Below the pieces are notes generated by a model. It saw nothing but the letters and a program-made list of their open reading frames with translations. It searched no databases and was not told the origin of the DNA. From the NCBI RefSeq assembly GCF_000217715.1, contig NC_015666.1:3112270-3176269 (forward strand): a stretch of DNA of 64,000 bases, given 5' to 3'. Position numbers and translations under genes: made by a program. Of the stretch, positions 1 through 64,000 are shown one piece after another (the first letter of the stretch is position 1; each line of letters opens with the position of its first letter). The stretch is from Halopiger xanaduensis SH-6. GTDB lineage: Archaea; Halobacteriota; Halobacteria; Halobacteriales; Natrialbaceae.

Positions 1-2
1 TC

Positions 3-1625
3 GTCGAGAGTTCGACTCCCTACTACGTGGTCGCACTCCTGATGTCGTTCGTCTTCGCGTACCAGCTCGGCTGGTTCCCGACCAACTCCCGGTACCCCGG
101 CGCTGCCGAGATCGGGCTGAACGGCGAGTTCGTCTTCGGCGCGTTACACCACGCCGCCCTCCCGATCCTCTCGCTGATCGTGACGGGCGCGGCGGCGTCG
201 CTCAGTATGCGCGGAAACTCGATCAGCGTCCTCGGCGCAGACCACATACGGGTCGCCCGCCTTCGCGGGCTCCCGCCGACCCGGATCGCCCTTCGCTACG
301 TCATGCGCAACGCAATCCTGCCGCTGTACACCGGACTGCTCTTGCTCCTCGGGTTCATGATCGGCGGCTCGATCATCCTCGAGGACATCTTCCAGTACCG
401 CGGGATGGGCTGGTACATGTACGAGGGGGTCCAGAACCGCGACTACCCGCTGATGGTCGGCGGCTTCATGGTGATCTGTATCACCGTCGTCATCATGATG
501 TTCATCGCGGACCTCACGTACAGTCGACTCGACCCGCGCGCGAAGACGGGCGGCGACGACATGGAGGTCTACGGGAGCGCGGCCGGCGTTCCGATCCGGA
601 CCCAGATCAAGCGGTACATCAAGCGCCTGACGAACAGCAGCGAAAAGCGTGCCGACGGCGGCACGACGACCCACGGCTTCTTCGGCGAGGAGGACGTCAT
701 CGACGTCGACCGAAAGGACGTCCTCTACCGAAAGTTCGATCGGTCCTTCTACGCGCCCGCGAAGATCGTGCTGAGCGACTGGCGCGGACTCCTCGGCACG
801 GCGATCCTCGCCGGATTCGTCTTGATCGCGCTCTTCGGCGAACGGTTCGTTCCGAGTCCGACGGCGACGTTCGACCGGTGGGTGTCGCCCCTCGACTTCA
901 ATCCCGCGCACCCGCTTGGAACGACCAACGGCGGGCAAGACCTGCTCTCGCTGATGGTCCACGGGACTTCGCCCGTGTTGATCATGATCACGGTCGGCGC
1001 GTTCGCGACGGTGACCCTCGGGGTCAGTATCGGCGCGACCGCCGGGTTCCGCGGCGGCAACACCGACCGCCTGCTGATGACGCTCTGTGACATCATCGTT
1101 TCCGTCCCCGGCCTCCCGCTGATCATCGTCATCGCCGCGATCGTCGAACCGCGCCACCCGGCGATGGTCGGGCTCGTCCTCTCCGTCGCAGCCTGGGGAG
1201 GTCTCGGACGCTCGATTCGCTCCGAGGTGCTCAAGGTCAGAAGTCAGGAGTACGTCGAGGCGTCCCGCGCGATGGGGGTCAACACGTTCTCGATCATCCT
1301 GAAGGACATCCTGCCGAACATCTGGCCGTACATCCTCATCAACCTCGCCAACAACGCCCGCAACATCATCTTCTCCTCGGTCGGGCTCTACTTCCTGGGC
1401 TTCCTGCCGCGCAGCACCCGGAATTGGGGCGTCGTCCTCGACGCGGCACAGAGCAATAACGCGCTGTACTCGGTCGGTCAGATCCACTACATCGCCGTCC
1501 CGGCGGTGTTCATCATCGCCCTGTCGATGGGTCTGATCCTCGTCTCGCAGTCGCTCGACCGGATCAGCAATCCGCGGATCCGGGCCCGTCACGCGAAGTC
1601 GGTCGACGAAGAAGAGCCGGTCTGA
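3..1625 (+). CDS. Fused oligopeptide/oligosaccharide ABC permease (DppB-DppC fusion), 5' partial
   Basis: The reading frame is open to the left edge, so the N-terminus lies outside the window; the GTG at 27 is probably internal. The first ~185 visible residues are the C-terminal part of a DppB-type permease. They include the cytoplasmic coupling segment around positions 240-320 (RVARLRG...RNAILPLY) and the typical LDPRAK ending. A hydrophilic linker of about 70 residues follows. Then comes a complete DppC-type permease, with a first membrane helix (ILAGFVLIALF), an extracytoplasmic segment, and the coupling motif EYVEASRAMGVN...LPNI. The two subunits are normally separate proteins. Both would face their termini to the cytoplasm, so a fusion is topologically possible. 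The likely partner is the family-5 binding lipoprotein at 16704; that pairing is inference. Confidence 0.9.
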   Translation, partial: VESSTPYYVVALLMSFVFAYQLGWFPTNSRYPGAAEIGLNGEFVFGALHHAALPILSLIVTGAAASLSMRGNSISVLGADHIRVARLRGLPPTRIALRYVMRNAILPLYTGLLLLLGFMIGGSIILEDIFQYRGMGWYMYEGVQNRDYPLMVGGFMVICITVVIMMFIADLTYSRLDPRAKTGGDDMEVYGSAAGVPIRTQIKRYIKRLTNSSEKRADGGTTTHGFFGEEDVIDVDRKDVLYRKFDRSFYAPAKIVLSDWRGLLGTAILAGFVLIALFGERFVPSPTATFDRWVSPLDFNPAHPLGTTNGGQDLLSLMVHGTSPVLIMITVGAFATVTLGVSIGATAGFRGGNTDRLLMTLCDIIVSVPGLPLIIVIAAIVEPRHPAMVGLVLSVAAWGGLGRSIRSEVLKVRSQEYVEASRAMGVNTFSIILKDILPNIWPYILINLANNARNIIFSSVGLYFLGFLPRSTRNWGVVLDAAQSNNALYSVGQIHYIAVPAVFIIALSMGLILVSQSLDRISNPRIRARHAKSVDEEEPV

Positions 1626-1766
1626 GCCGACGGGGCACGTTTCTCGTTCGATTTGAGTCCTCGTTTCGCCGCTTTTCGTAACTACCGGTCGTCTCGAGCA
1701 AGCGGTTAGGGGTTCAGCCAACGGGCGCCGAACGTCGAACTCGAGGCGTCGAAAATCAGCGCTGGA

Positions 1767-3236
1767 TTAGTTCGCCGGGTACGCGTCCGCTTCCGCGAGG
1801 ACGTCCGAATCCTCGAGGGCCCAGTCCTGCAGATACTCCTCTTCTGCGGCGACCAGTTCGGCGAACAGTTCGCGGGCTTCTTCGGTCTGAAGGGTTCGGA
1901 TCTGCTGGTCGATGAGGAAGCCCTGGAAGGCGGCGTCGACGTCGCCGTCTCGGGAGGCTTCGATGACGGTTTCGATGGTGTCGACGTGGCCACGAATGAG
2001 GCTGCGAACCGGGCGCGGGAAGCCGCCGGCGGCCGTCGGCTTGACCTCGTTGTTGCGGACGACGGCGTTCGTCTCGACGACGGCGCCGTCCTGCAGGTCC
2101 GACACCTGGCCGACGTTGGGGAGGTTGATGTTCGTGACGTAGGTATCCCGCCCGACCAGCGCACGGAGGATGTCGACGAAGACCTCGTGGGATTCGGTCA
2201 GCTCGAATTCCTTCTCGCCGTCGAGCCAGGCCTCGACGTCGGTCGTCTGATCGGACTCGGCGGGCGTCCAGTGTTTCGAGCGGTAGTCGCTGCCGGTGCG
2301 CTTGACGCCCCAGCGGTTGAGTCCCTCCTGGCCGTTCTGAATGAACGACGTCGCGTACTCGACGAGGTGGCGGTCGCCCGCCGCCGGAAGCACGTCGAAC
2401 CGGCGGAACAGCTCCCAGGTCACCTGCCAGTTGTCGACGAAGACGCTCTCGTCCTCGAGGTCCTCCCAGCTAAACTCCTGGTGGGCGTGGTCGCTTTCGA
2501 CCAGATCCTCGAGAACCGGCCAGAGGTCGACGCCCTTACAGCGGGCCTCGTCGATCCAGGTGAAGTGGTTGATCCCCTTGACGTTGACCGAGATATCCTC
2601 CCGCTCGGCGTCCATATCGAGTTCTTCGCGGGCGTAGCGGGCGAGGCGGTGGCGGGTTCCGAGTACCTCGTGACAGAGGCCGAGCGCGTTGATGTCCGGA
2701 TACTCGTCGTAGAGCGCTCGCGTCACGAAGTGGACCGGATTCGTGTAGTTGAAGACCCACGCGTCGGGGCAGTGCTCGCGGATCGCAGCGGCGAACTTTC
2801 GGTACAGCGGGACAGTTCGCATCGCGCGGAAGATTCCGCCGGGGCCGATCGTCGCCGCGACGGCGCCGTAGATACCGTACTCCTTGGGAATGTCCAGGTC
2901 GTGGACGAACGTCTCCGCCGGATCGTACTGGGTCGAGAGGATGACGATGTCGGCGCCGGAAAGCGCCGTCTCGAGGTCTTCGACGGCCTCGTAGGACCAG
3001 TCGGCCGAGGGCTCGACGTCGGCCTCGTCGTGGACCCAGTTGCCGAACTCGGCGTTCAGCTGGGCGCTCTCGTAGTACTCGTCGTACAGTCGGACCTGTC
3101 CGTGCAGGTCCGACTGCGCGAGGTCGCGGATGAGGTTCGGCGCCCACTGTCGACTCCCGCCGCCGATGTACGCGATCGTGATATCGTCGGGGTCGATCGC
3201 GTTCTCGGACCGTACTGCGTGTACTTGCTGTGACAT
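1767..3236 (-). CDS. Glycoside hydrolase family 4 (NAD+/Mn2+-dependent alpha-glycosidase)
   Basis: 489 residues, the usual GH4 length. The Rossmann NAD-binding loop GGGSRQW is at residues 25-31, NYTNP at 163-167, the metal/specificity tetrapeptide CHEV at 188-191 and GINHFTW (catalytic/metal histidine) at 221-227. GH4 enzymes cleave glycosides by an oxidation-elimination mechanism with NAD+ and a divalent metal. A CH-type tetrapeptide (rather than CN/CD) is associated with non-phosphorylated substrates such as alpha-glucosides, alpha-galactosides or uronides; exact substrate unknown. It sits beside a CUT1 sugar transporter, so it probably hydrolyses the imported saccharide in the cytoplasm. 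A TATA-like element at 3262-3270 lies about 30 nt before the ATG. Confidence 0.9.
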   Translation of the reverse strand: MSQQVHAVRSENAIDPDDITIAYIGGGSRQWAPNLIRDLAQSDLHGQVRLYDEYYESAQLNAEFGNWVHDEADVEPSADWSYEAVEDLETALSGADIVILSTQYDPAETFVHDLDIPKEYGIYGAVAATIGPGGIFRAMRTVPLYRKFAAAIREHCPDAWVFNYTNPVHFVTRALYDEYPDINALGLCHEVLGTRHRLARYAREELDMDAEREDISVNVKGINHFTWIDEARCKGVDLWPVLEDLVESDHAHQEFSWEDLEDESVFVDNWQVTWELFRRFDVLPAAGDRHLVEYATSFIQNGQEGLNRWGVKRTGSDYRSKHWTPAESDQTTDVEAWLDGEKEFELTESHEVFVDILRALVGRDTYVTNINLPNVGQVSDLQDGAVVETNAVVRNNEVKPTAAGGFPRPVRSLIRGHVDTIETVIEASRDGDVDAAFQGFLIDQQIRTLQTEEARELFAELVAAEEEYLQDWALEDSDVLAEADAYPAN

Positions 3237-3261
3237 CGTACCGAGTGAGTGTTATCCACTG

Positions 3262-3270
3262 GCATAAAGT
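3262..3270 (-). promoter_or_regulatory. TATA box of the GH4 gene
   Basis: Minus-strand CTTTATGCC centred about 30 nt upstream of the ATG at 3236, implying a leaderless transcript. Confidence 0.5.
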
Positions 3271-3328
3271 CCTGGGTACGAGTAAGATCGACCCGTATTC
3301 GTTTCCGGCGGGAAGTGCGTCCGGCGGA

Positions 3329-3787
3329 TCAGTTCGTCGCGACGGAGACGATCCCGTCGAAGTTGAGAATGACGCCCTGCGTCCGGTCGCCGAACAGCGC
3401 CTTTCCGGTCGGCGACCGCTTGCGACCCGCGATGAAGATGTGATCGCAGTCGTGTTTCTCCGCCGTGGCGACGATCTCCTGGGCTTCCGGCCCGTCGTCG
3501 ATGACGATACAGAGCGGTTCGTAGTCGACGTCGAGGTCCTCGAGTTGCGACTTCGCAAGGTCGGCGGCGAACTGGCGCCCGCTCTCTCTGACGTCGTCGG
3601 GCGAGTACGACGTTCCCTCGACGTTCGCGATCGTCGACATGGTTTCGACGTCCTGTTCGTATTCGTCCTTGTCCATCGTCGCGAGGAGTTTGAGTTCGGC
3701 GTCGACGCCGGCGGCCAACTCACCGGCTTCCCGAATGAGGCGTTTGGCGAACTCCGACGATTCGACGACGACGAGTGCGCGATCCAT
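3329..3787 (-). CDS. Universal stress protein, UspA family
   Basis: 152 residues with the Usp alpha/beta fold signature: N-terminal strand ALVVVESS, the central dyad region ending CIVIDDGPEAQEIV, and the C-terminal nucleotide-loop region AGRKRSPTGKALFGD followed by a hydrophobic strand. The loop approximates, but does not perfectly match, the ATP-binding G-x2-G-x9-G(S/T) pattern. It is a stand-alone cytoplasmic protein of the kind found in many copies in haloarchaea; its target is unknown. A TATA-like TTTATTT at 3811-3818 lies about 27 nt before the ATG, which supports this start and a leaderless mRNA. Confidence 0.85.
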   Translation of the reverse strand: MDRALVVVESSEFAKRLIREAGELAAGVDAELKLLATMDKDEYEQDVETMSTIANVEGTSYSPDDVRESGRQFAADLAKSQLEDLDVDYEPLCIVIDDGPEAQEIVATAEKHDCDHIFIAGRKRSPTGKALFGDRTQGVILNFDGIVSVATN

Positions 3788-4263
3788 ATTCCTCGCATTC
3801 TCTCACGATCAAATAAACGTACTGCCCGAACGCGACTACTGCCGGAAGCGACGAATGGGTGGGTGTTCGACCGCTGTTTCTCGACCACCGAATGATCTCG
3901 AGATCATAGTTCGTTATCAGGCCATAACAGAGAACAGCTTTCTATAATCGATGGTAGTTATGAACATACACGAAATATCATTGAATCTCCGTTCACGACG
4001 GATGCTTGGCTCGAGAGACGGCAACAAGGCTCTATATCTAATCTCGCTGTCGATCTGTTCGTCGTTCCAACGGAAGTCGAGACAGAACGCGTTATCGATT
4101 ATTGAACGATGTTTCGACTATGAGAATCTATTGTGTGTTTGAGGCTCGCTCGAGGCGCCGATTAAGGCTCGAGACGTAATCGACCTGCAGGTAACCTCGA
4201 ATGCACGACTCGAGACCGAAAATCAAACCGCCGCGATCGGCGTCGGCTCGTCCGACTCGCCGA
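3788..4263. other. Intergenic region with a 16-bp perfect palindrome
   Basis: About 476 nt, A+T-richer than the surroundings, between divergently placed usp (promoter at its left end) and the 3' end of the CUT1 permease gene. It contains the perfect palindrome ATGATCTCGAGATCAT at 3892-3907. A 63-codon plus-strand frame at 3951-4142 has no recognisable features and unfavourable composition, and I do not call it a gene. Confidence 0.5.
3811..3818 (-). promoter_or_regulatory. TATA box of the UspA gene
   Basis: Minus-strand TTTATTT about 25-30 nt upstream of the start codon at 3787. Confidence 0.5.
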
Positions 4264-5175
4264 TCACGACTTGACGGCGCCTTCTGCCAGCCCCTTGACG
4301 ATGTAGCTCTGGAGTAGGAAGAAGACGATCAGCATCGGCAGCGTCGCGCCGAGCGCGCCGGCCATCAGCATGTCCCACTGGAGCGCGTACTGGCCGACCC
4401 ACTGGGACATCCCCGGCGGCAGCGTCTGGGTCTGCGAGTCGTTGATCAAGATTAGCGCGAAGACGAACTCGTTCCACGCCTGAACCCACGTGAAGATCGC
4501 CGTCGTCGCGATCGCCGGCGCCGACAGCGGCAGGATCACCCGCACGACCGCGCCGAACCGCGTACTCCCGTCGATCATCGCCGCCTCCTCGAGCGACTCG
4601 GGGAGGTTCTCGTAGAACCCGCGCAGCATCCAGATCGCGAACGGCAGCGTGAACGCGACGTACGCGATGACGAGCCCGGTCAGCGTGTTGAACAGCCCGA
4701 TGTCCCGGAAAACCAGGAACAGCGGGATCGCGATCAGGATCGCCGGGAACATCTGCGTGATCAGCAGGAACGTCGCCACCGCCTTCCGGCCGCGGTAGCG
4801 GAGGCGGCCGATGCTGTAGGCGCCCAGCGTACAGACCGCGATGCTCAGGATCGTCGCGCCGATACTGACGAGGAGGCTGTTGCGGAACCAGTAGCGGAAG
4901 TCCGAGCCGAACCAGACGTCGCGGTAGCCCTCGAGGTTCGCGTTCGCCGCCCAGCCGAGGGGATCCCCGACGAACGCCTCGAAGGAGGTCTGGTTGACCG
5001 ACACGATGAACATCCAGAACACCGGGAACAGGACGATCGCGATCAGCGACCACAGCAGCGCGTGGAAGCCGATCCGTTTCGCCTGCGCGGTGCGCTCGGG
5101 GCTCAGGTTCAGGAAGCCGGCGTTCGATTCGCCCTCCGGAACCGAGCCGGGGTCGGGTTGCGTATCCGTTGCCAT
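4264..5175 (-). CDS. CUT1 sugar ABC transporter permease, MalG-like
   Basis: 303 residues with six hydrophobic segments. The cytoplasmic coupling (EAA) loop reads EEAAMIDGSTRFGAVVRVILP, typical of MalG/UgpE-type inner-membrane permeases. The protein ends in a short charged tail (GLAEGAVKS), as MalG proteins do. It lies one base after the stop of the companion permease, so the two are co-transcribed and probably translationally coupled. With the permease at 5177, the lipoprotein at 6160 and the ATPase at 10704 it forms a complete CUT1 importer for a di- or oligosaccharide; substrate not determinable from sequence. Confidence 0.93.
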   Translation of the reverse strand: MATDTQPDPGSVPEGESNAGFLNLSPERTAQAKRIGFHALLWSLIAIVLFPVFWMFIVSVNQTSFEAFVGDPLGWAANANLEGYRDVWFGSDFRYWFRNSLLVSIGATILSIAVCTLGAYSIGRLRYRGRKAVATFLLITQMFPAILIAIPLFLVFRDIGLFNTLTGLVIAYVAFTLPFAIWMLRGFYENLPESLEEAAMIDGSTRFGAVVRVILPLSAPAIATTAIFTWVQAWNEFVFALILINDSQTQTLPPGMSQWVGQYALQWDMLMAGALGATLPMLIVFFLLQSYIVKGLAEGAVKS

Positions 5176-5176
5176 G

Positions 5177-6106
5177 TTATTTCCCTCCGATGTCTTCGCG
5201 GTACAGTCGCAGGTAGATGAGCCCGTAGGTCAGCATGACCAGCAGCATGACGACCGCGATGGCGCTCGCCAGCCCCATGTTCTGGAGGTGGAACGCCTGC
5301 CGGTAGATGTACACCGGCAACACCATCGAGGAGTTGCCCGGCCCGCCGCCGGTCATGACGTAGATCAGCGTGAAGTGGTTCAGCGTCCAGAGGCTCATCA
5401 GCAGCGTCATCACGACCGCAACCGGCTGCAGGAACGGCAGCGTGATGTGCCGGAACGTGTCCAGCCGCGTCGAGCCGTCGACGCGAGCCGCCTCGTACAG
5501 GTCGCCCGGAATGCCCTTCATGCCGGCCAGGAAGGTCAGCATGAAGAAGGGGAAGTTCCGCCAGACCCAGGCGAGCATGATCGAGAACAGCGCGTAGCGC
5601 GAGCTCGCGAGCCACTGGATGCCGTCGGTGAGCCCGACCGTGCGGAAGAGCCCGTTGATCGCGCCGAGCTCGTAGTCGTACATCAGCCGCCAGTTGAAGG
5701 CGATCGAGATGAACGGGATCGCCCACGGGAGCAGAAGCAGCGTCGTCGCGATCGATCGGCCGTAAAACTCCCGATTGAGCAGGGTTGCGAACCCGAGCCC
5801 GATCAGGGCCATGATCACGACCGCTGCGAACGCCCACACCAGCGTGTTCCGCATCACGACCCAGAACTCCGTCCAGCCGACGATCCGGGCGTAGTGCTCG
5901 AGGCCGACCCACTCGGGGTCGCCGATGCCGTCGTACTCGAAGAAGCTGAGGTAGATTCCCCGGAAGAGGGGATAGACGCTGACCAGCCCGAGCGCGAACA
6001 GCGACGGCAGGAGGAACAGCCAGCCCCAGACGCTCTCCTTCGAGAGCCAGTGGTAGTACTCCCGTGGGAGTTCGAACTCGCGGAGCGTGCCTAATCGCGT
6101 TGACAT
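5177..6106 (-). CDS. CUT1 sugar ABC transporter permease, MalF-like
   Basis: 309 residues with six predicted membrane helices; the first follows a ~25-residue cytoplasmic N-terminus. The coupling loop YEAARVDGSTRLDTFRHITLP is the EAA motif. It is the first gene of a two-gene permease operon and has its own TATA element (6131-6138, minus strand TTTATA) about 28 nt before the ATG. The permeases can therefore be transcribed separately from the binding protein just upstream, which is sensible because binding proteins are needed in excess. Confidence 0.93.
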   Translation of the reverse strand: MSTRLGTLREFELPREYYHWLSKESVWGWLFLLPSLFALGLVSVYPLFRGIYLSFFEYDGIGDPEWVGLEHYARIVGWTEFWVVMRNTLVWAFAAVVIMALIGLGFATLLNREFYGRSIATTLLLLPWAIPFISIAFNWRLMYDYELGAINGLFRTVGLTDGIQWLASSRYALFSIMLAWVWRNFPFFMLTFLAGMKGIPGDLYEAARVDGSTRLDTFRHITLPFLQPVAVVMTLLMSLWTLNHFTLIYVMTGGGPGNSSMVLPVYIYRQAFHLQNMGLASAIAVVMLLVMLTYGLIYLRLYREDIGGK

Positions 6107-6130
6107 GTGTTAGTACCCATCAAGTTAATC

Positions 6131-6138
6131 TATAAACC
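6131..6138 (-). promoter_or_regulatory. TATA box of the malF-malG-like operon
   Basis: Minus-strand GGTTTATA in the 53-bp gap between the binding-protein stop and the permease ATG at 6106, at leaderless spacing. Confidence 0.55.
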
Positions 6139-6159
6139 TAGTGTAGCGTCACGGTCACG

Positions 6160-7722
6160 TTACTCGTAGGGGTCCCAGATCTGTGGCGTGCCGTCGCTGC
6201 CGTCGATCCAGTCCTGCAATTCGTCGGGCGCGTCGTCGAGCGAGGGTTGCTCGTCGCTCTGCTCGAGTTCGTAGTCCACGGCGTCGGACTCGCTGATCGT
6301 CGATCGGACGTCGTTCGCGAGGTCGACGAGCGCCTCCTTCGGATCGTGGTTCGCGCCGAGGATCCCGGAGATGGCGACCGAGTAGGCGTCGGTCGTCCCC
6401 TCGAGGTCGCCGAGGAACGGCGCGTTCCGCTGGGGTCCGGTAATCCCGTAGCGGGCGCTGTCCGAGGCCTGGTCCAGCCGGTTCTGGATCCACTCGTCGG
6501 GGATGTCCGTCGGGTTCTCGGTGAACGGGGGGAGCTCCTCCTGGGCCTCCCGAACGGGGAGGAAGTTCGGCGTCGCGTCCGGGTAGTACCCCTCCATGGT
6601 GTCGGGGCTGGTCATGTACTCGATAAACGACATCGAGAGGCCGTCCTCGACGTTGTGCTGGGTGAAGTCCGATTCGAACGCAGAGAGGCAACTTCCGCCC
6701 ATGAAGGCGGTGTTGGTTCCCATCGGCCCCTCCGGAATCAGCTCCAGGCTCGTCGAGTCGGCGACCGCGTCGCCCTCGTCGATCATGTTGTTGGCCGCGT
6801 CGCCCGAGTTGATCATGAAGGCGGCCTCGCCCTCCCGGTAGAGTTGTTCGGCGTCGGTGCCGTCCATGCCGGCCCAGCCGCCGGGACCGATCTCCCACTC
6901 CTCCTGCATGCTGGCCATCCAGAGGTGGGCGAACAGCGACGTCGGGGAGTCCAACTCGACGGTCCACTGGTCGTCTTCGTAGCCGTAGAACTCGCCGCCG
7001 GCCTGGACGGCCGCGCCGTAGAGAACCTGTCCCGTCCCCGTGGACTGCGATCCGGCGGAGACGAACCCGGTCTTGTCGGTTTCGCTCTCGACGTCCGTGG
7101 CCGTATCGACCAGCTCCTCCCACGTCTCGGGGATGCTGTCGTGGCCGGCGTCCTCGAGGATGTCCGTGTTCGCGTAGAAGTTCCGGACCTCGACGAACCA
7201 CGGGAAGCCCCAGACCTCGCCGTCGTAGTTGCCCCAGTACGACGGCGTGTCGTACCAGTCGTCGTACTCGTTGAACAGCTCCGTGTTCGGCCGCACGACG
7301 CCGCGCGAGCCGTAGTCGACGGCGTGCTCGTTGGCCATCTCGCTGACGTTCGGCGTGTTCTGGCCCTGGATCGCCGACGCCCAGGATTCGAACACCTGGT
7401 CCCACGTGATGACCTCGGTCGTCAGGTTGACCTCCTCGTCGGACCAGTTCTCGAACTCCGCGGCGGTGTCCCGAAGCGCCTGTTCCTCCGACTGAATGTA
7501 CCCCCGCATCGTCCACCAGAGGAAGTCGCCTTCGCCGGTCCCTTCGGTGTCGTCGCCGCCGACACAGCCGGCCAGACCGGCGGTCGCACCGGCGGCACCC
7601 ATCGCACCCGCGGTTTCCATGAAGCCGCGCCGCGAGTACTCCTCGGCGTCCGGCTCGTCGGTCGATGCTGATGGCTCCGCTGTGTCATGGGTGTTCCCAC
7701 CAGACATGTCCCTCTGTGACAT
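6160..7722 (-). CDS. CUT1 sugar-binding lipoprotein (family 1 extracellular solute-binding protein)
   Basis: 520 residues from the ATG at 7722. The twin-arginine motif SRRGFM lies at residues 30-35, followed by an Ala/Gly-rich hydrophobic stretch and the lipobox LAGC with the lipidated Cys at 53. It is thus exported folded by Tat and anchored outside the membrane. The mature part is very acidic and resembles MalE/UgpB-type proteins (EWINR-like C-terminal region, periodic hydrophobics). An in-frame extension upstream to 7866 exists, but a TATA element at 7751-7758 places the transcription start near 7722-7730, so the shorter form is chosen; a second ATG is at 7707. It delivers substrate to the permeases immediately downstream. 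Confidence 0.92.
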   Translation of the reverse strand: MSQRDMSGGNTHDTAEPSASTDEPDAEEYSRRGFMETAGAMGAAGATAGLAGCVGGDDTEGTGEGDFLWWTMRGYIQSEEQALRDTAAEFENWSDEEVNLTTEVITWDQVFESWASAIQGQNTPNVSEMANEHAVDYGSRGVVRPNTELFNEYDDWYDTPSYWGNYDGEVWGFPWFVEVRNFYANTDILEDAGHDSIPETWEELVDTATDVESETDKTGFVSAGSQSTGTGQVLYGAAVQAGGEFYGYEDDQWTVELDSPTSLFAHLWMASMQEEWEIGPGGWAGMDGTDAEQLYREGEAAFMINSGDAANNMIDEGDAVADSTSLELIPEGPMGTNTAFMGGSCLSAFESDFTQHNVEDGLSMSFIEYMTSPDTMEGYYPDATPNFLPVREAQEELPPFTENPTDIPDEWIQNRLDQASDSARYGITGPQRNAPFLGDLEGTTDAYSVAISGILGANHDPKEALVDLANDVRSTISESDAVDYELEQSDEQPSLDDAPDELQDWIDGSDGTPQIWDPYE

Positions 7723-7750
7723 AGGTCTACTGAGAAGGTACATGGTATCG

Positions 7751-7758
7751 TATAAATA
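7751..7758 (-). promoter_or_regulatory. TATA box of the CUT1 binding-protein gene
   Basis: Minus-strand TATTTATA centred ~32 nt upstream of the ATG at 7722. It lies inside the longer open frame and therefore decides the start. Confidence 0.6.
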
Positions 7759-7983
7759 TCTTTTCAAAGTGGTATCCAGAATTAAACTACTGCCTGATCT
7801 ATCATTGGGTTGCCGTCGGGATCGGGCTTCGAGACGTCGGTATCGGCGGACAGAACGACTGGCCACCTAGCTAACGCGCGATACTTTCGAACGTAGACCG
7901 CCTTTCTATACCCATTATCTAGCCAACATATCGTGATCGATCACCATATTTTATTACGGTCCGTGCGGACGTGTCGAACTACG

Positions 7984-8175
7984 ATGGCAGTACAGCGTCT
8001 CTCGTCGCGAACCGTCGGGATGGCCGGCGTGCTCTCGCTCGCGTTTTTGGTCCTCGCGTACGCCGGCGTCCAGTACATCCTCGAGCAAGGGTGGGGGTTA
8101 GTGTTCGAAGTGGCGTACCTGCTGGCCTTGCTCATCGGCTTTGCGATCGTCGCGGATCGGCTGTTCGTCCAGTAG
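7984..8175 (+). CDS. Small membrane protein, two transmembrane helices
   Basis: 63 residues from ATG 7984. After a short N-terminus (MAVQRLSSRT) there are two hydrophobic helices, roughly residues 11-31 and 36-58, ending RLFVQ. The frame is open from 7933, but an AT-rich TATA-like element at 7947-7957 lies 27-37 nt before 7984, which favours this ATG and a leaderless mRNA. I recognise no specific family; such small double-helix proteins are common and mostly uncharacterised in haloarchaea. Confidence 0.7.
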   Translation: MAVQRLSSRTVGMAGVLSLAFLVLAYAGVQYILEQGWGLVFEVAYLLALLIGFAIVADRLFVQ

Positions 8176-8225
8176 TCGGCGGCCGGTGACGGACTCGAGG
8201 ACGAACCCGAGACTCACCACGAAAG

Positions 8226-8233
8226 AATTTATG
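8226..8233 (+). promoter_or_regulatory. TATA box of the chaperonin-like gene
   Basis: AATTTATG element centred about 29 nt before the ATG at 8259. Confidence 0.5.
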
Positions 8234-8258
8234 CAATACGAGAACGATACACAGGCCG

Positions 8259-9944
8259 ATGGATATGGCGGAGTCTAGCGCGACGATCGGCAGCTGGGAG
8301 CGGCTGTCGCCCGAGGAAACGAGACTGGGGATTCGCCGCGCCGCCCTCGAGATGGGCGAGCTGGTGCGGAGTACGCTCGGGCCGCTGGGCGTCGACAAGA
8401 TGATCGTCCGGCGCATGCAGGACGACCGGCTGCGCGGGTTCGTCACCAACGACGGCGTGGCGATCTTAGAGGAGTTCGAGGGCGAGACCGACCACCCGAT
8501 CGCGAACCAGTTCATCGGCCTCGCGGAGACCCACGAGGACGAGATCGGCGACGGAACGACCACGACGACCCTGCTGGCCAGCGACCTGCTCGCGACGGGG
8601 ATCGACCTGATCGAGGACGGCGTTCCCCCGGTCGCCGTCGTCGAGGGGTTCTCGATCGGCGCCCAGCGGACGCTCGAGGTCTGGGACGACGTCGGGATTC
8701 CCGTTGCGAACACCGGCCAGCCGACGACCCGCGCAGCGTTCGACGAATCGCGACTCGAGCGGATCGCCACCTGCGGGATGACGAACGGCCGCGCGGGCTC
8801 GTGGCCGCTCGAGCGGCTCGGCGACGACGTCGTGGACGCCGTCCTCCGCGCGTGGGAGCCCCGGCGGGGAACCGTCCATCTGGGCTACGTGTCGATCGAG
8901 GCGATTCCGGGCGGCGACGCCGCGGATTCCGAACTGATACGCGGGACGCTGGCGCCCTCCGAGCCGATGGTCGAGGGGACGCTTCCGGTCGACGGCGGCG
9001 TCCTCGTCGTCGACGGCTCGCTCGAGCCCCGGGAGATCCGCGCGTCCTCGGTCACGATCGACGGCGACTCCGCGGGCGAAATCGCCGGACTCGAGAACGA
9101 GGCCGCCCGCATCGCCGCGGCGATCGCTCGGGCCGACCCCGCGGCGGTGTTCGTCGCCGGCGACGTCACCCACGACGTCGGCACCGAACTAGCCCACCGC
9201 GATATCGCGTGCTTCCGCAACGTCAAGGACTCCGACGTCGAGGTCCTCTCGCGAGTTACGGGCGCGACGATCCGCGGCCCCGTCACGCCGACCGCACCCG
9301 CGTCCGTCGCGGAGTGCGGTCGCGGCGCCGTCCGGCTCCGCGAGGCGCAAGGCGACACGACCTGGCTCGAGGTCACAGCGCCCGACGGCGCCGATCCGCG
9401 GAGCGTCGGGCTCGTCGTCCGCGGCGGCACCGAGAGCGCCGCCGACGAGGCGCGACGGCGGATCAAGGTCGGCCTCAACGCGGTTCGCGCCGCGGTCAAA
9501 CGGCCGGTCGCGCTTCCCGGCGGCGGCGCGGCCGAACTCGAGGCGGCCCGGGCCGTCCGGGATCTGGCGCCGAAGTTCGACGGCCGCGAGCAACTCGCGG
9601 TCGACGCGTTCGCCGACGTGCTCGAGTCGATCCCGCGCACGCTCGCGCGGAACGCGGCCCGGGATCCGATCGACGCCGTAACCGAGCTGCGTGCGCGCCA
9701 CGACGCGGGGCACGCGCGGGCGGGCATCGACGCGAACGGCGACCTCGTCGACGACGTCGTCGCGGCCGGGGGCGCGCTCGACGCGCAACTGGTCCGGACG
9801 AGCAGCCTCGCCCGCAGCGTCGAGTTCGCGAACTCGCTGCTCAGGATCGACGGCGTCGTGCGAAACACCGCGCCGCCGTTCGATCCGGAGGACCTGCCGG
9901 GTGCCTCCGGGGCACCCGGTTCCCCCGGTACCCCTGACGCTTAG
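8259..9944 (+). CDS. Divergent thermosome/TCP-1 (group II chaperonin) paralogue, probable ATPase-defective
   Basis: 561 residues covering the whole group II chaperonin: N-terminal equatorial motifs STLGPLGVDKM (38-48), TNDGVAIL (63-70) and DEIGDGTTT (94-102), an intermediate/apical region, and the C-terminal equatorial block VALPGGGAAELE...IPRTLARNAARDPID...LLRIDGVV. Several near-invariant residues differ. The segment that should read like IEDAVKVV is IKVGLNAV, so the aspartate needed for ATP hydrolysis is Val404; RIDD has become RIDG; and the GGM-rich tail is absent. Haloarchaea usually have two or three canonical thermosome subunits; this looks like an extra, specialised one. It could cap or modify a hetero-oligomer. 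Its stop overlaps the stop of the convergent gene by 3 nt. Confidence 0.88.
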   Translation: MDMAESSATIGSWERLSPEETRLGIRRAALEMGELVRSTLGPLGVDKMIVRRMQDDRLRGFVTNDGVAILEEFEGETDHPIANQFIGLAETHEDEIGDGTTTTTLLASDLLATGIDLIEDGVPPVAVVEGFSIGAQRTLEVWDDVGIPVANTGQPTTRAAFDESRLERIATCGMTNGRAGSWPLERLGDDVVDAVLRAWEPRRGTVHLGYVSIEAIPGGDAADSELIRGTLAPSEPMVEGTLPVDGGVLVVDGSLEPREIRASSVTIDGDSAGEIAGLENEAARIAAAIARADPAAVFVAGDVTHDVGTELAHRDIACFRNVKDSDVEVLSRVTGATIRGPVTPTAPASVAECGRGAVRLREAQGDTTWLEVTAPDGADPRSVGLVVRGGTESAADEARRRIKVGLNAVRAAVKRPVALPGGGAAELEAARAVRDLAPKFDGREQLAVDAFADVLESIPRTLARNAARDPIDAVTELRARHDAGHARAGIDANGDLVDDVVAAGGALDAQLVRTSSLARSVEFANSLLRIDGVVRNTAPPFDPEDLPGASGAPGSPGTPDA

Positions 9945-10633
9945 AAGAGAAACGCGGTGGCGACGCCGAGCAGCGTCACCGGCAGCACGCTCAGGACGCT
10001 CTGCTTCTCGCCGATCTCGTACAGTTGCTGGACGACCGGCAGCAGCAGGAAACCGGTCACGATCCAAGTGAGCGCCTTGAGGACGCGGACGGCGTGCATC
10101 TGCGGCATGTCGTAGACGAACGAGTGGGCCGAGAGGGCGAACTCGACGGCCTCCTCGCCGGTTTGGGCGCCCATCGCTGCGGTCGCGCCCTCGGGAACGG
10201 TGATCGTCACGATCACCGCGGCGCCGAGCAGGAAGACCGGCGCGAACAGGACGCTCAGGTAGCCGCCGAACTTGAACGTCTCGACCGCCAGGTCGTGTTT
10301 GTCAGAGAAGTAACCGGCGATAGCGCCGACCAGGCCGAAGTAGAGGAACCACGAGAACGCGACGACGGCCGCCCCGAACACGAGGTTGACGCCGAGCGCG
10401 ATCGGCCAGCCGGGGAAGACGTAGCCCTCGACGACGATGTACGGCTCGCTCAGGTACTCGAACGCGCCGCGGGCGAGCGCGTGGAGCGCGAGTCCGACCA
10501 ACGCCGGCAGCCAGCCGTACCGGCCGACCACGTCGATCATCTCTCCGATGTCGTTCGCCCGGACGAGTTTTCGCCACGGCCTGATCGCCGTCCACTCGTT
10601 CCCGCGAGCGGTAGCGTTCGCGCGACGGCTCAT
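9941..10633 (-). CDS. Yip1-like polytopic membrane protein
   Basis: 230 residues with an ~45-residue cytoplasmic N-terminus and five hydrophobic segments. The pattern (GYVFPGWP..., FKFGGYLSVLFAPVFLLG, ALTWIVTGFLLLPVVQQLYEI) resembles the YIP1-domain membrane proteins of haloarchaea; function unknown. It is transcribed toward the chaperonin-like gene, and the two stop codons overlap. A T-rich TATA-like stretch (minus-strand TTTTTTACC, around 10651-10660) is just upstream of the ATG. Confidence 0.75.
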   Translation of the reverse strand: MSRRANATARGNEWTAIRPWRKLVRANDIGEMIDVVGRYGWLPALVGLALHALARGAFEYLSEPYIVVEGYVFPGWPIALGVNLVFGAAVVAFSWFLYFGLVGAIAGYFSDKHDLAVETFKFGGYLSVLFAPVFLLGAAVIVTITVPEGATAAMGAQTGEEAVEFALSAHSFVYDMPQMHAVRVLKALTWIVTGFLLLPVVQQLYEIGEKQSVLSVLPVTLLGVATAFLF

Positions 10634-10703
10634 ACCCTCACCTGTTTTCGGGCGGTAAAAAAGATGGCGCTCAGAAGCGCTACGACCGACGACTCGGTCG
10701 GAT

Positions 10704-11912
10704 TCACGGCGTCGGCGCCGCTTCCTGTTCTCGCTCGACGAGGTGGGCGATGTTGAGCCCCGTCTCAGTGTCGAACAGGTGCGCCTGCTCGAGATCCAGA
10801 TTCAGGAACACCTCGTCGGCGTCCTGCGGAATCGACTCGGGATCGATGAACGCCTTGCGCTCCGCGACTTCCTCCTCGGGCGCCGTCTCGTCGGTATCCT
10901 CGAGGGCGGCGGCGTCGCCCGAGACGAGCGTGTCGTCGCCCTCGCCCTCGAGTTCGAAGTACAGCAGGTCGCGAGCGCCGAGCGGCTCGATGATGTCGAC
11001 GGACGCGGCGATGTCGCCCGCGTCGCCGGTCCGGCTCACGGTGATGTGTTCGGGGCGGACGCCGAGCTTCAGGTCCGTGCTTCCGGCGGTCTCGATTTGT
11101 TCTGCGTGTTCGGGGTCGAGCGGAATGTCGACGTCGCCGGTGAGTCGGCCGCCGTTCTCGGCGGGTTCGTACCGGACGTTGAAGATGTTCATCGACGGGC
11201 TGCCGATGAACTGCGCGACGAACAGGTTCCGCGGATCGTTGTAGACTTCCCGTGGCGTGCCGACCTGCTGGAGTTCGCCGTGGTTGAGTATTGCGATCCG
11301 GTCGGACATCGTCATCGCCTCCTCCTGGTCGTGGGTGACGTAGATCGTCGTCGTGTCGAGTTCCTGCTGGATCCGCTGGAGCTCGGTCCGCATGTGCTTG
11401 CGGAGTTTCGCGTCGAGGTTCGAGAGCGGCTCGTCGAAGAGGAAGACGGCGGGCTCGCGAACGATGGCGCGGCCGGTCGCGACGCGCTGTTGCTGGCCGC
11501 CCGAGAGCTGTTTGGGCCGGTCGTCGAGCAGTTCCGGAATGCCCATCAGCTCGGCCGCGTCCTCGACGCGCTCGTAGATCTCCTCCTCGGGGAGGCTGGT
11601 CGAACGCTTGAGGCCGAACGCCATGTTCTCGCGAACGCTCAGATGGGGGTACAGCGCGTAGCTCTGGAAGACCATCGCGATGTCGCGGTGGCGCGGGGGC
11701 AGGAGGTTGACCCGCTCGCCGCCGATCGAGATCGTTCCGTCAGTGATGTCCTCGAGGCCGGCGACCATCCGGAGCAGCGTCGACTTCCCGGAGCCGCTCG
11801 GGCCGACGAGCGTGAGGAACTCGCCGCTTTCGATCGTCAGGTTGAAGTCTTCGACGGCGAGGATATCGCCGTCGTACACCTTCGTGACGTCCTCGAACTC
11901 GATCGAACTCAT
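10704..11912 (-). CDS. CUT1 ABC transporter ATPase, MalK/UgpC type
   Basis: 402 residues. Walker A GPSGSGKST is at 37-45, the Q-loop FQSYALYP at 82-89, signature LSGGQQQR at 136-143 and Walker B VFLFDE at 156-161. The H-loop THDQEEA follows, and then a C-terminal TOBE/MalK regulatory domain (~240-402) with an acidic insertion. TOBE-bearing ATPases energise CUT1 sugar importers and one can serve several permeases, so it fits the transporter at 4264-7722 despite the intervening genes. It is divergent from the sugar isomerase-like gene. TATA at 11937-11945, about 28 nt before the ATG. Confidence 0.93.
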   Translation of the reverse strand: MSSIEFEDVTKVYDGDILAVEDFNLTIESGEFLTLVGPSGSGKSTLLRMVAGLEDITDGTISIGGERVNLLPPRHRDIAMVFQSYALYPHLSVRENMAFGLKRSTSLPEEEIYERVEDAAELMGIPELLDDRPKQLSGGQQQRVATGRAIVREPAVFLFDEPLSNLDAKLRKHMRTELQRIQQELDTTTIYVTHDQEEAMTMSDRIAILNHGELQQVGTPREVYNDPRNLFVAQFIGSPSMNIFNVRYEPAENGGRLTGDVDIPLDPEHAEQIETAGSTDLKLGVRPEHITVSRTGDAGDIAASVDIIEPLGARDLLYFELEGEGDDTLVSGDAAALEDTDETAPEEEVAERKAFIDPESIPQDADEVFLNLDLEQAHLFDTETGLNIAHLVEREQEAAPTP

Positions 11913-11936
11913 ACCCGTTGCCTACGAAACCTATCG

Positions 11937-11945
11937 TTAATATTC
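11937..11945 (-). promoter_or_regulatory. TATA box of the malK-like gene
   Basis: Minus-strand GAATATTAA 25-33 nt upstream of the ATG at 11912. Confidence 0.55.
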
Positions 11946-12074
11946 TTTGGGAGGTGTTCGCGTGTGACTCGATATCGGGCCGGGTTCGCGCTCGAGGAGC
12001 CGCTCGATCTGTCGGCCGGAGATCGCCCCGATATATACACTTATGTGACAGGCCGACGCACGGTTGAAACGGAT

Positions 12075-13043
12075 ATGAAAGTCGGCGTACTCACGGCCCC
12101 GCTCGACGATCAGCCCCTCGATGAGGCGCTCGAGTACCTCGCGGGAATCGGCGTCGAAGCCGTCGAACTGGGATGTGGCGGCTTCACCGGCGACGGCCAC
12201 CTCAGCACGGACACCCACCTCGACGACGAGGACGCCCGGGTCGAAGTGCTCGAGGCGGTCGAGAAATACGACATGGAGATCAGCGCGCTCGCGACGCACA
12301 ACAACCCGCTCCACCCGGACGACGAGCGCGCCGCCGAGGACGACCAGCAGCTCCGCGACGCGATCGAGCTCGCCGGCCAACTCGGCGTCGACGCGATCAC
12401 TTGCTTCTCCGGGCTGCCCGGCGGCAGCCCGAACGACGAGACGCCCAACTGGATCACGGCCCCCTGGCCGAGCGAGCACCTCGAGGCGCTCGAGTACCAG
12501 TGGGACGTCGCGATCGACTACTGGAGCGAGATCAACGACCTCGCGGACGAGCACGACGTCGATATCGGGATCGAGATGCACCCGAACATGCTCGTCTACG
12601 AACCCCAGGGCATGTTGAAACTCCGCGAGGAAACCGGCGAGCGCATCGGCGCGAACTTCGATCCCTCGCACCTCTACTGGCAGGGGATCGACGTCACCGA
12701 GGCGATCCGCCTGCTCGGCGAGGAGGACGCCATCCACCACTTCCACGCGAAGGACACGAAGGTCTACGACGCCAACGCCCGCGAAAAAGGCGTGCTCGAC
12801 ACGGCGCCGTACACCGACGAGCCCGACCGCTCGTGGCTGTTCCGCTCGATCGGCTACGGCCACGACGAATCCCACTGGAAGGACGTCGTCTCGACGCTCC
12901 GGATGGTCGACTACGACGGCGCGCTCTCGATCGAACATGAGGACTCGCTGACCAGCGGCCGCGAAGGGCTCGAGAAGGCCGTCGACGTCCTCTCGCGGGC
13001 GGTCTTCGAGACGTCGCCGGGCGAGGCCTACTGGGCGGAGTAA
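12075..13043 (+). CDS. Sugar phosphate isomerase/epimerase-like TIM barrel (xylose isomerase-like)
   Basis: 322 residues from ATG 12075; the longer open frame running back to 10743 is antisense to malK and is rejected. AP-endonuclease-2/xylose-isomerase-like TIM barrel with the expected divalent-metal ligands: Glu in IGIEMHP, Asp/His in ANFDPSH, His in HFHAKDTK and the C-terminal Glu in SIEHED. Members isomerise or epimerise sugars, inosose or hydroxypyruvate. Its neighbour downstream is a Gfo/Idh/MocA dehydrogenase, a frequent pairing in inositol or keto-sugar pathways. AT-rich TATA candidates at 12031-12045 precede it; substrate unknown. Confidence 0.85.
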   Translation: MKVGVLTAPLDDQPLDEALEYLAGIGVEAVELGCGGFTGDGHLSTDTHLDDEDARVEVLEAVEKYDMEISALATHNNPLHPDDERAAEDDQQLRDAIELAGQLGVDAITCFSGLPGGSPNDETPNWITAPWPSEHLEALEYQWDVAIDYWSEINDLADEHDVDIGIEMHPNMLVYEPQGMLKLREETGERIGANFDPSHLYWQGIDVTEAIRLLGEEDAIHHFHAKDTKVYDANAREKGVLDTAPYTDEPDRSWLFRSIGYGHDESHWKDVVSTLRMVDYDGALSIEHEDSLTSGREGLEKAVDVLSRAVFETSPGEAYWAE

Positions 13044-13178
13044 CGGCGCTCCCCTATCATCGGCGGACGGACCCGTCGATCCGACCGATCCGGCCCGACG
13101 GGTGGAGATACCCGGCTGCGACACTGACGCGGACCCGACCTATATCCGTGCGCCCGACATATCGGCGATCGATACCGT

Positions 13179-14267
13179 ATGACGTACGACGTAATCCAGG
13201 TCGGGACCGGCGGCCAGGGCGAACGATGGTGCAAACAATACCTCCCGCCGAACGTCGAGGACGGGCTGATCGACGTCGTGGCCGCAGTCGACACGAACGA
13301 AGCGGCCCTCGAGAACGCGAAAGACGGCCTCGGGCTGAGCGGCGAGCAGTGTTACACCGACGCCGCGACGGCGTTTGCGGTACACGACGCCGACTGTTGT
13401 ACCGTCGTCGTCCCGCCGCAGTACCACGAAGACGTCGTCGACGAGGCGCTGGCCCACGACCTGCACATTCTCTCGGAGAAGCCGATCGCCGACACGCTGG
13501 ACGCGTCGGTTCGCATCGCGGAGAAGGTCGACCGCGCCGACAAGAAGATGGGCGTCACGATGAGCCACCGGTTCGACCGGGACAAGACGACGCTCCGACG
13601 GGAACTGCGATCGGGCGAGTACGGCTCGCTGGACTACCTGATGCTTCGATTTACCTGTAACTGCCGCTCGTACGGCAGTTGGGGCGCGTTTCGCCACGAC
13701 ATCGAGGATCCCCTGCTGATCGAGGGCGGCGTCCACCACCTCGATATCCTCGCGGACCTCGCCGACGCCCGCTGCGAGACGCTGTACGCACAGACGTGGC
13801 TGCCGGAGTGGGGCGAGTACGGCGGCGACGCGCAGGCGCTGATCAACCTGACCTTCGAAGACGGCACTCGCGCCGTCTACGAGGGCGCGAAAACCAACGC
13901 CGCCGCGCTCAACGGCTGGGGCAACGAGTACGTCCGCGCCGAGTGTCGCGACGCGACGCTCGAACTCGACGGCCGGCAGCTCGAGCGGTATCCCTACGAT
14001 CCGGACGCCGAACCCCAGCTCGGCGAGGGTGTCGACGAAACCGATGCCGAGCGGGTTCCGCTGCTCGAGGGAGAGAAGTGGGCGAACACCCTGCTCGTCG
14101 AGCGGTTCGTCGAGTGGCTCGACGGCGGCGAACCGATGGCGACGAACGTGCGGGAGAACCTCCAGTCGATGGCGCTCGTCGAAGCGGCGATCCGGAGCAG
14201 CGAGACCGGCGAACCCGTCGCCGTCCAGGAACTGCTGACGGACGCCGTCGAATCCGTTTCGGTGTGA
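13179..14267 (+). CDS. Gfo/Idh/MocA family NAD(P)-dependent sugar dehydrogenase
   Basis: 362 residues. The N-terminal Rossmann fold starts GTGGQGERW (residues 9-17), the active-site motif is EKPIADT, and the C-terminal alpha/beta domain contains GGVHHLDIL with the catalytic His. The family oxidises or reduces sugars, inositols or sugar acids. It differs clearly from the xylose dehydrogenase XacA as I recall that sequence, so I do not assign that role. The gene follows the TIM-barrel isomerase by 135 nt and has its own TATA-like CCTATATC near 13139-13147. A keto-sugar or inositol route is one possibility. Confidence 0.85.
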   Translation: MTYDVIQVGTGGQGERWCKQYLPPNVEDGLIDVVAAVDTNEAALENAKDGLGLSGEQCYTDAATAFAVHDADCCTVVVPPQYHEDVVDEALAHDLHILSEKPIADTLDASVRIAEKVDRADKKMGVTMSHRFDRDKTTLRRELRSGEYGSLDYLMLRFTCNCRSYGSWGAFRHDIEDPLLIEGGVHHLDILADLADARCETLYAQTWLPEWGEYGGDAQALINLTFEDGTRAVYEGAKTNAAALNGWGNEYVRAECRDATLELDGRQLERYPYDPDAEPQLGEGVDETDAERVPLLEGEKWANTLLVERFVEWLDGGEPMATNVRENLQSMALVEAAIRSSETGEPVAVQELLTDAVESVSV

Positions 14268-14974
14268 TTGGATCGAGGATTCCCCGGTTCGTCGACTGCG
14301 CCCGTCTCGAGTACGCGTCTCGGCTGCGACGACACTGTTACTGACGGCAATCAGTATTTGTGATCGCGCCGTAACCGGTCGCGGACGCGCGAGTGCCGCC
14401 GAAATCACTGCATACCGATTCGATCCCTACTGGAGGCCGGTTCTGTTCCTAAAAACATTATTATCAATGAGAGAACGACGTGTGGTAAACATGAACTAGC
14501 ATCGAAACGGTCGGTCGACGGTCGTTCGCCCCCTCCTCGCTTCCCGACCTGAAACTGTCGAAGAACGGCATCAGAGCGACGAAGAACCGACTACTCGTCC
14601 GTAGTGACGATCGTCGAAACGCCCGACGACGGACGGCCGCGGCAAATAAATTACAGCCGTATGGCTGTAATCGTACGTCGCGGGACGAGTCCCGTGCACT
14701 GGCATCTACCAGCCGGTAATACGGCCGACGAGCGGTATCGGCGATCGACGGTGGAGGTCAAATCTAAGATTACGCACAGTAAACGCCGTTTAGTATGAGT
14801 ACATCGCATTCTGTATGTTGAAGCTGCGCTCGTGCTACAGTCCATGGGCGGCGAGCGAGCGATCCGATCCGTTCGCCGTTCGTTTTTCGCTTCCGCCCCG
14901 ACCGACGACCGGCGATCACCTCGACGGGCCCGATTTCTCCGCTATACAATCGCGTTCTGTGTAGGCGGAGGATC
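14268..14974. other. 707-nt intergenic region with an orphan promoter-like segment and two palindromes
   Basis: No convincing gene. Around 14453-14495 an AT-rich element (ACATTATTATCAATGAG) is followed at promoter spacing by ATG AAC TAG, a two-codon frame. Palindromes occur at 14651-14670 and 14681-14694. The short frames at 14604-14798 (+) and 14651-14845 (-) overlap these palindromes, lack recognisable content and are not called. Confidence 0.5.
14651..14670. repeat. Perfect 8-bp inverted repeat with 4-nt centre
   Basis: TTACAGCC, then GTAT, then GGCTGTAA. The size and symmetry are those of a dimeric-regulator operator, or a short hairpin if transcribed. It is followed 10 nt later by a second palindrome, CGGGAC-GA-GTCCCG (14681-14694). 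Confidence 0.6.
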
Positions 14975-16423
14975 TTAGAAGCTGTCGTAAACAGTCTTTT
15001 CGATGGTGTAGAAGTCGATGCCCGCGTCGCCCTGCTCGCGCCAGGTCTCGCTCGAGGAGTTCTTGACGCCGCCGAAGGGAACGTGCAGTTCGAGGCCAGA
15101 GGTTTTCTCGTTGACCTTCGCGACGCCGGCTTCGATCTCGCGGACGAAGCGTTCGGCCTCGGAGTGGTCGTCGGTGACGATGCTGGCCGAGAGGCCGTAC
15201 TGGACGTCGTTGGCGACCGCGAGCGCCTCGTCGAACTCCTCGACTTCGAGCACGGTCAGGACCGGACCGAAGACCTCCTCCTGAGCGATGCGGTAGTCGT
15301 TCTCGACGCCGGTGAAGACCGTGGGCTCGACGAAGTGACCGTCGCCGAAGCGGTCGCCCTCGGGCTGGCCGCCCCCCGTCTCGAGGGTAGCGCCTTCGTT
15401 CTCGGCGATCTCGATATAGTCGAGCGTGCCCTCGAGTTCGTCTTCGCTTACCTGCGGACCCATGTCGTACTCGTCGCCGGGGCCGATCTCGATGGCCTCG
15501 GCTTCGGCGACGACGGCGTCGACGAACTCGTCGTAGACGTCCGTGTGGACGACCGCCCGCGAGCAGGCGGTACACGACTGCCCGGTCGTTCCGAACGCGC
15601 CGCCGGCGACGATTTCGGCGGCCGTTTCGACGTCGGCACTGTCGGAGACGACGGTCGGGTTCTTACCGCCGAGTTCGGTCTGAACGCGCTTGGCGTCGTC
15701 GGTCGCCTGGTCGTAGACCAGCTGCCCGACCTGGCCGGAGCCGGTGAAGGAGACGGCGTCGACGTCATCGTGGGCGACGACCGCGTTCCCGGCGGTAGCG
15801 CCGAATCCGGTGACGACGTTCGCGACGCCGTCGGGGATACCGGCCTCGTCGAGGGCCTCGAAGAGCTCCAGCGCGACGGCCGGGGCGACCTCCGCGGGTT
15901 TGAGCACGAGGGTGTTACCGGTCGCGAGCGCGGGTGCGATCTTCCAGGCCGGGATGGCGATCGGGTAGTTCCACGGAGTGATGAGGCCGGCGACGCCGAC
16001 CGGTCCGCGGACCGTGTAGAGGGTCGTTTGCGGGCCGCTGGCGCTTTTGACCGTCCCCCCGAGGTCGCGGGTCTTCTCGGCGTAGTAGTAGAAGATGTCG
16101 ATCGCGCGCTGCACTTCGCCGCTGGCCTCGGCGTGGGCCTTGCCCTCTTCGCGCGTGAGGAGAGTCGTCAGCTCTTGTTTGCGGCCCTCGAGGATCGACG
16201 CCGTCTCGCGCAGGATCGCACCGCGATCGGGTGCGGGCGTATTTGCCCACTCGTCCTGTGCGGCGGCGGCCGCCTCGACGGCCGCGTCGGCGTCTGCGGC
16301 GCTCGATCGCTCGTACTCGGCGACGACGTCGGTCGGTGCGGCGGGGTTCGTCGTTTCGAACGTCTCGCCGGTTTCCGACTCCGTCCACTGCCCGTCGACG
16401 TAGTTGTGGTACCGCTCAGCCAT
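14975..16423 (-). CDS. Aldehyde dehydrogenase, probable 2-oxoglutarate semialdehyde (2,5-dioxopentanoate) dehydrogenase
   Basis: 482 residues from ATG 16423; the frame extends upstream to 16633, but the extension lacks homology-like content. ALDH motifs: oxyanion Asn in PWNYP (~150-154), NAD-binding FTGSGQVG (226-233), general base Glu250 in TELGGKNP and catalytic Cys284 in TGQSCTACSR. The last motif is characteristic of alpha-ketoglutarate semialdehyde dehydrogenases (XacF of Haloferax), which make 2-oxoglutarate in the final step of oxidative pentose degradation. The FAH-type dehydratase at 18769 would supply its substrate. Divergent from the binding-protein gene at 16704, so the ~280-bp region between them is shared regulatory DNA. 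Confidence 0.87.
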   Translation of the reverse strand: MAERYHNYVDGQWTESETGETFETTNPAAPTDVVAEYERSSAADADAAVEAAAAAQDEWANTPAPDRGAILRETASILEGRKQELTTLLTREEGKAHAEASGEVQRAIDIFYYYAEKTRDLGGTVKSASGPQTTLYTVRGPVGVAGLITPWNYPIAIPAWKIAPALATGNTLVLKPAEVAPAVALELFEALDEAGIPDGVANVVTGFGATAGNAVVAHDDVDAVSFTGSGQVGQLVYDQATDDAKRVQTELGGKNPTVVSDSADVETAAEIVAGGAFGTTGQSCTACSRAVVHTDVYDEFVDAVVAEAEAIEIGPGDEYDMGPQVSEDELEGTLDYIEIAENEGATLETGGGQPEGDRFGDGHFVEPTVFTGVENDYRIAQEEVFGPVLTVLEVEEFDEALAVANDVQYGLSASIVTDDHSEAERFVREIEAGVAKVNEKTSGLELHVPFGGVKNSSSETWREQGDAGIDFYTIEKTVYDSF

Positions 16424-16670
16424 GGATAGACTACGGCGGGGACGGTATACGATTCTTGTGATTCGGCGACTGTCCCAACCGACATTGACGGATCTTCGGC
16501 TCGAGGCTCTCGCCGGATCCGCTCGTTTCTCGTATCGGTTTCCGACGAGACACTGCTCTGGAAGCGCGACTACCATCCCCGATCTCCCGACGGCGTGCTC
16601 CCAGATTGGGACGAGATTCCCGAGCGAGATCATTCAGTTCCGTCGGGGTAGACATAACAAAACCCGAATG

Positions 16671-16677
16671 CTTTATC
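16671..16677 (+). promoter_or_regulatory. TATA box of the family-5 binding-protein gene
   Basis: CTTTATC centred ~30 nt before the ATG at 16704; leaderless spacing. Confidence 0.55.
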
Positions 16678-16703
16678 ATTGATGACTAGGGAATGGTATG
16701 TAG

Positions 16704-18629
16704 ATGTCAACAAGTGACAGGAGTGAGCGGACCCCGTCGCAGCGACAGTTAAAGGACACCGGCAATCGCCGGCGGAACCCGCCGCGAAGCCAACTTTCGA
16801 AAGCCAACAAGTACCAGCGGTACGTCTCGCGCCGGCAAATGTTGGCCGTTTCGGGGGCTGCTGGAGTGGCTGCCCTGGCCGGCTGTATGAACGACAACGA
16901 GGACGAGGAACTCCTCGACGAAACCGACCTAGACCCAGTCCTCGACGACGTCGATTATAACGAGAACTACGAAGAAGAGTTCGAGGTCGTGTACCCGGCG
17001 CCGGAACTCAATCCGGTCGACGACGACTACATCTTTAATCCGTATCATCCGCGGTGGAACCCCGGGGACCTGGGACAGGAGTTCGGGTTCGAGTATCTGA
17101 CGATATACCACACCGAACGCAGCGAGTACCTGCCACGAATCGCCGACGACTGGTCGATCGATGACGACACCCTTCGAACCGAAGTCTCGCTCTCGGAGGA
17201 GTACGCCTGGTCGACGGGTGAAGACATCACCGCCCACGACTTCGTCACCGCGTACAAGCTAGACGGATACATGGGGCTCGGGATGCAGGACTTCGTCGAC
17301 ATCGAGGAGGGAATCTACGCCGAGGACGATTACACGCTCGTCATCGAACCACGAGAGGAGTACAGCGACATGGAGGAGGAGCTGTGGATGACAGAATGGG
17401 CCGAGACGAATCTGACGGTGTCCGAGGCCCAGTACGGTCACTTCGTCGAGGACTTTGAAGACGCGACGACTGAAGATGAGACCCAGCGCGTCCAAGAGAG
17501 CCTAATCAACTACGAAGTGAGTTGGGACGAGGTCATGTACTCGGGCCCCTGGGTCTTCGTCGAGGCAAACGAACAGTTCGCCGACCAGATCCCGAACCCC
17601 GAACATCCGATCGCACAGGATTGGGAATTCTTCCAGCGGACCGGCATGTACGTGGACGAAGAGGGGATCCAGTCCGGCGAGGTCGACTGGGGAGACGATA
17701 CCCCGGAGATTCAGGACGTTCCCGATAAATACGGAAAGGGACCGCTACCGTACGACGGACAGTCGTTCGCGATCATCTTCGGAAACAGCGACGAGTACAT
17801 CCGCGACCACCCCGAAGTGCGCAAGGCCATCACCTACGCCGTCGACGTTCCCTACCTCACCGAAAGCACCGCCACGGACGGGACGGAGTACGACGAGTAC
17901 TCCGCGGGGATCGACTCGCTGTACGTCGAGGACTACGTCGACGCCGACGTGCTCGATGCGATGCCGAACTACGCACCGCAGGACACCGACAGGGCTGCGG
18001 AACTGCTCGAGAGCGTGGGCTTCGAACGTTCCAACGGGACGTGGCAGACACCGGAGGGCGACACCTGGACGCTCAACTTCTCGGTGGGCAATTGGTTCGA
18101 GTCCCACTCGAAGGTGATTTCGAACAATCTGCAGGAGTTCGGGATCGACGTGGACCACTACGTCGAGGAGATGCCGACCTGGCAGGCGACCACGCGGGCC
18201 AACCTCGACTTCGACGTGACGGTCCACTTGAACTACGGCCAAGCCCGCAATTACCATCCATACTCCGACTTCGACGGGATATTCAACGATACGAATCTGG
18301 GACTCTTTACCGAGCGGACCGGAATCGTCGAGGAAGACGTTGAGGTGCCCGAAGTCGGCAACCCGGACGGAGACACGGTAACGTTCAACATTCCCGAGGA
18401 GCTCGAAGCGATGTCGACGGCCGACTCCGAGGAGGAACTCGTCTCTCACGCGACGAACCTCGCCTGGGTCCACAACCAGCTGCTGCCGGCCGCCGTCTGC
18501 TTCCCCTGGGGCGGCGGTCACTACTGGGTCAACACCGTGGACTGGAACTTCGACCTCGAGAGCGACGACTGGCTGACCTCGAACCGCCTCACCCACTACC
18601 TGTTGGAAAACGGGCTCGAACGGGTCTGA
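16704..18629 (+). CDS. Family 5 (DppA/OppA-type) extracellular solute-binding lipoprotein, Tat-exported
   Basis: 641 residues, long for the family because of acidic insertions. The N-terminal ~40 residues are basic, then the twin-arginine motif SRRQM (42-46), a hydrophobic core and the lipobox LAGC with Cys at 61. The body has the SBP_bac_5 pattern: DDWSIDDDT, an AHDFVTAYK-type segment, and HPEVRKAITYAVD near residue 370. These proteins bind oligopeptides or, in sugar loci, oligosaccharides. No permease or ATPase of the Dpp type lies next to it; the fused DppBC permease at the left edge is the nearest candidate, 15 kb away. Given the neighbours, an oligosaccharide is as likely as a peptide. 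Confidence 0.88.
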   Translation: MSTSDRSERTPSQRQLKDTGNRRRNPPRSQLSKANKYQRYVSRRQMLAVSGAAGVAALAGCMNDNEDEELLDETDLDPVLDDVDYNENYEEEFEVVYPAPELNPVDDDYIFNPYHPRWNPGDLGQEFGFEYLTIYHTERSEYLPRIADDWSIDDDTLRTEVSLSEEYAWSTGEDITAHDFVTAYKLDGYMGLGMQDFVDIEEGIYAEDDYTLVIEPREEYSDMEEELWMTEWAETNLTVSEAQYGHFVEDFEDATTEDETQRVQESLINYEVSWDEVMYSGPWVFVEANEQFADQIPNPEHPIAQDWEFFQRTGMYVDEEGIQSGEVDWGDDTPEIQDVPDKYGKGPLPYDGQSFAIIFGNSDEYIRDHPEVRKAITYAVDVPYLTESTATDGTEYDEYSAGIDSLYVEDYVDADVLDAMPNYAPQDTDRAAELLESVGFERSNGTWQTPEGDTWTLNFSVGNWFESHSKVISNNLQEFGIDVDHYVEEMPTWQATTRANLDFDVTVHLNYGQARNYHPYSDFDGIFNDTNLGLFTERTGIVEEDVEVPEVGNPDGDTVTFNIPEELEAMSTADSEEELVSHATNLAWVHNQLLPAAVCFPWGGGHYWVNTVDWNFDLESDDWLTSNRLTHYLLENGLERV

Positions 18630-18768
18630 TCTCGGCATCGGCCTGTGACGCGGTTCCATTATTGCAGTTTCAGCAGGTGAATCGCCTCGGCCGGCGCTCG
18701 CTGCGTGAGGACGTCCCAGTCCCGGCAGCTAAAACTAAGGTGGTCGGACTAAAAAAGGAGAGCAGCAC

Positions 18769-19638
18769 ATGCGTTACTATCAGCTCCGGGAGGGCACACC
18801 TCGTCTCGCAGCGAAAACGGGGGATACCCTGTACGACCTGACGGACGCGAAGCCACAGTTACGGACGTTCGAGGATCTGCTTACCACCGCGACGATCACC
18901 GACGAGTCGCTCGATACCATCACCGATCGACTGCTCGAGGACGCGACCGAACTGTCGTCGGACGTCCGTTCGGACGGCGCGGTGGCAGCACCAGTCTCGT
19001 CGGGCGAGGTGTGGGCCGCGGGCGTGACCTACCGCATCAGCGAGGAGGCGCGGAAGGCCGAAAGCTCGATGGAGGACATGTACATCGATGTCTACGACAG
19101 CGAACGGCCGGAAGTGTTCTTCAAGGCGACGCCGAGCCGAACGGTCGGTCCCGACGAGCGGGTCGGCATCCGCGCGGATTCGGAGTGGGACGTACCCGAA
19201 CCGGAGCTGGGCGTCGTGCTCTCGGACGGGGAGATCGTCGGCTACACGATCGGCAACGACATGAGTAGCCGGTCGATCGAGGGTCGAAACCCGCTCTACC
19301 TCCCGCAGGCGAAGGTCTACGACCGCTGCTGTTCGCTCGGCCCCTGCGTTCGCTCCGCCGAGTCGCTCGACGACCCCCACGATCTCGAGATGTGGATGAC
19401 GATCAGCCGAGACGGCGAGGTGCTCTACGACGACTCGACGAACACGGGGAAGATGGTGCGCTCGGTCGAGGAACTCGTCGACTGTTACACCAGCCACAAC
19501 GCCGTTCCCGAGGTTTCGGTGCTGCTGACCGGCACCTCGCTCGTTCCCGACGACGATTTCACGCTTCGGGAGGGCGATCTGATCGAAATCGGCGTCGAGG
19601 ATATCGGCACGCTCTCGAACACCGTCGTCGAAGTATAA
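18769..19638 (+). CDS. FAH-family protein, probable 2-keto-3-deoxypentonate dehydratase (XacE-like)
   Basis: 289 residues of the fumarylacetoacetate hydrolase fold. Mg2+-binding acidic residues lie in the PEPELGVVLSD segment (~144-154), and GNDMSSRSIEGRNPLYLPQAKVY follows as the conserved loop. In Haloferax a protein of this family dehydrates 2-keto-3-deoxyxylonate to 2-oxoglutarate semialdehyde. The semialdehyde dehydrogenase at 14975, IclR regulator, pentose-type transporter and lactonase around it support that role; direct proof is absent, and other 2-keto-3-deoxy acids are possible. A purine-rich Shine-Dalgarno-like AAAGGAGAG (18755-18763) precedes the ATG, so this mRNA probably has a leader. 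Confidence 0.8.
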   Translation: MRYYQLREGTPRLAAKTGDTLYDLTDAKPQLRTFEDLLTTATITDESLDTITDRLLEDATELSSDVRSDGAVAAPVSSGEVWAAGVTYRISEEARKAESSMEDMYIDVYDSERPEVFFKATPSRTVGPDERVGIRADSEWDVPEPELGVVLSDGEIVGYTIGNDMSSRSIEGRNPLYLPQAKVYDRCCSLGPCVRSAESLDDPHDLEMWMTISRDGEVLYDDSTNTGKMVRSVEELVDCYTSHNAVPEVSVLLTGTSLVPDDDFTLREGDLIEIGVEDIGTLSNTVVEV

Positions 19639-19839
19639 CTACCGCGGCTGATTACGGCACCGTCCCTCGACGGTCCAGGCAGGTTGATTTTGCGGATCGA
19701 GTATCGATACTGCCACCAGCGACCGACGACGACAACCGCAACGCTCCGCTGGTTTCCCGTTCGCTAACGCTTCAACGCGTTCCACGAAGGACGAGACTGA
19801 GCGAGCTATGAGAAACGGGTTTTCGCTACGCAGAACAAT

Positions 19840-19846
19840 CTATATG
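19840..19846 (+). promoter_or_regulatory. TATA box of the IclR gene
   Basis: CTATATG centred 28 nt before ATG 19871. Because it overlaps the earlier in-frame ATG (19844), it argues for the downstream start. Confidence 0.55.
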
Positions 19847-19870
19847 TATGTCGAAATCAATCATGAGTGT

Positions 19871-20632
19871 ATGCCCGAACCGAAACACCCCGTTCGAACC
19901 GTCGACAGGACGTTCGAGATCCTCGAGATTATCCAGGAACTCGACGGTGCGGGAATCTCCGAAATCGCCGAGCGGGTCGATATCGGCAAGAGCGCGGTGC
20001 ACAACCACCTGACGACGCTCGCGAACCGCGAGTACGTCGACAAGGACGGCGACGAGTACCACATCGGCCTGTCGTTCCTCGGTCTCGGCGCGTACGCGCG
20101 CAACCGCACGCCGATCTACGATACGGCCCAGAAGGAAGTCGATAAGCTGGCCGACCAGACGGGCGAACTCGTGAACCTGCTCGTCGAGAAAAACGGGATG
20201 GGGATCTACCTCTACCAGGCGAAAGGGGAGAACGCGGTCGAACTCGACACCCACGAGGGCAAGCGCGTCCCGCTGCACTGTACCGGGCTCGGCAAGGCGA
20301 TCCTCGCGTTCCGTCCGCAGGAGGAAGTCGACGAGATTCTCGACGCGAACGGGCTCCCGAAGGTCACCGAACACACGATTACCGACCGCGAGACGTTCTC
20401 CGAGGAACTCGAGAACGTCCGCGAGCAGCGCTACGCCGTCGACCGGGAGGAACGCCTGAATGGACTGCGCTGCATCGCGGCGCCGATCACCGACGACAAG
20501 GATCGAAGCATCGCCGCCGTGAGCGTCTCCTGTCCCGTCCACCGCGTCGGCGACGAGCGGTTCTACCAGGACCTGCCGGAGGCGGTGCTGGGAACGGCGA
20601 ACGTGATCGAACTCGAGCACAACTACTCCTGA
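19871..20632 (+). CDS. IclR-family transcriptional regulator (XacR-like)
   Basis: 253 residues from ATG 19871; the longer frame starting at 19808 would begin upstream of the TATA box. An N-terminal winged HTH (ISEIAERVDIGKSAVHNHLTTL, about residues 29-50) is followed by an IclR effector domain (~75-250) with LHCTGLGKAILAF and GLRCIAAPI. The family binds sugar-acid intermediates. XacR, an IclR protein, activates pentose catabolic genes in Haloferax. Its position between the FAH dehydratase and the CUT2 transporter suggests it controls both; this is inference by synteny. Confidence 0.85.
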   Translation: MPEPKHPVRTVDRTFEILEIIQELDGAGISEIAERVDIGKSAVHNHLTTLANREYVDKDGDEYHIGLSFLGLGAYARNRTPIYDTAQKEVDKLADQTGELVNLLVEKNGMGIYLYQAKGENAVELDTHEGKRVPLHCTGLGKAILAFRPQEEVDEILDANGLPKVTEHTITDRETFSEELENVREQRYAVDREERLNGLRCIAAPITDDKDRSIAAVSVSCPVHRVGDERFYQDLPEAVLGTANVIELEHNYS

Positions 20633-20825
20633 CGGTTCCGGCAGCGTTCTCGGCGGACGCGTTGCGGTGAACTCGGAGTACGGTCACCGACGGACGCGGT
20701 CGCAGTTTTTGCAAACGGCGTCGGTAACGCCGACCCGCTGATACAGTTCTGGTGGACAACCTTTCGTAATAGCCGACAGCTATCGAGCGGAATCTGACGA
20801 CCTTTCTAACCGACTAGGAAAATCA

Positions 20826-20834
20826 TTATAATAA
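20826..20834 (+). promoter_or_regulatory. TATA box of the CUT2 operon
   Basis: ATTATAATA ~27 nt before ATG 20857, favouring this start over the in-frame TTG at 20845. Confidence 0.55.
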
Positions 20835-20856
20835 GAGAGTACGATTGGCTGACTGT

Positions 20857-22026
20857 ATGGCAGACAATGACGGTCGCATTAGCGTGAGAGTTGGGAACGG
20901 CATCTCGCGTCGGCAGGTGATGCAACAGCTCGGTGCAATCGCGGCGGTCGGCGGACTAGCCGGCTGCCTTCAGCGGGATGAAGAAGGCCAGGACGGCGGC
21001 AACGGCGGCGATTCCGGCTCCGACTCCGACGGCGCCGCGCCGTCGTACCAGCGCGTCGATCTGACGCCGCCGCCGACGGAGTTGGACTTCTCCCGCGATC
21101 CGCCCGAGCGGGACATTACGATGGTGTGTCACAATGCGGCGATCTCGTTCTGGGACCCCGCGATCGGCGGCCTGCACGATGCCGCCAGTCAACTCGGCTG
21201 GAACGCGACCTTCACGGGGCCGTCCGGCGGCTTCAGCGTCGAGGAGCAGATCAACATCCTCGAGAACGTCGTGGCGTCCGAGCCCGACGCCATCGTGACG
21301 ACCGTGAGCGACACGGAGGCGTACAACAGCGTCATCCAGGACGCGCTGGACAACGACATCGCGGTCCTGACGTTCAACACGAACAGCCTCCGGGAGGAGG
21401 GCCGCCAGCACATGCGCGAGGAGTTCGGACAGGCCCTCCCGTTCGTCGGCCAGGACCAGTACTCGTCGGGCTACGCCAACGGGATGGCGCTGCTCGACAA
21501 GCTGCCGGACGACGCGAGCAAGGTGACGATCGGACTGGCCGACCCCGCCCACAGCGGCCAGGCCGCTCGAGCCAGCGGCGCGGAGGACGCCATCCGCCAG
21601 AATTCGGACATCGAGATCACCGATCGGGTCAACTACACCGACGACTCCAACGAGGGCGTCTCCCGCATCGCGAACCACCTCGCGGCCAACCCCGAACTGG
21701 ACGGGATGGCCGGCAGCGACGCCTACTCGTGGTTCATCGGTCAGGCTGCCGAGGAAGAAGGGATGGCCGAGGACATGGTCATCGGCGGCTTCGACCTGGA
21801 TCAGAACACGCTCGACTACATCCAGCAGGGCGTGATGAACTACACCACCGGCCAGGACCCCTACAGCCAGGGCTACCTCCCCGTTCACCAGGCGTTCGCC
21901 TACCTCGAGCGCGGGATGCCGCCCAAGGAGATCATGACCGGTGCGGAGATCGTCGATCAGGAAACGATCGACTTCGCGCTCGAGCGGCGCAACTGGGGCG
22001 AACTGCTGGAGTACCACGGCGTGTAA
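20857..22026 (+). CDS. CUT2 sugar-binding lipoprotein (RbsB/XylF-like), Tat-exported
   Basis: 389 residues. The twin-arginine motif SRRQVM lies at 17-22, the hydrophobic core at 24-35 and the lipobox LAGC with Cys37. An acidic Gly/Asp linker follows, then a type I periplasmic-binding fold: ITMVCHNAAISFWDPAIGG near the start and the repeated Asp/Asn pattern, with DALDNDIAVLTFNTNS typical of RbsB-like proteins. These bind single pentoses or hexoses. First gene of a three-gene operon with the ATPase (22064) and permease (22885). With the adjacent catabolic enzymes, D-xylose or L-arabinose is the best guess. Confidence 0.9.
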   Translation: MADNDGRISVRVGNGISRRQVMQQLGAIAAVGGLAGCLQRDEEGQDGGNGGDSGSDSDGAAPSYQRVDLTPPPTELDFSRDPPERDITMVCHNAAISFWDPAIGGLHDAASQLGWNATFTGPSGGFSVEEQINILENVVASEPDAIVTTVSDTEAYNSVIQDALDNDIAVLTFNTNSLREEGRQHMREEFGQALPFVGQDQYSSGYANGMALLDKLPDDASKVTIGLADPAHSGQAARASGAEDAIRQNSDIEITDRVNYTDDSNEGVSRIANHLAANPELDGMAGSDAYSWFIGQAAEEEGMAEDMVIGGFDLDQNTLDYIQQGVMNYTTGQDPYSQGYLPVHQAFAYLERGMPPKEIMTGAEIVDQETIDFALERRNWGELLEYHGV

Positions 22027-22063
22027 GCGCGACGGATTCACCACACCAGACTCTCTACCACCT

Positions 22064-22888
22064 ATGTCGGACACCGATTCGATACTTCAGACGGTCGAAC
22101 TCACGAAGCACTTCGGGAACGTCGTTGCAGTCGAGGGGGTCGACTTCTCGCTGCGCGAAGGCGAGATCATGGCGCTGGTCGGCGACAACGGCGCCGGGAA
22201 GTCGACCTTCATCAAGATGCTGTGTGGCGTGCACGAACCGACGAGCGGCGAGATCCACGTCGACGGCGAGCAGGTCGCGTTCGAGGACTACAGCGACGCC
22301 CGCGAGATGGGCATCGAGACGGTCTACCAGGACCTGGCGCTGGCCGAACAGCAGACGGTCGCGGCGAACGTGTTCCTCGGTCAGGAACCGGTTCGGTCGG
22401 ATCCCCTCGGTCGATTCCTCGGCGTGGTCGACAAGCAAGCGATGCGCGATCGCGCTCGAGAGAGCCTCAACCGCGTGCAGATCCCGGTCGATCCCGACGC
22501 GAAAGTGAGCGATCTCTCGGGCGGCCAGCAGCAGGCGGTTGCGGTCGCTCGCGCGTTGCAGTCAGATCCGGACATCCTCATCCTCGACGAACCGACCAGC
22601 GCCCTCTCGATTGAAGGGGCGCGAAACGTCCTGCGAGTGATCGACGATCTCCGAAACGAGGGGCTGTCGATCATCCTCATCAGCCACAACATTCGGCAGG
22701 TTCTCACGCTCGCCGATCGGGTTTCAGTGCTCGCGCAGGGCCGGCTGATGGGCGTCCGCGACACCGATTCGGCGACCCGCGACGAGATCATCGCGCTGAT
22801 GATGGGCGCCGAGGACGAGGACGAGATCGAGGAGTTCGAACTCACGTCCGTCGACGACTCCGCGGACGACGAGGGGGCTGCAGCATGA
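22064..22888 (+). CDS. CUT2 sugar ABC transporter ATPase, single nucleotide-binding domain
   Basis: 274 residues with one complete ATPase: Walker A GDNGAGKST (39-47), Q-loop YQDLALAE, signature LSGGQQQ, Walker B ILILDE, H-loop SHN, then an acidic tail. Classical RbsA/XylG proteins are tandem duplications of ~500 residues; this one has a single domain and must work as a homodimer. Its stop overlaps the permease ATG as ATGA, indicating translational coupling. Confidence 0.9.
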   Translation: MSDTDSILQTVELTKHFGNVVAVEGVDFSLREGEIMALVGDNGAGKSTFIKMLCGVHEPTSGEIHVDGEQVAFEDYSDAREMGIETVYQDLALAEQQTVAANVFLGQEPVRSDPLGRFLGVVDKQAMRDRARESLNRVQIPVDPDAKVSDLSGGQQQAVAVARALQSDPDILILDEPTSALSIEGARNVLRVIDDLRNEGLSIILISHNIRQVLTLADRVSVLAQGRLMGVRDTDSATRDEIIALMMGAEDEDEIEEFELTSVDDSADDEGAAA

Positions 22889-23907
22889 GCGGGGCGACGC
22901 CAGCAGCCGCGGACGGGGACCCCGTCAGCCGCGAGACCGACTCGCGGCTCCGGCGGCTCTTCCAGCGCCGACAGATCGGCGTGCTCCTCGGGTTCCTCCT
23001 CCTGTTCGGCCTCATCGCCGCGTCGCGACCCGACCTGTTCTTCTCGTGGGACAGCTTCAGCAGCATCCTCTCGCGGCTGCTGCGCCAGGCCGCCCCGTAC
23101 GTGATCATCGGCATCGGGATGACCTACCTGATGATCGGTGGCGAGTTCGACCTCTCGGTCGGCTCGATGTACGGCGTGGCCGGACTCTCGTTCGCGATGT
23201 TGCTCACCGACTACCGGCTGACGGTGCCGGCGGCGTTGCTCGCCGTCCTCGTCATCGGCGCAGCCGTCGGGCTGGCCAACGGGGTCGTCGTCACCAAGGT
23301 CGGCATCCCGTCGCTCATCACGACGATCGGGATGATGAGCATCCTCAGGGGCGTCGCCTACATGCTCACCGCCGGCGGCTCGCAGCAGACGCCCGACGAT
23401 CTGGCACTGCTCGAGCTGTTCGGCGGCTCGATCACGGTCGCCGGCGTCGAGATCACGTACATGGTGTTCTGGATGTTCGGACTGTTGATCGTGTTCGGAC
23501 TCGTTCTCCAGAAGACCCGCTTTGGCCACCACGTCTACGCGACCGGCGACGACCAGTCCGCCGCCGACCGGAGCGGGATCGACACTGACCGCATCAAGAT
23601 CGCGAACTTCGTTATCACCGGAATCGTCGCCGCCTTCGCCGGCGTCGTGGCGATCGCCTACTACGGTTCGATGTTCGGCTCTGCGGGTCGCGGCTTCGAG
23701 CTGCTGATCATCGCCGCGGTCGTCATCGGCGGGACGAACCTCTTCGGCGGCGAGGGGAGCATCTCCGGGATGTTCCTCGGCTCGCTCGTGATCGCCGTGA
23801 TCCCCGTCTTGCTGGTGTTGAACAACATGTCCGTCGACATCCAGGAGACGCTGACCGGCGCGGTGATCATCGGCGCCGTGATGGTCGATATCCTGCTCCG
23901 GGACTGA
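22885..23907 (+). CDS. CUT2 sugar ABC transporter permease (RbsC/XylH-like)
   Basis: 340 residues, about eight to ten hydrophobic helices after a ~30-residue cytoplasmic N-terminus. Family motifs: GGEFDLSVGSM near residue 88, GIPSLITTIGMMSILRG around 135-150, TGDDQSAADRSGID and GGTNLFGGEGSISG. It overlaps the ATPase gene by 4 nt and completes the importer. A homodimer of this protein would form the membrane channel. Confidence 0.93.
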   Translation: MSGATPAAADGDPVSRETDSRLRRLFQRRQIGVLLGFLLLFGLIAASRPDLFFSWDSFSSILSRLLRQAAPYVIIGIGMTYLMIGGEFDLSVGSMYGVAGLSFAMLLTDYRLTVPAALLAVLVIGAAVGLANGVVVTKVGIPSLITTIGMMSILRGVAYMLTAGGSQQTPDDLALLELFGGSITVAGVEITYMVFWMFGLLIVFGLVLQKTRFGHHVYATGDDQSAADRSGIDTDRIKIANFVITGIVAAFAGVVAIAYYGSMFGSAGRGFELLIIAAVVIGGTNLFGGEGSISGMFLGSLVIAVIPVLLVLNNMSVDIQETLTGAVIIGAVMVDILLRD

Positions 23908-23997
23908 GTCCCGGCCCGCTTTTGAACCGCTTCTCCGATTCGTCCCTCGAGAACGAGCGGCGAGCGCCGAGAACCGCCGGTGATAACCTGCTACCGA

Positions 23998-24876
23998 TCA
24001 CTCGAGGCCAACCCGCGAACGGAACACCGGCACGCCGTCGGGACCGACGTCAGAGACGCGGAAGAGCGCACCTGCGCCGTCGCCCTCGTCTGCTCGGTCG
24101 CCGTCCGCGAGCGCCGTCGTCAGGTAGAGATCCTCGTAGTCGGGACCACCGAAGGTGACGGAGGAGACCTTTCGGGCGGGCAGTTCGATCTCGTCGACGG
24201 GTTCGCCGTCGCGGTCGTAGCGAACGACTCGGCCGCCGTTCCAGCGGGCCGACCAGACGGAGCCCTCCTCGTCGACCGTCATGCCGTCCGGCACGCCGTC
24301 GTCGCTCGGGACCTCGACGAACGGCCGGCGGTTCGAAATTGCGCCGGTCTCGCGGTCGTACTCGTACGCGTAGATGACGTGTTCCTCCGATTCGGTGAAG
24401 TAGAACGTCTCGAGATCCTCGGTAAAGCCCATTCCGTTGGGGATGTCGACGTCCTCGACGACGGGGGTCACCGTCCCGTCGGTCTCGAGGCGGTAGAGAT
24501 CGCCGAGGTCGCCCTCGCCGGGCATCGTCCCGCAGAAGACTCGGCCCTCGGGGTCGGCGATAACGTCGTTGAACCGCGTCTCGGCGCCGTCGATTTCGGC
24601 GACCGGCTCCGCCTCGTCGGACCCGGGTTCCCAGCGACTCACGGTGCCGTGGGTGAACAGCAGCAGGGCGCCGTCCGCTTCGATGGTGTAGCCGCCGAGC
24701 GGTTCGTCGTCGCCCTCGGTCTCGTAGGCCAGGTCGTATTCGTCGGTCGCCGGATCGTACGCGTAGAGTTTCCCGGCCGGGATGTCGACCCAGTAGAGCA
24801 GTTCCTCTTCGGGGTGCCACAGCGGCCCTTCGCCGGTGTGGGCGGTCGTGTCCGCGACGCGTTCGTATCGTGTCAT
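23998..24876 (-). CDS. SMP-30/gluconolactonase-like sugar lactonase
   Basis: 292 residues of the six-bladed propeller SMP-30/LRE family. Metal ligands are recognisable: Glu16 in GEGPLW, Asn in RFNDVIAD, Asn in PNGMGF and Asp in DGMTVDEEG. Such enzymes open aldonolactones produced by sugar dehydrogenases. In a pentose pathway it would turn xylono- or arabinono-lactone into the acid. It is convergent with the CUT2 permease and completes lactonase, dehydratase and semialdehyde dehydrogenase within 10 kb. No matching sugar-acid dehydratase (XacD type) was found in the window. Confidence 0.85.
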   Translation of the reverse strand: MTRYERVADTTAHTGEGPLWHPEEELLYWVDIPAGKLYAYDPATDEYDLAYETEGDDEPLGGYTIEADGALLLFTHGTVSRWEPGSDEAEPVAEIDGAETRFNDVIADPEGRVFCGTMPGEGDLGDLYRLETDGTVTPVVEDVDIPNGMGFTEDLETFYFTESEEHVIYAYEYDRETGAISNRRPFVEVPSDDGVPDGMTVDEEGSVWSARWNGGRVVRYDRDGEPVDEIELPARKVSSVTFGGPDYEDLYLTTALADGDRADEGDGAGALFRVSDVGPDGVPVFRSRVGLE

Positions 24877-25353
24877 GCTCTCGGTGTTTCGGACGTTTCT
24901 ACTTGAATCTAGCTTTGACCCGCCGTTCGACCGGTCGTTGTCGCAGCATCGCCTCGAGCGCCCGCGTTTTGACCGCGGTCGTCACCATTGCACCCGTACA
25001 ACGCTGTCGGCCGCACAGATATATTCGATCTACAGCTATACATGATACAATATATAATGGATAATGGCCAACGTAGGGCCATGTTGGAGGTGTGCCGATT
25101 AAACGGTGTAAAATGGATTTTCTATGTGTCTATATGCATTCCTCGATTGAAGTAGATTAGATCAGTTTGATCGGCAGCGACATCGCTGTTTGGCGTTTAT
25201 ATCGTGTTAAGTGGGCTAAAAACGTCGATAATTCCATTAAATACGCCCTTCCGAACATGCGGCGATAAACACGTTCGAGATCTGGTATGGGTACAATCTA
25301 CTCGAGTTTGTATCAATTCAGTAAAATCGATATACTGCGGTCAGAACGGACGG
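24877..25353. other. 477-nt A+T-rich intergenic region with nested inverted repeats
   Basis: No gene. It contains the promoter side of the lactonase gene and the 3' flank of the epimerase gene. Around 25064-25087 two nested inverted repeats (ATGGCC/GGCCAT and CCAAC/GTTGG) lie in AT-rich DNA. Confidence 0.4.
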
Positions 25354-26343
25354 CTACAGCGTGTCCAGAATCCCTAACACTCGCTCTTCGGCGTCCCGGT
25401 CCGGGCCGTGTTCGCTCCCGTCGCGGTCGCTCTCGAGGTGATCGGCCACCGATCGCTCCATGGCTTCCTCGAGCGGCGTCGACTCCCACCCGAGGGCGGC
25501 GAGTTTAGCCGTCGAGAGGACGTGGGGATAGTCGCGGTAGAGGACGTAATCGTCGAGCGAGAGATCGGCGGCCTCGAGTTCGCGCGGGCCGGCGTGGACG
25601 ATGTCGACGCTCGTCTCGAGCGCGTCCGCGATCAGTTCGACCATCTCCTCGAGGGTGACGATGCGCCGGTCGCCGACGTTGTAGGCCTCGCCGGACTCGC
25701 CGCGTTCGGCGACGATCCGCAGCGCGCTCGCGACGTCCTCGACGTAGACGCGGTGCCAGACGTTCGTTCCGTCGCCGGGAACGATGACGCGATCGTACTC
25801 GTTGACGCGGTCGATCCAGAAGTCCAGCCGTTCGGTGTAGTCGTGCGGCCCGTAGACGATCGGCGGGCGGACGGCCATCGCATTGACGCCCTCTTCGGCC
25901 GCGGCGAACACTGCGCGGTCACCCTCGGCCTTCCGATTTCCGTACGTTTCCTGCGAGTCGTCGGTCGCTTGGTCGGCCGTACAGGGCTCGAGCGGCGTTT
26001 CGTCCTCGCGCTTCGGAATGTCCTCGCGGCCGTAGGCTGCACCGCTCGAGATGTAGACGTAGGCGTCGCAGTCCGCGAAGATCGTCGTCGCCGCGCGGAC
26101 GTCGCGGGGCTGGTAGGCAACGCAGTCGAAGACGGCGTCGGGGTCGACCGTCATCGCGGCGGCCTCGAGTGCGGATTCGTTCGTTCGGTCGCCTTCGACG
26201 TGGTCGACGCGGTCGTCGTCGGCGAACGGATTCTCGTGATTGCCGCGGTTGAAGATCGTCACGTCGTACTCGTGGGCGAGCAACTCCTCGACGAGGTGGC
26301 GGCCGATAAAGCGCGTGCCGCCGATGACGAGTGCGCTGTCCAT
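25354..26343 (-). CDS. Extended SDR: NAD-dependent epimerase/dehydratase family protein
   Basis: 329 residues. The N-terminal nucleotide loop is VIGGTRFIG (residues 6-14), with Asn32-Arg33 in FNRGNHENP after strand 2, ISSGAAYG in the active-site strand and the catalytic pair as YGNRK (Y-x3-K). WHRVYVEDVASAL belongs to the substrate domain. The C-terminus is acidic. Such proteins modify nucleotide-sugars or act as chloroplast-RNA-binding-like SDRs; the substrate is not inferable. It is divergent from the zinc-finger/RecA-like gene. Confidence 0.85.
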   Translation of the reverse strand: MDSALVIGGTRFIGRHLVEELLAHEYDVTIFNRGNHENPFADDDRVDHVEGDRTNESALEAAAMTVDPDAVFDCVAYQPRDVRAATTIFADCDAYVYISSGAAYGREDIPKREDETPLEPCTADQATDDSQETYGNRKAEGDRAVFAAAEEGVNAMAVRPPIVYGPHDYTERLDFWIDRVNEYDRVIVPGDGTNVWHRVYVEDVASALRIVAERGESGEAYNVGDRRIVTLEEMVELIADALETSVDIVHAGPRELEAADLSLDDYVLYRDYPHVLSTAKLAALGWESTPLEEAMERSVADHLESDRDGSEHGPDRDAEERVLGILDTL

Positions 26344-35085: not shown

Positions 35086-36567
35086 TCAGTACGATTTCGC
35101 GAAGTACGCGATCTCGTCCGCGGGCTCGCCGCAGACGCCGCACTCGTCCTCCTCGGGTTCGGGCACTTCGCCGGCTGTCTCGCCGCCCTCGTCCTCGAGG
35201 GGCTGCATGACGATCTCGGCGGCGACCTTCTCCTTGATGGCCTCCTCGCAGGCCTCGTCGCCGCACCACGGCGTCTTCACGTAGCCGCCGTGCTTGCCGA
35301 TCGTCCCCATGATCTCCTCGGGGCTGTGGGCCTCGCGGATGTTCTCCTCCAAGTTCTCCTCGGCGGTCTCGTAGAGCTTGTCGTAGATCTCCTCGAGGTG
35401 CGCGTCGACGGTGTCGACGATCTCGTCGCGGTCCCCGACGGACTGTTCGTTATCGGGCCGGTGGACGAGCGTGACTTCCTCGTCTTCGACCTCGTTGGGG
35501 CCGATTTCGAGCCGGAGGGGAACCCCGTTTAACTCGTGCTCGTTGAACTTGAAGCCCGGATTCCGCTCGTCGCGGTCGTCGAGTTCGACGCGGAAGCCGG
35601 CCTCCTCGAGTTCGTCGGCGATGTTTTCGGAGTACTCGAGGACGTCGTCCTTGGTGTCTTCCTGCCAGATCGGGACGATGACAACCTGCGTGGGCGCGAT
35701 GGTCGGGGGCAGCACGAGCCCCTGGTCGTCCGAGTGGGTCATCACGAGCGCGCCGAGCGCGCGCCAGGACAGGCCCCACGAGGTCGTGTAGGCCGTCCGC
35801 TCTTCCTCGTCCTCGTCGACGAAGGTGATGTCGAACGCCTCGGCGAAGGACTGGCCGAGGTGATGGCTAGTACCGCCCTGGACGGACTTGCCGTCTGGCA
35901 TCAGCGCCTCGACCGTGGTCGTAGTGTCGGCGCCGGGGAACTTGTCGTGCTCGGGTTTCTTGCCGCGCAGGACCGGGATGGCCAGCACGTCCTCGTAGAC
36001 GCGCTCGTACTGGCCCAGGCGGGTCCAGACCTCTTTCCAGGCGTCCTCGCTCGAGGCGTGGGCGGTGTGGCCCTCCTGCCACATGAACTCCTTCGTCCGG
36101 AAGAAGGGCTTGGTCTCGGTGGCCTCCCAGCGAACGACGGAACACCACTGGTTCAGCCGCAGGGGCAGATCGCGGTGGCTGCGAACCCAGTCGGCCATGA
36201 AGGGCGTGATGATCGACTCGCTCGTGGGACGAACGGCCAGGCGCTCCTCGAGTTCCTCGTGGCCGCCCTGGGTGACCCAGGCAACCTCGGGGTCGAACCC
36301 TTCGACGATGTCCTTCTCGCGCTCGAGGAAGGATTCGGGGATGAACATCGGGAAGTAGACGTTGTCGACGCCCGTGTCCTTGAACCAGCCGTCGAGCGCG
36401 TCCTGAATCGATTCCCAGAGTGCGTAGCCCCGAGGCTTGGTGACTATGAACCCGCCCATCGGCGCGTAGTCCGCGAGACCGGCCTTCTGGACGACTTCGG
36501 CGTACCACTCGCCGGGTTTGTGCGATTTCGACTCGGTGATCCCGAGTTCCTGACTCTCGTCGCTCAT
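35086..36567 (-). CDS. proS: Prolyl-tRNA synthetase, archaeal/eukaryotic type
   Basis: 493 residues from ATG 36567 (MSDESQELG), a better start than the codon six residues upstream. Class II catalytic core: motif 1 region YALWESIQDALD, motif 2 RPTSESI...RWEATETKPFFRTKEFMWQEGHTAH, motif 3 near GLSWRALGALVMTHSDDQG. An anticodon-binding domain follows, then the C-terminal zinc domain found in archaeal-type ProRS (PWCGDEAC...CGVCG) ending in a conserved Tyr. It charges tRNA-Pro. Confidence 0.96.
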   Translation of the reverse strand: MSDESQELGITESKSHKPGEWYAEVVQKAGLADYAPMGGFIVTKPRGYALWESIQDALDGWFKDTGVDNVYFPMFIPESFLEREKDIVEGFDPEVAWVTQGGHEELEERLAVRPTSESIITPFMADWVRSHRDLPLRLNQWCSVVRWEATETKPFFRTKEFMWQEGHTAHASSEDAWKEVWTRLGQYERVYEDVLAIPVLRGKKPEHDKFPGADTTTTVEALMPDGKSVQGGTSHHLGQSFAEAFDITFVDEDEEERTAYTTSWGLSWRALGALVMTHSDDQGLVLPPTIAPTQVVIVPIWQEDTKDDVLEYSENIADELEEAGFRVELDDRDERNPGFKFNEHELNGVPLRLEIGPNEVEDEEVTLVHRPDNEQSVGDRDEIVDTVDAHLEEIYDKLYETAEENLEENIREAHSPEEIMGTIGKHGGYVKTPWCGDEACEEAIKEKVAAEIVMQPLEDEGGETAGEVPEPEEDECGVCGEPADEIAYFAKSY

Positions 36568-36664
36568 ACATCGTCTCACTGCCACCGCGGGCTTAAACGA
36601 TACGAAGGGGCGACGCGACTCGAGCGCGGGCCGCCCGCGGCGGTCGGACCCCGATATCGGCGGC

Positions 36665-37198
36665 TCAGTCGCCGTCGGCGAACGACACGCCCGTCTCGAG
36701 GTCGTACTCCACGAACTCGGCTTCGTCCAGCGGCTCGCCGCCCTCGAAGCGGAACGCGCCGCGGACGCTCTTCCCCTCGAGGACCGTCGGCAGCCAGAGG
36801 CGGTCGTCCTCCCACATCTGTTCGTAGGGCACCTCGTCGATGTCGACCCACTCCGGGCGCGCCTCGTCGGAGGCCGTCGGCTCGCCGTCGAACGCGGTCG
36901 TCAGAAAGACGTGACAGAACGTGTGTTCCTCGCCGTCCAGCAGGAACCGGAGCTCGCCCGCCTTCTCGAGGTCCGCAGGGTCGATCTCGAGGCCGACCTC
37001 CTCGCGGGTCTCGCGGACCGCACACTCGCGGGGCGTTTCGTCGCCCTCGAGTTTGCCGCCGGGACCGTTGTACCACCCCTCGCCGAGGCCGCGCCGTTTC
37101 TCGATGAGGAGGACTTCGTTGGCGGTTTCGGCTGCGGTGTCGTCGCCGGCGCTGTCCGACCGCGAACGCATCGGAAAACACAGCGTCGCCTCGATCAT
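36665..37198 (-). CDS. Nudix hydrolase, MTH1-like
   Basis: 177 residues from ATG 37198; a longer open frame to 37939 overlaps the next gene on the same strand and is rejected. The Nudix box is complete: G-KLEGD-E-TPRECAV-RETREEVGL fits GX5EX7REUXEEXGU. The context GEGWYNGPGGKLE and the C-terminal WMWEDDRLWLP-like region (QMWEDDRLWLP) resemble MTH1/NUDT1 enzymes that hydrolyse oxidised purine nucleoside triphosphates. The substrate is inferred from that resemblance only. It lies just downstream of the helicase-nuclease operon, same strand. Confidence 0.87.
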   Translation of the reverse strand: MIEATLCFPMRSRSDSAGDDTAAETANEVLLIEKRRGLGEGWYNGPGGKLEGDETPRECAVRETREEVGLEIDPADLEKAGELRFLLDGEEHTFCHVFLTTAFDGEPTASDEARPEWVDIDEVPYEQMWEDDRLWLPTVLEGKSVRGAFRFEGGEPLDEAEFVEYDLETGVSFADGD

Positions 37199-37266
37199 AC
37201 GTAGCGGTTCGACTGCGGCGGAATAAACGCCAGTATTCGCGACGCGAGTCAAGCGACCGCAACCGA

Positions 37267-40200
37267 TCAATCGTCGGTCAGCGATCGCGACTCGAGGCCG
37301 GCCGTCCCGTCTTCTATCTCGAGGTACTCGTCGGGCGCACAACCGAGCGACCGATGCGGACAGTACTGACAGTGCTCGCCCGGCGTCGTCTCGAGGTAGG
37401 ACGGATCGTCGACGGCCTCGAGCGTCTCGCGGACGCTCGACCACGGGGGGAGGTCGTCGGGGTCGAACAGTTCGACGCGCGGTTCGTTGGCAGTATTCGC
37501 GTCCGCGCCCTCGAGATCGCCGACGTAGACGTAGCCGACGGCGCCGATCGGGTCGTCGAAGCGCCGCTCGCAGGCTCGGGCGTACAGCGCCAACTGGACC
37601 GCGCTGTCGGGGTCGATCCGTTCGGCCGTCGTCTTGTAGTCGAGGACGGCGAGGTCGCCGGCTCGCTCTTGTGTCCGCGTCAGTCCTGCATTCGCGTCGG
37701 CGGTCACTTCCGCGGGCAGCCGCCGAATCGAGTCCACGTACCCGATCACGTCCCCCGCTACGCCGTCGACCGACGACAGCGAGAACGGCACCTCGGCCGC
37801 GAGCGGTTCCCACTCCGCGACCGGCCGGCCGAACGCGGCCGCCGTCGCCTCGAAGTACCGGTCGATGCAGGCCAGCACCGGCTCGCGGTGCTCGAGTAGA
37901 TCCCGCGCGGTCAGGTGTCGAACGGCGGCCTCGCGCCACTCGGCGCGCGTCTCGTAGTCTCGGTAGAACGCCTCTTCGGCGACGTCGTGGAAGACCGTGC
38001 CGACGATCCGCGAGCCGCTGGCCGCGTTCTCGTCCGGCGAATCGACCGTCCCGAGGGGTAGCGGATCGTCGATCGCCGTCACGACGTGCTCGAGGTAGTG
38101 CTTTCGCGGACAGGTGTCGTGGGTCTCCATCGCGCTGTAGCTGTGGCGCATCGCAACCGGGAGTTCGGTCGCGTCCGAGAGCGTTTCAACCGGGAACCGG
38201 ACGGTATCGGTCGTCAACGCCGAGGGCTGGCGACCGCTCGGCAGCCGGATGGACTCGCGCACGTTCCCGTCGCCGTGGCTGGCGGCGTCGGCCGCTGGGA
38301 GTAGTGTCCCATCGCGTAACAGCCGCCCAAGCTGGTGGACGGTTTCGATCGCCTCGCGCGTCTCGAGCGGTTCGACGTCCCGGTCGTCGTAGTCGCTGTA
38401 GTAGGTGATCGAGCCCGGGGTCACGTCGGCGGAGCGGGCGATTTCGTCGGTTCGATCGGCGACCGTCTCGGGGTACTGCGTCTGGACCCGCTCGAAGCTC
38501 TCGGTCAGCGACGACCAGAGGTTCATCCGCTGGCCGGCGGTCGACCACTCGATGTCGGCCGCGAGGCAAGCGTCGGCCGTCGAGACGCCCAGTTCCTCCT
38601 CGCCGCCGTCGTAGTCGTACTCGGCGCCGAAGACGAACAGGTGGTTCTCGGCTCGAGTCAGCGCGACGTGGAGGACGCGCCACTCCTCCGCGACGGTCTC
38701 GGCGGCCAGATCCGCGAGTAGCGGCGAGTCGACCTCGTCGTCGAGGGTCGCCGCGAGCAACCGCTCCTGTGCGCGTTGGGCGTAGTCCGACTCGACGCAC
38801 CACTCCTCGTCGGAGAGGTAGGGGACGAGCACCGTGTCGAACTCGAGGCCCTTCGCCTGGTGGACGGTCATCACGTCGATCGAGTCCGACGACTGCGTGC
38901 CCCGCGTCCGTTCGCTGCCGCCGCCTCGAAGCGTTCGCTCTAACGCGTCGACAAATTCGGGCGTCAGCGTGCCGACGACGGTCTCGGGATCGTAGCGCTC
39001 GACGAACCGGTCGAGGTGATCGAGTTCCGCTCGCTCCTCGTCCGTGAGGAACCACTCGAGCCGCGTCAGATCGCGGAACCGGCGGACAAAGCCCGAGAGC
39101 GGGTAGACGTCCCGCAGCGTCGCGAGTTCCTCGAGGTGGTCGCGCGCCGTCTCGAGGCGGCCGGGGTTTTCGAGGTCGTCGGGATCGATATCAAAGACGG
39201 CGTCGTAGAGCGATCCCTCGCGTCCCCGACGCCGCTCCTGCAGCGTTCTCAGGTCCCCCTCCGAGAGCCGGTAGCGATACAGCAGCACCCGCCGGAGGTG
39301 GACGTCTGCGTCCGGATCGACGAGCGCGCGGAGGTAGGAGAGTACCGTCCGAATGCCGGGCGAAATCTCGCCCCGCGGCGAGCCGGAAATCTCGTAGGGG
39401 ATCCGCCGCTCCCGGAGTTCGTCCGCGACCGCCTGCGCGTGGCGGTTCGTCCGGACGATGACCGCGACGTCCTCGAGGCTCCGCTGGGGAACGGTTTCGG
39501 CTTCGCCGTTGAGCAGCCTCGAGACGGTCGTCGCGACCTGGTCGGCCGTCGACTCGGGGATGTCGGCGCTCTCGACTTTGACGACGCGGTCGACGGGCTC
39601 CGCGGTGTCGTCCGCGTTCTCGCCGCGATCCCGATCGACCTCGCGCAGCGTCTTCGAGGACTGGAGCCCGTAATCGCAGTAGTTCGTGAGATCGAGAATC
39701 TCCTGGCGCGAGCGGAAGTTGAGCTCGAGTTCGATCGACTCGTGGTCGTCGTACTCGTCGGCGAGCCGATCCAGCCCCTCGCGGTCGGTGCCCCGCCAGC
39801 CGTAGATCGCCTGATCCTTGTCGCCGATCGCGAGCAGGTTCGGCCGGTCGGGGCCGCCGGTCAGTTCGGTGATGAGGCCGAACTGCGTCTCGTCGGTGTC
39901 CTGGAACTCGTCGCAGTAGACCTGTTCCCACTGACCGGTGATCTCGTCGGCGATCGCCTCGTCGTCCAGCAACTCCGTGGCCGTCCGCACCAGTTCGTCG
40001 AAATCCAGCGCCCGCTCCTCGGCGAGGGTTTCGTGGTAGTCCGCGTAGACGTCGGCGTAGTGGCGCGCCAGCCGGAGGAACTCGACGTAGTGTTTCAGCC
40101 GGCCGAACGGGCTCTGCTCTATGCGCTCCGTTTTCTGCCGCCAGATCTCGTTGCCGAACAGCGCCCGCGGCAGCTGTTTTGTCGTCGGCTCCTCGAGCGA

Positions 40201-41028
40201 GAGCGCCTCGATGGTCTCGGTCACGCAGGTCTGGAGGACCCGCAGGTAGCGGTCGACGTCCTGCACGACGTCGTCCTCGCGGAACGGTTCGGGCGACTCG
40301 GCGATCTTCTCGCGGCAGTACTCGACGAGTTTCCCGTAGCCGACCAGCGACTCGCGGGCCGTCTCGAGGTGCTCGTCGCGGTTGAAGTATCGCAGGCCCT
40401 CGTTGTCGAAGGAGAGGTTCCGACCGGCGCGGCGCTCGAGCCAGAGGACGAACTCGTTGCAGAGTTCGATCGTCCGCACGTCAGGGAGCCCCGCACGGAG
40501 TCGCTCGGGGGTGACGTCCTCTTGGCTCATCGTCCGGATGAAGTCGTCGACGGCGTCGGTGAGGTCCGACCGGGGTCCGTTGCGCTCGGGCGAGGCCGCG
40601 AAGCCGTAGTCGTTCGTCGCGAGCAGGCGGCCGACGATCCGGCGGCGCGTGTGCTCGGTGACGATCTCGAACTCCGGCGAGTAGCCGAGGGAGTAGGCGT
40701 ACTCGCGGACGAGCCGGTAGCAAAACGAGTGGTACGTGTAGACGTCGATGGCCGCCGCGGTCTCCGGGTCGAGCCGCTCGGCGACGGCGTCGCGGATGCT
40801 GCCGGCCGCCTCGTTCGCGAAGGTAAGCACCAGCACGTCGTCCGGATCGACGTCGCCGTTCTCGATGGCGTGCTCGATCCGCATGAGCATCGTCGTCGTC
40901 TTCCCGGTGCCGGCGCCCGCGTCGACGGAGATACAGGCCGCGTCGCTGTCGATGACCGCCCGCTGGTTGCCCTTCGGCTCGAGGCCCGCTTCTGCTGTGA
41001 CGTCTCGTCGCTCGGTGTCTTCAGCCAT
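37267..41028 (-). CDS. AddA/UvrD-like helicase fused to RecB-type nuclease with Fe-S cysteines
   Basis: 1253 residues from ATG 41028, which overlaps the upstream stop by 8 nt. All SF1A helicase motifs are present: Walker A AGAGTGKT (37-44), motif II YCDEFQDT, motif III IGDKDQAIYGWRGTD, motif IV LNFRSRQEI, motif V DVMTVHQAKGLEFD and motif VI LHVALTRAENHLFVFG. The C-terminal ~300 residues form a RecB-type PD-(D/E)XK nuclease: GYVDSI and LDYKTTAER supply the acidic and Lys residues. One Cys in ETHDTCPRKHYL and C-x2-C-x5-C near the end (GEHCQYCPHRSLGC) would hold a 4Fe-4S cluster. Size and layout match bacterial AddA; the cluster is more typical of AddB and Cas4. Predicted 3'-5' motor and end-resecting nuclease. 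Confidence 0.88.
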   Translation of the reverse strand: MAEDTERRDVTAEAGLEPKGNQRAVIDSDAACISVDAGAGTGKTTTMLMRIEHAIENGDVDPDDVLVLTFANEAAGSIRDAVAERLDPETAAAIDVYTYHSFCYRLVREYAYSLGYSPEFEIVTEHTRRRIVGRLLATNDYGFAASPERNGPRSDLTDAVDDFIRTMSQEDVTPERLRAGLPDVRTIELCNEFVLWLERRAGRNLSFDNEGLRYFNRDEHLETARESLVGYGKLVEYCREKIAESPEPFREDDVVQDVDRYLRVLQTCVTETIEALSLEEPTTKQLPRALFGNEIWRQKTERIEQSPFGRLKHYVEFLRLARHYADVYADYHETLAEERALDFDELVRTATELLDDEAIADEITGQWEQVYCDEFQDTDETQFGLITELTGGPDRPNLLAIGDKDQAIYGWRGTDREGLDRLADEYDDHESIELELNFRSRQEILDLTNYCDYGLQSSKTLREVDRDRGENADDTAEPVDRVVKVESADIPESTADQVATTVSRLLNGEAETVPQRSLEDVAVIVRTNRHAQAVADELRERRIPYEISGSPRGEISPGIRTVLSYLRALVDPDADVHLRRVLLYRYRLSEGDLRTLQERRRGREGSLYDAVFDIDPDDLENPGRLETARDHLEELATLRDVYPLSGFVRRFRDLTRLEWFLTDEERAELDHLDRFVERYDPETVVGTLTPEFVDALERTLRGGGSERTRGTQSSDSIDVMTVHQAKGLEFDTVLVPYLSDEEWCVESDYAQRAQERLLAATLDDEVDSPLLADLAAETVAEEWRVLHVALTRAENHLFVFGAEYDYDGGEEELGVSTADACLAADIEWSTAGQRMNLWSSLTESFERVQTQYPETVADRTDEIARSADVTPGSITYYSDYDDRDVEPLETREAIETVHQLGRLLRDGTLLPAADAASHGDGNVRESIRLPSGRQPSALTTDTVRFPVETLSDATELPVAMRHSYSAMETHDTCPRKHYLEHVVTAIDDPLPLGTVDSPDENAASGSRIVGTVFHDVAEEAFYRDYETRAEWREAAVRHLTARDLLEHREPVLACIDRYFEATAAAFGRPVAEWEPLAAEVPFSLSSVDGVAGDVIGYVDSIRRLPAEVTADANAGLTRTQERAGDLAVLDYKTTAERIDPDSAVQLALYARACERRFDDPIGAVGYVYVGDLEGADANTANEPRVELFDPDDLPPWSSVRETLEAVDDPSYLETTPGEHCQYCPHRSLGCAPDEYLEIEDGTAGLESRSLTDD

Positions 41029-42142
41029 CGAATCGAACCTCCTCGGCGATGTACTCCCCGCAGCAAACCGTGTACGCGCAATCGGGGCAGGCGTGCTCCG
41101 CGACCTGTTCCCACCGATCTGACGGGTCGAACCCGCCCGCGACGATTCGACCGACGACCGACGCGAGTCGGTTATCGACCGTCTCGTTTCGGTGTTCGTG
41201 AGTCCTGCCGTAGGTGAGGTGATCGATGTAGACGTCGGTGAGGTCGACCGGCTCGAGGTCGGTCTCGACCGTTCCGCGAACCCAGTTGACCGACGTGCCC
41301 GATCGGTCGGCCAGCGGAATCTGGACGTAGCGACAGGTGCGGTCCTCGAGGCCGAGCCGATCACACAGGTTCCGCAGTCCGTCGAGCACGACGGCGGTCT
41401 CGAACAGCGCGCCCACGGAGCCGGGTTCGAACGCCTCCGCCTCGGGGTCGAAGTGGTCGACGAACAGCTCCGCGACGCGCTCCCAGTCGGAGCGGTAGCG
41501 CAACAGCCCGAGCGGTCGGACCGTGGGGACGAATCGAACCCCGACGACTGACGAGCCGTCGCCGTAGACGTAGTCGACGGCCACACCGACCGTTACCTCG
41601 TCCGGCCCTCCGTCGAGGGTGCCGTCGAGATCCGGCGTGACGTCGCTCGAGAGCCGGATATCGGGACCGAGCAGGTCGTCGGCGCTCGCGGATCCGTCGC
41701 TGGTCCGGAGCAGTTGGCCGACGCCCGCCGCGTGATCTGCACCGACGGCTTCGACGTACGCCGTCACCGTCGCCTCGAGGACGCGCCGTTCGTGGCGGCG
41801 CTGTTCTCGGGAGTGGAACCGTTCGTCGTGTTCGTTCCACAGCGTTGCCAATCGGTCGAGCGCGACGTCCTCGAGGGCGTCTGCAGCGTCGTCGTTGGTA
41901 CCACTACCACTATCACCGCCATCGTCGATTTCGACCCGCTCGAGTGCGGTACAGAGAGCCCGGCGTAGCAGGTCGATGCGGTCCGCGGTCGCGGCGGCCG
42001 CATCGTCCTCGTCGCCGTCGAACTCGTGGACGTGCGCGAACTCGTACCGGCGCGGACAGCGGAGGTAGGTTCGGATGCCGTCGGCGGAAAGGATCGGCCG
42101 ATCCTCGCCCGTTTCTCCGCCGGTCGCGGCACTGTCAGTCAT
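41021..42142 (-). CDS. AddB C-terminal-like / Cas4-like protein with Fe-S ligands but degenerate nuclease centre
   Basis: 373 residues. Near the N-terminus is YLRCPRRYEFAH, and at the C-terminus C-x2-C-x5-C (EHACPDCAYTVCCG). Together these give the four-Cys iron-sulphur staple of AddB and Cas4 nuclease domains. In between, VGVAVDYVYGDGSSVVGVRF corresponds to the catalytic region, but the expected (D/E)-x-K strand is VGVRF, so nuclease activity is doubtful. It overlaps both neighbours by 8 nt, in an operon with the helicase-like protein upstream and the AddA-like protein downstream. Together with the upstream gene it has the length of one bacterial AddB. Confidence 0.75.
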   Translation of the reverse strand: MTDSAATGGETGEDRPILSADGIRTYLRCPRRYEFAHVHEFDGDEDDAAAATADRIDLLRRALCTALERVEIDDGGDSGSGTNDDAADALEDVALDRLATLWNEHDERFHSREQRRHERRVLEATVTAYVEAVGADHAAGVGQLLRTSDGSASADDLLGPDIRLSSDVTPDLDGTLDGGPDEVTVGVAVDYVYGDGSSVVGVRFVPTVRPLGLLRYRSDWERVAELFVDHFDPEAEAFEPGSVGALFETAVVLDGLRNLCDRLGLEDRTCRYVQIPLADRSGTSVNWVRGTVETDLEPVDLTDVYIDHLTYGRTHEHRNETVDNRLASVVGRIVAGGFDPSDRWEQVAEHACPDCAYTVCCGEYIAEEVRFDG

Positions 42143-44438
42143 TCCGGACCACCTCGCCCGCCGCGAACTCGAACTGCGAGCGGACCGCCTCGGCGAGTTC
42201 GTCGTCGACGTCGCCCTCCTCGAGGACGACGGCGATTTCCTCGAACAGCTCCTCGGTGTCGGCCAGATCGGCCTCGCCGCCCGTGCTCGCCTCGCGAAGC
42301 ACCCGCTCGAGTTCGGCGCGGGGCTGGTCGAGCAGCGCCTCGAGCGCGTTCGTCTCGCCGTGGATCGCGGCGCCGGCCGCGGCGTCGGCGTCCTCGAGGG
42401 CGAGCCCGGGCGTCGATTCGAGCAGCTTCAAGTAGCGAGAACGGTCGTAGGTGCGGCGCAGGCCGCCGGAACCGCGCTCGTACGAACAGCAGTAGAGGCG
42501 GGCCGTCGCCGCGCGGGCGCCGAGCGCGAGCCGGCGCCGGGCCCGCTGGGCGTGGTAGGTCTCGAAGGGGTCGCCGTCGGCCGTTGCGAACGTCGCTTCG
42601 AGGTCCTCCGTGGAAGGGTCGGTGACGGCCGGGTAGTGGGGCATCTCCCGGAGCCACGCCGACGGGAACAGTTGGGTGAGGAACTGCTCGCCCGGATAGG
42701 TGTCGTCGATCAGGTCCAGCAGGAAGACGACCTCGCGGGCGTCGTACTTGAGGTCGTCGACGGCGCAGACCGTCACGCCGCCGGTCGGGGACCGGGTCTC
42801 GACCGCGTGGACGTAGGGCGCGTCGTATCTGATCGTCCGCCGGAGCATCCGGTGCAGCCCCTCCCAGTCGGGCCCCACGAGGTCCGTCTCCTCGACGAAC
42901 CGGGCGATCTCGAGCACGCGGCGGACGCTCGCGTACTGCTCGCGGGCGTCGACCCAGTCCTCGCCCGCGGCGATCCGGCCCTTCAGATCCGTCCGGAGGA
43001 GCCACCGCCGGAGCGAGTCGGTGATGCTCGCGCCGGTACAGTCCTCGAGCAGGGCGGGCGAGAAGTCGTCGACGCGGGCGCGCAGGCGCTCGAGTTCGCG
43101 GTCGTAGTCGGCGTCGCCGGCGGTCGTCGCGCCGGCGTCGATTCGGGGCCCGTCGCGTTCGCGCTCGCACTGCACGCTGATGAACGCGTAGAGTTCGTTC
43201 ACCGCGGGATCCTCCGCGAGCGACGGCGTGCCGATCGTCGCGGTCGGGACGCCAGCCTCGCGGAGTCGGCGCCGCGTCTCGGGGACCCGCTCGATGCTCG
43301 GCACCGCGACGGCGAACGCGTCGTAGCTCCGGTCCCGACGGTCCGAAAGCGACTGGATCTCGGTGGCGACGGCGCCGACCTGTTCGCGGGCGGTTCCGGT
43401 TCGGATGTGTCGGGCGCGGCCGACCGGCTCGCGGGTCGCACCGGTTGCCGTTTTTCGGTCCCGCGTCCCGTCGTCTCGAGTCGTCTGATTGGCGGCTTGG
43501 GGCCTCTCGCCGGTCGCGAGAAACCTCGCGATCGCCGCGTGGGGTGGCGAGCTCCGGTCGGCATTCGCAGCGCCGCCGGCTGCGATAGCGTCGGGGTCCG
43601 ACGCCGAGCCCGGCGAGACCGGGACCGTCTCCACCTCGAGGCGGTCCCCGACCACATCGTCGATGGTTCCCGGCTCGACGCGCGTGCGTTCGACGCTGGC
43701 GTGGCGCTCCCCGAGACAGACTAACTCGACGTCGCCGGTGAGCGCGGCGAGGTACCGACGATCGAGCCGGCGGTACTCCTCGAACTCGACCGCGAGGACG
43801 GCGTCGAACGAAGCCGTTACACGATCGCGGAGGCCGTCGGCGTTCGCCTCGAGGAGATCGACTGCCCGGGGGATCACGTCCGCCCGCTCGACGAACCCGC
43901 GGGACTCGAGTTCCTCGTGGAAGCGGTCGTTCATCGCGTAGAGGAAGGCCAGGCAGTCGTGGACCGCCCGCTCGTCCAGGTCCGCAAGTCGAAGCCGCTG
44001 GCGGGTCGCCTCGAGCAGCAGTTGCCCGACGTCGCGGGTGAAGCTCTCGTGGGCCGCGGCCCGCTCGAGGTAGGGCGGGACCTCGCGGCTCGCGCCGTCG
44101 ATCACCAGCGAGATGAGTTCGATACGCTCCTCGTACTCGAGTCGGTCCAGCGTCGGGTCGTACTCCTCTACGACCTTCGAGGCGTGTTCCGGCACCGACT
44201 CGACTCGCGGGGACTGCGGAGTTCCGTCGGCCACCTCGGCGCCGGCGAGCGCGTCGGTGAGCGACTCCAGTCCCGCCGGGTGTCGCTTGAGCACCAGCAC
44301 GTTCCGCGGGCCGTGTTCGGCGGCCAGCGCGGCGTACTCGTCGGCGACGAACTCGAGGAGGGCGTCGCTCGGCGCCGGCGCGGCCAGCAGTTTACAGCGC
44401 CCCTCGAGATCGGCGTCGGCGGTGCGGGACCGAGACAT
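42135..44438 (-). CDS. AddB/RecC-like inactivated helicase subunit
   Basis: 767 residues. The N-terminus (LLAAPAPSDALLEFVADEYAAL) sits where an SF1 P-loop would be but lacks G-x-GK(T/S). Further on are degenerate helicase-fold segments. Around residue 570, VCAVDDLKYDAREVVFLLDLIDDTYPGEQF matches the AddB/RecC pattern in which a strand ending in FVLGL-D-x-FP precedes the last helicase motifs. An acidic, low-complexity insert lies around 255-330. It is the first gene of the three-gene operon, so it probably acts as the scanning or scaffold subunit. I infer an AddB-like role from order, length and these motifs; overall similarity must be low. Confidence 0.7.
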   Translation of the reverse strand: MSRSRTADADLEGRCKLLAAPAPSDALLEFVADEYAALAAEHGPRNVLVLKRHPAGLESLTDALAGAEVADGTPQSPRVESVPEHASKVVEEYDPTLDRLEYEERIELISLVIDGASREVPPYLERAAAHESFTRDVGQLLLEATRQRLRLADLDERAVHDCLAFLYAMNDRFHEELESRGFVERADVIPRAVDLLEANADGLRDRVTASFDAVLAVEFEEYRRLDRRYLAALTGDVELVCLGERHASVERTRVEPGTIDDVVGDRLEVETVPVSPGSASDPDAIAAGGAANADRSSPPHAAIARFLATGERPQAANQTTRDDGTRDRKTATGATREPVGRARHIRTGTAREQVGAVATEIQSLSDRRDRSYDAFAVAVPSIERVPETRRRLREAGVPTATIGTPSLAEDPAVNELYAFISVQCERERDGPRIDAGATTAGDADYDRELERLRARVDDFSPALLEDCTGASITDSLRRWLLRTDLKGRIAAGEDWVDAREQYASVRRVLEIARFVEETDLVGPDWEGLHRMLRRTIRYDAPYVHAVETRSPTGGVTVCAVDDLKYDAREVVFLLDLIDDTYPGEQFLTQLFPSAWLREMPHYPAVTDPSTEDLEATFATADGDPFETYHAQRARRRLALGARAATARLYCCSYERGSGGLRRTYDRSRYLKLLESTPGLALEDADAAAGAAIHGETNALEALLDQPRAELERVLREASTGGEADLADTEELFEEIAVVLEEGDVDDELAEAVRSQFEFAAGEVVRND

Positions 44439-44567
44439 CGGTGACTGTCCCCGTGTATGCTCGACTACGTACTTAAATGTGCGCCGCCACGCGGCCCGTC
44501 GTTTTCACGGACGACGGCGGCCCGCTGGGGCGCTCGACTATCGTGCGCTGCGATACCTGTTGACAAT

Positions 44568-44575
44568 TCTTATTA
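44568..44575 (+). promoter_or_regulatory. TATA box of the CBS-domain gene
   Basis: TCTTATTA centred ~28 nt before ATG 44600, in the 161-bp divergent region shared with the helicase-nuclease operon. Confidence 0.55.
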
Positions 44576-44599
44576 CCGGACCGTTCTATAGCAACGGGT

Positions 44600-45010
44600 A
44601 TGGAGGATATTTTCGTCGCACGAGTCATGTCCACGTCGCTGCACACGGTCGGACGGGACACGCTCGTCGAGGATGCAGGACAGGTCATGCTCGAGAACAA
44701 CATCGGCTCCGTCGTCGTCGTCGGGGAGCACAACGAACTCGAGGGGATCCTGACGTCGACGGACTTCGTCGACATCGTCGCGCAGAGCCACCCGAAAGCG
44801 GAGACGACCGTCGAACGCTACATGACCGAGGACGTCGTGACGGCCTCGGCGCAGGATAGCATCCGCGACGCCGCAGATACGATGATCGAACACGGGTTCA
44901 AGCACCTGCCCGTCGTCGACGAGGACGAGGGCGTCATCGGCATGGTCTCGACGACCGACCTGGCGTCGTACCTCTCGCGCGTGCAGTCGCCGAGTCCCGT
45001 CGACGAGTAA
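44600..45010 (+). CDS. Two-CBS-domain protein
   Basis: 136 residues forming one Bateman module. The first CBS is at ~8-66 (VMSTSLHTVGRDTLVEDAGQVM...GILTSTDFVDIV) and the second at ~72-130 (YMTEDVVTASAQDSIRDAADTM...GMVSTTDLASYL). The signature (G/S)-x-(S/T)-x-x-D occurs twice (TSTDF and STTDL), as used for adenine-nucleotide ribose binding. There is no effector domain, so it probably senses nucleotides and acts on a partner. Leaderless start supported by the TATA spacing. Confidence 0.88.
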   Translation: MEDIFVARVMSTSLHTVGRDTLVEDAGQVMLENNIGSVVVVGEHNELEGILTSTDFVDIVAQSHPKAETTVERYMTEDVVTASAQDSIRDAADTMIEHGFKHLPVVDEDEGVIGMVSTTDLASYLSRVQSPSPVDE

Positions 45011-45075
45011 CGCGTTCAGTCTTTCTCACGACGGCAGTGTCACGTCTCGAGGAGCCGGTCGATTGGCGGTTCCCA

Positions 45076-45492
45076 CTACTCGCCGTCGTCCGCATCCGAC
45101 CCGTCCATCCACCGAACGGTCTCGTCCAGTCGGTCCCGCAGCGTGCGCGCCTCCGCGGGCGTGAGTTCGACGTCCGCGTGACCCGTTCCGTGGTCGCCGG
45201 CCATGACGTCGAGGCTCAGCACGACGCGGTGGTCGTCCTCGTCCTCGTCCTCCCCCTCGCCTTCGCCCTCGTCCTCGTCTTCCGGACGGACCGACACATC
45301 GGCCCGATCAGGGTAATCCCGCGGCGGGCCGATCTCGAGGTCGTACTCGCCCCGGGTGACGCCGACGTGAACGCGCTCGGGGTGGGCGAGATCGAGCGCG
45401 TCCGTTGGATCCTCCTCGATTGCCGCCTGGTCGTCGGATTCGAGGTCGGAGTTGCGGCTGGGTTCGTGGTCAGTGTCACGGTCCTCGGGCAT
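45076..45492 (-). CDS. Acidic conserved-type hypothetical protein
   Basis: 138 residues, extremely acidic, with an Asp/Glu/Gly run in the middle (residues ~93-107). The C-terminal half looks ordered: VVLSLDVMAGDHGTGHADVELTPAEARTLRDRLDETVRWM, a beta-hairpin plus helix. The middle strand region HVGVTRGEYDLEIG matches it in style. I do not recognise the family; similar small acidic proteins are frequent in haloarchaea. It is convergent with the CBS gene. Confidence 0.65.
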   Translation of the reverse strand: MPEDRDTDHEPSRNSDLESDDQAAIEEDPTDALDLAHPERVHVGVTRGEYDLEIGPPRDYPDRADVSVRPEDEDEGEGEGEDEDEDDHRVVLSLDVMAGDHGTGHADVELTPAEARTLRDRLDETVRWMDGSDADDGE

Positions 45493-45610
45493 ACGTACGC
45501 GTTAGCGTGCGACACTCTTGGGTGTACTCCCGGTCCCCGCGAGATGAGAGTCAGTTCGGTGATTCGTCACGTAATCCTGATCGTACACGTCCCGTGACTA
45601 CCACCGGAAT

Positions 45611-45618
45611 TAATAATA
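45611..45618 (+). promoter_or_regulatory. TATA box of the small gene at 45644
   Basis: TAATAATA about 29 nt before the ATG. Confidence 0.5.
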
Positions 45619-45643
45619 CTCGACTCACAACCGGTGGTCGACA

Positions 45644-45976
45644 ATGGCCGACCAACCTCCATCGCCGCCGACCCCGACGACCGACGCACAGGTCCCCGCC
45701 GACGACGATCGGGTCCTCGCGACGACCGCGCAACTCGCGCGGACCGTCGAGGACGCGCTCGGCGTCTCCCTCGAGCCGTCGACGCTCGAGGACCTGCTGC
45801 TCGAACTAGATCGTCAAGAGTACGTCGAGTGGGTGACCGTCACCCGAACCGGCGACTACGTCTGGGACCTCTCTGAGTCGCCCGATCGGATCGCCGACGC
45901 GGTCGCCGAGGCCGTCGTCGCGCGGATCGACGAGTGGATCGCGGAACAGACCGACGCGCAAGACGGCTCGGCGTAG
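45644..45976 (+). CDS. Small hypothetical protein, possible winged-helix fold
   Basis: 110 residues. After a Pro/Thr-rich start, residues ~24-75 (LATTAQLARTVEDALG...LEDLLLELDRQEYVEWVTVTRTGDYVWDLS) have the helix-helix-helix-hairpin pattern of a winged HTH. A C-terminal helix follows (DRIADAVAEAVVARIDEWIAEQ). No family recognised, and DNA binding is only a structural guess. Start supported by the TATA element. Confidence 0.7.
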   Translation: MADQPPSPPTPTTDAQVPADDDRVLATTAQLARTVEDALGVSLEPSTLEDLLLELDRQEYVEWVTVTRTGDYVWDLSESPDRIADAVAEAVVARIDEWIAEQTDAQDGSA

Positions 45977-46109
45977 TTCGGACACGCAGGCCGGCGCCTT
46001 CTCGAGGCGTCGCGATTGATCTCGCGGTTTCGTTCGCGTTCGCGGGCCTCGAGTTCAGGATAGAATTCGATTCGTCCGCGAAGCGTCTCCGTCCGACGTG
46101 GCACCGGTA

Positions 46110-46739
46110 TTACGTACCCTCGATCAGCCGCTCGAGCTGCTCCGGCGGGACCGCGCCGCGGGCCGCGTGCTCGCCCGAAATGAACGTCGGGACGCCCGTG
46201 ATGCCGGTCTGTTGGGCGTCCGCGAACGCCGCCTCGAGTTCGTCGGCGCTTTCCTCGTCGGACAGCGTCTCCGTGACGAAGCCATCGGGGAGGCCGGCCT
46301 CGGCGGCGAGTTCCTCGAGGACGTCCTGCTCGCCGATATCGCGGCCCTCGCGCCAGAGGGTGTCGAAGACGCCCCGGTGGAAGTCCTCGAACGCGCCGGG
46401 ATGTGCGTCGGCCGCGCGCCGGGCGACGCGCTGGGCGTCGTAGGAGTCGACGTCCCGCTTGAGGTACTGGGCGAGTTCGACGTCGTACCGGTCGGCCAGA
46501 CGCTCGACGTTTTGCTTCGCCTGCTCGTAGTACTCGTCGTCTTTGCCGTTGTCGACGTCGTGGTCGATCTCCCCGTCGGGACCGCGCTGCTGAGCGCGCA
46601 GGTCGAAGGGGTGCCAGTCGACGGTCAGCGGCTCGTCGCGCTGGTCCCGGTACAGGTCGAGCGATTCGTAGCCCAGGAAGCAGAACGGACAGACGTAATC
46701 GGCGTACACGAGGACGGCGTCGGCAGTCTGTTGACTCAT
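46110..46739 (-). CDS. DsbA-family (FrnE-like) thiol oxidoreductase
   Basis: 209 residues from ATG 46739. The thioredoxin-fold active site CPFC is near residue 17 (YADYVCPFCFLGYESL), an all-helical insertion lies at ~65-165, and the cis-Pro loop is GVPTF near 190. There is no signal peptide, so it acts in the cytoplasm, as FrnE-type 2-hydroxychromene-isomerase-like DsbA relatives do. Likely role in disulphide exchange or oxidative-stress defence; substrate unknown. The frame upstream to 46907 is rejected. Confidence 0.87.
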   Translation of the reverse strand: MSQQTADAVLVYADYVCPFCFLGYESLDLYRDQRDEPLTVDWHPFDLRAQQRGPDGEIDHDVDNGKDDEYYEQAKQNVERLADRYDVELAQYLKRDVDSYDAQRVARRAADAHPGAFEDFHRGVFDTLWREGRDIGEQDVLEELAAEAGLPDGFVTETLSDEESADELEAAFADAQQTGITGVPTFISGEHAARGAVPPEQLERLIEGT

Positions 46740-46905
46740 ACGCCCGCTTGGGAGACGCGACACAAAACGTCGTTGCTGCCGGGCCTTTCGACCGCTAGTC
46801 GTGTGCTCGTCGGCGGGTGTCGCGGTCGTCGCTGGTTGGTTCCAGTGGCGCTGATTCGCTCGGACTGGCGTTCGGGGTGGCCCGGGCTTGATACGCCTGG
46901 GTGCC

Positions 46906-47070
46906 ATGGTCCTGCCCGGGGTGATCAGCCTGAGCGACCACGATCGCGTCGTTGCCGTCTGCGAACAGTGCGGGGCGGCGTACGCGGCGGTACGGTCGGA
47001 CGGGACCCTCCGTCCGATCGGCGTCGAGACGTGTTCCTGCGGCTCCGACGAGTTTCGCCCGCTGCAGTGA
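46906..47070 (+). CDS. Zinc-ribbon micro-protein
   Basis: 54 residues from ATG 46906. VCEQCGAAY and TCSCGSDEF supply C-x2-C and C-x-C pairs about 22 residues apart, a rubredoxin-like zinc knuckle. Such single-domain zinc micro-proteins are numerous in haloarchaea and some affect biofilm or motility; the role here is unknown. Confidence 0.65.
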   Translation: MVLPGVISLSDHDRVVAVCEQCGAAYAAVRSDGTLRPIGVETCSCGSDEFRPLQ

Positions 47071-47243
47071 GGTATCGTGTTCTCGAGGCCGTCCCGGTGG
47101 CCCTGACGATTCTTTTGCTGTCGGCGACCGTGCGTCCGGTCCGACGCGGTCAGTCAGCGAACGTGACAGGTGGCGTCTCTTTCACGCCCAAAGATATTGG
47201 GAGGTGAACTGATCCGAGCCAGGTCACTAGGCCCACAAGCCGG

Positions 47244-47372
47244 ATGATTGCTCGCTGTCCAGACTGTGACGACGGGTTGGGTGAACAACTCGACAAGTAC
47301 GTCTCCGGCGGAGAGACCATCGTGGACTTCGAGTGTCCGAACTGCGGCCACGAGTGGTCGCTCTCGCTGTAA
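47244..47372 (+). CDS. Two-CPxC zinc micro-protein (42 residues)
   Basis: ATG at 47244, TAA at 47370-47372. CPDC is at residues 5-8 and CPNCGHEW at 31-38, giving a complete four-Cys zinc ribbon of the CPxCG type. The coding frame has the usual G/C third positions. A T-tract (ATTATTTTTTG, 47378-47388) just after the stop looks like an archaeal terminator. Function unknown; ends in LSL. Confidence 0.75.
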   Translation: MIARCPDCDDGLGEQLDKYVSGGETIVDFECPNCGHEWSLSL

Positions 47373-47375
47373 TCC

Positions 47376-47390
47376 GGCTATTATTTTTTG
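47376..47390 (+). terminator. T-rich terminator after the zinc micro-protein
   Basis: Oligo-T tract a few bases beyond the stop at 47372, of the form that ends archaeal transcripts. Confidence 0.5.
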
Positions 47391-47547
47391 TCTCATTTTG
47401 GTCACCATCCGTTGTTTGTTCAAATAGTCAATCACTTCGGCACGATCTACGAACAACGGATGGCCCAGAAGCGTCGGTTCGATCTCGAGCGGGCTAGCTG
47501 ATGCAACGCCCGAATCGGAACGGTACCCCGTCGAAATCAAGAGCACT

Positions 47548-47790
47548 ATGCCCGAGCATTCGAACGGCCAGCCGGGGAATTTCAAGGTCTACCGGGAGTA
47601 TCACGAGAAGCTACGGCGGCATGATGGCTGGTACTGTTTCGTCGTCTACCGACCGCACGGGCGATCGGGGCTGACCGTCGTCAAGGACAAGATGGTCCGA
47701 GCGTGCGATCTCCCACTGCTCCGGTGGCACGGGGGCGGCGATCACCGAGGGACCGAGCAGGCCAAAATCTCGATCGGCGACGTGTTCTGA
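47548..47790 (+). CDS. Hypothetical protein, 80 residues
   Basis: Not acidic, unlike most proteins here: KVYREYHEKLRRHDGWYCFVVYRPHGRSGLTVVKDKMVRACDLP, then a Gly/His-rich tail. It has a conserved-looking core with no motif I can name. It stands at the border of the lower-G+C accessory stretch. Confidence 0.6.
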   Translation: MPEHSNGQPGNFKVYREYHEKLRRHDGWYCFVVYRPHGRSGLTVVKDKMVRACDLPLLRWHGGGDHRGTEQAKISIGDVF

Positions 47791-47856
47791 GCTATTCGTC
47801 GCTCTCGTCATCGGATGTTGGCGAATGCAGCCAAGATTCGACCTGATTTTCGAAGG

Positions 47857-47888
47857 GGTGATCGTTCAGTATAGGACAAGCAGTTACC
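47857..47888 (+). repeat. Dispersed repeat, copy 1 (GGTGATCGTTCAGTATAGG...AGTTACC)
   Basis: 32 nt matching copy 2 (49237-49268) with about six to eight mismatches, sharing the ends GGTGATCG and AGTTACC. Confidence 0.55.
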
Positions 47889-48051
47889 GAGGCAGCTATT
47901 GATTTGTCCGAAGTATGCCAAAGGTCGCCTGCTGAATATAGAAGATGCGTTCCGCATAGAGGCTTCGTTTGTTTCGCGTCAACGACGAGGAATCAACTAC
48001 TCAGTGGACCTACTTACTGCGCACATTCAATATCGACATCTCGGGAGTTTT

Positions 48052-49023
48052 CTATTTTGATAGAATCTGACGGATACGGTCTACTATTGCTTCCTCCTCA
48101 GTCTTTTCGGCTATTTCTTTCCCGCCGTCTCTCATCTTTTCTCTCGTGTCCTCATCATCGTCTTCTCCTTCTTCACCACCATCTTCGAACATTTCACCGG
48201 TCTCCTCATCGCCTTCTCGGAACGTCCCGCCTACTTCGTCGCCATCTTCCTCGACCATTTCACCGGTCTCCTCATCACCTTCTCGGAACGTCCCGCCTAC
48301 TTCGTCGCCACCTTCTTCGGGCATTTCACCAGTCTCCTCATCACCTTCTCGGAGCGTCCCACCTACTTCATCGCCACCTTCTTCGACCGTCTCAGCTGCC
48401 TTCTTACCACCCTCTTCAATCATCTCACCTGCCTCTTCACCACTTTCTTCGACCGTCTCAGCTGTCTTCTTACCACTCTCTTCAACCATCTCACCTGCCT
48501 CTTCACCACTTTCTTCGACCGTCTCAGCTGTCTTCTTACCACTCTCTTCAACCATCTCACCTGCCTCTTCACCACTTTCTTCGACCATCTCACCGATCTG
48601 TTTACTTCCCTCTTCGATCTGATCGCTGACCCCCTCGCTGGACTCTCTAATTCGGTTGGCGACGTTCTCCGTGGTCCTCTCCGTCTTTTCTGCTACTCTT
48701 TGACCACCCTTCTGGACTTGATCAGCCGCACCGTGGGTCGTCCTCCACGTACGACTTTTGACCGTATCAATGACTCCATGACCCTGCTTTGAGGAGCCGT
48801 CTCTCTCAGAACCGACCTTTTCGGTTACTGAACCAAACCAATCTCGGAGTACGTAACCAAGGCCGATGAGAGTGACTACATCAATTAGACGGGGACGAGA
48901 TTTCCCCTTCTCAGTAGTCCTTCTCTCCTCATCGCTGGTCGCCATTTCCTCCTCGGTTCTCCTTCTCTCTTCGTGTCTGGTCGTCCCCTCGTGTGGAGAG
49001 GTTACATCTGGCTTACGTGACAT
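48052..49023 (-). CDS. LEA-like protein with thirteen to fourteen tandem 11-residue repeats
   Basis: 323 residues from ATG 49023, preceded by a Shine-Dalgarno-like GGTGA 9 nt upstream. A charged N-terminus (1-45) leads to one hydrophobic segment, LIDVVTLIGLGYVL (46-59). Residues ~97-136 already show an 11-residue rhythm. Residues 137-290 are tandem 11-mers: EESGEEAGEMV alternating with EESGKKTAETV, later EEGGDEVGGTF alternating with REGDEETGEMV. The C-terminus (KEIAEKTEEEAIVDRIRQILSK) looks helical. Eleven-residue amphipathic repeats are the hallmark of group 3 LEA proteins, which protect membranes and proteins during desiccation. That role is inference; a bare acidic helical spacer is the alternative. 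Confidence 0.8.
   Translation of the reverse strand: MSRKPDVTSPHEGTTRHEERRRTEEEMATSDEERRTTEKGKSRPRLIDVVTLIGLGYVLRDWFGSVTEKVGSERDGSSKQGHGVIDTVKSRTWRTTHGAADQVQKGGQRVAEKTERTTENVANRIRESSEGVSDQIEEGSKQIGEMVEESGEEAGEMVEESGKKTAETVEESGEEAGEMVEESGKKTAETVEESGEEAGEMIEEGGKKAAETVEEGGDEVGGTLREGDEETGEMPEEGGDEVGGTFREGDEETGEMVEEDGDEVGGTFREGDEETGEMFEDGGEEGEDDDEDTREKMRDGGKEIAEKTEEEAIVDRIRQILSK
48154..48615 (-). repeat. Coding minisatellite: 33-bp units in 66-bp pairs
   Basis: About fourteen 33-bp units within the LEA-like gene. Alternate units are the more similar, so the higher-order period is 66 bp; two blocks (EESG-type and EEGG/REGD-type) suggest successive expansions. All units keep the frame. Confidence 0.85.
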
Positions 49024-49332
49024 CAATTAATATCACCAGCCCCTACTAACAGGAGACTTCGGCCAGCACCAGCAAGTCAAAAAATGTCGCCTAAACCATC
49101 ATTCTCCAAATAGTATGTGCAGATAATAGAAGATATGGAGCACATACGAGGAATAAAAGTGTTGTTCACTTGATAGAAGAATGTCCGGTCTGAACAGGTG
49201 ATCAATGTACCGCTGCTTGGTCCGGTCTACGAATGTGGTGATCGCTCAGTACAGGCTGAGTAGTTACCAGAGTGCCTCGATACAAGCAGTAGCAGCGAGA
49301 AGACCAAAAGAAAATTCCTCCCAATTGTGTCT
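49024..49332. other. 309-nt A+T-rich intergenic region
   Basis: Divergent promoter region between the LEA-like and HTH genes. No gene; it contains dispersed repeat copy 2. Confidence 0.45.
49237..49268 (+). repeat. Dispersed repeat, copy 2
   Basis: GGTGATCGCTCAGTACAGG...AGTTACC, 65 nt upstream of the HTH gene; counterpart of 47857-47888 and, in its core, of 50129-50158. Confidence 0.55.
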
Positions 49333-49983
49333 ATGGCGATTGAAGCCTCATTTACTGTCCCGCAACCCGAGTTCCCTTTGAATACAGTTTTTGAACAGTT
49401 GCCAGACGCAACTATCGAACTGGATCGTATTATCCCAACGGACGATGCCATCATACCGTACTTCTGGATTCACGCAGAGAATGTTGGGGACCTCACAGCT
49501 GATTTGAGTGGTGATAAAGGGGTTGATGAGTTCAAAGTGATTGACGAATTAGAGGAGGAGATGCTTGTTCGCATTAAATGGAACCTCGACCACGAAAGTA
49601 TTCTAATTGCTATCGTCAACACTGATATCACACTCGTTTCAGGACTGGGAGAACAGGAGAACTGGACATTTGAAGTCAGGAGTGGCGATCAAAAGAGTCT
49701 CTCCGAATTCCAATCGTACTGCCGGGAAAATGATATCCCTATTGAACTCACCCAGCTCCACGCACTCTCACCACTCAAATCGGATCGAGAATTCGATTTA
49801 ACTGATGGACAGCGGTCAGCGTTGGTACTTGCCTACTCTCGTGGGTACTTCGACTCGCCGCGGAAAGCTACTCAAGACGATATCGCTGACGAACTCGACA
49901 TCAGCCGACAGGCGGTTTCATCGCGTTTGCAGCGCGGTCTTCGACGGCTCGTAGCAAGCACTCTGGTAGCGACTCAAGAGTAA
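49333..49983 (+). CDS. Bacterio-opsin-activator-type transcriptional regulator (HTH_10)
   Basis: 216 residues from ATG 49333. A sensor-like N-terminal two-thirds (~1-155) has a beta-rich pattern. The C-terminal HTH_10 domain (~158-212) reads LTDGQRSALVLAYSRGYFDSPRKATQDDIADELDISRQAVSSRLQRGLRRL, the conserved HTH of haloarchaeal Bat-like regulators. Its codon use is A/T-richer than the chromosomal genes, as expected for an accessory region. Possible target: the divergent LEA-like gene (inference from position). Confidence 0.85.
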   Translation: MAIEASFTVPQPEFPLNTVFEQLPDATIELDRIIPTDDAIIPYFWIHAENVGDLTADLSGDKGVDEFKVIDELEEEMLVRIKWNLDHESILIAIVNTDITLVSGLGEQENWTFEVRSGDQKSLSEFQSYCRENDIPIELTQLHALSPLKSDREFDLTDGQRSALVLAYSRGYFDSPRKATQDDIADELDISRQAVSSRLQRGLRRLVASTLVATQE

Positions 49984-50058
49984 TCCGTAGAGGCCCTATT
50001 TAAACAAATTGCACGAGCAAAACTTAGCCTCATCCCCATGGAGCCCCTTCCATAGAGT

Positions 50059-50111
50059 GGCGGTCATCAACTGCTTCACTGTCCCAACCACGTGGCAGTT
50101 CGATGACCGCC
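50059..50111. repeat. Large inverted repeat (16-bp arms, one bulge, 20-nt loop)
   Basis: GGCGGTCATCAACTGC at 50059-50074 pairs with 50095-50111 (GCAGTTCGATGACCGCC) with a single bulged base. It could be a terminator-like hairpin for the HTH gene or the folded end of a vanished IS200/IS605-type element. Confidence 0.6.
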
Positions 50112-50128
50112 GTTCCTTCATCACTAAC

Positions 50129-50158
50129 AGTGCGTTCAGTACAGGCAGTAGAGTTACC
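50129..50158 (+). repeat. Dispersed repeat, copy 3
   Basis: Shares TTCAGTACAGG and AGAGTTACC with copies 1 and 2; the left part is diverged. Confidence 0.45.
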
Positions 50159-50478
50159 ACACGTACCGCAGTATATCCGATCCAAACTCGTCTACATCTT
50201 TTACGGACGCGCGGCTTTTATGCCGTGAAATAGTATCGTACGGTGGCCGCCCCATAATGTGGTTGGGGCCAAGGGAGTTAGTTGGGGCAACGCTCCCTCG
50301 TTTTTGCAGTAGCGATCCGGTCTTTTTGCTTTGGTACAAATGCCGTGTTCAGTACGCATATGTGGTGAGCGGCCGGTTCACTGCTTTCGGCTTGAAACAA
50401 ACAGAGTCGTCGTGCTGCACTCATCCTCTGTATTCAGCACACCGATCGTGCCAGGTGTAGAGGGTTTCAACAGATTCT

Positions 50479-50733
50479 CTAATTCCGCTCAATAGTTACG
50501 GTCTTCTCAATCTGGAAGTTCGTTACTCGAGTCGACAGCGTTTCGGCAATCTCCTGGCGTTGCTCGTGAGTGAGATCGTCCCGCTCGAGGACTTGGCGTG
50601 CAGTTGCGACGAGATGGGGGACGTCTTCGCAGGCCGAGACGACGGCTTTGGTCTTGTTACAGTCGTAGAAGTCGGCTGCTTGCTCGATTGCGTCCTCACG
50701 GTAGGCGTAGTCGCTGTCGGTTCGAATTCGCAT
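50479..50733 (-). CDS. Small haloarchaeal DUF protein, antitoxin-like
   Basis: 84 residues from ATG 50733. A short beta strand MRIRTD is followed by YREDAIEQAADFYDCNKTKAVVSACEDVPHLVATARQVLERDDLTHEQRQEIAETL and a C-terminal strand. Many haloarchaeal genomes carry similar short proteins; the strand-helix-helix start resembles ribbon-helix-helix DNA-binding proteins. No toxin partner is adjacent. Function unknown. Confidence 0.65.
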   Translation of the reverse strand: MRIRTDSDYAYREDAIEQAADFYDCNKTKAVVSACEDVPHLVATARQVLERDDLTHEQRQEIAETLSTRVTNFQIEKTVTIERN

Positions 50734-50843
50734 GCTCGTACACACGACCCGGGAAATCCTAGTTTTTTCGACTCACTGGACCGGCCCATACAGCCCAAAA
50801 CGGGGATGTATCTGTCACTCTACCAGAGCGGTCGACGGGATCG

Positions 50844-51137
50844 TCACGGCGATCGCCGCGCAATATGCACACGGCGCTGCTCGACTCGTGTGCATATTCG
50901 GGAAATAGATTCTATCGGCGTGCAACCCCAAGGGGGAGGACAGAGATGCACTCTTAAACTGTAGAATCTATCGGACCCGCGGGTCAACCGAGCGTAGGTA
51001 TCGCACTCGGGACAGCGGTGAACGCGGTCGTTCTCGTCACCAAAGACGCGACCGAATCGATCGGTGACGAACGAGTCGCAGTGAAGACATGTCGACTGTC
51101 CGGCCGACGGCCACGGCGCGACCGTCACGCCGACCAC
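50844..51137 (-). CDS. Zinc-finger protein (small haloarchaeal CxxC family) with abnormal C-terminal extension
   Basis: 97 codons from GTG 51137. The first ~60 residues carry the familiar core STCLHCDSFVTDRFGRVFGDENDRVHRCPECDTY with two C-x2-C pairs, a complete zinc ribbon. Relatives I know of end shortly after the second pair. Here the frame runs on through Arg-rich sequence that overlaps a hairpin (50862-50898) and a direct repeat. The native stop has probably been replaced by inserted or rearranged DNA; the core may still be functional. Confidence 0.6.
   Translation of the reverse strand: MVGVTVAPWPSAGQSTCLHCDSFVTDRFGRVFGDENDRVHRCPECDTYARLTRGSDRFYSLRVHLCPPPWGCTPIESISRICTRVEQRRVHIARRSP
50862..50898. 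repeat. 12-bp perfect inverted repeat
   Basis: AATATGCACACG (50862-50873) and CGTGTGCATATT (50887-50898), 13-nt loop, overlapping the 3' end of the zinc-finger frame. An 11-bp imperfect direct repeat GA(T/A)TCTATCGG lies at 50908 and 50964. Confidence 0.65.
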
Positions 51138-51305
51138 CCCGAATTTCCTTCGCTGTAATCGCCAGACAGCGACCGGGCGAATCCCGCGCCGGCAATCACT
51201 CGATTCTGAGTGGGGGTTTGTACGCTAAATCGACTATTGCATAATTCAGTATTAGCCGCTATAACAGCGACTATCGGGACAATTCGAAACCGTGCAAAAC
51301 GTGAG

Positions 51306-51377
51306 TGGACTCGCCGGGATTTGAACCCGGGGCCTCTTCCTTGCGAAGGAAGCGATCTGCCACTGATCTACGAGCCC
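51306..51377 (-). tRNA. tRNA-Ala (anticodon CGC)
   Basis: 72 nt, folds completely. Acceptor GGGCTCG/CGAGTCC contains the G3-U70 alanine identity pair; anticodon stem CTTCC/GGAAG with loop TTCGCAA gives CGC; T arm CCGGG-TTCAAAT-CCCGG; discriminator A. CCA is not encoded and there is no intron. It marks the right border of the lower-G+C accessory stretch. Confidence 0.95.
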
Positions 51378-51489
51378 TCGCCCCTTTCTAACTCGGGTTT
51401 CTATTTGTACCTTGTGTTTCGTCACAGTTTCGTGAATGCCACGCACAGCCTTGCTCCCCGACGCCGGGCGCTCGAGTGTGCGTGTACGA

Positions 51490-52647
51490 TCACGACGCTG
51501 CCAGCCGCCGCAACCGCCGAATCCGCGCCGCCGTCGACGGATGCGTCCGAAACGGCCCCGAACCCTGCTCCTCGAGCGCGGGCGGAAGAATATCCAGCGC
51601 GACCACCGACCGCTCCCACTCCCGTAGGTCCGTCTCGGGCACCCGTCTGGCGTCGGCCAGCGTCTCGAGTGCGCTCGCGAGCGCCGCAGGCGATGCGAGT
51701 GCAGCCGCGCCGGCGTCGGCGTGCCACTCCCGGCCTTGCGAGAGGACGGCGACGCCGAACTGGCCGTACCGTTTCAGCGCGCGGAAGACGGCGTTCCAGA
51801 GCAGATCGCCCGGATCGCTCGCGTCGGGGTCGATCCAGTCGTCGGCGATCACCACCGGGACGATCGCGGCGGCCACGATCCGGCTGTCGAAGTTTGCCAG
51901 GTGGCTGACCTCGTGGGCCAGCACGGCTTCCAGTTCATCGTCCGCGAGGCGCTCGCACAGCCCCGTTGACACCACGATGACGGCCGACGCGCCGCTCCCG
52001 AGGGTGAACGACTCCGGCCGGTCGGCGTCGGTGACGTACACCTCGGGTGCGGGCACGCTCGCGAACTGGGCGAGTCGCCGAACCGTGGCCTCGAGTTCCG
52101 GGTCGACCTCCGCGGCGGGAACGCTGTCGTCGACCAGTTCCGACCGCAGGTTGCGAATCTCGCGCCGCGCGCCGGCGACGAACAGTCCGACGACGAGCAG
52201 GCCGCTCAGCCCGAGGCCGAGCACGGCTCGCTCGAGCGGCGAGAGGACGGCAGCGACCCCCGATGTCACCGCAGCGCTTCCCTCGATGATTACGAGGTAC
52301 AGACAGCCGAGCACCGCTCCCGTCGCGACTACCGACGGCGGCGTCGGCTGGAACAGGTACTCGACGGGCGTGTAGCGGGTGAGCAGCGGCCACCAGTTGA
52401 TAACGACCACCAGCGCGAGCGCGGCGAAAAACCCTGCGGCCGGAGCCGAGACGTCCGTCACGTCGCTGACTCCGGGGAAGCTCGCAACGGCCTCGAGCCC
52501 GGTGGCGATCCACTCCCAGGCGACGAACCCCAGTAGCCCGCCGATGAAACCGACGATCAGCGCGACGACGATCGACAGCGTCGCGAGGACGCCGACGGCG
52601 ACCCCCATGCGAACCAGCAACGAGCACCGAAGCCGGAGATCGTTCAT
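51490..52647 (-). CDS. M48-family (HtpX-like) membrane zinc metalloprotease
   Basis: 385 residues from ATG 52647 (MNDLRL). Two pairs of hydrophobic helices lie in the first 160 residues, then the cytoplasmic-facing protease domain. The zinc site is HEVSH (245-249), and the third ligand Glu is in the GREWHADAGAAAL segment (~306-318), as in HtpX. A Pro-rich acidic C-terminus ends in an Arg-rich helix. Expected role: turnover of misfolded membrane proteins under stress. The upstream extension in the same frame is rejected. Confidence 0.9.
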   Translation of the reverse strand: MNDLRLRCSLLVRMGVAVGVLATLSIVVALIVGFIGGLLGFVAWEWIATGLEAVASFPGVSDVTDVSAPAAGFFAALALVVVINWWPLLTRYTPVEYLFQPTPPSVVATGAVLGCLYLVIIEGSAAVTSGVAAVLSPLERAVLGLGLSGLLVVGLFVAGARREIRNLRSELVDDSVPAAEVDPELEATVRRLAQFASVPAPEVYVTDADRPESFTLGSGASAVIVVSTGLCERLADDELEAVLAHEVSHLANFDSRIVAAAIVPVVIADDWIDPDASDPGDLLWNAVFRALKRYGQFGVAVLSQGREWHADAGAAALASPAALASALETLADARRVPETDLREWERSVVALDILPPALEEQGSGPFRTHPSTAARIRRLRRLAAS

Positions 52648-52762
52648 CGAGTCCAACCTGTTGGCTAGCGACACAGAAAACGCGCAAAAAGCTTCCGTCC
52701 CCGACGGTCGACAGCAGCAGCGGCCCGCACCGCTCGAGTGCTGCGTCTCGAGTCCCCTACGC

Positions 52763-53464
52763 TCACATTGTCGGCTCGCTTCTGGCTCGAGACCCAACTT
52801 GTAACACGCGGAGCCGGCCGGCGAGCAGGCCGACCAGGAAGCCGGAGAAGTGCGCCAGCAGGGCGACGCCCGGCGCGGCGGTCGCCAGCGTAACCGCGAT
52901 CGCGAGCCCGAGGAAGACCAGCGCCGAGACCCAGTTGGGAACGTCGACGAACGAGGCCAGCCCGGTCGAAAGCCGATTCGAGGCGATCAGATAACCCAAT
53001 AGCGCGAAGACGGCGCCGCTGGCGCCGAGGACGGGATGGACTGCGAACCAGTTTCCGACGAACGGCAGCCCGGCAAATACGCGGCTGAGTACAATTTGCG
53101 AGACACCGGCGATCGCGCCCGTCACGGCGAAGAAGGCGTGAAACCGGAGCCGAGTTGTCGCCCGCGCGACCGGCCAGCCGAAGACGACCAGCGCGACGCT
53201 GTTCGAGACCAGATGACCGACGCTGCCGTGGGCATAGACGCTCGTGACGATCGTCCACGGATTCGTCGTCAGGGGCGGCGCGAGGACGAACAGGCCGGCC
53301 ATCACGCCGACGCCGATCAGCGCCGTCACCGTCTGCAGTGCGAAAACGAGGACGAAAATCCCCAGTAGTTCGATGATAGGGCTACTCGAGCCCGTCGCTC
53401 CACTCTCGCCGTCAGGCGTCGATCGCGCCCCGGCTTGAGAGTGCGCGCGCGGTCGGTTCGCCAT
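52763..53464 (-). CDS. Rhomboid-family intramembrane serine protease
   Basis: 233 residues from ATG 53464, six hydrophobic helices. The catalytic serine is in GASG (147-150, Ser149) and the catalytic histidine in AHFSGFLVGLL (His205). The helix-2 motif HGSVGHLVSNSVAL supplies the oxyanion-side His/Asn. It cleaves transmembrane substrates. The same-strand M48 protease lies 115 nt downstream, so a membrane-protein quality-control pair is plausible. Confidence 0.92.
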   Translation of the reverse strand: MANRPRAHSQAGARSTPDGESGATGSSSPIIELLGIFVLVFALQTVTALIGVGVMAGLFVLAPPLTTNPWTIVTSVYAHGSVGHLVSNSVALVVFGWPVARATTRLRFHAFFAVTGAIAGVSQIVLSRVFAGLPFVGNWFAVHPVLGASGAVFALLGYLIASNRLSTGLASFVDVPNWVSALVFLGLAIAVTLATAAPGVALLAHFSGFLVGLLAGRLRVLQVGSRARSEPTM

Positions 53465-53697
53465 GTCGACTACTGGGACGGGCAGCGCCAAAAGTCCCGG
53501 CGGCGCGTTTCGGACGCAGTGCTTCGCGGAGCGTACACGTTGGCACTTCCAGAGCGTGAGCGTGGCGACGCCACTGTCGTCGAACGTGCGGACGATCGAC
53601 GGTGCTGTCGCTCCCCGGTCGTGCGAAAATAACGGAAAATGGAATCAACCCGAAGCCGACCGCGAACTGCGGGCGGCTCGTGATCGCCTCGAGTCCG

Positions 53698-54006
53698 TTA
53701 GTCTTCGAGGACGATCTCGATCGAGACGTCGTTCGGCACCTGAATGCGCATGAGCTGTCGGAGTGCGCGTTCGTCGGCGTCCAGATCGATCAGTCGCTTG
53801 TGGACGCGCATCTCCCAGTGCTCCCACGTGGCGGTGCCCTCGCCGTCAGGCGACTTCCGGGTCGGCACCTCGAGGGTCTTCGTCGGCAGCGGGATCGGAC
53901 CGCTCAGGTTGACGCCGGTGTTGTTCGCGATCTCGCGGACGTCGTCGCAGATGTCGTCCAGGTCGTCTGGACTCGTACCCGCGAGTCGAACGCGTGCCTG
54001 CTGCAT
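53698..54006 (-). CDS. rpsJ: 30S ribosomal protein uS10
   Basis: 102 residues, the normal archaeal length, with the conserved [10 protein letters not shown] loop and [12 protein letters not shown] segment. It follows the EF-1alpha gene by 3 nt, so the two share an mRNA, the usual archaeal arrangement. Confidence 0.97.
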
Positions 54007-54009
54007 TTA

Positions 54010-55272
54010 TTACTTCTCGTTGACCTCGAGGACCTTGCCGGCCGCGATGGTCTGACCCATGTCGCGGATGGCGAAGCTCCCGAGCTCGGGGATCTCGCTG
54101 GACGGCTCGATGCTGAGCGGCTTCTGCGGTCGGATGGTGACGACCGCGGCGTCGCCCGACTGGATGAAGTCGGGGTTCTCCTCGGCGACTTCGCCGCTCG
54201 AGGGGTCCATCTTCTTGTCGATGGACTCGATCGTACAGGCGACCTGAGCCGTGTGAGCGTGGAAGACCGGCGTGTAGCCCGCCGTGATCACGGACGGGTG
54301 CTGCATGACGACGATCTGTGCCTGGAAGGTCTCGGCGACGGACGGCGGGTCGTCTGCGGGACCGCAGACGTCACCGCGGCGGATGTCGTCCTTGCCGATG
54401 CCGCGGACGTTGAACCCGACGTTGTCACCGGGCTCGGCCTTCGGCACTTCCTCGTGGTGCATCTCGATCGTCTTGACCTCGCCGCCCACGTCGCTGGGCT
54501 GGAAGGAGACGTCGTCGCCGGTGTTCATGACACCGGTCTCGATACGTCCGACGGGGACGGTACCGATACCCGAGATGGTGTAGACGTCCTGAATCGGGAG
54601 TCGGAGCGGCGCGTCCGTCGGCGGCTCCGGCTCCGGCAGGGCGTTCAGGGCCTCGAGCAGGATTTCGCCGTCGTACCACGGCGTGTTGTCGGACTCCTCG
54701 GCGATGTTGTCGCCCTCGAAGGCCGAGATCGGGATGAACGAGGCGTCGTCGGTGTTGAACTGCACCTGCTGGAGCAGCTGGTTGACCTCTTCGACGACCT
54801 CGTTGTACGTCGACTCCTCGTAGTCGACGACGTCCATCTTGTTGATACCGATGATGAGTTCGTCGATACCGAGGGTACGAGCCAGGAAGACGTGCTCCTG
54901 GGTCTGGGGCGCGACGCCGTCGTCAGCGGCGACGACGAGGACGGCGTTGTCCGCCTGAGACGCCCCAGTGATCATGTTCTTGACGAAGTCGCGGTGACCA
55001 GGACAGTCGACGATGGTGAAGTCGTACTCGTCGGTGGAGAACTCCTGGTGGGCGATGTCGATGGTGACACCGCGTTCGCGCTCTTCGGCGAGGTTGTCCA
55101 TGACGTAGGCGAACTCGAAGCCGCCCTTGCCCTTCTCCTCGGCTTCCTCGCGGTGCTGTTCGATGACGTGCTCGGGTACGCTCCCCGTCTCGTAGAGGAG
55201 TCGTCCCACGAGCGTACTCTTCCCGTGGTCCACGTGGCCGATGATGGCCAGGTTCTGGTGTCGTTCGCTCAT
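54010..55272 (-). CDS. tuf: Translation elongation factor EF-1alpha (aEF1A)
   Basis: 420 residues. GTPase motifs: G1 GHVDHGKST (12-20), G3 DCPGH, G4 NKMD; the effector region ERERGVTID is intact, and two C-terminal beta-barrel domains follow. It delivers aminoacyl-tRNA to the ribosome. A strong TATA (minus-strand GATATAAGC, 55297-55304) with an upstream purine-rich BRE-like stretch precedes the ATG by about 28 nt. Confidence 0.98.
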
Positions 55273-55603
55273 TGTTTTAGCTCACGCGCAGAGGCGCTTA
55301 TATCGGTCTCTTTCGCTCGTTGCGGTTAAAACCATTTCGAAAGCGTATTCTGCTGATCCCGACGCCTTCTTGCGGTTTGTGTCACATCCACACGCGATCG
55401 CGGCGCGAATCGGTGCGGTCGTCGGCGGGATCACTGCACCGCTACTAGGACTCGAGACGGGAAGACGTTGGCGGATTCTGAGCCGCAACGGATCGAGGTG
55501 TTTCAGTCGAACGAGTGGTGTCCGAGCCGGACCGCGTCGGAGCAGTCGACGCGGACGAGTCGGACGAGGGGGTGCGAACGGGAACGAAAACGAGCGTCGA
55601 GCC
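55273..55603. other. 331-nt intergenic region upstream of tuf
   Basis: Apart from the tuf promoter at its left end I see no gene, tRNA or repeat; it also contains the 3' flank of the homoserine dehydrogenase gene. Confidence 0.4.
55297..55304 (-). promoter_or_regulatory. TATA box of the tuf-rpsJ operon
   Basis: ATATAAGC on the minus strand with CGAAAGAGA just upstream (BRE-like), 26-32 nt before the ATG. Confidence 0.6.
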
Positions 55604-56557
55604 TTACAGTTCGGGCAGCCGTCCGACGTCCGACAGCACTGCGGTCGCCGTCTCGGGACCGCCGGCACCGCGGCCGCTCGAGTGCAAGGAGCCGGCGTTC
55701 TTGGTTTCGATCTGGACGATGTTTCGCGTGCCCGTCACGGCCAGCGGCCCGTTCTCGGGTACCAGTCGCGGGGCCACGCGGACGCCCTCGCGGGTCGCCT
55801 CGCCGATGAGCCGGATGGTGCGGCCGTCCTCGGCCGCGAGGTCGAGCGCGCTACCCGGGATGTTCTGGATTCCCGTAACGTCGGCGTCCTCGAGTGCGAA
55901 GCCGCCGTCGGCCAGCACGTTCGCGAGGATGACGAACTTCAGCGCGGCGTCGGTGCCGTCGACGTCGAAAGTCGGGTCGGCCTCGGCGACGCCCAGGTCC
56001 TGGGCTTCGGCGAGGACGTGCTCGTAGTCGAGCCCCTCCGCGGCCATGCGCGTGAGGATGAAGTTTGCAGTGCCGTTGAGGACGCCCCGAACGGCGGTCA
56101 CGGCCTGGGGTGTCTCGTCTTCGACAGTCGACAGCACCGGAATCGCGCCGCCGACTGTCGCCTCGAAGCGAACCGAGCCGGCACTGTCGGCCTCGAGCGC
56201 CTGCAGCTCCTCGTAGCGTTCGGCGACCGGGCCCTTGTTGGCCAGGACGACGTGTCGGTCCGCCTCGAGGGCGCGTTCGACGTGCGAGAAGCCGGGTTCG
56301 GCGTCGCCGAGCGTCGTCGGCGTCGCCTCGACGAGGACGTCGTAGTCGGTCTCGAAGACGGCCTCCGGATCGTCGGTGCCGACGGACTCGCCGCCGACCT
56401 TGCGCTCGAGGGTCGATTCGACGTCGATCCCGTCCGGGTCGACGGCGGCGGAACTCGAGTCCGCAAGCGCGACGACCTCGTGTCCGTACTCGCCGGCGAG
56501 GTCCGCGACCGAGCGGCCCACGTCGCCGGCGCCGAGAATTGCGAGTTTCCGTCCCAT
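55604..56557 (-). CDS. hom: Homoserine dehydrogenase
   Basis: 317 residues. The N-terminal NAD(P) fold starts ILGAGDVG (residues 7-14). VLANKGPVA and the catalytic-domain signature VRGVLNGTANFILTRM...AQDLGVAEADPTFDVDGTDAALK are the core homoserine-dehydrogenase motifs, with the catalytic Lys in DAALKF. It lacks a C-terminal ACT domain. The ACT protein encoded immediately upstream (TGATG overlap) probably provides regulation in trans. Reduces aspartate semialdehyde to homoserine for threonine/methionine synthesis. Confidence 0.93.
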   Translation of the reverse strand: MGRKLAILGAGDVGRSVADLAGEYGHEVVALADSSSAAVDPDGIDVESTLERKVGGESVGTDDPEAVFETDYDVLVEATPTTLGDAEPGFSHVERALEADRHVVLANKGPVAERYEELQALEADSAGSVRFEATVGGAIPVLSTVEDETPQAVTAVRGVLNGTANFILTRMAAEGLDYEHVLAEAQDLGVAEADPTFDVDGTDAALKFVILANVLADGGFALEDADVTGIQNIPGSALDLAAEDGRTIRLIGEATREGVRVAPRLVPENGPLAVTGTRNIVQIETKNAGSLHSSGRGAGGPETATAVLSDVGRLPEL

Positions 56558-57132
56558 CAGGCGTCACCTCCGAGCAGCGGTTCGACGACGGTCAGTTCCT
56601 TGTCCGCGCCGATCGAGCGGATCGTCTCGAGGGTATCGTCGGCGTCGCCGGAGTCGATGGCGAGCCGCAGGCGCGCACTCGAGATGTTGTCGGTCCCTTC
56701 GGGAGCGGACAGCGAGAGATCGAGCACGGCGGCGCTGGTCTCGTCCTGAATGCGGTTTAAGGTATGCGAGAGGTCGGTATCGACGAGATGGCCGACCAGC
56801 ACGACGTTGATCTCCTCGCCGTAGCGGTCGGCGCCGGCCTGAATGACGTTCACGCCGGCGTCGCGCAGCGCCTCGACAATGTCCTCGAATCGATCCGGCG
56901 GGCACTCGAGGTCGACCTCGACGGGGATGTGCCCGCGCGGCGTGATGTTACCGCGCTCGTGGTGAATACTCAGGAGGTTGCCGCCGTTCTCGGCGATCGG
57001 GGAGAGGGCGCGAAGCAACTCGCCCGGCTCGTCGACGAGCTCGAGGCGAACGGTGTAGGCCTGTACGCCACCGTCCGTCTCGGGGTCGTCCCCCGTATCC
57101 TCCTCGTCGGAGACGGCTGGCTCATCGACCAT
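56557..57132 (-). CDS. ACT-domain regulatory protein
   Basis: 191 residues from ATG 57132. An acidic N-terminus is followed by an ACT domain (~24-100: YTVRLELVDEPGELLRALSPIAENGGNLLSIHHER) and a second ACT-like segment to the end. ACT domains bind amino acids. Overlap with hom by one base indicates coupled translation and makes allosteric control of homoserine dehydrogenase the most economical role. Confidence 0.88.
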   Translation of the reverse strand: MVDEPAVSDEEDTGDDPETDGGVQAYTVRLELVDEPGELLRALSPIAENGGNLLSIHHERGNITPRGHIPVEVDLECPPDRFEDIVEALRDAGVNVIQAGADRYGEEINVVLVGHLVDTDLSHTLNRIQDETSAAVLDLSLSAPEGTDNISSARLRLAIDSGDADDTLETIRSIGADKELTVVEPLLGGDA

Positions 57133-57372
57133 CGTTCTCACCTCCGGCACCGGCTTGCGGACGTCCACACGTCGTCATGGTGTACGACTCCGTAATTGTG
57201 GCGTAAAAGGATATAGGAGTTCCCAAAACTCACCGACCCTGTCAACGTGGCACGCGGTCTCCCACGACTATTGTGGCCCACGAGCCACTCTGGTGCGCGG
57301 CTACGCGCGTATGAGAAAATACGTATCGTCACTATCAACAAGACTGGACGGATCGAGGATCGGATCGAACCA

Positions 57373-57750
57373 CTACAGGTGATCTTTGCCCGGGTTCGAC
57401 GAGCCCCAGTCACCGCGGCCGCCTTCCGTCCGATCGACGCCCATGATCGATTCGGGTTGCTCGGGGCCGCCGAGGCTATCGCGGGCGTCCGGAACGCGGA
57501 CCGTCACCTCGTCGATCTCGGGCCATTTGATCAGTTCGGCCTCGATGTTGCCCGTCGTCACGTCGCTGACCGAACACCCCTTACAGCCGCCGCCGAGTTC
57601 GATGATGACCTCGCCGCTCTCGGGGTCGGCTTTCCGGACGGCGCTCGTCCCGCCGTGCATCTGGATGATCGGCATCTCGCGGGTGAGCCAGGTCTCGACG
57701 CGCTCCTTGAGTGATCCGTCCGCGTCGGTATCGACGTCGGAATTAGTCAT
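57373..57750 (-). CDS. NifU C-terminal-domain Fe-S scaffold protein
   Basis: 125 residues from ATG 57750. The NifU C-terminal signature is clear: LGGGCKGCSVSDVTTGNIEAEL with the cluster-binding C-x2-C, preceded by PIIQMHGG. A Gly/Asp-rich tail follows. It would assemble or carry Fe-S clusters, for instance to GltB or the Fe-S nuclease proteins in this genome. Confidence 0.92.
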   Translation of the reverse strand: MTNSDVDTDADGSLKERVETWLTREMPIIQMHGGTSAVRKADPESGEVIIELGGGCKGCSVSDVTTGNIEAELIKWPEIDEVTVRVPDARDSLGGPEQPESIMGVDRTEGGRGDWGSSNPGKDHL

Positions 57751-57863
57751 TGTCCGCTCTAGCCGCTCGAGCGCTGAATAGGTTTGGTTACGAGACTCAC
57801 GGTTAATCATCCACGATCGGCTAGCGGCGAAAAACAGACGAAAACCGAATTCGACCGTGCCGA

Positions 57864-58487
57864 CTACCGATCGCTGCGGACTCGGTCGACAACGACTGCG
57901 CCGACGACACCGCCGACGCTCGCACAGACTGCGGGGAAGAGCAGTCCGGCGAGGATGACGGCCGGAAGCGCGTCAGGACCACCCGCGGCGTTCCCGACGG
58001 TGACCTCGAAGAGGAACACGCCCGCGACGGCGGCGACGAGGTAGCCCGGGAGCGCGGTCAGGCCGGCGAGCAGGCCGTCGGTCGGTGCCGACGAGCCCCG
58101 GTACACTGCGAGCGCGAGGCCGGCGACCAGCAGGGTCGCGACGGGAACCGCGTACAGGGCGACTGTGAATCCGTTCTCGCCGCCGATGTACGACGTCGCG
58201 CGGCTACCGACCAGCGGGACGTTTCGGAACACCGTCTCGGCCAGGTGGGCGTTGTAGAACACCCAGCCGACCATCTCGTAGGTGGCCGGCTCGCCGCCGA
58301 GCCCTTCGATCATCCGCTGCAGAGACGACTCGCGGACGTCGTTCGCGACGAGCAGGTAGGTGACGGCGTAGCCGACGAGCCAGGCGCCGAGTCCGGTGGC
58401 CGCGCCCGCGAGGACGGGGAGGCCGGTCTCGGCTGCGGTCCCGTCGGTCGTTTCGGCGGCGTCAGCGTCGGAGGGAGGGAACGACAT
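57864..58487 (-). CDS. Haloarchaeal polytopic membrane protein
   Basis: 207 residues with four to five hydrophobic helices and a short cytoplasmic N-terminus. A loop segment between helices 1 and 2 (SYIGGENGFTVALY nearby) is polar. No recognised function. Its start overlaps the stop of the upstream membrane-protein gene, so the two form an operon and possibly a complex. Confidence 0.75.
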   Translation of the reverse strand: MSFPPSDADAAETTDGTAAETGLPVLAGAATGLGAWLVGYAVTYLLVANDVRESSLQRMIEGLGGEPATYEMVGWVFYNAHLAETVFRNVPLVGSRATSYIGGENGFTVALYAVPVATLLVAGLALAVYRGSSAPTDGLLAGLTALPGYLVAAVAGVFLFEVTVGNAAGGPDALPAVILAGLLFPAVCASVGGVVGAVVVDRVRSDR

Positions 58488-59050
58488 TAGTGCTCACCTC
58501 CCTCCGTGGCGACGGCATCCTCGTCAGTGTTTCCGTTCCGTGTCGATTCGGCTCGAGTCACTTTGTCGGCCAGCAGTTCGGCGATCGGATCGAGCGAGAC
58601 GTACAGCCGCGCCGCGAGGATGCCGAGCGGCGGCAGCGCCAGCGCGAGGAAGACGACGTCGTACACCCAGGCGCCGCCCTCGAGCAGGGGAACGATCGCG
58701 GGGGCCAGCCCGCGGTGGGCGACGAGCACCGCGACGAGGACGACGAACAGGTGGACGATCGAGGCGACGTCGTCGACGACGCTTGCCGGACCGTCGAACG
58801 TCGATCGCACGAGGTCCGCGAGCGCGGGCGCGAGGAACAACAGGAGCCCGACGACCGTGACGGTCGCGATGACGCTCGCGATCGCGGCGAAGGTAATCGG
58901 CGTGCCCGGGACGAGCCGGTCGATCCCGGGGAGCAGCGAGGCGAGGTAGAGGAGGCCGATCAGCGAGAGGGTCGCGAGCAGGAGCTTGCTGACCGACTGT
59001 ACCGTATCGCGGTCGACGCCAGCGGGGGCTGTGTAGCGGTCAAGACTCAT
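58487..59050 (-). CDS. Membrane protein, four helices, partner of the downstream gene
   Basis: 187 residues, four hydrophobic helices (about 22-42, 52-78, 93-112, 123-147) and an acidic cytoplasmic C-terminus. Family not recognised. First gene of a two-gene operon; its stop codon shares a base with the next start. Confidence 0.75.
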   Translation of the reverse strand: MSLDRYTAPAGVDRDTVQSVSKLLLATLSLIGLLYLASLLPGIDRLVPGTPITFAAIASVIATVTVVGLLLFLAPALADLVRSTFDGPASVVDDVASIVHLFVVLVAVLVAHRGLAPAIVPLLEGGAWVYDVVFLALALPPLGILAARLYVSLDPIAELLADKVTRAESTRNGNTDEDAVATEGGEH

Positions 59051-59242
59051 TGCAGTCGTCGGTGAGTAGCCGATTGATCAAATACCCTAACGATCATCAA
59101 CGGCACTTTCTCTCGTTTGATGACGTTTTACGGCAGTTTATTCCCGCTCGAGGGGCCGTCTCGCGGGGCAGACGGCGAACGGGAAGCGAATCGGCCTCCG
59201 AAAAGCGGCACCTCTTTTACCTCCCCTCTCCACGCCACTCAC

Positions 59243-59671
59243 ATGACCGCGCTCGGATTGGTGGTCGCGGAGTTCAACCGCCCGGTCACCGAGCAGATGG
59301 AAGAGGCGGCCCTCGAGGCTGCCAGCGACGCAGGCGCCGAGGTGTACGAGACGGTCCACGTCCCGGGGGCGTACGACGCGCCGCTGGCCGCCGACCGGCT
59401 CGCGCGCCGCGCCGAGGTCGACGCCGTCGCCGTCGTCGGTGCCATCATCACCGGCGACACCGACCACGATCAGGTGATCGGCGACGCGATCGCCCAGCGG
59501 CTCTCCGACGTGACCCTCGAGCGTGATACTCCCGTGACGCTCGGCGTGACGGGTCCCGGCATGTCCGCCGCCGAAGCGCGCGAGCGCGTCGAGAACGCGG
59601 CCACGGCCGTCGACAGCGCGCTCGATCTGGTCGTATCGCTGCCCGATCCCGATCCCGACGCAGATCAGTAA
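59243..59671 (+). CDS. ribH: 6,7-dimethyl-8-ribityllumazine synthase
   Basis: 142 residues from ATG 59243. Substrate-binding segments are typical: EFNRPVTEQM at the N-terminus, HVPGAYDAPLAADRL, VVGAIITGDTDHDQVI (catalytic His in the H-D-Q loop) and TLGVTGPGMSAAEA. Penultimate step of riboflavin synthesis. It is followed after 10 nt by the aminotransferase gene, so they are probably co-transcribed. Confidence 0.94.
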   Translation: MTALGLVVAEFNRPVTEQMEEAALEAASDAGAEVYETVHVPGAYDAPLAADRLARRAEVDAVAVVGAIITGDTDHDQVIGDAIAQRLSDVTLERDTPVTLGVTGPGMSAAEARERVENAATAVDSALDLVVSLPDPDPDADQ

Positions 59672-59681
59672 CAGTACTACC

Positions 59682-60830
59682 ATGACGATGGAATTCACCG
59701 ACCGCGTAACCCGAGTCGAACCGTCCGCAACGCTGGCCATCTCCGCCCTCGCGACCGAACTCGAGAACGAGGGCGCCGACATCGTCGACCTCTCCGTCGG
59801 CGAACCGGACTTCCCGACGCCCGAAAACATCGTCGAGGCCGGGAAGGACGCGATGGACGCCGGCCACACCGGCTACACCACCTCCGCCGGCATCCTCGAG
59901 CTCCGCGAGGCGATCGTCGACAAGCTGGCCGCAGACGGCCTCGAGCACACCACCGACGAGGTCATCGTCACGCCCGGCGCGAAGCAGGCGCTGTACGAGA
60001 TCGTCCAGTCGCTGGTCGGCGAGGGCGACGAGGTCGTCCTGCTCGACCCCGCGTGGGTCTCCTACGAGGCGATGGTCAAGATGGCCGGCGGCGACCTCAC
60101 CCGCGTCGACCTCTCGGACTCGGACTTCCAGCTCGAGCCCGCGCTCGACGACCTCGCCGACGCGGTATCCGACGAGACCGAACTGCTGATCGTCAACTCG
60201 CCGTCGAACCCCACCGGCGCCGTTTACTCCGACGAAGCGCTCGAGGGCGTGCGCGATCTTGCGGTCGAACACGACGTCACCGTCATCTCGGACGAGATCT
60301 ACAAGGAGATCACCTACGGCGTCGAGCCCACGAGCCTCGGCACCTTCGACGGGATGGCCGACCGCACCATCACGGTCAACGGCTTCTCGAAGGCCTACTC
60401 GATGACCGGCTGGCGGCTGGGTTACTTCGCCGGCCCCGAGGAACTGATCGACCAGGCCGGCAAGCTCCACAGCCACTCCGTCTCCTCGGCCGTCAACTTC
60501 GTCCAGCACGCCGGCATCGAGGCCCTCGAGAACACCGACACCGCCGTCGAGCAGATGGTCGAGGCCTTCGAGGAGCGGCGCGACCTCGTCATCGACCTGC
60601 TCGACGACCACGGCGTCGACGTCGCCGAACCCCAGGGCGCGTTCTACATGATGCTGCCCGTCGACGACGACGATCAGGAGTGGTGTGAGGGAGCCATCGA
60701 GGACGCCCACGTCGCGACCGTGCCCGGCAGTGCGTTCGGCACGCCCGGCTACGCGCGGATTTCGTACGCCGCCAGTGAAGAGCGGCTCGAAGAAGGCATC
60801 GAACGGCTGGCCGAGGAAGACTACCTGTAA
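59682..60830 (+). CDS. Aspartate/aromatic aminotransferase, PLP-dependent class I
   Basis: 382 residues. GEPDFPTP near residue 39, NSPSNPTGAVY for substrate/PLP contacts, DEIYKEITY, and the PLP lysine in NGFSKAYSMTGWRLGYF are all in place. Amino-acid substrate most likely aspartate. It closes the ribH transcript: a stem-loop GATCG-TTCGG-CGATC followed by GTTTT sits 17 nt after the stop. Confidence 0.93.
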   Translation: MTMEFTDRVTRVEPSATLAISALATELENEGADIVDLSVGEPDFPTPENIVEAGKDAMDAGHTGYTTSAGILELREAIVDKLAADGLEHTTDEVIVTPGAKQALYEIVQSLVGEGDEVVLLDPAWVSYEAMVKMAGGDLTRVDLSDSDFQLEPALDDLADAVSDETELLIVNSPSNPTGAVYSDEALEGVRDLAVEHDVTVISDEIYKEITYGVEPTSLGTFDGMADRTITVNGFSKAYSMTGWRLGYFAGPEELIDQAGKLHSHSVSSAVNFVQHAGIEALENTDTAVEQMVEAFEERRDLVIDLLDDHGVDVAEPQGAFYMMLPVDDDDQEWCEGAIEDAHVATVPGSAFGTPGYARISYAASEERLEEGIERLAEEDYL

Positions 60831-60846
60831 CGCGGCTGCCGTCGCG

Positions 60847-60866
60847 GATCGTTCGGCGATCGTTTT
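60847..60866 (+). terminator. Stem-loop plus T-tract after the aminotransferase gene
   Basis: GATCG/CGATC stem with a TTCGG loop followed by GTTTT, 17 nt beyond the stop. Confidence 0.5.
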
Positions 60867-60905
60867 CTGTCGTCCGACCTTCGATCGCATTAGCCTCGCC
60901 TGTAG

Positions 60906-60913
60906 TTTATATC
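60906..60913 (+). promoter_or_regulatory. TATA box of the HNH gene
   Basis: TTTATATC 23-30 nt before ATG 60936; leaderless spacing. Confidence 0.6.
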
Positions 60914-60935
60914 CGATACCGCGGCCACCCGCCGT

Positions 60936-61670
60936 ATGGACTGTCCCACGTGCGGGAAATCGTTGCAGACCGAGCAGGGAATGCGCCAGCACCACACGAA
61001 GGTGCACGGCGAGCCGCTGCCGAACCGGGTGTGCTCGGGTTGTGGCTCCGTCTTTTACGATCCGAAGGCGCGCAGAGAGTCTTGCGACGACTGCAATCCG
61101 AACGCGGGCGAGCACAACGGCAACTGGAAGGACGCAACGGAAACGACATCGTGTGACTCCTGCGGTGAGACGTTCTCGTACTATCCGTCGGACAAAGACG
61201 GCGTGTACTGTCCAGACTGCGTCGAAGACGCGATCGGATTGCTCCCCGAAAACCCGTCGGAGAAAGGAGCGCGAGTGACCGTCGAGTGTGGATCTTGCGG
61301 ATCGAATCTCGAGGTCCGCCCGGCGAAGTTCGAGACGCAGGAACGCGGCTTCTTCTGTACGCTCGAGTGCTACGGCGAGTGGCTCTCGACAAACGTGGTC
61401 GGCCCGGATCACCACCAGTGGGAGGGGGGTACGATCGAGTACGGCCGAGAGTGGTGGCGGATTCGGCGGCGGGCGCTCGAGCGAGATGGCTACGAGTGCC
61501 AACACTGCGGTGCGGGACCGGACGAACTCGGCCAAAACCCGGACGTGCACCACGTTCGACCCGTGCGGTCCTTCGATCGGCCCGAAGACGCTCACACAAT
61601 GGATAACGTCGTGAGTCACCGGCGGGCGGAAGCGGGATCTATCGCGGTGTCGTCTCGCGACAAAAAGTAA
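60936..61670 (+). CDS. HNH endonuclease with multiple zinc knuckles, second CxxC lost
   Basis: 244 residues. An N-terminal C2H2-like finger (CPTCGKSLQTEQGMRQHHTKVH) is followed by three more C-x2-C pairs (CSGCG...CDDC, CDSCG...CPDC, CGSCG...CTLEC). The C-terminal HNH domain starts RALERDGYECQHCG and contains the catalytic DVHHVRPV, then NVVS. In related proteins NVVS is followed by L-C-x2-C-H; here it is directly followed by HRRAEAGSIAV. A ~15-bp in-frame deletion appears to have removed the second zinc-binding pair of the HNH fold. The enzyme is probably destabilised or inactive. Confidence 0.82.
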   Translation: MDCPTCGKSLQTEQGMRQHHTKVHGEPLPNRVCSGCGSVFYDPKARRESCDDCNPNAGEHNGNWKDATETTSCDSCGETFSYYPSDKDGVYCPDCVEDAIGLLPENPSEKGARVTVECGSCGSNLEVRPAKFETQERGFFCTLECYGEWLSTNVVGPDHHQWEGGTIEYGREWWRIRRRALERDGYECQHCGAGPDELGQNPDVHHVRPVRSFDRPEDAHTMDNVVSHRRAEAGSIAVSSRDKK

Positions 61671-61706
61671 CACTATTGTGCGACGATGATCTACCGAGGA
61701 TTGCGA

Positions 61707-61809
61707 AGTCCCGTGGTGTAGTGGCCAATCATATGGGCCTTTGGACGTGTTCGGTTCGTTCCGTCACGGAAGACAGCCCATGACGGCGGTTCGAATCCGC
61801 CCGGGACTA
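61707..61809 (+). tRNA. tRNA-Gln (anticodon TTG) with a 30-nt intron
   Basis: Acceptor AGTCCCG/CGGGACT, discriminator A, T arm GGCGG-TTCGAAT-CCGCC, anticodon stem TGGGC/GCCCA with loop CTTTGGA (anticodon TTG). Exon 1 ends after the base at 61744 (canonical 37/38 site). The intron runs 61745-61774 and exon 2 begins at 61775; the mature tRNA is 73 nt. Haloarchaeal tRNA-Gln genes are known to carry an intron of about this size, removed by the bulge-helix-bulge endonuclease. A T-rich stretch follows (61819-61831). Confidence 0.93.
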
Positions 61810-61818
61810 CTATCATAT

Positions 61819-61831
61819 ATATTATTTTTCC
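61819..61831 (+). terminator. T-rich terminator after tRNA-Gln
   Basis: ATATTATTTTTCC shortly after the tRNA 3' end, a typical archaeal oligo-T terminator. Confidence 0.5.
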
Positions 61832-61970
61832 TCAAGCGACGTAGCCTCGTGTAGCGAACCGCCTACTGAAAACTCGGTAGTACGGTTCTGCAGAAGTTGT
61901 GATCCAGTCCTCGCAGTATCTAACGAAGCCGAGAACCTTATCCGAGAGCATCTCCGAATACGGAGGGGTC

Positions 61971-63092
61971 ATGGACAACCTTCGCACCGGATTGAGTTAC
62001 GGCGACGTGCTGCTCGTGCCGAAGCGCTCGCCCGTCGACAGTCGCAGCAACGTGGACCTCGAGACGAACTTCACGCCGAACCTCGAACTCGGGACGCCGT
62101 TGGTTTCGGCGGCAATGGACACCGTCACCGAGACCGAGTTAGCGATCGAACTCTCCCGGAACGGCGGTATCGGAGTTCTTCACCGCTTCCTCACACCCGA
62201 AGAACAGGCTAACCAAGTCGAGGAAGTCAAAGATGCCGGCGAGCGGGTCGCCGCCGCCGTCGGGATCAACGAGGACCACGTCGGACGCAGCGCCGCGCTG
62301 GTCGAGGCCGGCGTCGACGCGCTCGTGGTCGATGTCGCCCACGGTCACCTCGAGCGGACGCTCGAGGCCGTCGCGGAGATCCACGAGGAATTCCCGGACA
62401 CGGACCTCGTCGCGGGGAACGTTGCCACGCCCGCGGGCGTCGAGGATCTCGCGGCCGCCGGTGCGGACTGCGTGAAGGTCGGCATCGGGCCGGGCTCGCA
62501 CTGCACGACGCGGAAGGTCGCGGGCGCCGGCGTGCCGCAGTTGACGGCCGTCGACGACTGCGCGGACGCGGCCGAGGACCTCGACGTCACGATCTGCGCC
62601 GACGGCGGGATCCGCACCTCTGGCGACGCAGTCAAGGCGCTGATGGCGGGTGCCGACACGGTGATGATGGGCAGCCTCTTCGCCGGAACCGAGGAGGCGC
62701 CCGGCGCGGTCGTCGAGGTAGAGGGCACGAAGTACAAGCGCTCGCGCGGGATGGCGACCACGACCGCCGCGGAGAACCGCGACGATAAGGACGAAGCCAA
62801 CGTCCGCGCTGACGAGGGCGTCGAAGCGTTGACGCCCTACAAAGGACCAGTCGCGGACGTCGTCAAAGAGTTCTGTGCGGGGATCCAGTCTGGTCTGTCC
62901 TACTGCGGCGGTCACACGATCCCTGCAGCTCGCGAGAAGGCCGAGTTCATCCGCGTCGCCGACAGCGCGAAGGAACGCGAGGGCTACCACGCGGATCACG
63001 ACTGGGAGGGCATCAGCGTCGACAGCGTAGTCGACGACGCTGACACCACCGGCGCCGACAACGGCTCCGCACCCGCCGAGAGCGACGACTAA
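61971..63092 (+). CDS. IMP dehydrogenase/GMP reductase family protein without CBS domains
   Basis: 373 residues from ATG 61971, preceded by the Shine-Dalgarno-like GGAGG at 61962-61966. The (beta/alpha)8 barrel is complete: [13 protein letters not shown] at the start, the Cys loop [28 protein letters not shown] and [14 protein letters not shown]. The ~120-residue CBS pair that IMPDH inserts after the second strand is absent, and the flap region ([19 protein letters not shown]) does not show the usual Arg-Tyr pair. GMP reductase or a CBS-less IMPDH are both possible. An acidic tail of ~25 residues ends the protein. Confidence 0.88.
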
Positions 63093-63243
63093 CGAATTTC
63101 GGCTGCGCGTTCTCCCGTCCCGCGTATCGAAGCGTCGAGCCGGCTGTGCGATTTTTATCTCTCCCGTACGAACGCCTCGAGCGCGGCGCTCGAGAACCGG
63201 GAATGAGGAATCCTTAAGCGCGGGCGCCGAGAACCGCCGCCAA

Positions 63244-64000
63244 ATGACGACGCTCCGGACGCCGGGCCCGACGCTCGGCGTGGTCGGCGGGGGACAGCTC
63301 GGGCGAATGCTCGCCGAGGCGGCCGCACCGCTCGGCGTCGAGGTGGTCGTGCTCGATCCGACGCCGGACTGTCCGGCCGCGCCCGTCGCGCGCGACCAGA
63401 TCGTCGCGGACTTCGACGACGAGGCGGGAATCCGCGAACTCGCCGCGCGGGCGGACGTCCTTACCTTCGAGATCGAACTGGCTGATCAGGACGTCTTAGA
63501 GCGCGTCAGCGAGGACTCGGGGACGCCGGTCCACCCGAAGCCCGCGACGCTCGAGACGATCCACGACAAGCTCGTCCAGAAGCGGGAACTCGAGGCCGCG
63601 GGCGTGCCGGTGCCGCCGTTCCGCGAGGTCGAGGACGCCGACGACATTCGCGAGGCGATCGACGACTACGGCGCGCCGGTCATGCTGAAGGCCCGCACCG
63701 GCGGCTACGACGGCCGCGGGAACGTTCCCGTCGAGTCGAAGGACGAGGCCGAAGAAGCCCTCGAGTCGGTCGCCGGCCCGGCGATGGTCGAGGCGTTCGT
63801 CGAGTTCGAGCGCGAGGTCTCGGTCATCGCGGTCGAGGGGTACGACGAGACCGCCGCGTTCCCGATCGGGGAGAACGTCCACGTCGACGAGATCCTCCGA
63901 GAGACCATCGTCCCCGCGCGCTCGAGCGACGCCGTCGCGGAACGCGCCCGCGAGGTCGCCGAGGACGTGCTCGAGGTGATGGACGGCCGCGGCGTCTACG
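63244..64000 (+). CDS. purK: N5-carboxyaminoimidazole ribonucleotide synthase, 3' partial
   Basis: 252 codons visible, open to the right edge. The frame was read directly. N-terminal VVGGGQLGRMLAEAAAPLG (residues 13-31), then the PurK-type ATP-grasp: FEIELADQDVL, HPKPATLETIHDKLVQKREL, APVMLKARTGGYDGRGN and VEAFVEFEREVSVIAV. It carboxylates AIR to N5-CAIR with ATP and bicarbonate in purine synthesis. The mixed upstream gap (63093-63243) has no other feature. The start is the ATG at 63244. Confidence 0.93.
   Translation, partial: MTTLRTPGPTLGVVGGGQLGRMLAEAAAPLGVEVVVLDPTPDCPAAPVARDQIVADFDDEAGIRELAARADVLTFEIELADQDVLERVSEDSGTPVHPKPATLETIHDKLVQKRELEAAGVPVPPFREVEDADDIREAIDDYGAPVMLKARTGGYDGRGNVPVESKDEAEEALESVAGPAMVEAFVEFEREVSVIAVEGYDETAAFPIGENVHVDEILRETIVPARSSDAVAERAREVAEDVLEVMDGRGVY

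Follow-up and report, generated by a model that had tools for sequence, protein, structure and literature searches.

A haloarchaeal gene trio probably encodes an AddAB/AdnAB-type helicase-nuclease with a two-gene AddB and a single working nuclease

Three overlapping open reading frames on the minus strand of the 64,000-nucleotide stretch of the Halopiger xanaduensis SH-6 genome analyzed here (the window) encode proteins of 767, 373 and 1,253 amino acids (genes 1, 2 and 3, respectively). Together they probably specify one DNA-end helicase-nuclease of the AddAB/AdnAB type that serves in housekeeping break processing, with AddB present as two proteins and the gene 3 product as the sole working nuclease. 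The computed basis of this reading consists of gene order, co-occurrence, predicted folds, motifs, catalytic-residue loss and purifying selection; complex formation, polarity, end-processing activity, Chi-like control and repair as the main role are features that we infer. Two observations go beyond a first-pass annotation of this DNA, namely, the catalytic loss in gene 2 of the window's lineage and the presence of an accessory, defense-linked sister clade.

Gene 1 (positions 42135 to 44438), gene 2 (41021 to 42142) and gene 3 (37267 to 41028) all lie on the minus strand. The open reading frame coordinates and the sequences at the junctions bore out the 8-nt overlaps reported in the first-pass annotation, with ATGACTGA shared by genes 1 and 2 (42135 to 42142, minus strand) and ATGGCTGA shared by genes 2 and 3 (41021 to 41028, minus strand). 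The lengths of ~1,160 and ~1,230 residues given there for AddB and AddA were also right, as the Bacillus subtilis proteins in the PDB have 1,166 and 1,232 amino acids, respectively. Gene overlaps in the loci of relatives were usually 4 or 8 nt. A sequencing error or frameshift as the source of the AddB split was ruled out, as roughly a hundred loci show this arrangement of separate, briefly overlapping genes.

When searched singly, gene 1 had no meaningful match in Pfam, NCBIfam or the PDB sequences, but matches were obtained with a family profile and a structural model. The profile, built from 45 relatives and run against all PDB sequences, detected B. subtilis AddB as the best match (4.8e-8), followed by UvrD1 (2.9e-7) and AdnA (1.9e-4); the alignment covers only AddB residues 50 to 353, the ionic latch of AddB being E129-R629. 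In an AF2 model (pLDDT 81.6, pTM 0.82), residues 12 to 758 superposed on residues 2 to 768 of AddB, the N-terminal two thirds of that protein (Z 22.7, rmsd 6.5, 620 residues aligned), so that an AddB fold was found over the full length of a protein for which the absence of any AddB/RecC fold had been named as the decisive negative outcome. The score for AdnA was a tie (Z 22.0). As the match of residues 12 to 689 to active UvrD helicases was also high (Z 26.5), the assignment to AddB rests on the length, the C-terminal helices, the profile match and the gene context. The C-terminal helices (residues 695 to 758, after residue 690) have counterparts in AddB and AdnA but none in UvrD.

A Walker A motif was absent from gene 1, and the N-terminal P-loop was absent from all 109 distinct relatives, in agreement with the earlier description of a P-loop-less, helicase-like protein. 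One regular-expression match to Walker A, at residue 689 of a single relative (L100), was attributed to chance. Judged by its model, the gene 1 product is a motor-dead SF1A helicase fold and hence an inactive AddB/AdnA-type helicase, for which we propose the role of a single-stranded-DNA-guiding or scanner subunit.

Gene 2 matched the Pfam family PDDEXK_1 (1.5e-5) above the Pfam cut-off. Its model (pLDDT 89.4, pTM 0.89) superposed best on the C-terminal nuclease domain of AddB (residues 783 to 1138; Z 15.4, 280 residues aligned), followed by AdnA (Z 14.6) and the Cas4-like ACE1 (Z 12.8), while the match to RecC was weak (Z 6.2). A gene 2 profile searched against the PDB sequences gave no AddB match and only chance matches, and the identity of gene 2 therefore rests on Pfam and fold. 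The gene 1 fold ends at AddB residue 768 and the gene 2 fold starts at residue 783, placing the split at the helicase/nuclease junction of AddB. Four cysteines, predicted to hold an Fe-S cluster, were invariant in an alignment of 39 sequences (A2): C29 (42056 to 42058, minus strand) and the set C352-x2-C355-x5-C361 (41060 to 41089, minus strand). The first-pass annotation had described a four-Cys Cas4/AddB-type protein; the cysteines and the AddB fold stand, but the catalytic aspartate and lysine have been lost, with R203-F204-V205 (41528 to 41536, minus strand) replacing D-Y-K in the alignments.

Of 109 distinct loci, 43 have retained the DYK motif of gene 2 and constitute a sister clade; the other 66 lack it, and intermediates such as LDYR and IEYR were detected among them. 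Pairwise dN/dS values between the window and six relatives ranged from 0.21 to 0.37, indicating that the degenerate protein is under purifying selection; a decaying pseudogene was ruled out by these values. With RFV in place of DYK, the gene 2 protein very probably has no nuclease activity in the window's lineage. Continued nuclease activity through a shifted set of residues, as might be suggested by the retention of H137 and D190 in the alignment and by the partial motif states of some relatives, is improbable: in the window's gene 2 the acidic residue of the motif has become R and the lysine V, and 'VRFVP' is itself almost unchanged across the family, as would fit a newly acquired structural role.

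Gene 3 combines a complete SF1A (UvrD-like) helicase with an intact four-Cys PD-(D/E)XK nuclease and resembles the motor subunits AddA, RecB and AdnB. Pfam matches were to UvrD-helicase (1.3e-53), UvrD_C (1.3e-27) and PDDEXK_1 (1.9e-19), and a gene 3 profile detected PcrA/UvrD, AdnB (2e-68), AddA (6.4e-60) and RecB (2.1e-36) among the PDB sequences. The helicase and nuclease motifs were invariant in the alignments. The core residues of the Walker A motif AGAGTGKT (residues 37 to 44; 40897 to 40920, minus strand) were invariant in alignment A3, as were the nuclease DYK (residues 1130 to 1132; 37633 to 37641, minus strand) and H1014, D1099, Q1145 and Y1149. A predicted Fe-S site is formed by C1220, C1223 and C1230 (37339 to 37371, minus strand) together with C973 (38110 to 38112), and these cysteines were invariant in alignments A3 and A4. 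A profile of the nuclease domain matched AdnA first (2.3e-7), with the C-terminal cysteines aligned, and then AdnB; AddA and RecB were absent from the PDB matches at E 0.1. The SF1A helicase and RecB nuclease recognized in the first-pass annotation are thus both complete, but the nuclease is of the four-Cys type and closer to that of AdnA than to that of AddA. In PADLOC, the GajB and DRT helicase models matched gene 3 by way of the common UvrD domain, and no model matched the window's genes 1 and 2. In the locus of one relative (L060, on a contig of 315,592 bases), gene 3 seems to be broken, with an open frame of ~530 amino acids.

Separate searches of 194 genomes of the order detected gene 1 in 71 genomes, gene 2 in 70 and gene 3 in 69. 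All three genes were present in 68 of the 72 genomes with any of them, and the exceptions were a weak match, fragments or broken loci; co-occurrence, which had been set as a test beforehand, thus indicated that the three genes are nearly inseparable. The survey of gene order across Halobacteria for which the first-pass annotation had called found the same order on one strand in 108 of 109 distinct loci, the remaining locus being cut by a contig end, and the AddB counterpart consisted of two genes in each of the 108 complete loci. Within the window's family, 109 of 125 genomes had a gene 1 homologue, some of these copies being of the accessory type, and 16 genomes had none. A scan of genome contigs detected relatives in Halobacteria only, and a search at the level of the phylum placed full-length relatives solely within the window's order. 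Seven weaker matches outside the order (E 1e-7 to 1e-13, frames of 1,019 to 1,096 amino acids) look like other UvrD/RecB-type helicases. No relative was detected when viral contigs were searched with the gene 1 alignment, and a literature search that covered few subscription journals found nothing on the trio.

These distributions bear on the alternative that gene 3 acts by itself as a helicase-nuclease of the UvrD-Cas4 type, genes 1 and 2 being optional regulators and not subunits. Both archaea and bacteria commonly have stand-alone UvrD-Cas4 fusions (PMC5704561), and all of the activities are present in gene 3 by motif. Near-perfect co-occurrence with short overlaps in about a hundred loci argues against this alternative, as does the finding that the gene 1 and gene 2 folds correspond exactly to the two portions of AddA's obligate partner; we regard it as very unlikely and retain the reading of one AddAB/AdnAB-type enzyme.

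A tree of gene 3 separated two sets of loci. Those without the gene 2 DYK formed one group (support 95/99), and the DYK-keeping loci made up the rest; the outgroup was very distant and the root is not fixed. The simpler reading of these sequences is that the catalytic motif of gene 2 was lost in the window's branch, once or in steps, because the DYK form is common to the wider nuclease superfamily; the direction of loss hence rests on homology to AddB and PD-(D/E)XK nucleases and not on rooting. Within its family, the window's clade is near-core. The DYK-keeping sister clade has a scattered distribution across the order and belongs to the accessory gene pool, frequently on plasmids; a match to gene 1 was present on 16 named plasmids, most of them with the sister-clade form.

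The two clades also differed in their neighbors. Window-type loci had CBS, NUDIX and proS genes as conserved neighbors, and a CBS-domain gene adjoined the operon in 35 of the 40 loci with long flanks. Among the 43 sister-clade loci, neighbors included PLD-family genes (17 loci), AAA/DUF4143-type ATPase genes (17 loci), Piwi genes (11 loci, nine of which also had PLD) and an SbcD/SbcC-like pair (3 loci), with at least one of these in 25 loci; none was detected at the 66 window-type loci, some of which had short flanks. On annotated plasmids, restriction-modification and BREX-5 genes were also found near the accessory trio, and some loci lacked all of these neighbors. Copies near Piwi, PLD-family and AAA/DUF4143 ATPase genes were present in one locus at 5151 to 16421 (L199) and in L063, L174, L178 to L181, L187 and L190, and these Piwi-adjacent copies are attached to the known haloarchaeal Argonaute-PLD defense system. 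The paper on that system (APAP; PMC11442185) places a helicase gene beside some ago-agaP operons, and UvrD helicases with PD-(D/E)XK motifs have also been recorded as a group within Argonaute operons (PMC6299218). On a Natrinema zhouii plasmid (L200, 5215 to 16339), genes for an SbcD-like phosphoesterase and an SbcC-like ATPase were located just upstream of the trio, as also in L057 and L073; the juxtaposition suggests a mobile end-processing set.

It could be argued from such neighbors that the trio is mainly a degrader of plasmid or virus DNA in all lineages and that the near-core form is a fixed defense gene and not a repair enzyme. The sister clade often lies beside Argonaute, PLD, AAA ATPase, SbcCD-like, restriction-modification or BREX genes, and RecBCD plays both roles in bacteria (PMC5030088). 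We consider this alternative unlikely in view of the absence of defense neighbors from the 66 loci of the window's clade and of the CBS, NUDIX and proS neighbors kept by a form that is present in most of the family. On the sequence evidence, the window's form is most likely a housekeeping break-processing enzyme that is either descended from the accessory form or sister to it.

For this enzyme, a mechanism can be proposed in which AddAB provides the homology basis of the strand path (PMC4824097). Gene 3 would be an ATP-driven 3'-5' motor that pulls the 3' strand and would be the one subunit with a functional nuclease. Docked on this motor, the gene 1 product would receive the 3' strand and either guide or scan it. 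The exit would be lined by gene 2, which, in the window's lineage, may have become a structural or strand-guiding element that keeps its fold and predicted Fe-S site. The assembled machine would enter the DNA at a double-strand end, unwind the duplex and use one nuclease for its degradation or resection, such that the window's form would have an AddAB-like body and a RecBC-like single nuclease.

Other candidates for break processing are present in haloarchaea. NurA homologues were detected in 111 of 116 genomes (Pfam family, above cut-off). A review describes Haloferax volcanii as being without HerA and NurA (PMC7776575); contrary to that review, NurA was also above the Pfam cut-off in our H. 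volcanii control. The genome that contains the window also encodes a Dna2-like protein in which a Cas4-type nuclease domain is combined with an SF1 helicase (around position 1791266 of C3). A second, two-gene AddBA-like pair with an 8-nt overlap lies at about 313223 to 318717 of C3 (L114, 4224 to 9717) and consists of an 873-amino-acid protein with a C-terminal nuclease and a 959-amino-acid UvrD helicase-nuclease; relatives of the 873-amino-acid gene were detected in 42 of 96 haloarchaeal genomes. NurA, the Dna2-like protein and this second pair indicate that the trio is not the sole candidate for break processing.

As a more speculative proposal, to which we give somewhat less than an even chance, the split-AddB machine may have arisen in mobile defense islands, after which one branch could have lost its second nuclease, become fixed on the chromosome of the window's family and now act there as a RecBC-like repair enzyme. 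In those of the islands that have Argonaute and PLD nucleases, the machine could supply or remove DNA ends and guides. If true, such an origin with loss of a nuclease would constitute an archaeal parallel of the change from AddAB to RecBCD. Processing of double-strand ends in haloarchaea is poorly known, and an archaeal AddAB-type enzyme composed of three separable proteins, with natural one- and two-nuclease forms, would allow the roles of the scanner, the second nuclease and the Fe-S domains to be tested separately. The two-nuclease form and its link to Argonaute and defense genes also provide a testable identity for the 'ancillary helicase' that PMC11442185 places beside the Argonaute-PLD system.

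The accessory trio can be compared with that system in that a helicase gene is noted beside some ago-agaP operons and that Piwi genes lie near 11 of the 43 accessory loci; the window's copy has no Argonaute or PLD neighbors. Neither the trio nor an AddAB-like machine is described in the available passages of the APAP paper. Mycobacterial AdnAB (PDB 6PPR and 7SJR) is similar to the trio in that the AdnA nuclease was the first match of the gene 3 nuclease and AdnA fits the fold of gene 1 as well as AddB does. However, AdnA is a single chain that includes a nuclease, whereas the partner in the trio has its helicase-like and nuclease portions encoded separately, and by sequence the gene 1 profile is closer to AddB than to AdnA (4.8e-8 versus 1.9e-4). 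Escherichia coli RecBCD resembles the predicted form of the window's lineage in having one working nuclease, on the motor. The helicase and nuclease folds of RecC are both inactive; those of genes 1 and 2 look inactive by motif loss, but the fold of gene 2 favors AddB over RecC (Z 15.4 versus 6.2). The trio differs further from RecBCD in that gene 2 keeps the four cysteines and is a separate protein, that the operon has no RecD gene and that no second motor gene adjoins it within the window.

The closest parallel is B. subtilis AddAB (PDB 3U44 and 4CEJ), which, like the trio, combines an inactivated helicase and a four-Cys nuclease domain (AddB) with an active SF1A helicase-nuclease (AddA). 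The motor features of AddAB are found in gene 3, with its complete SF1A helicase motifs and C-terminal RecB-type nuclease, and the four cysteines around the AddB nuclease domain are found in gene 2 as C29, C352, C355 and C361, for which an Fe-S cluster is predicted. Three differences were detected. AddB is a single polypeptide in B. subtilis and two genes here; its nuclease is catalytic in B. subtilis but degenerate in the window's lineage, with DYK kept in the 43 sister-clade loci; and the gene 3 nuclease has a four-Cys set and matches AdnA instead of AddA. As both the single AddB chain and a catalytic AddB nuclease are missing, the trio falls outside AddAB proper and, by analogy, is best called a putative variant that would work like AddAB.
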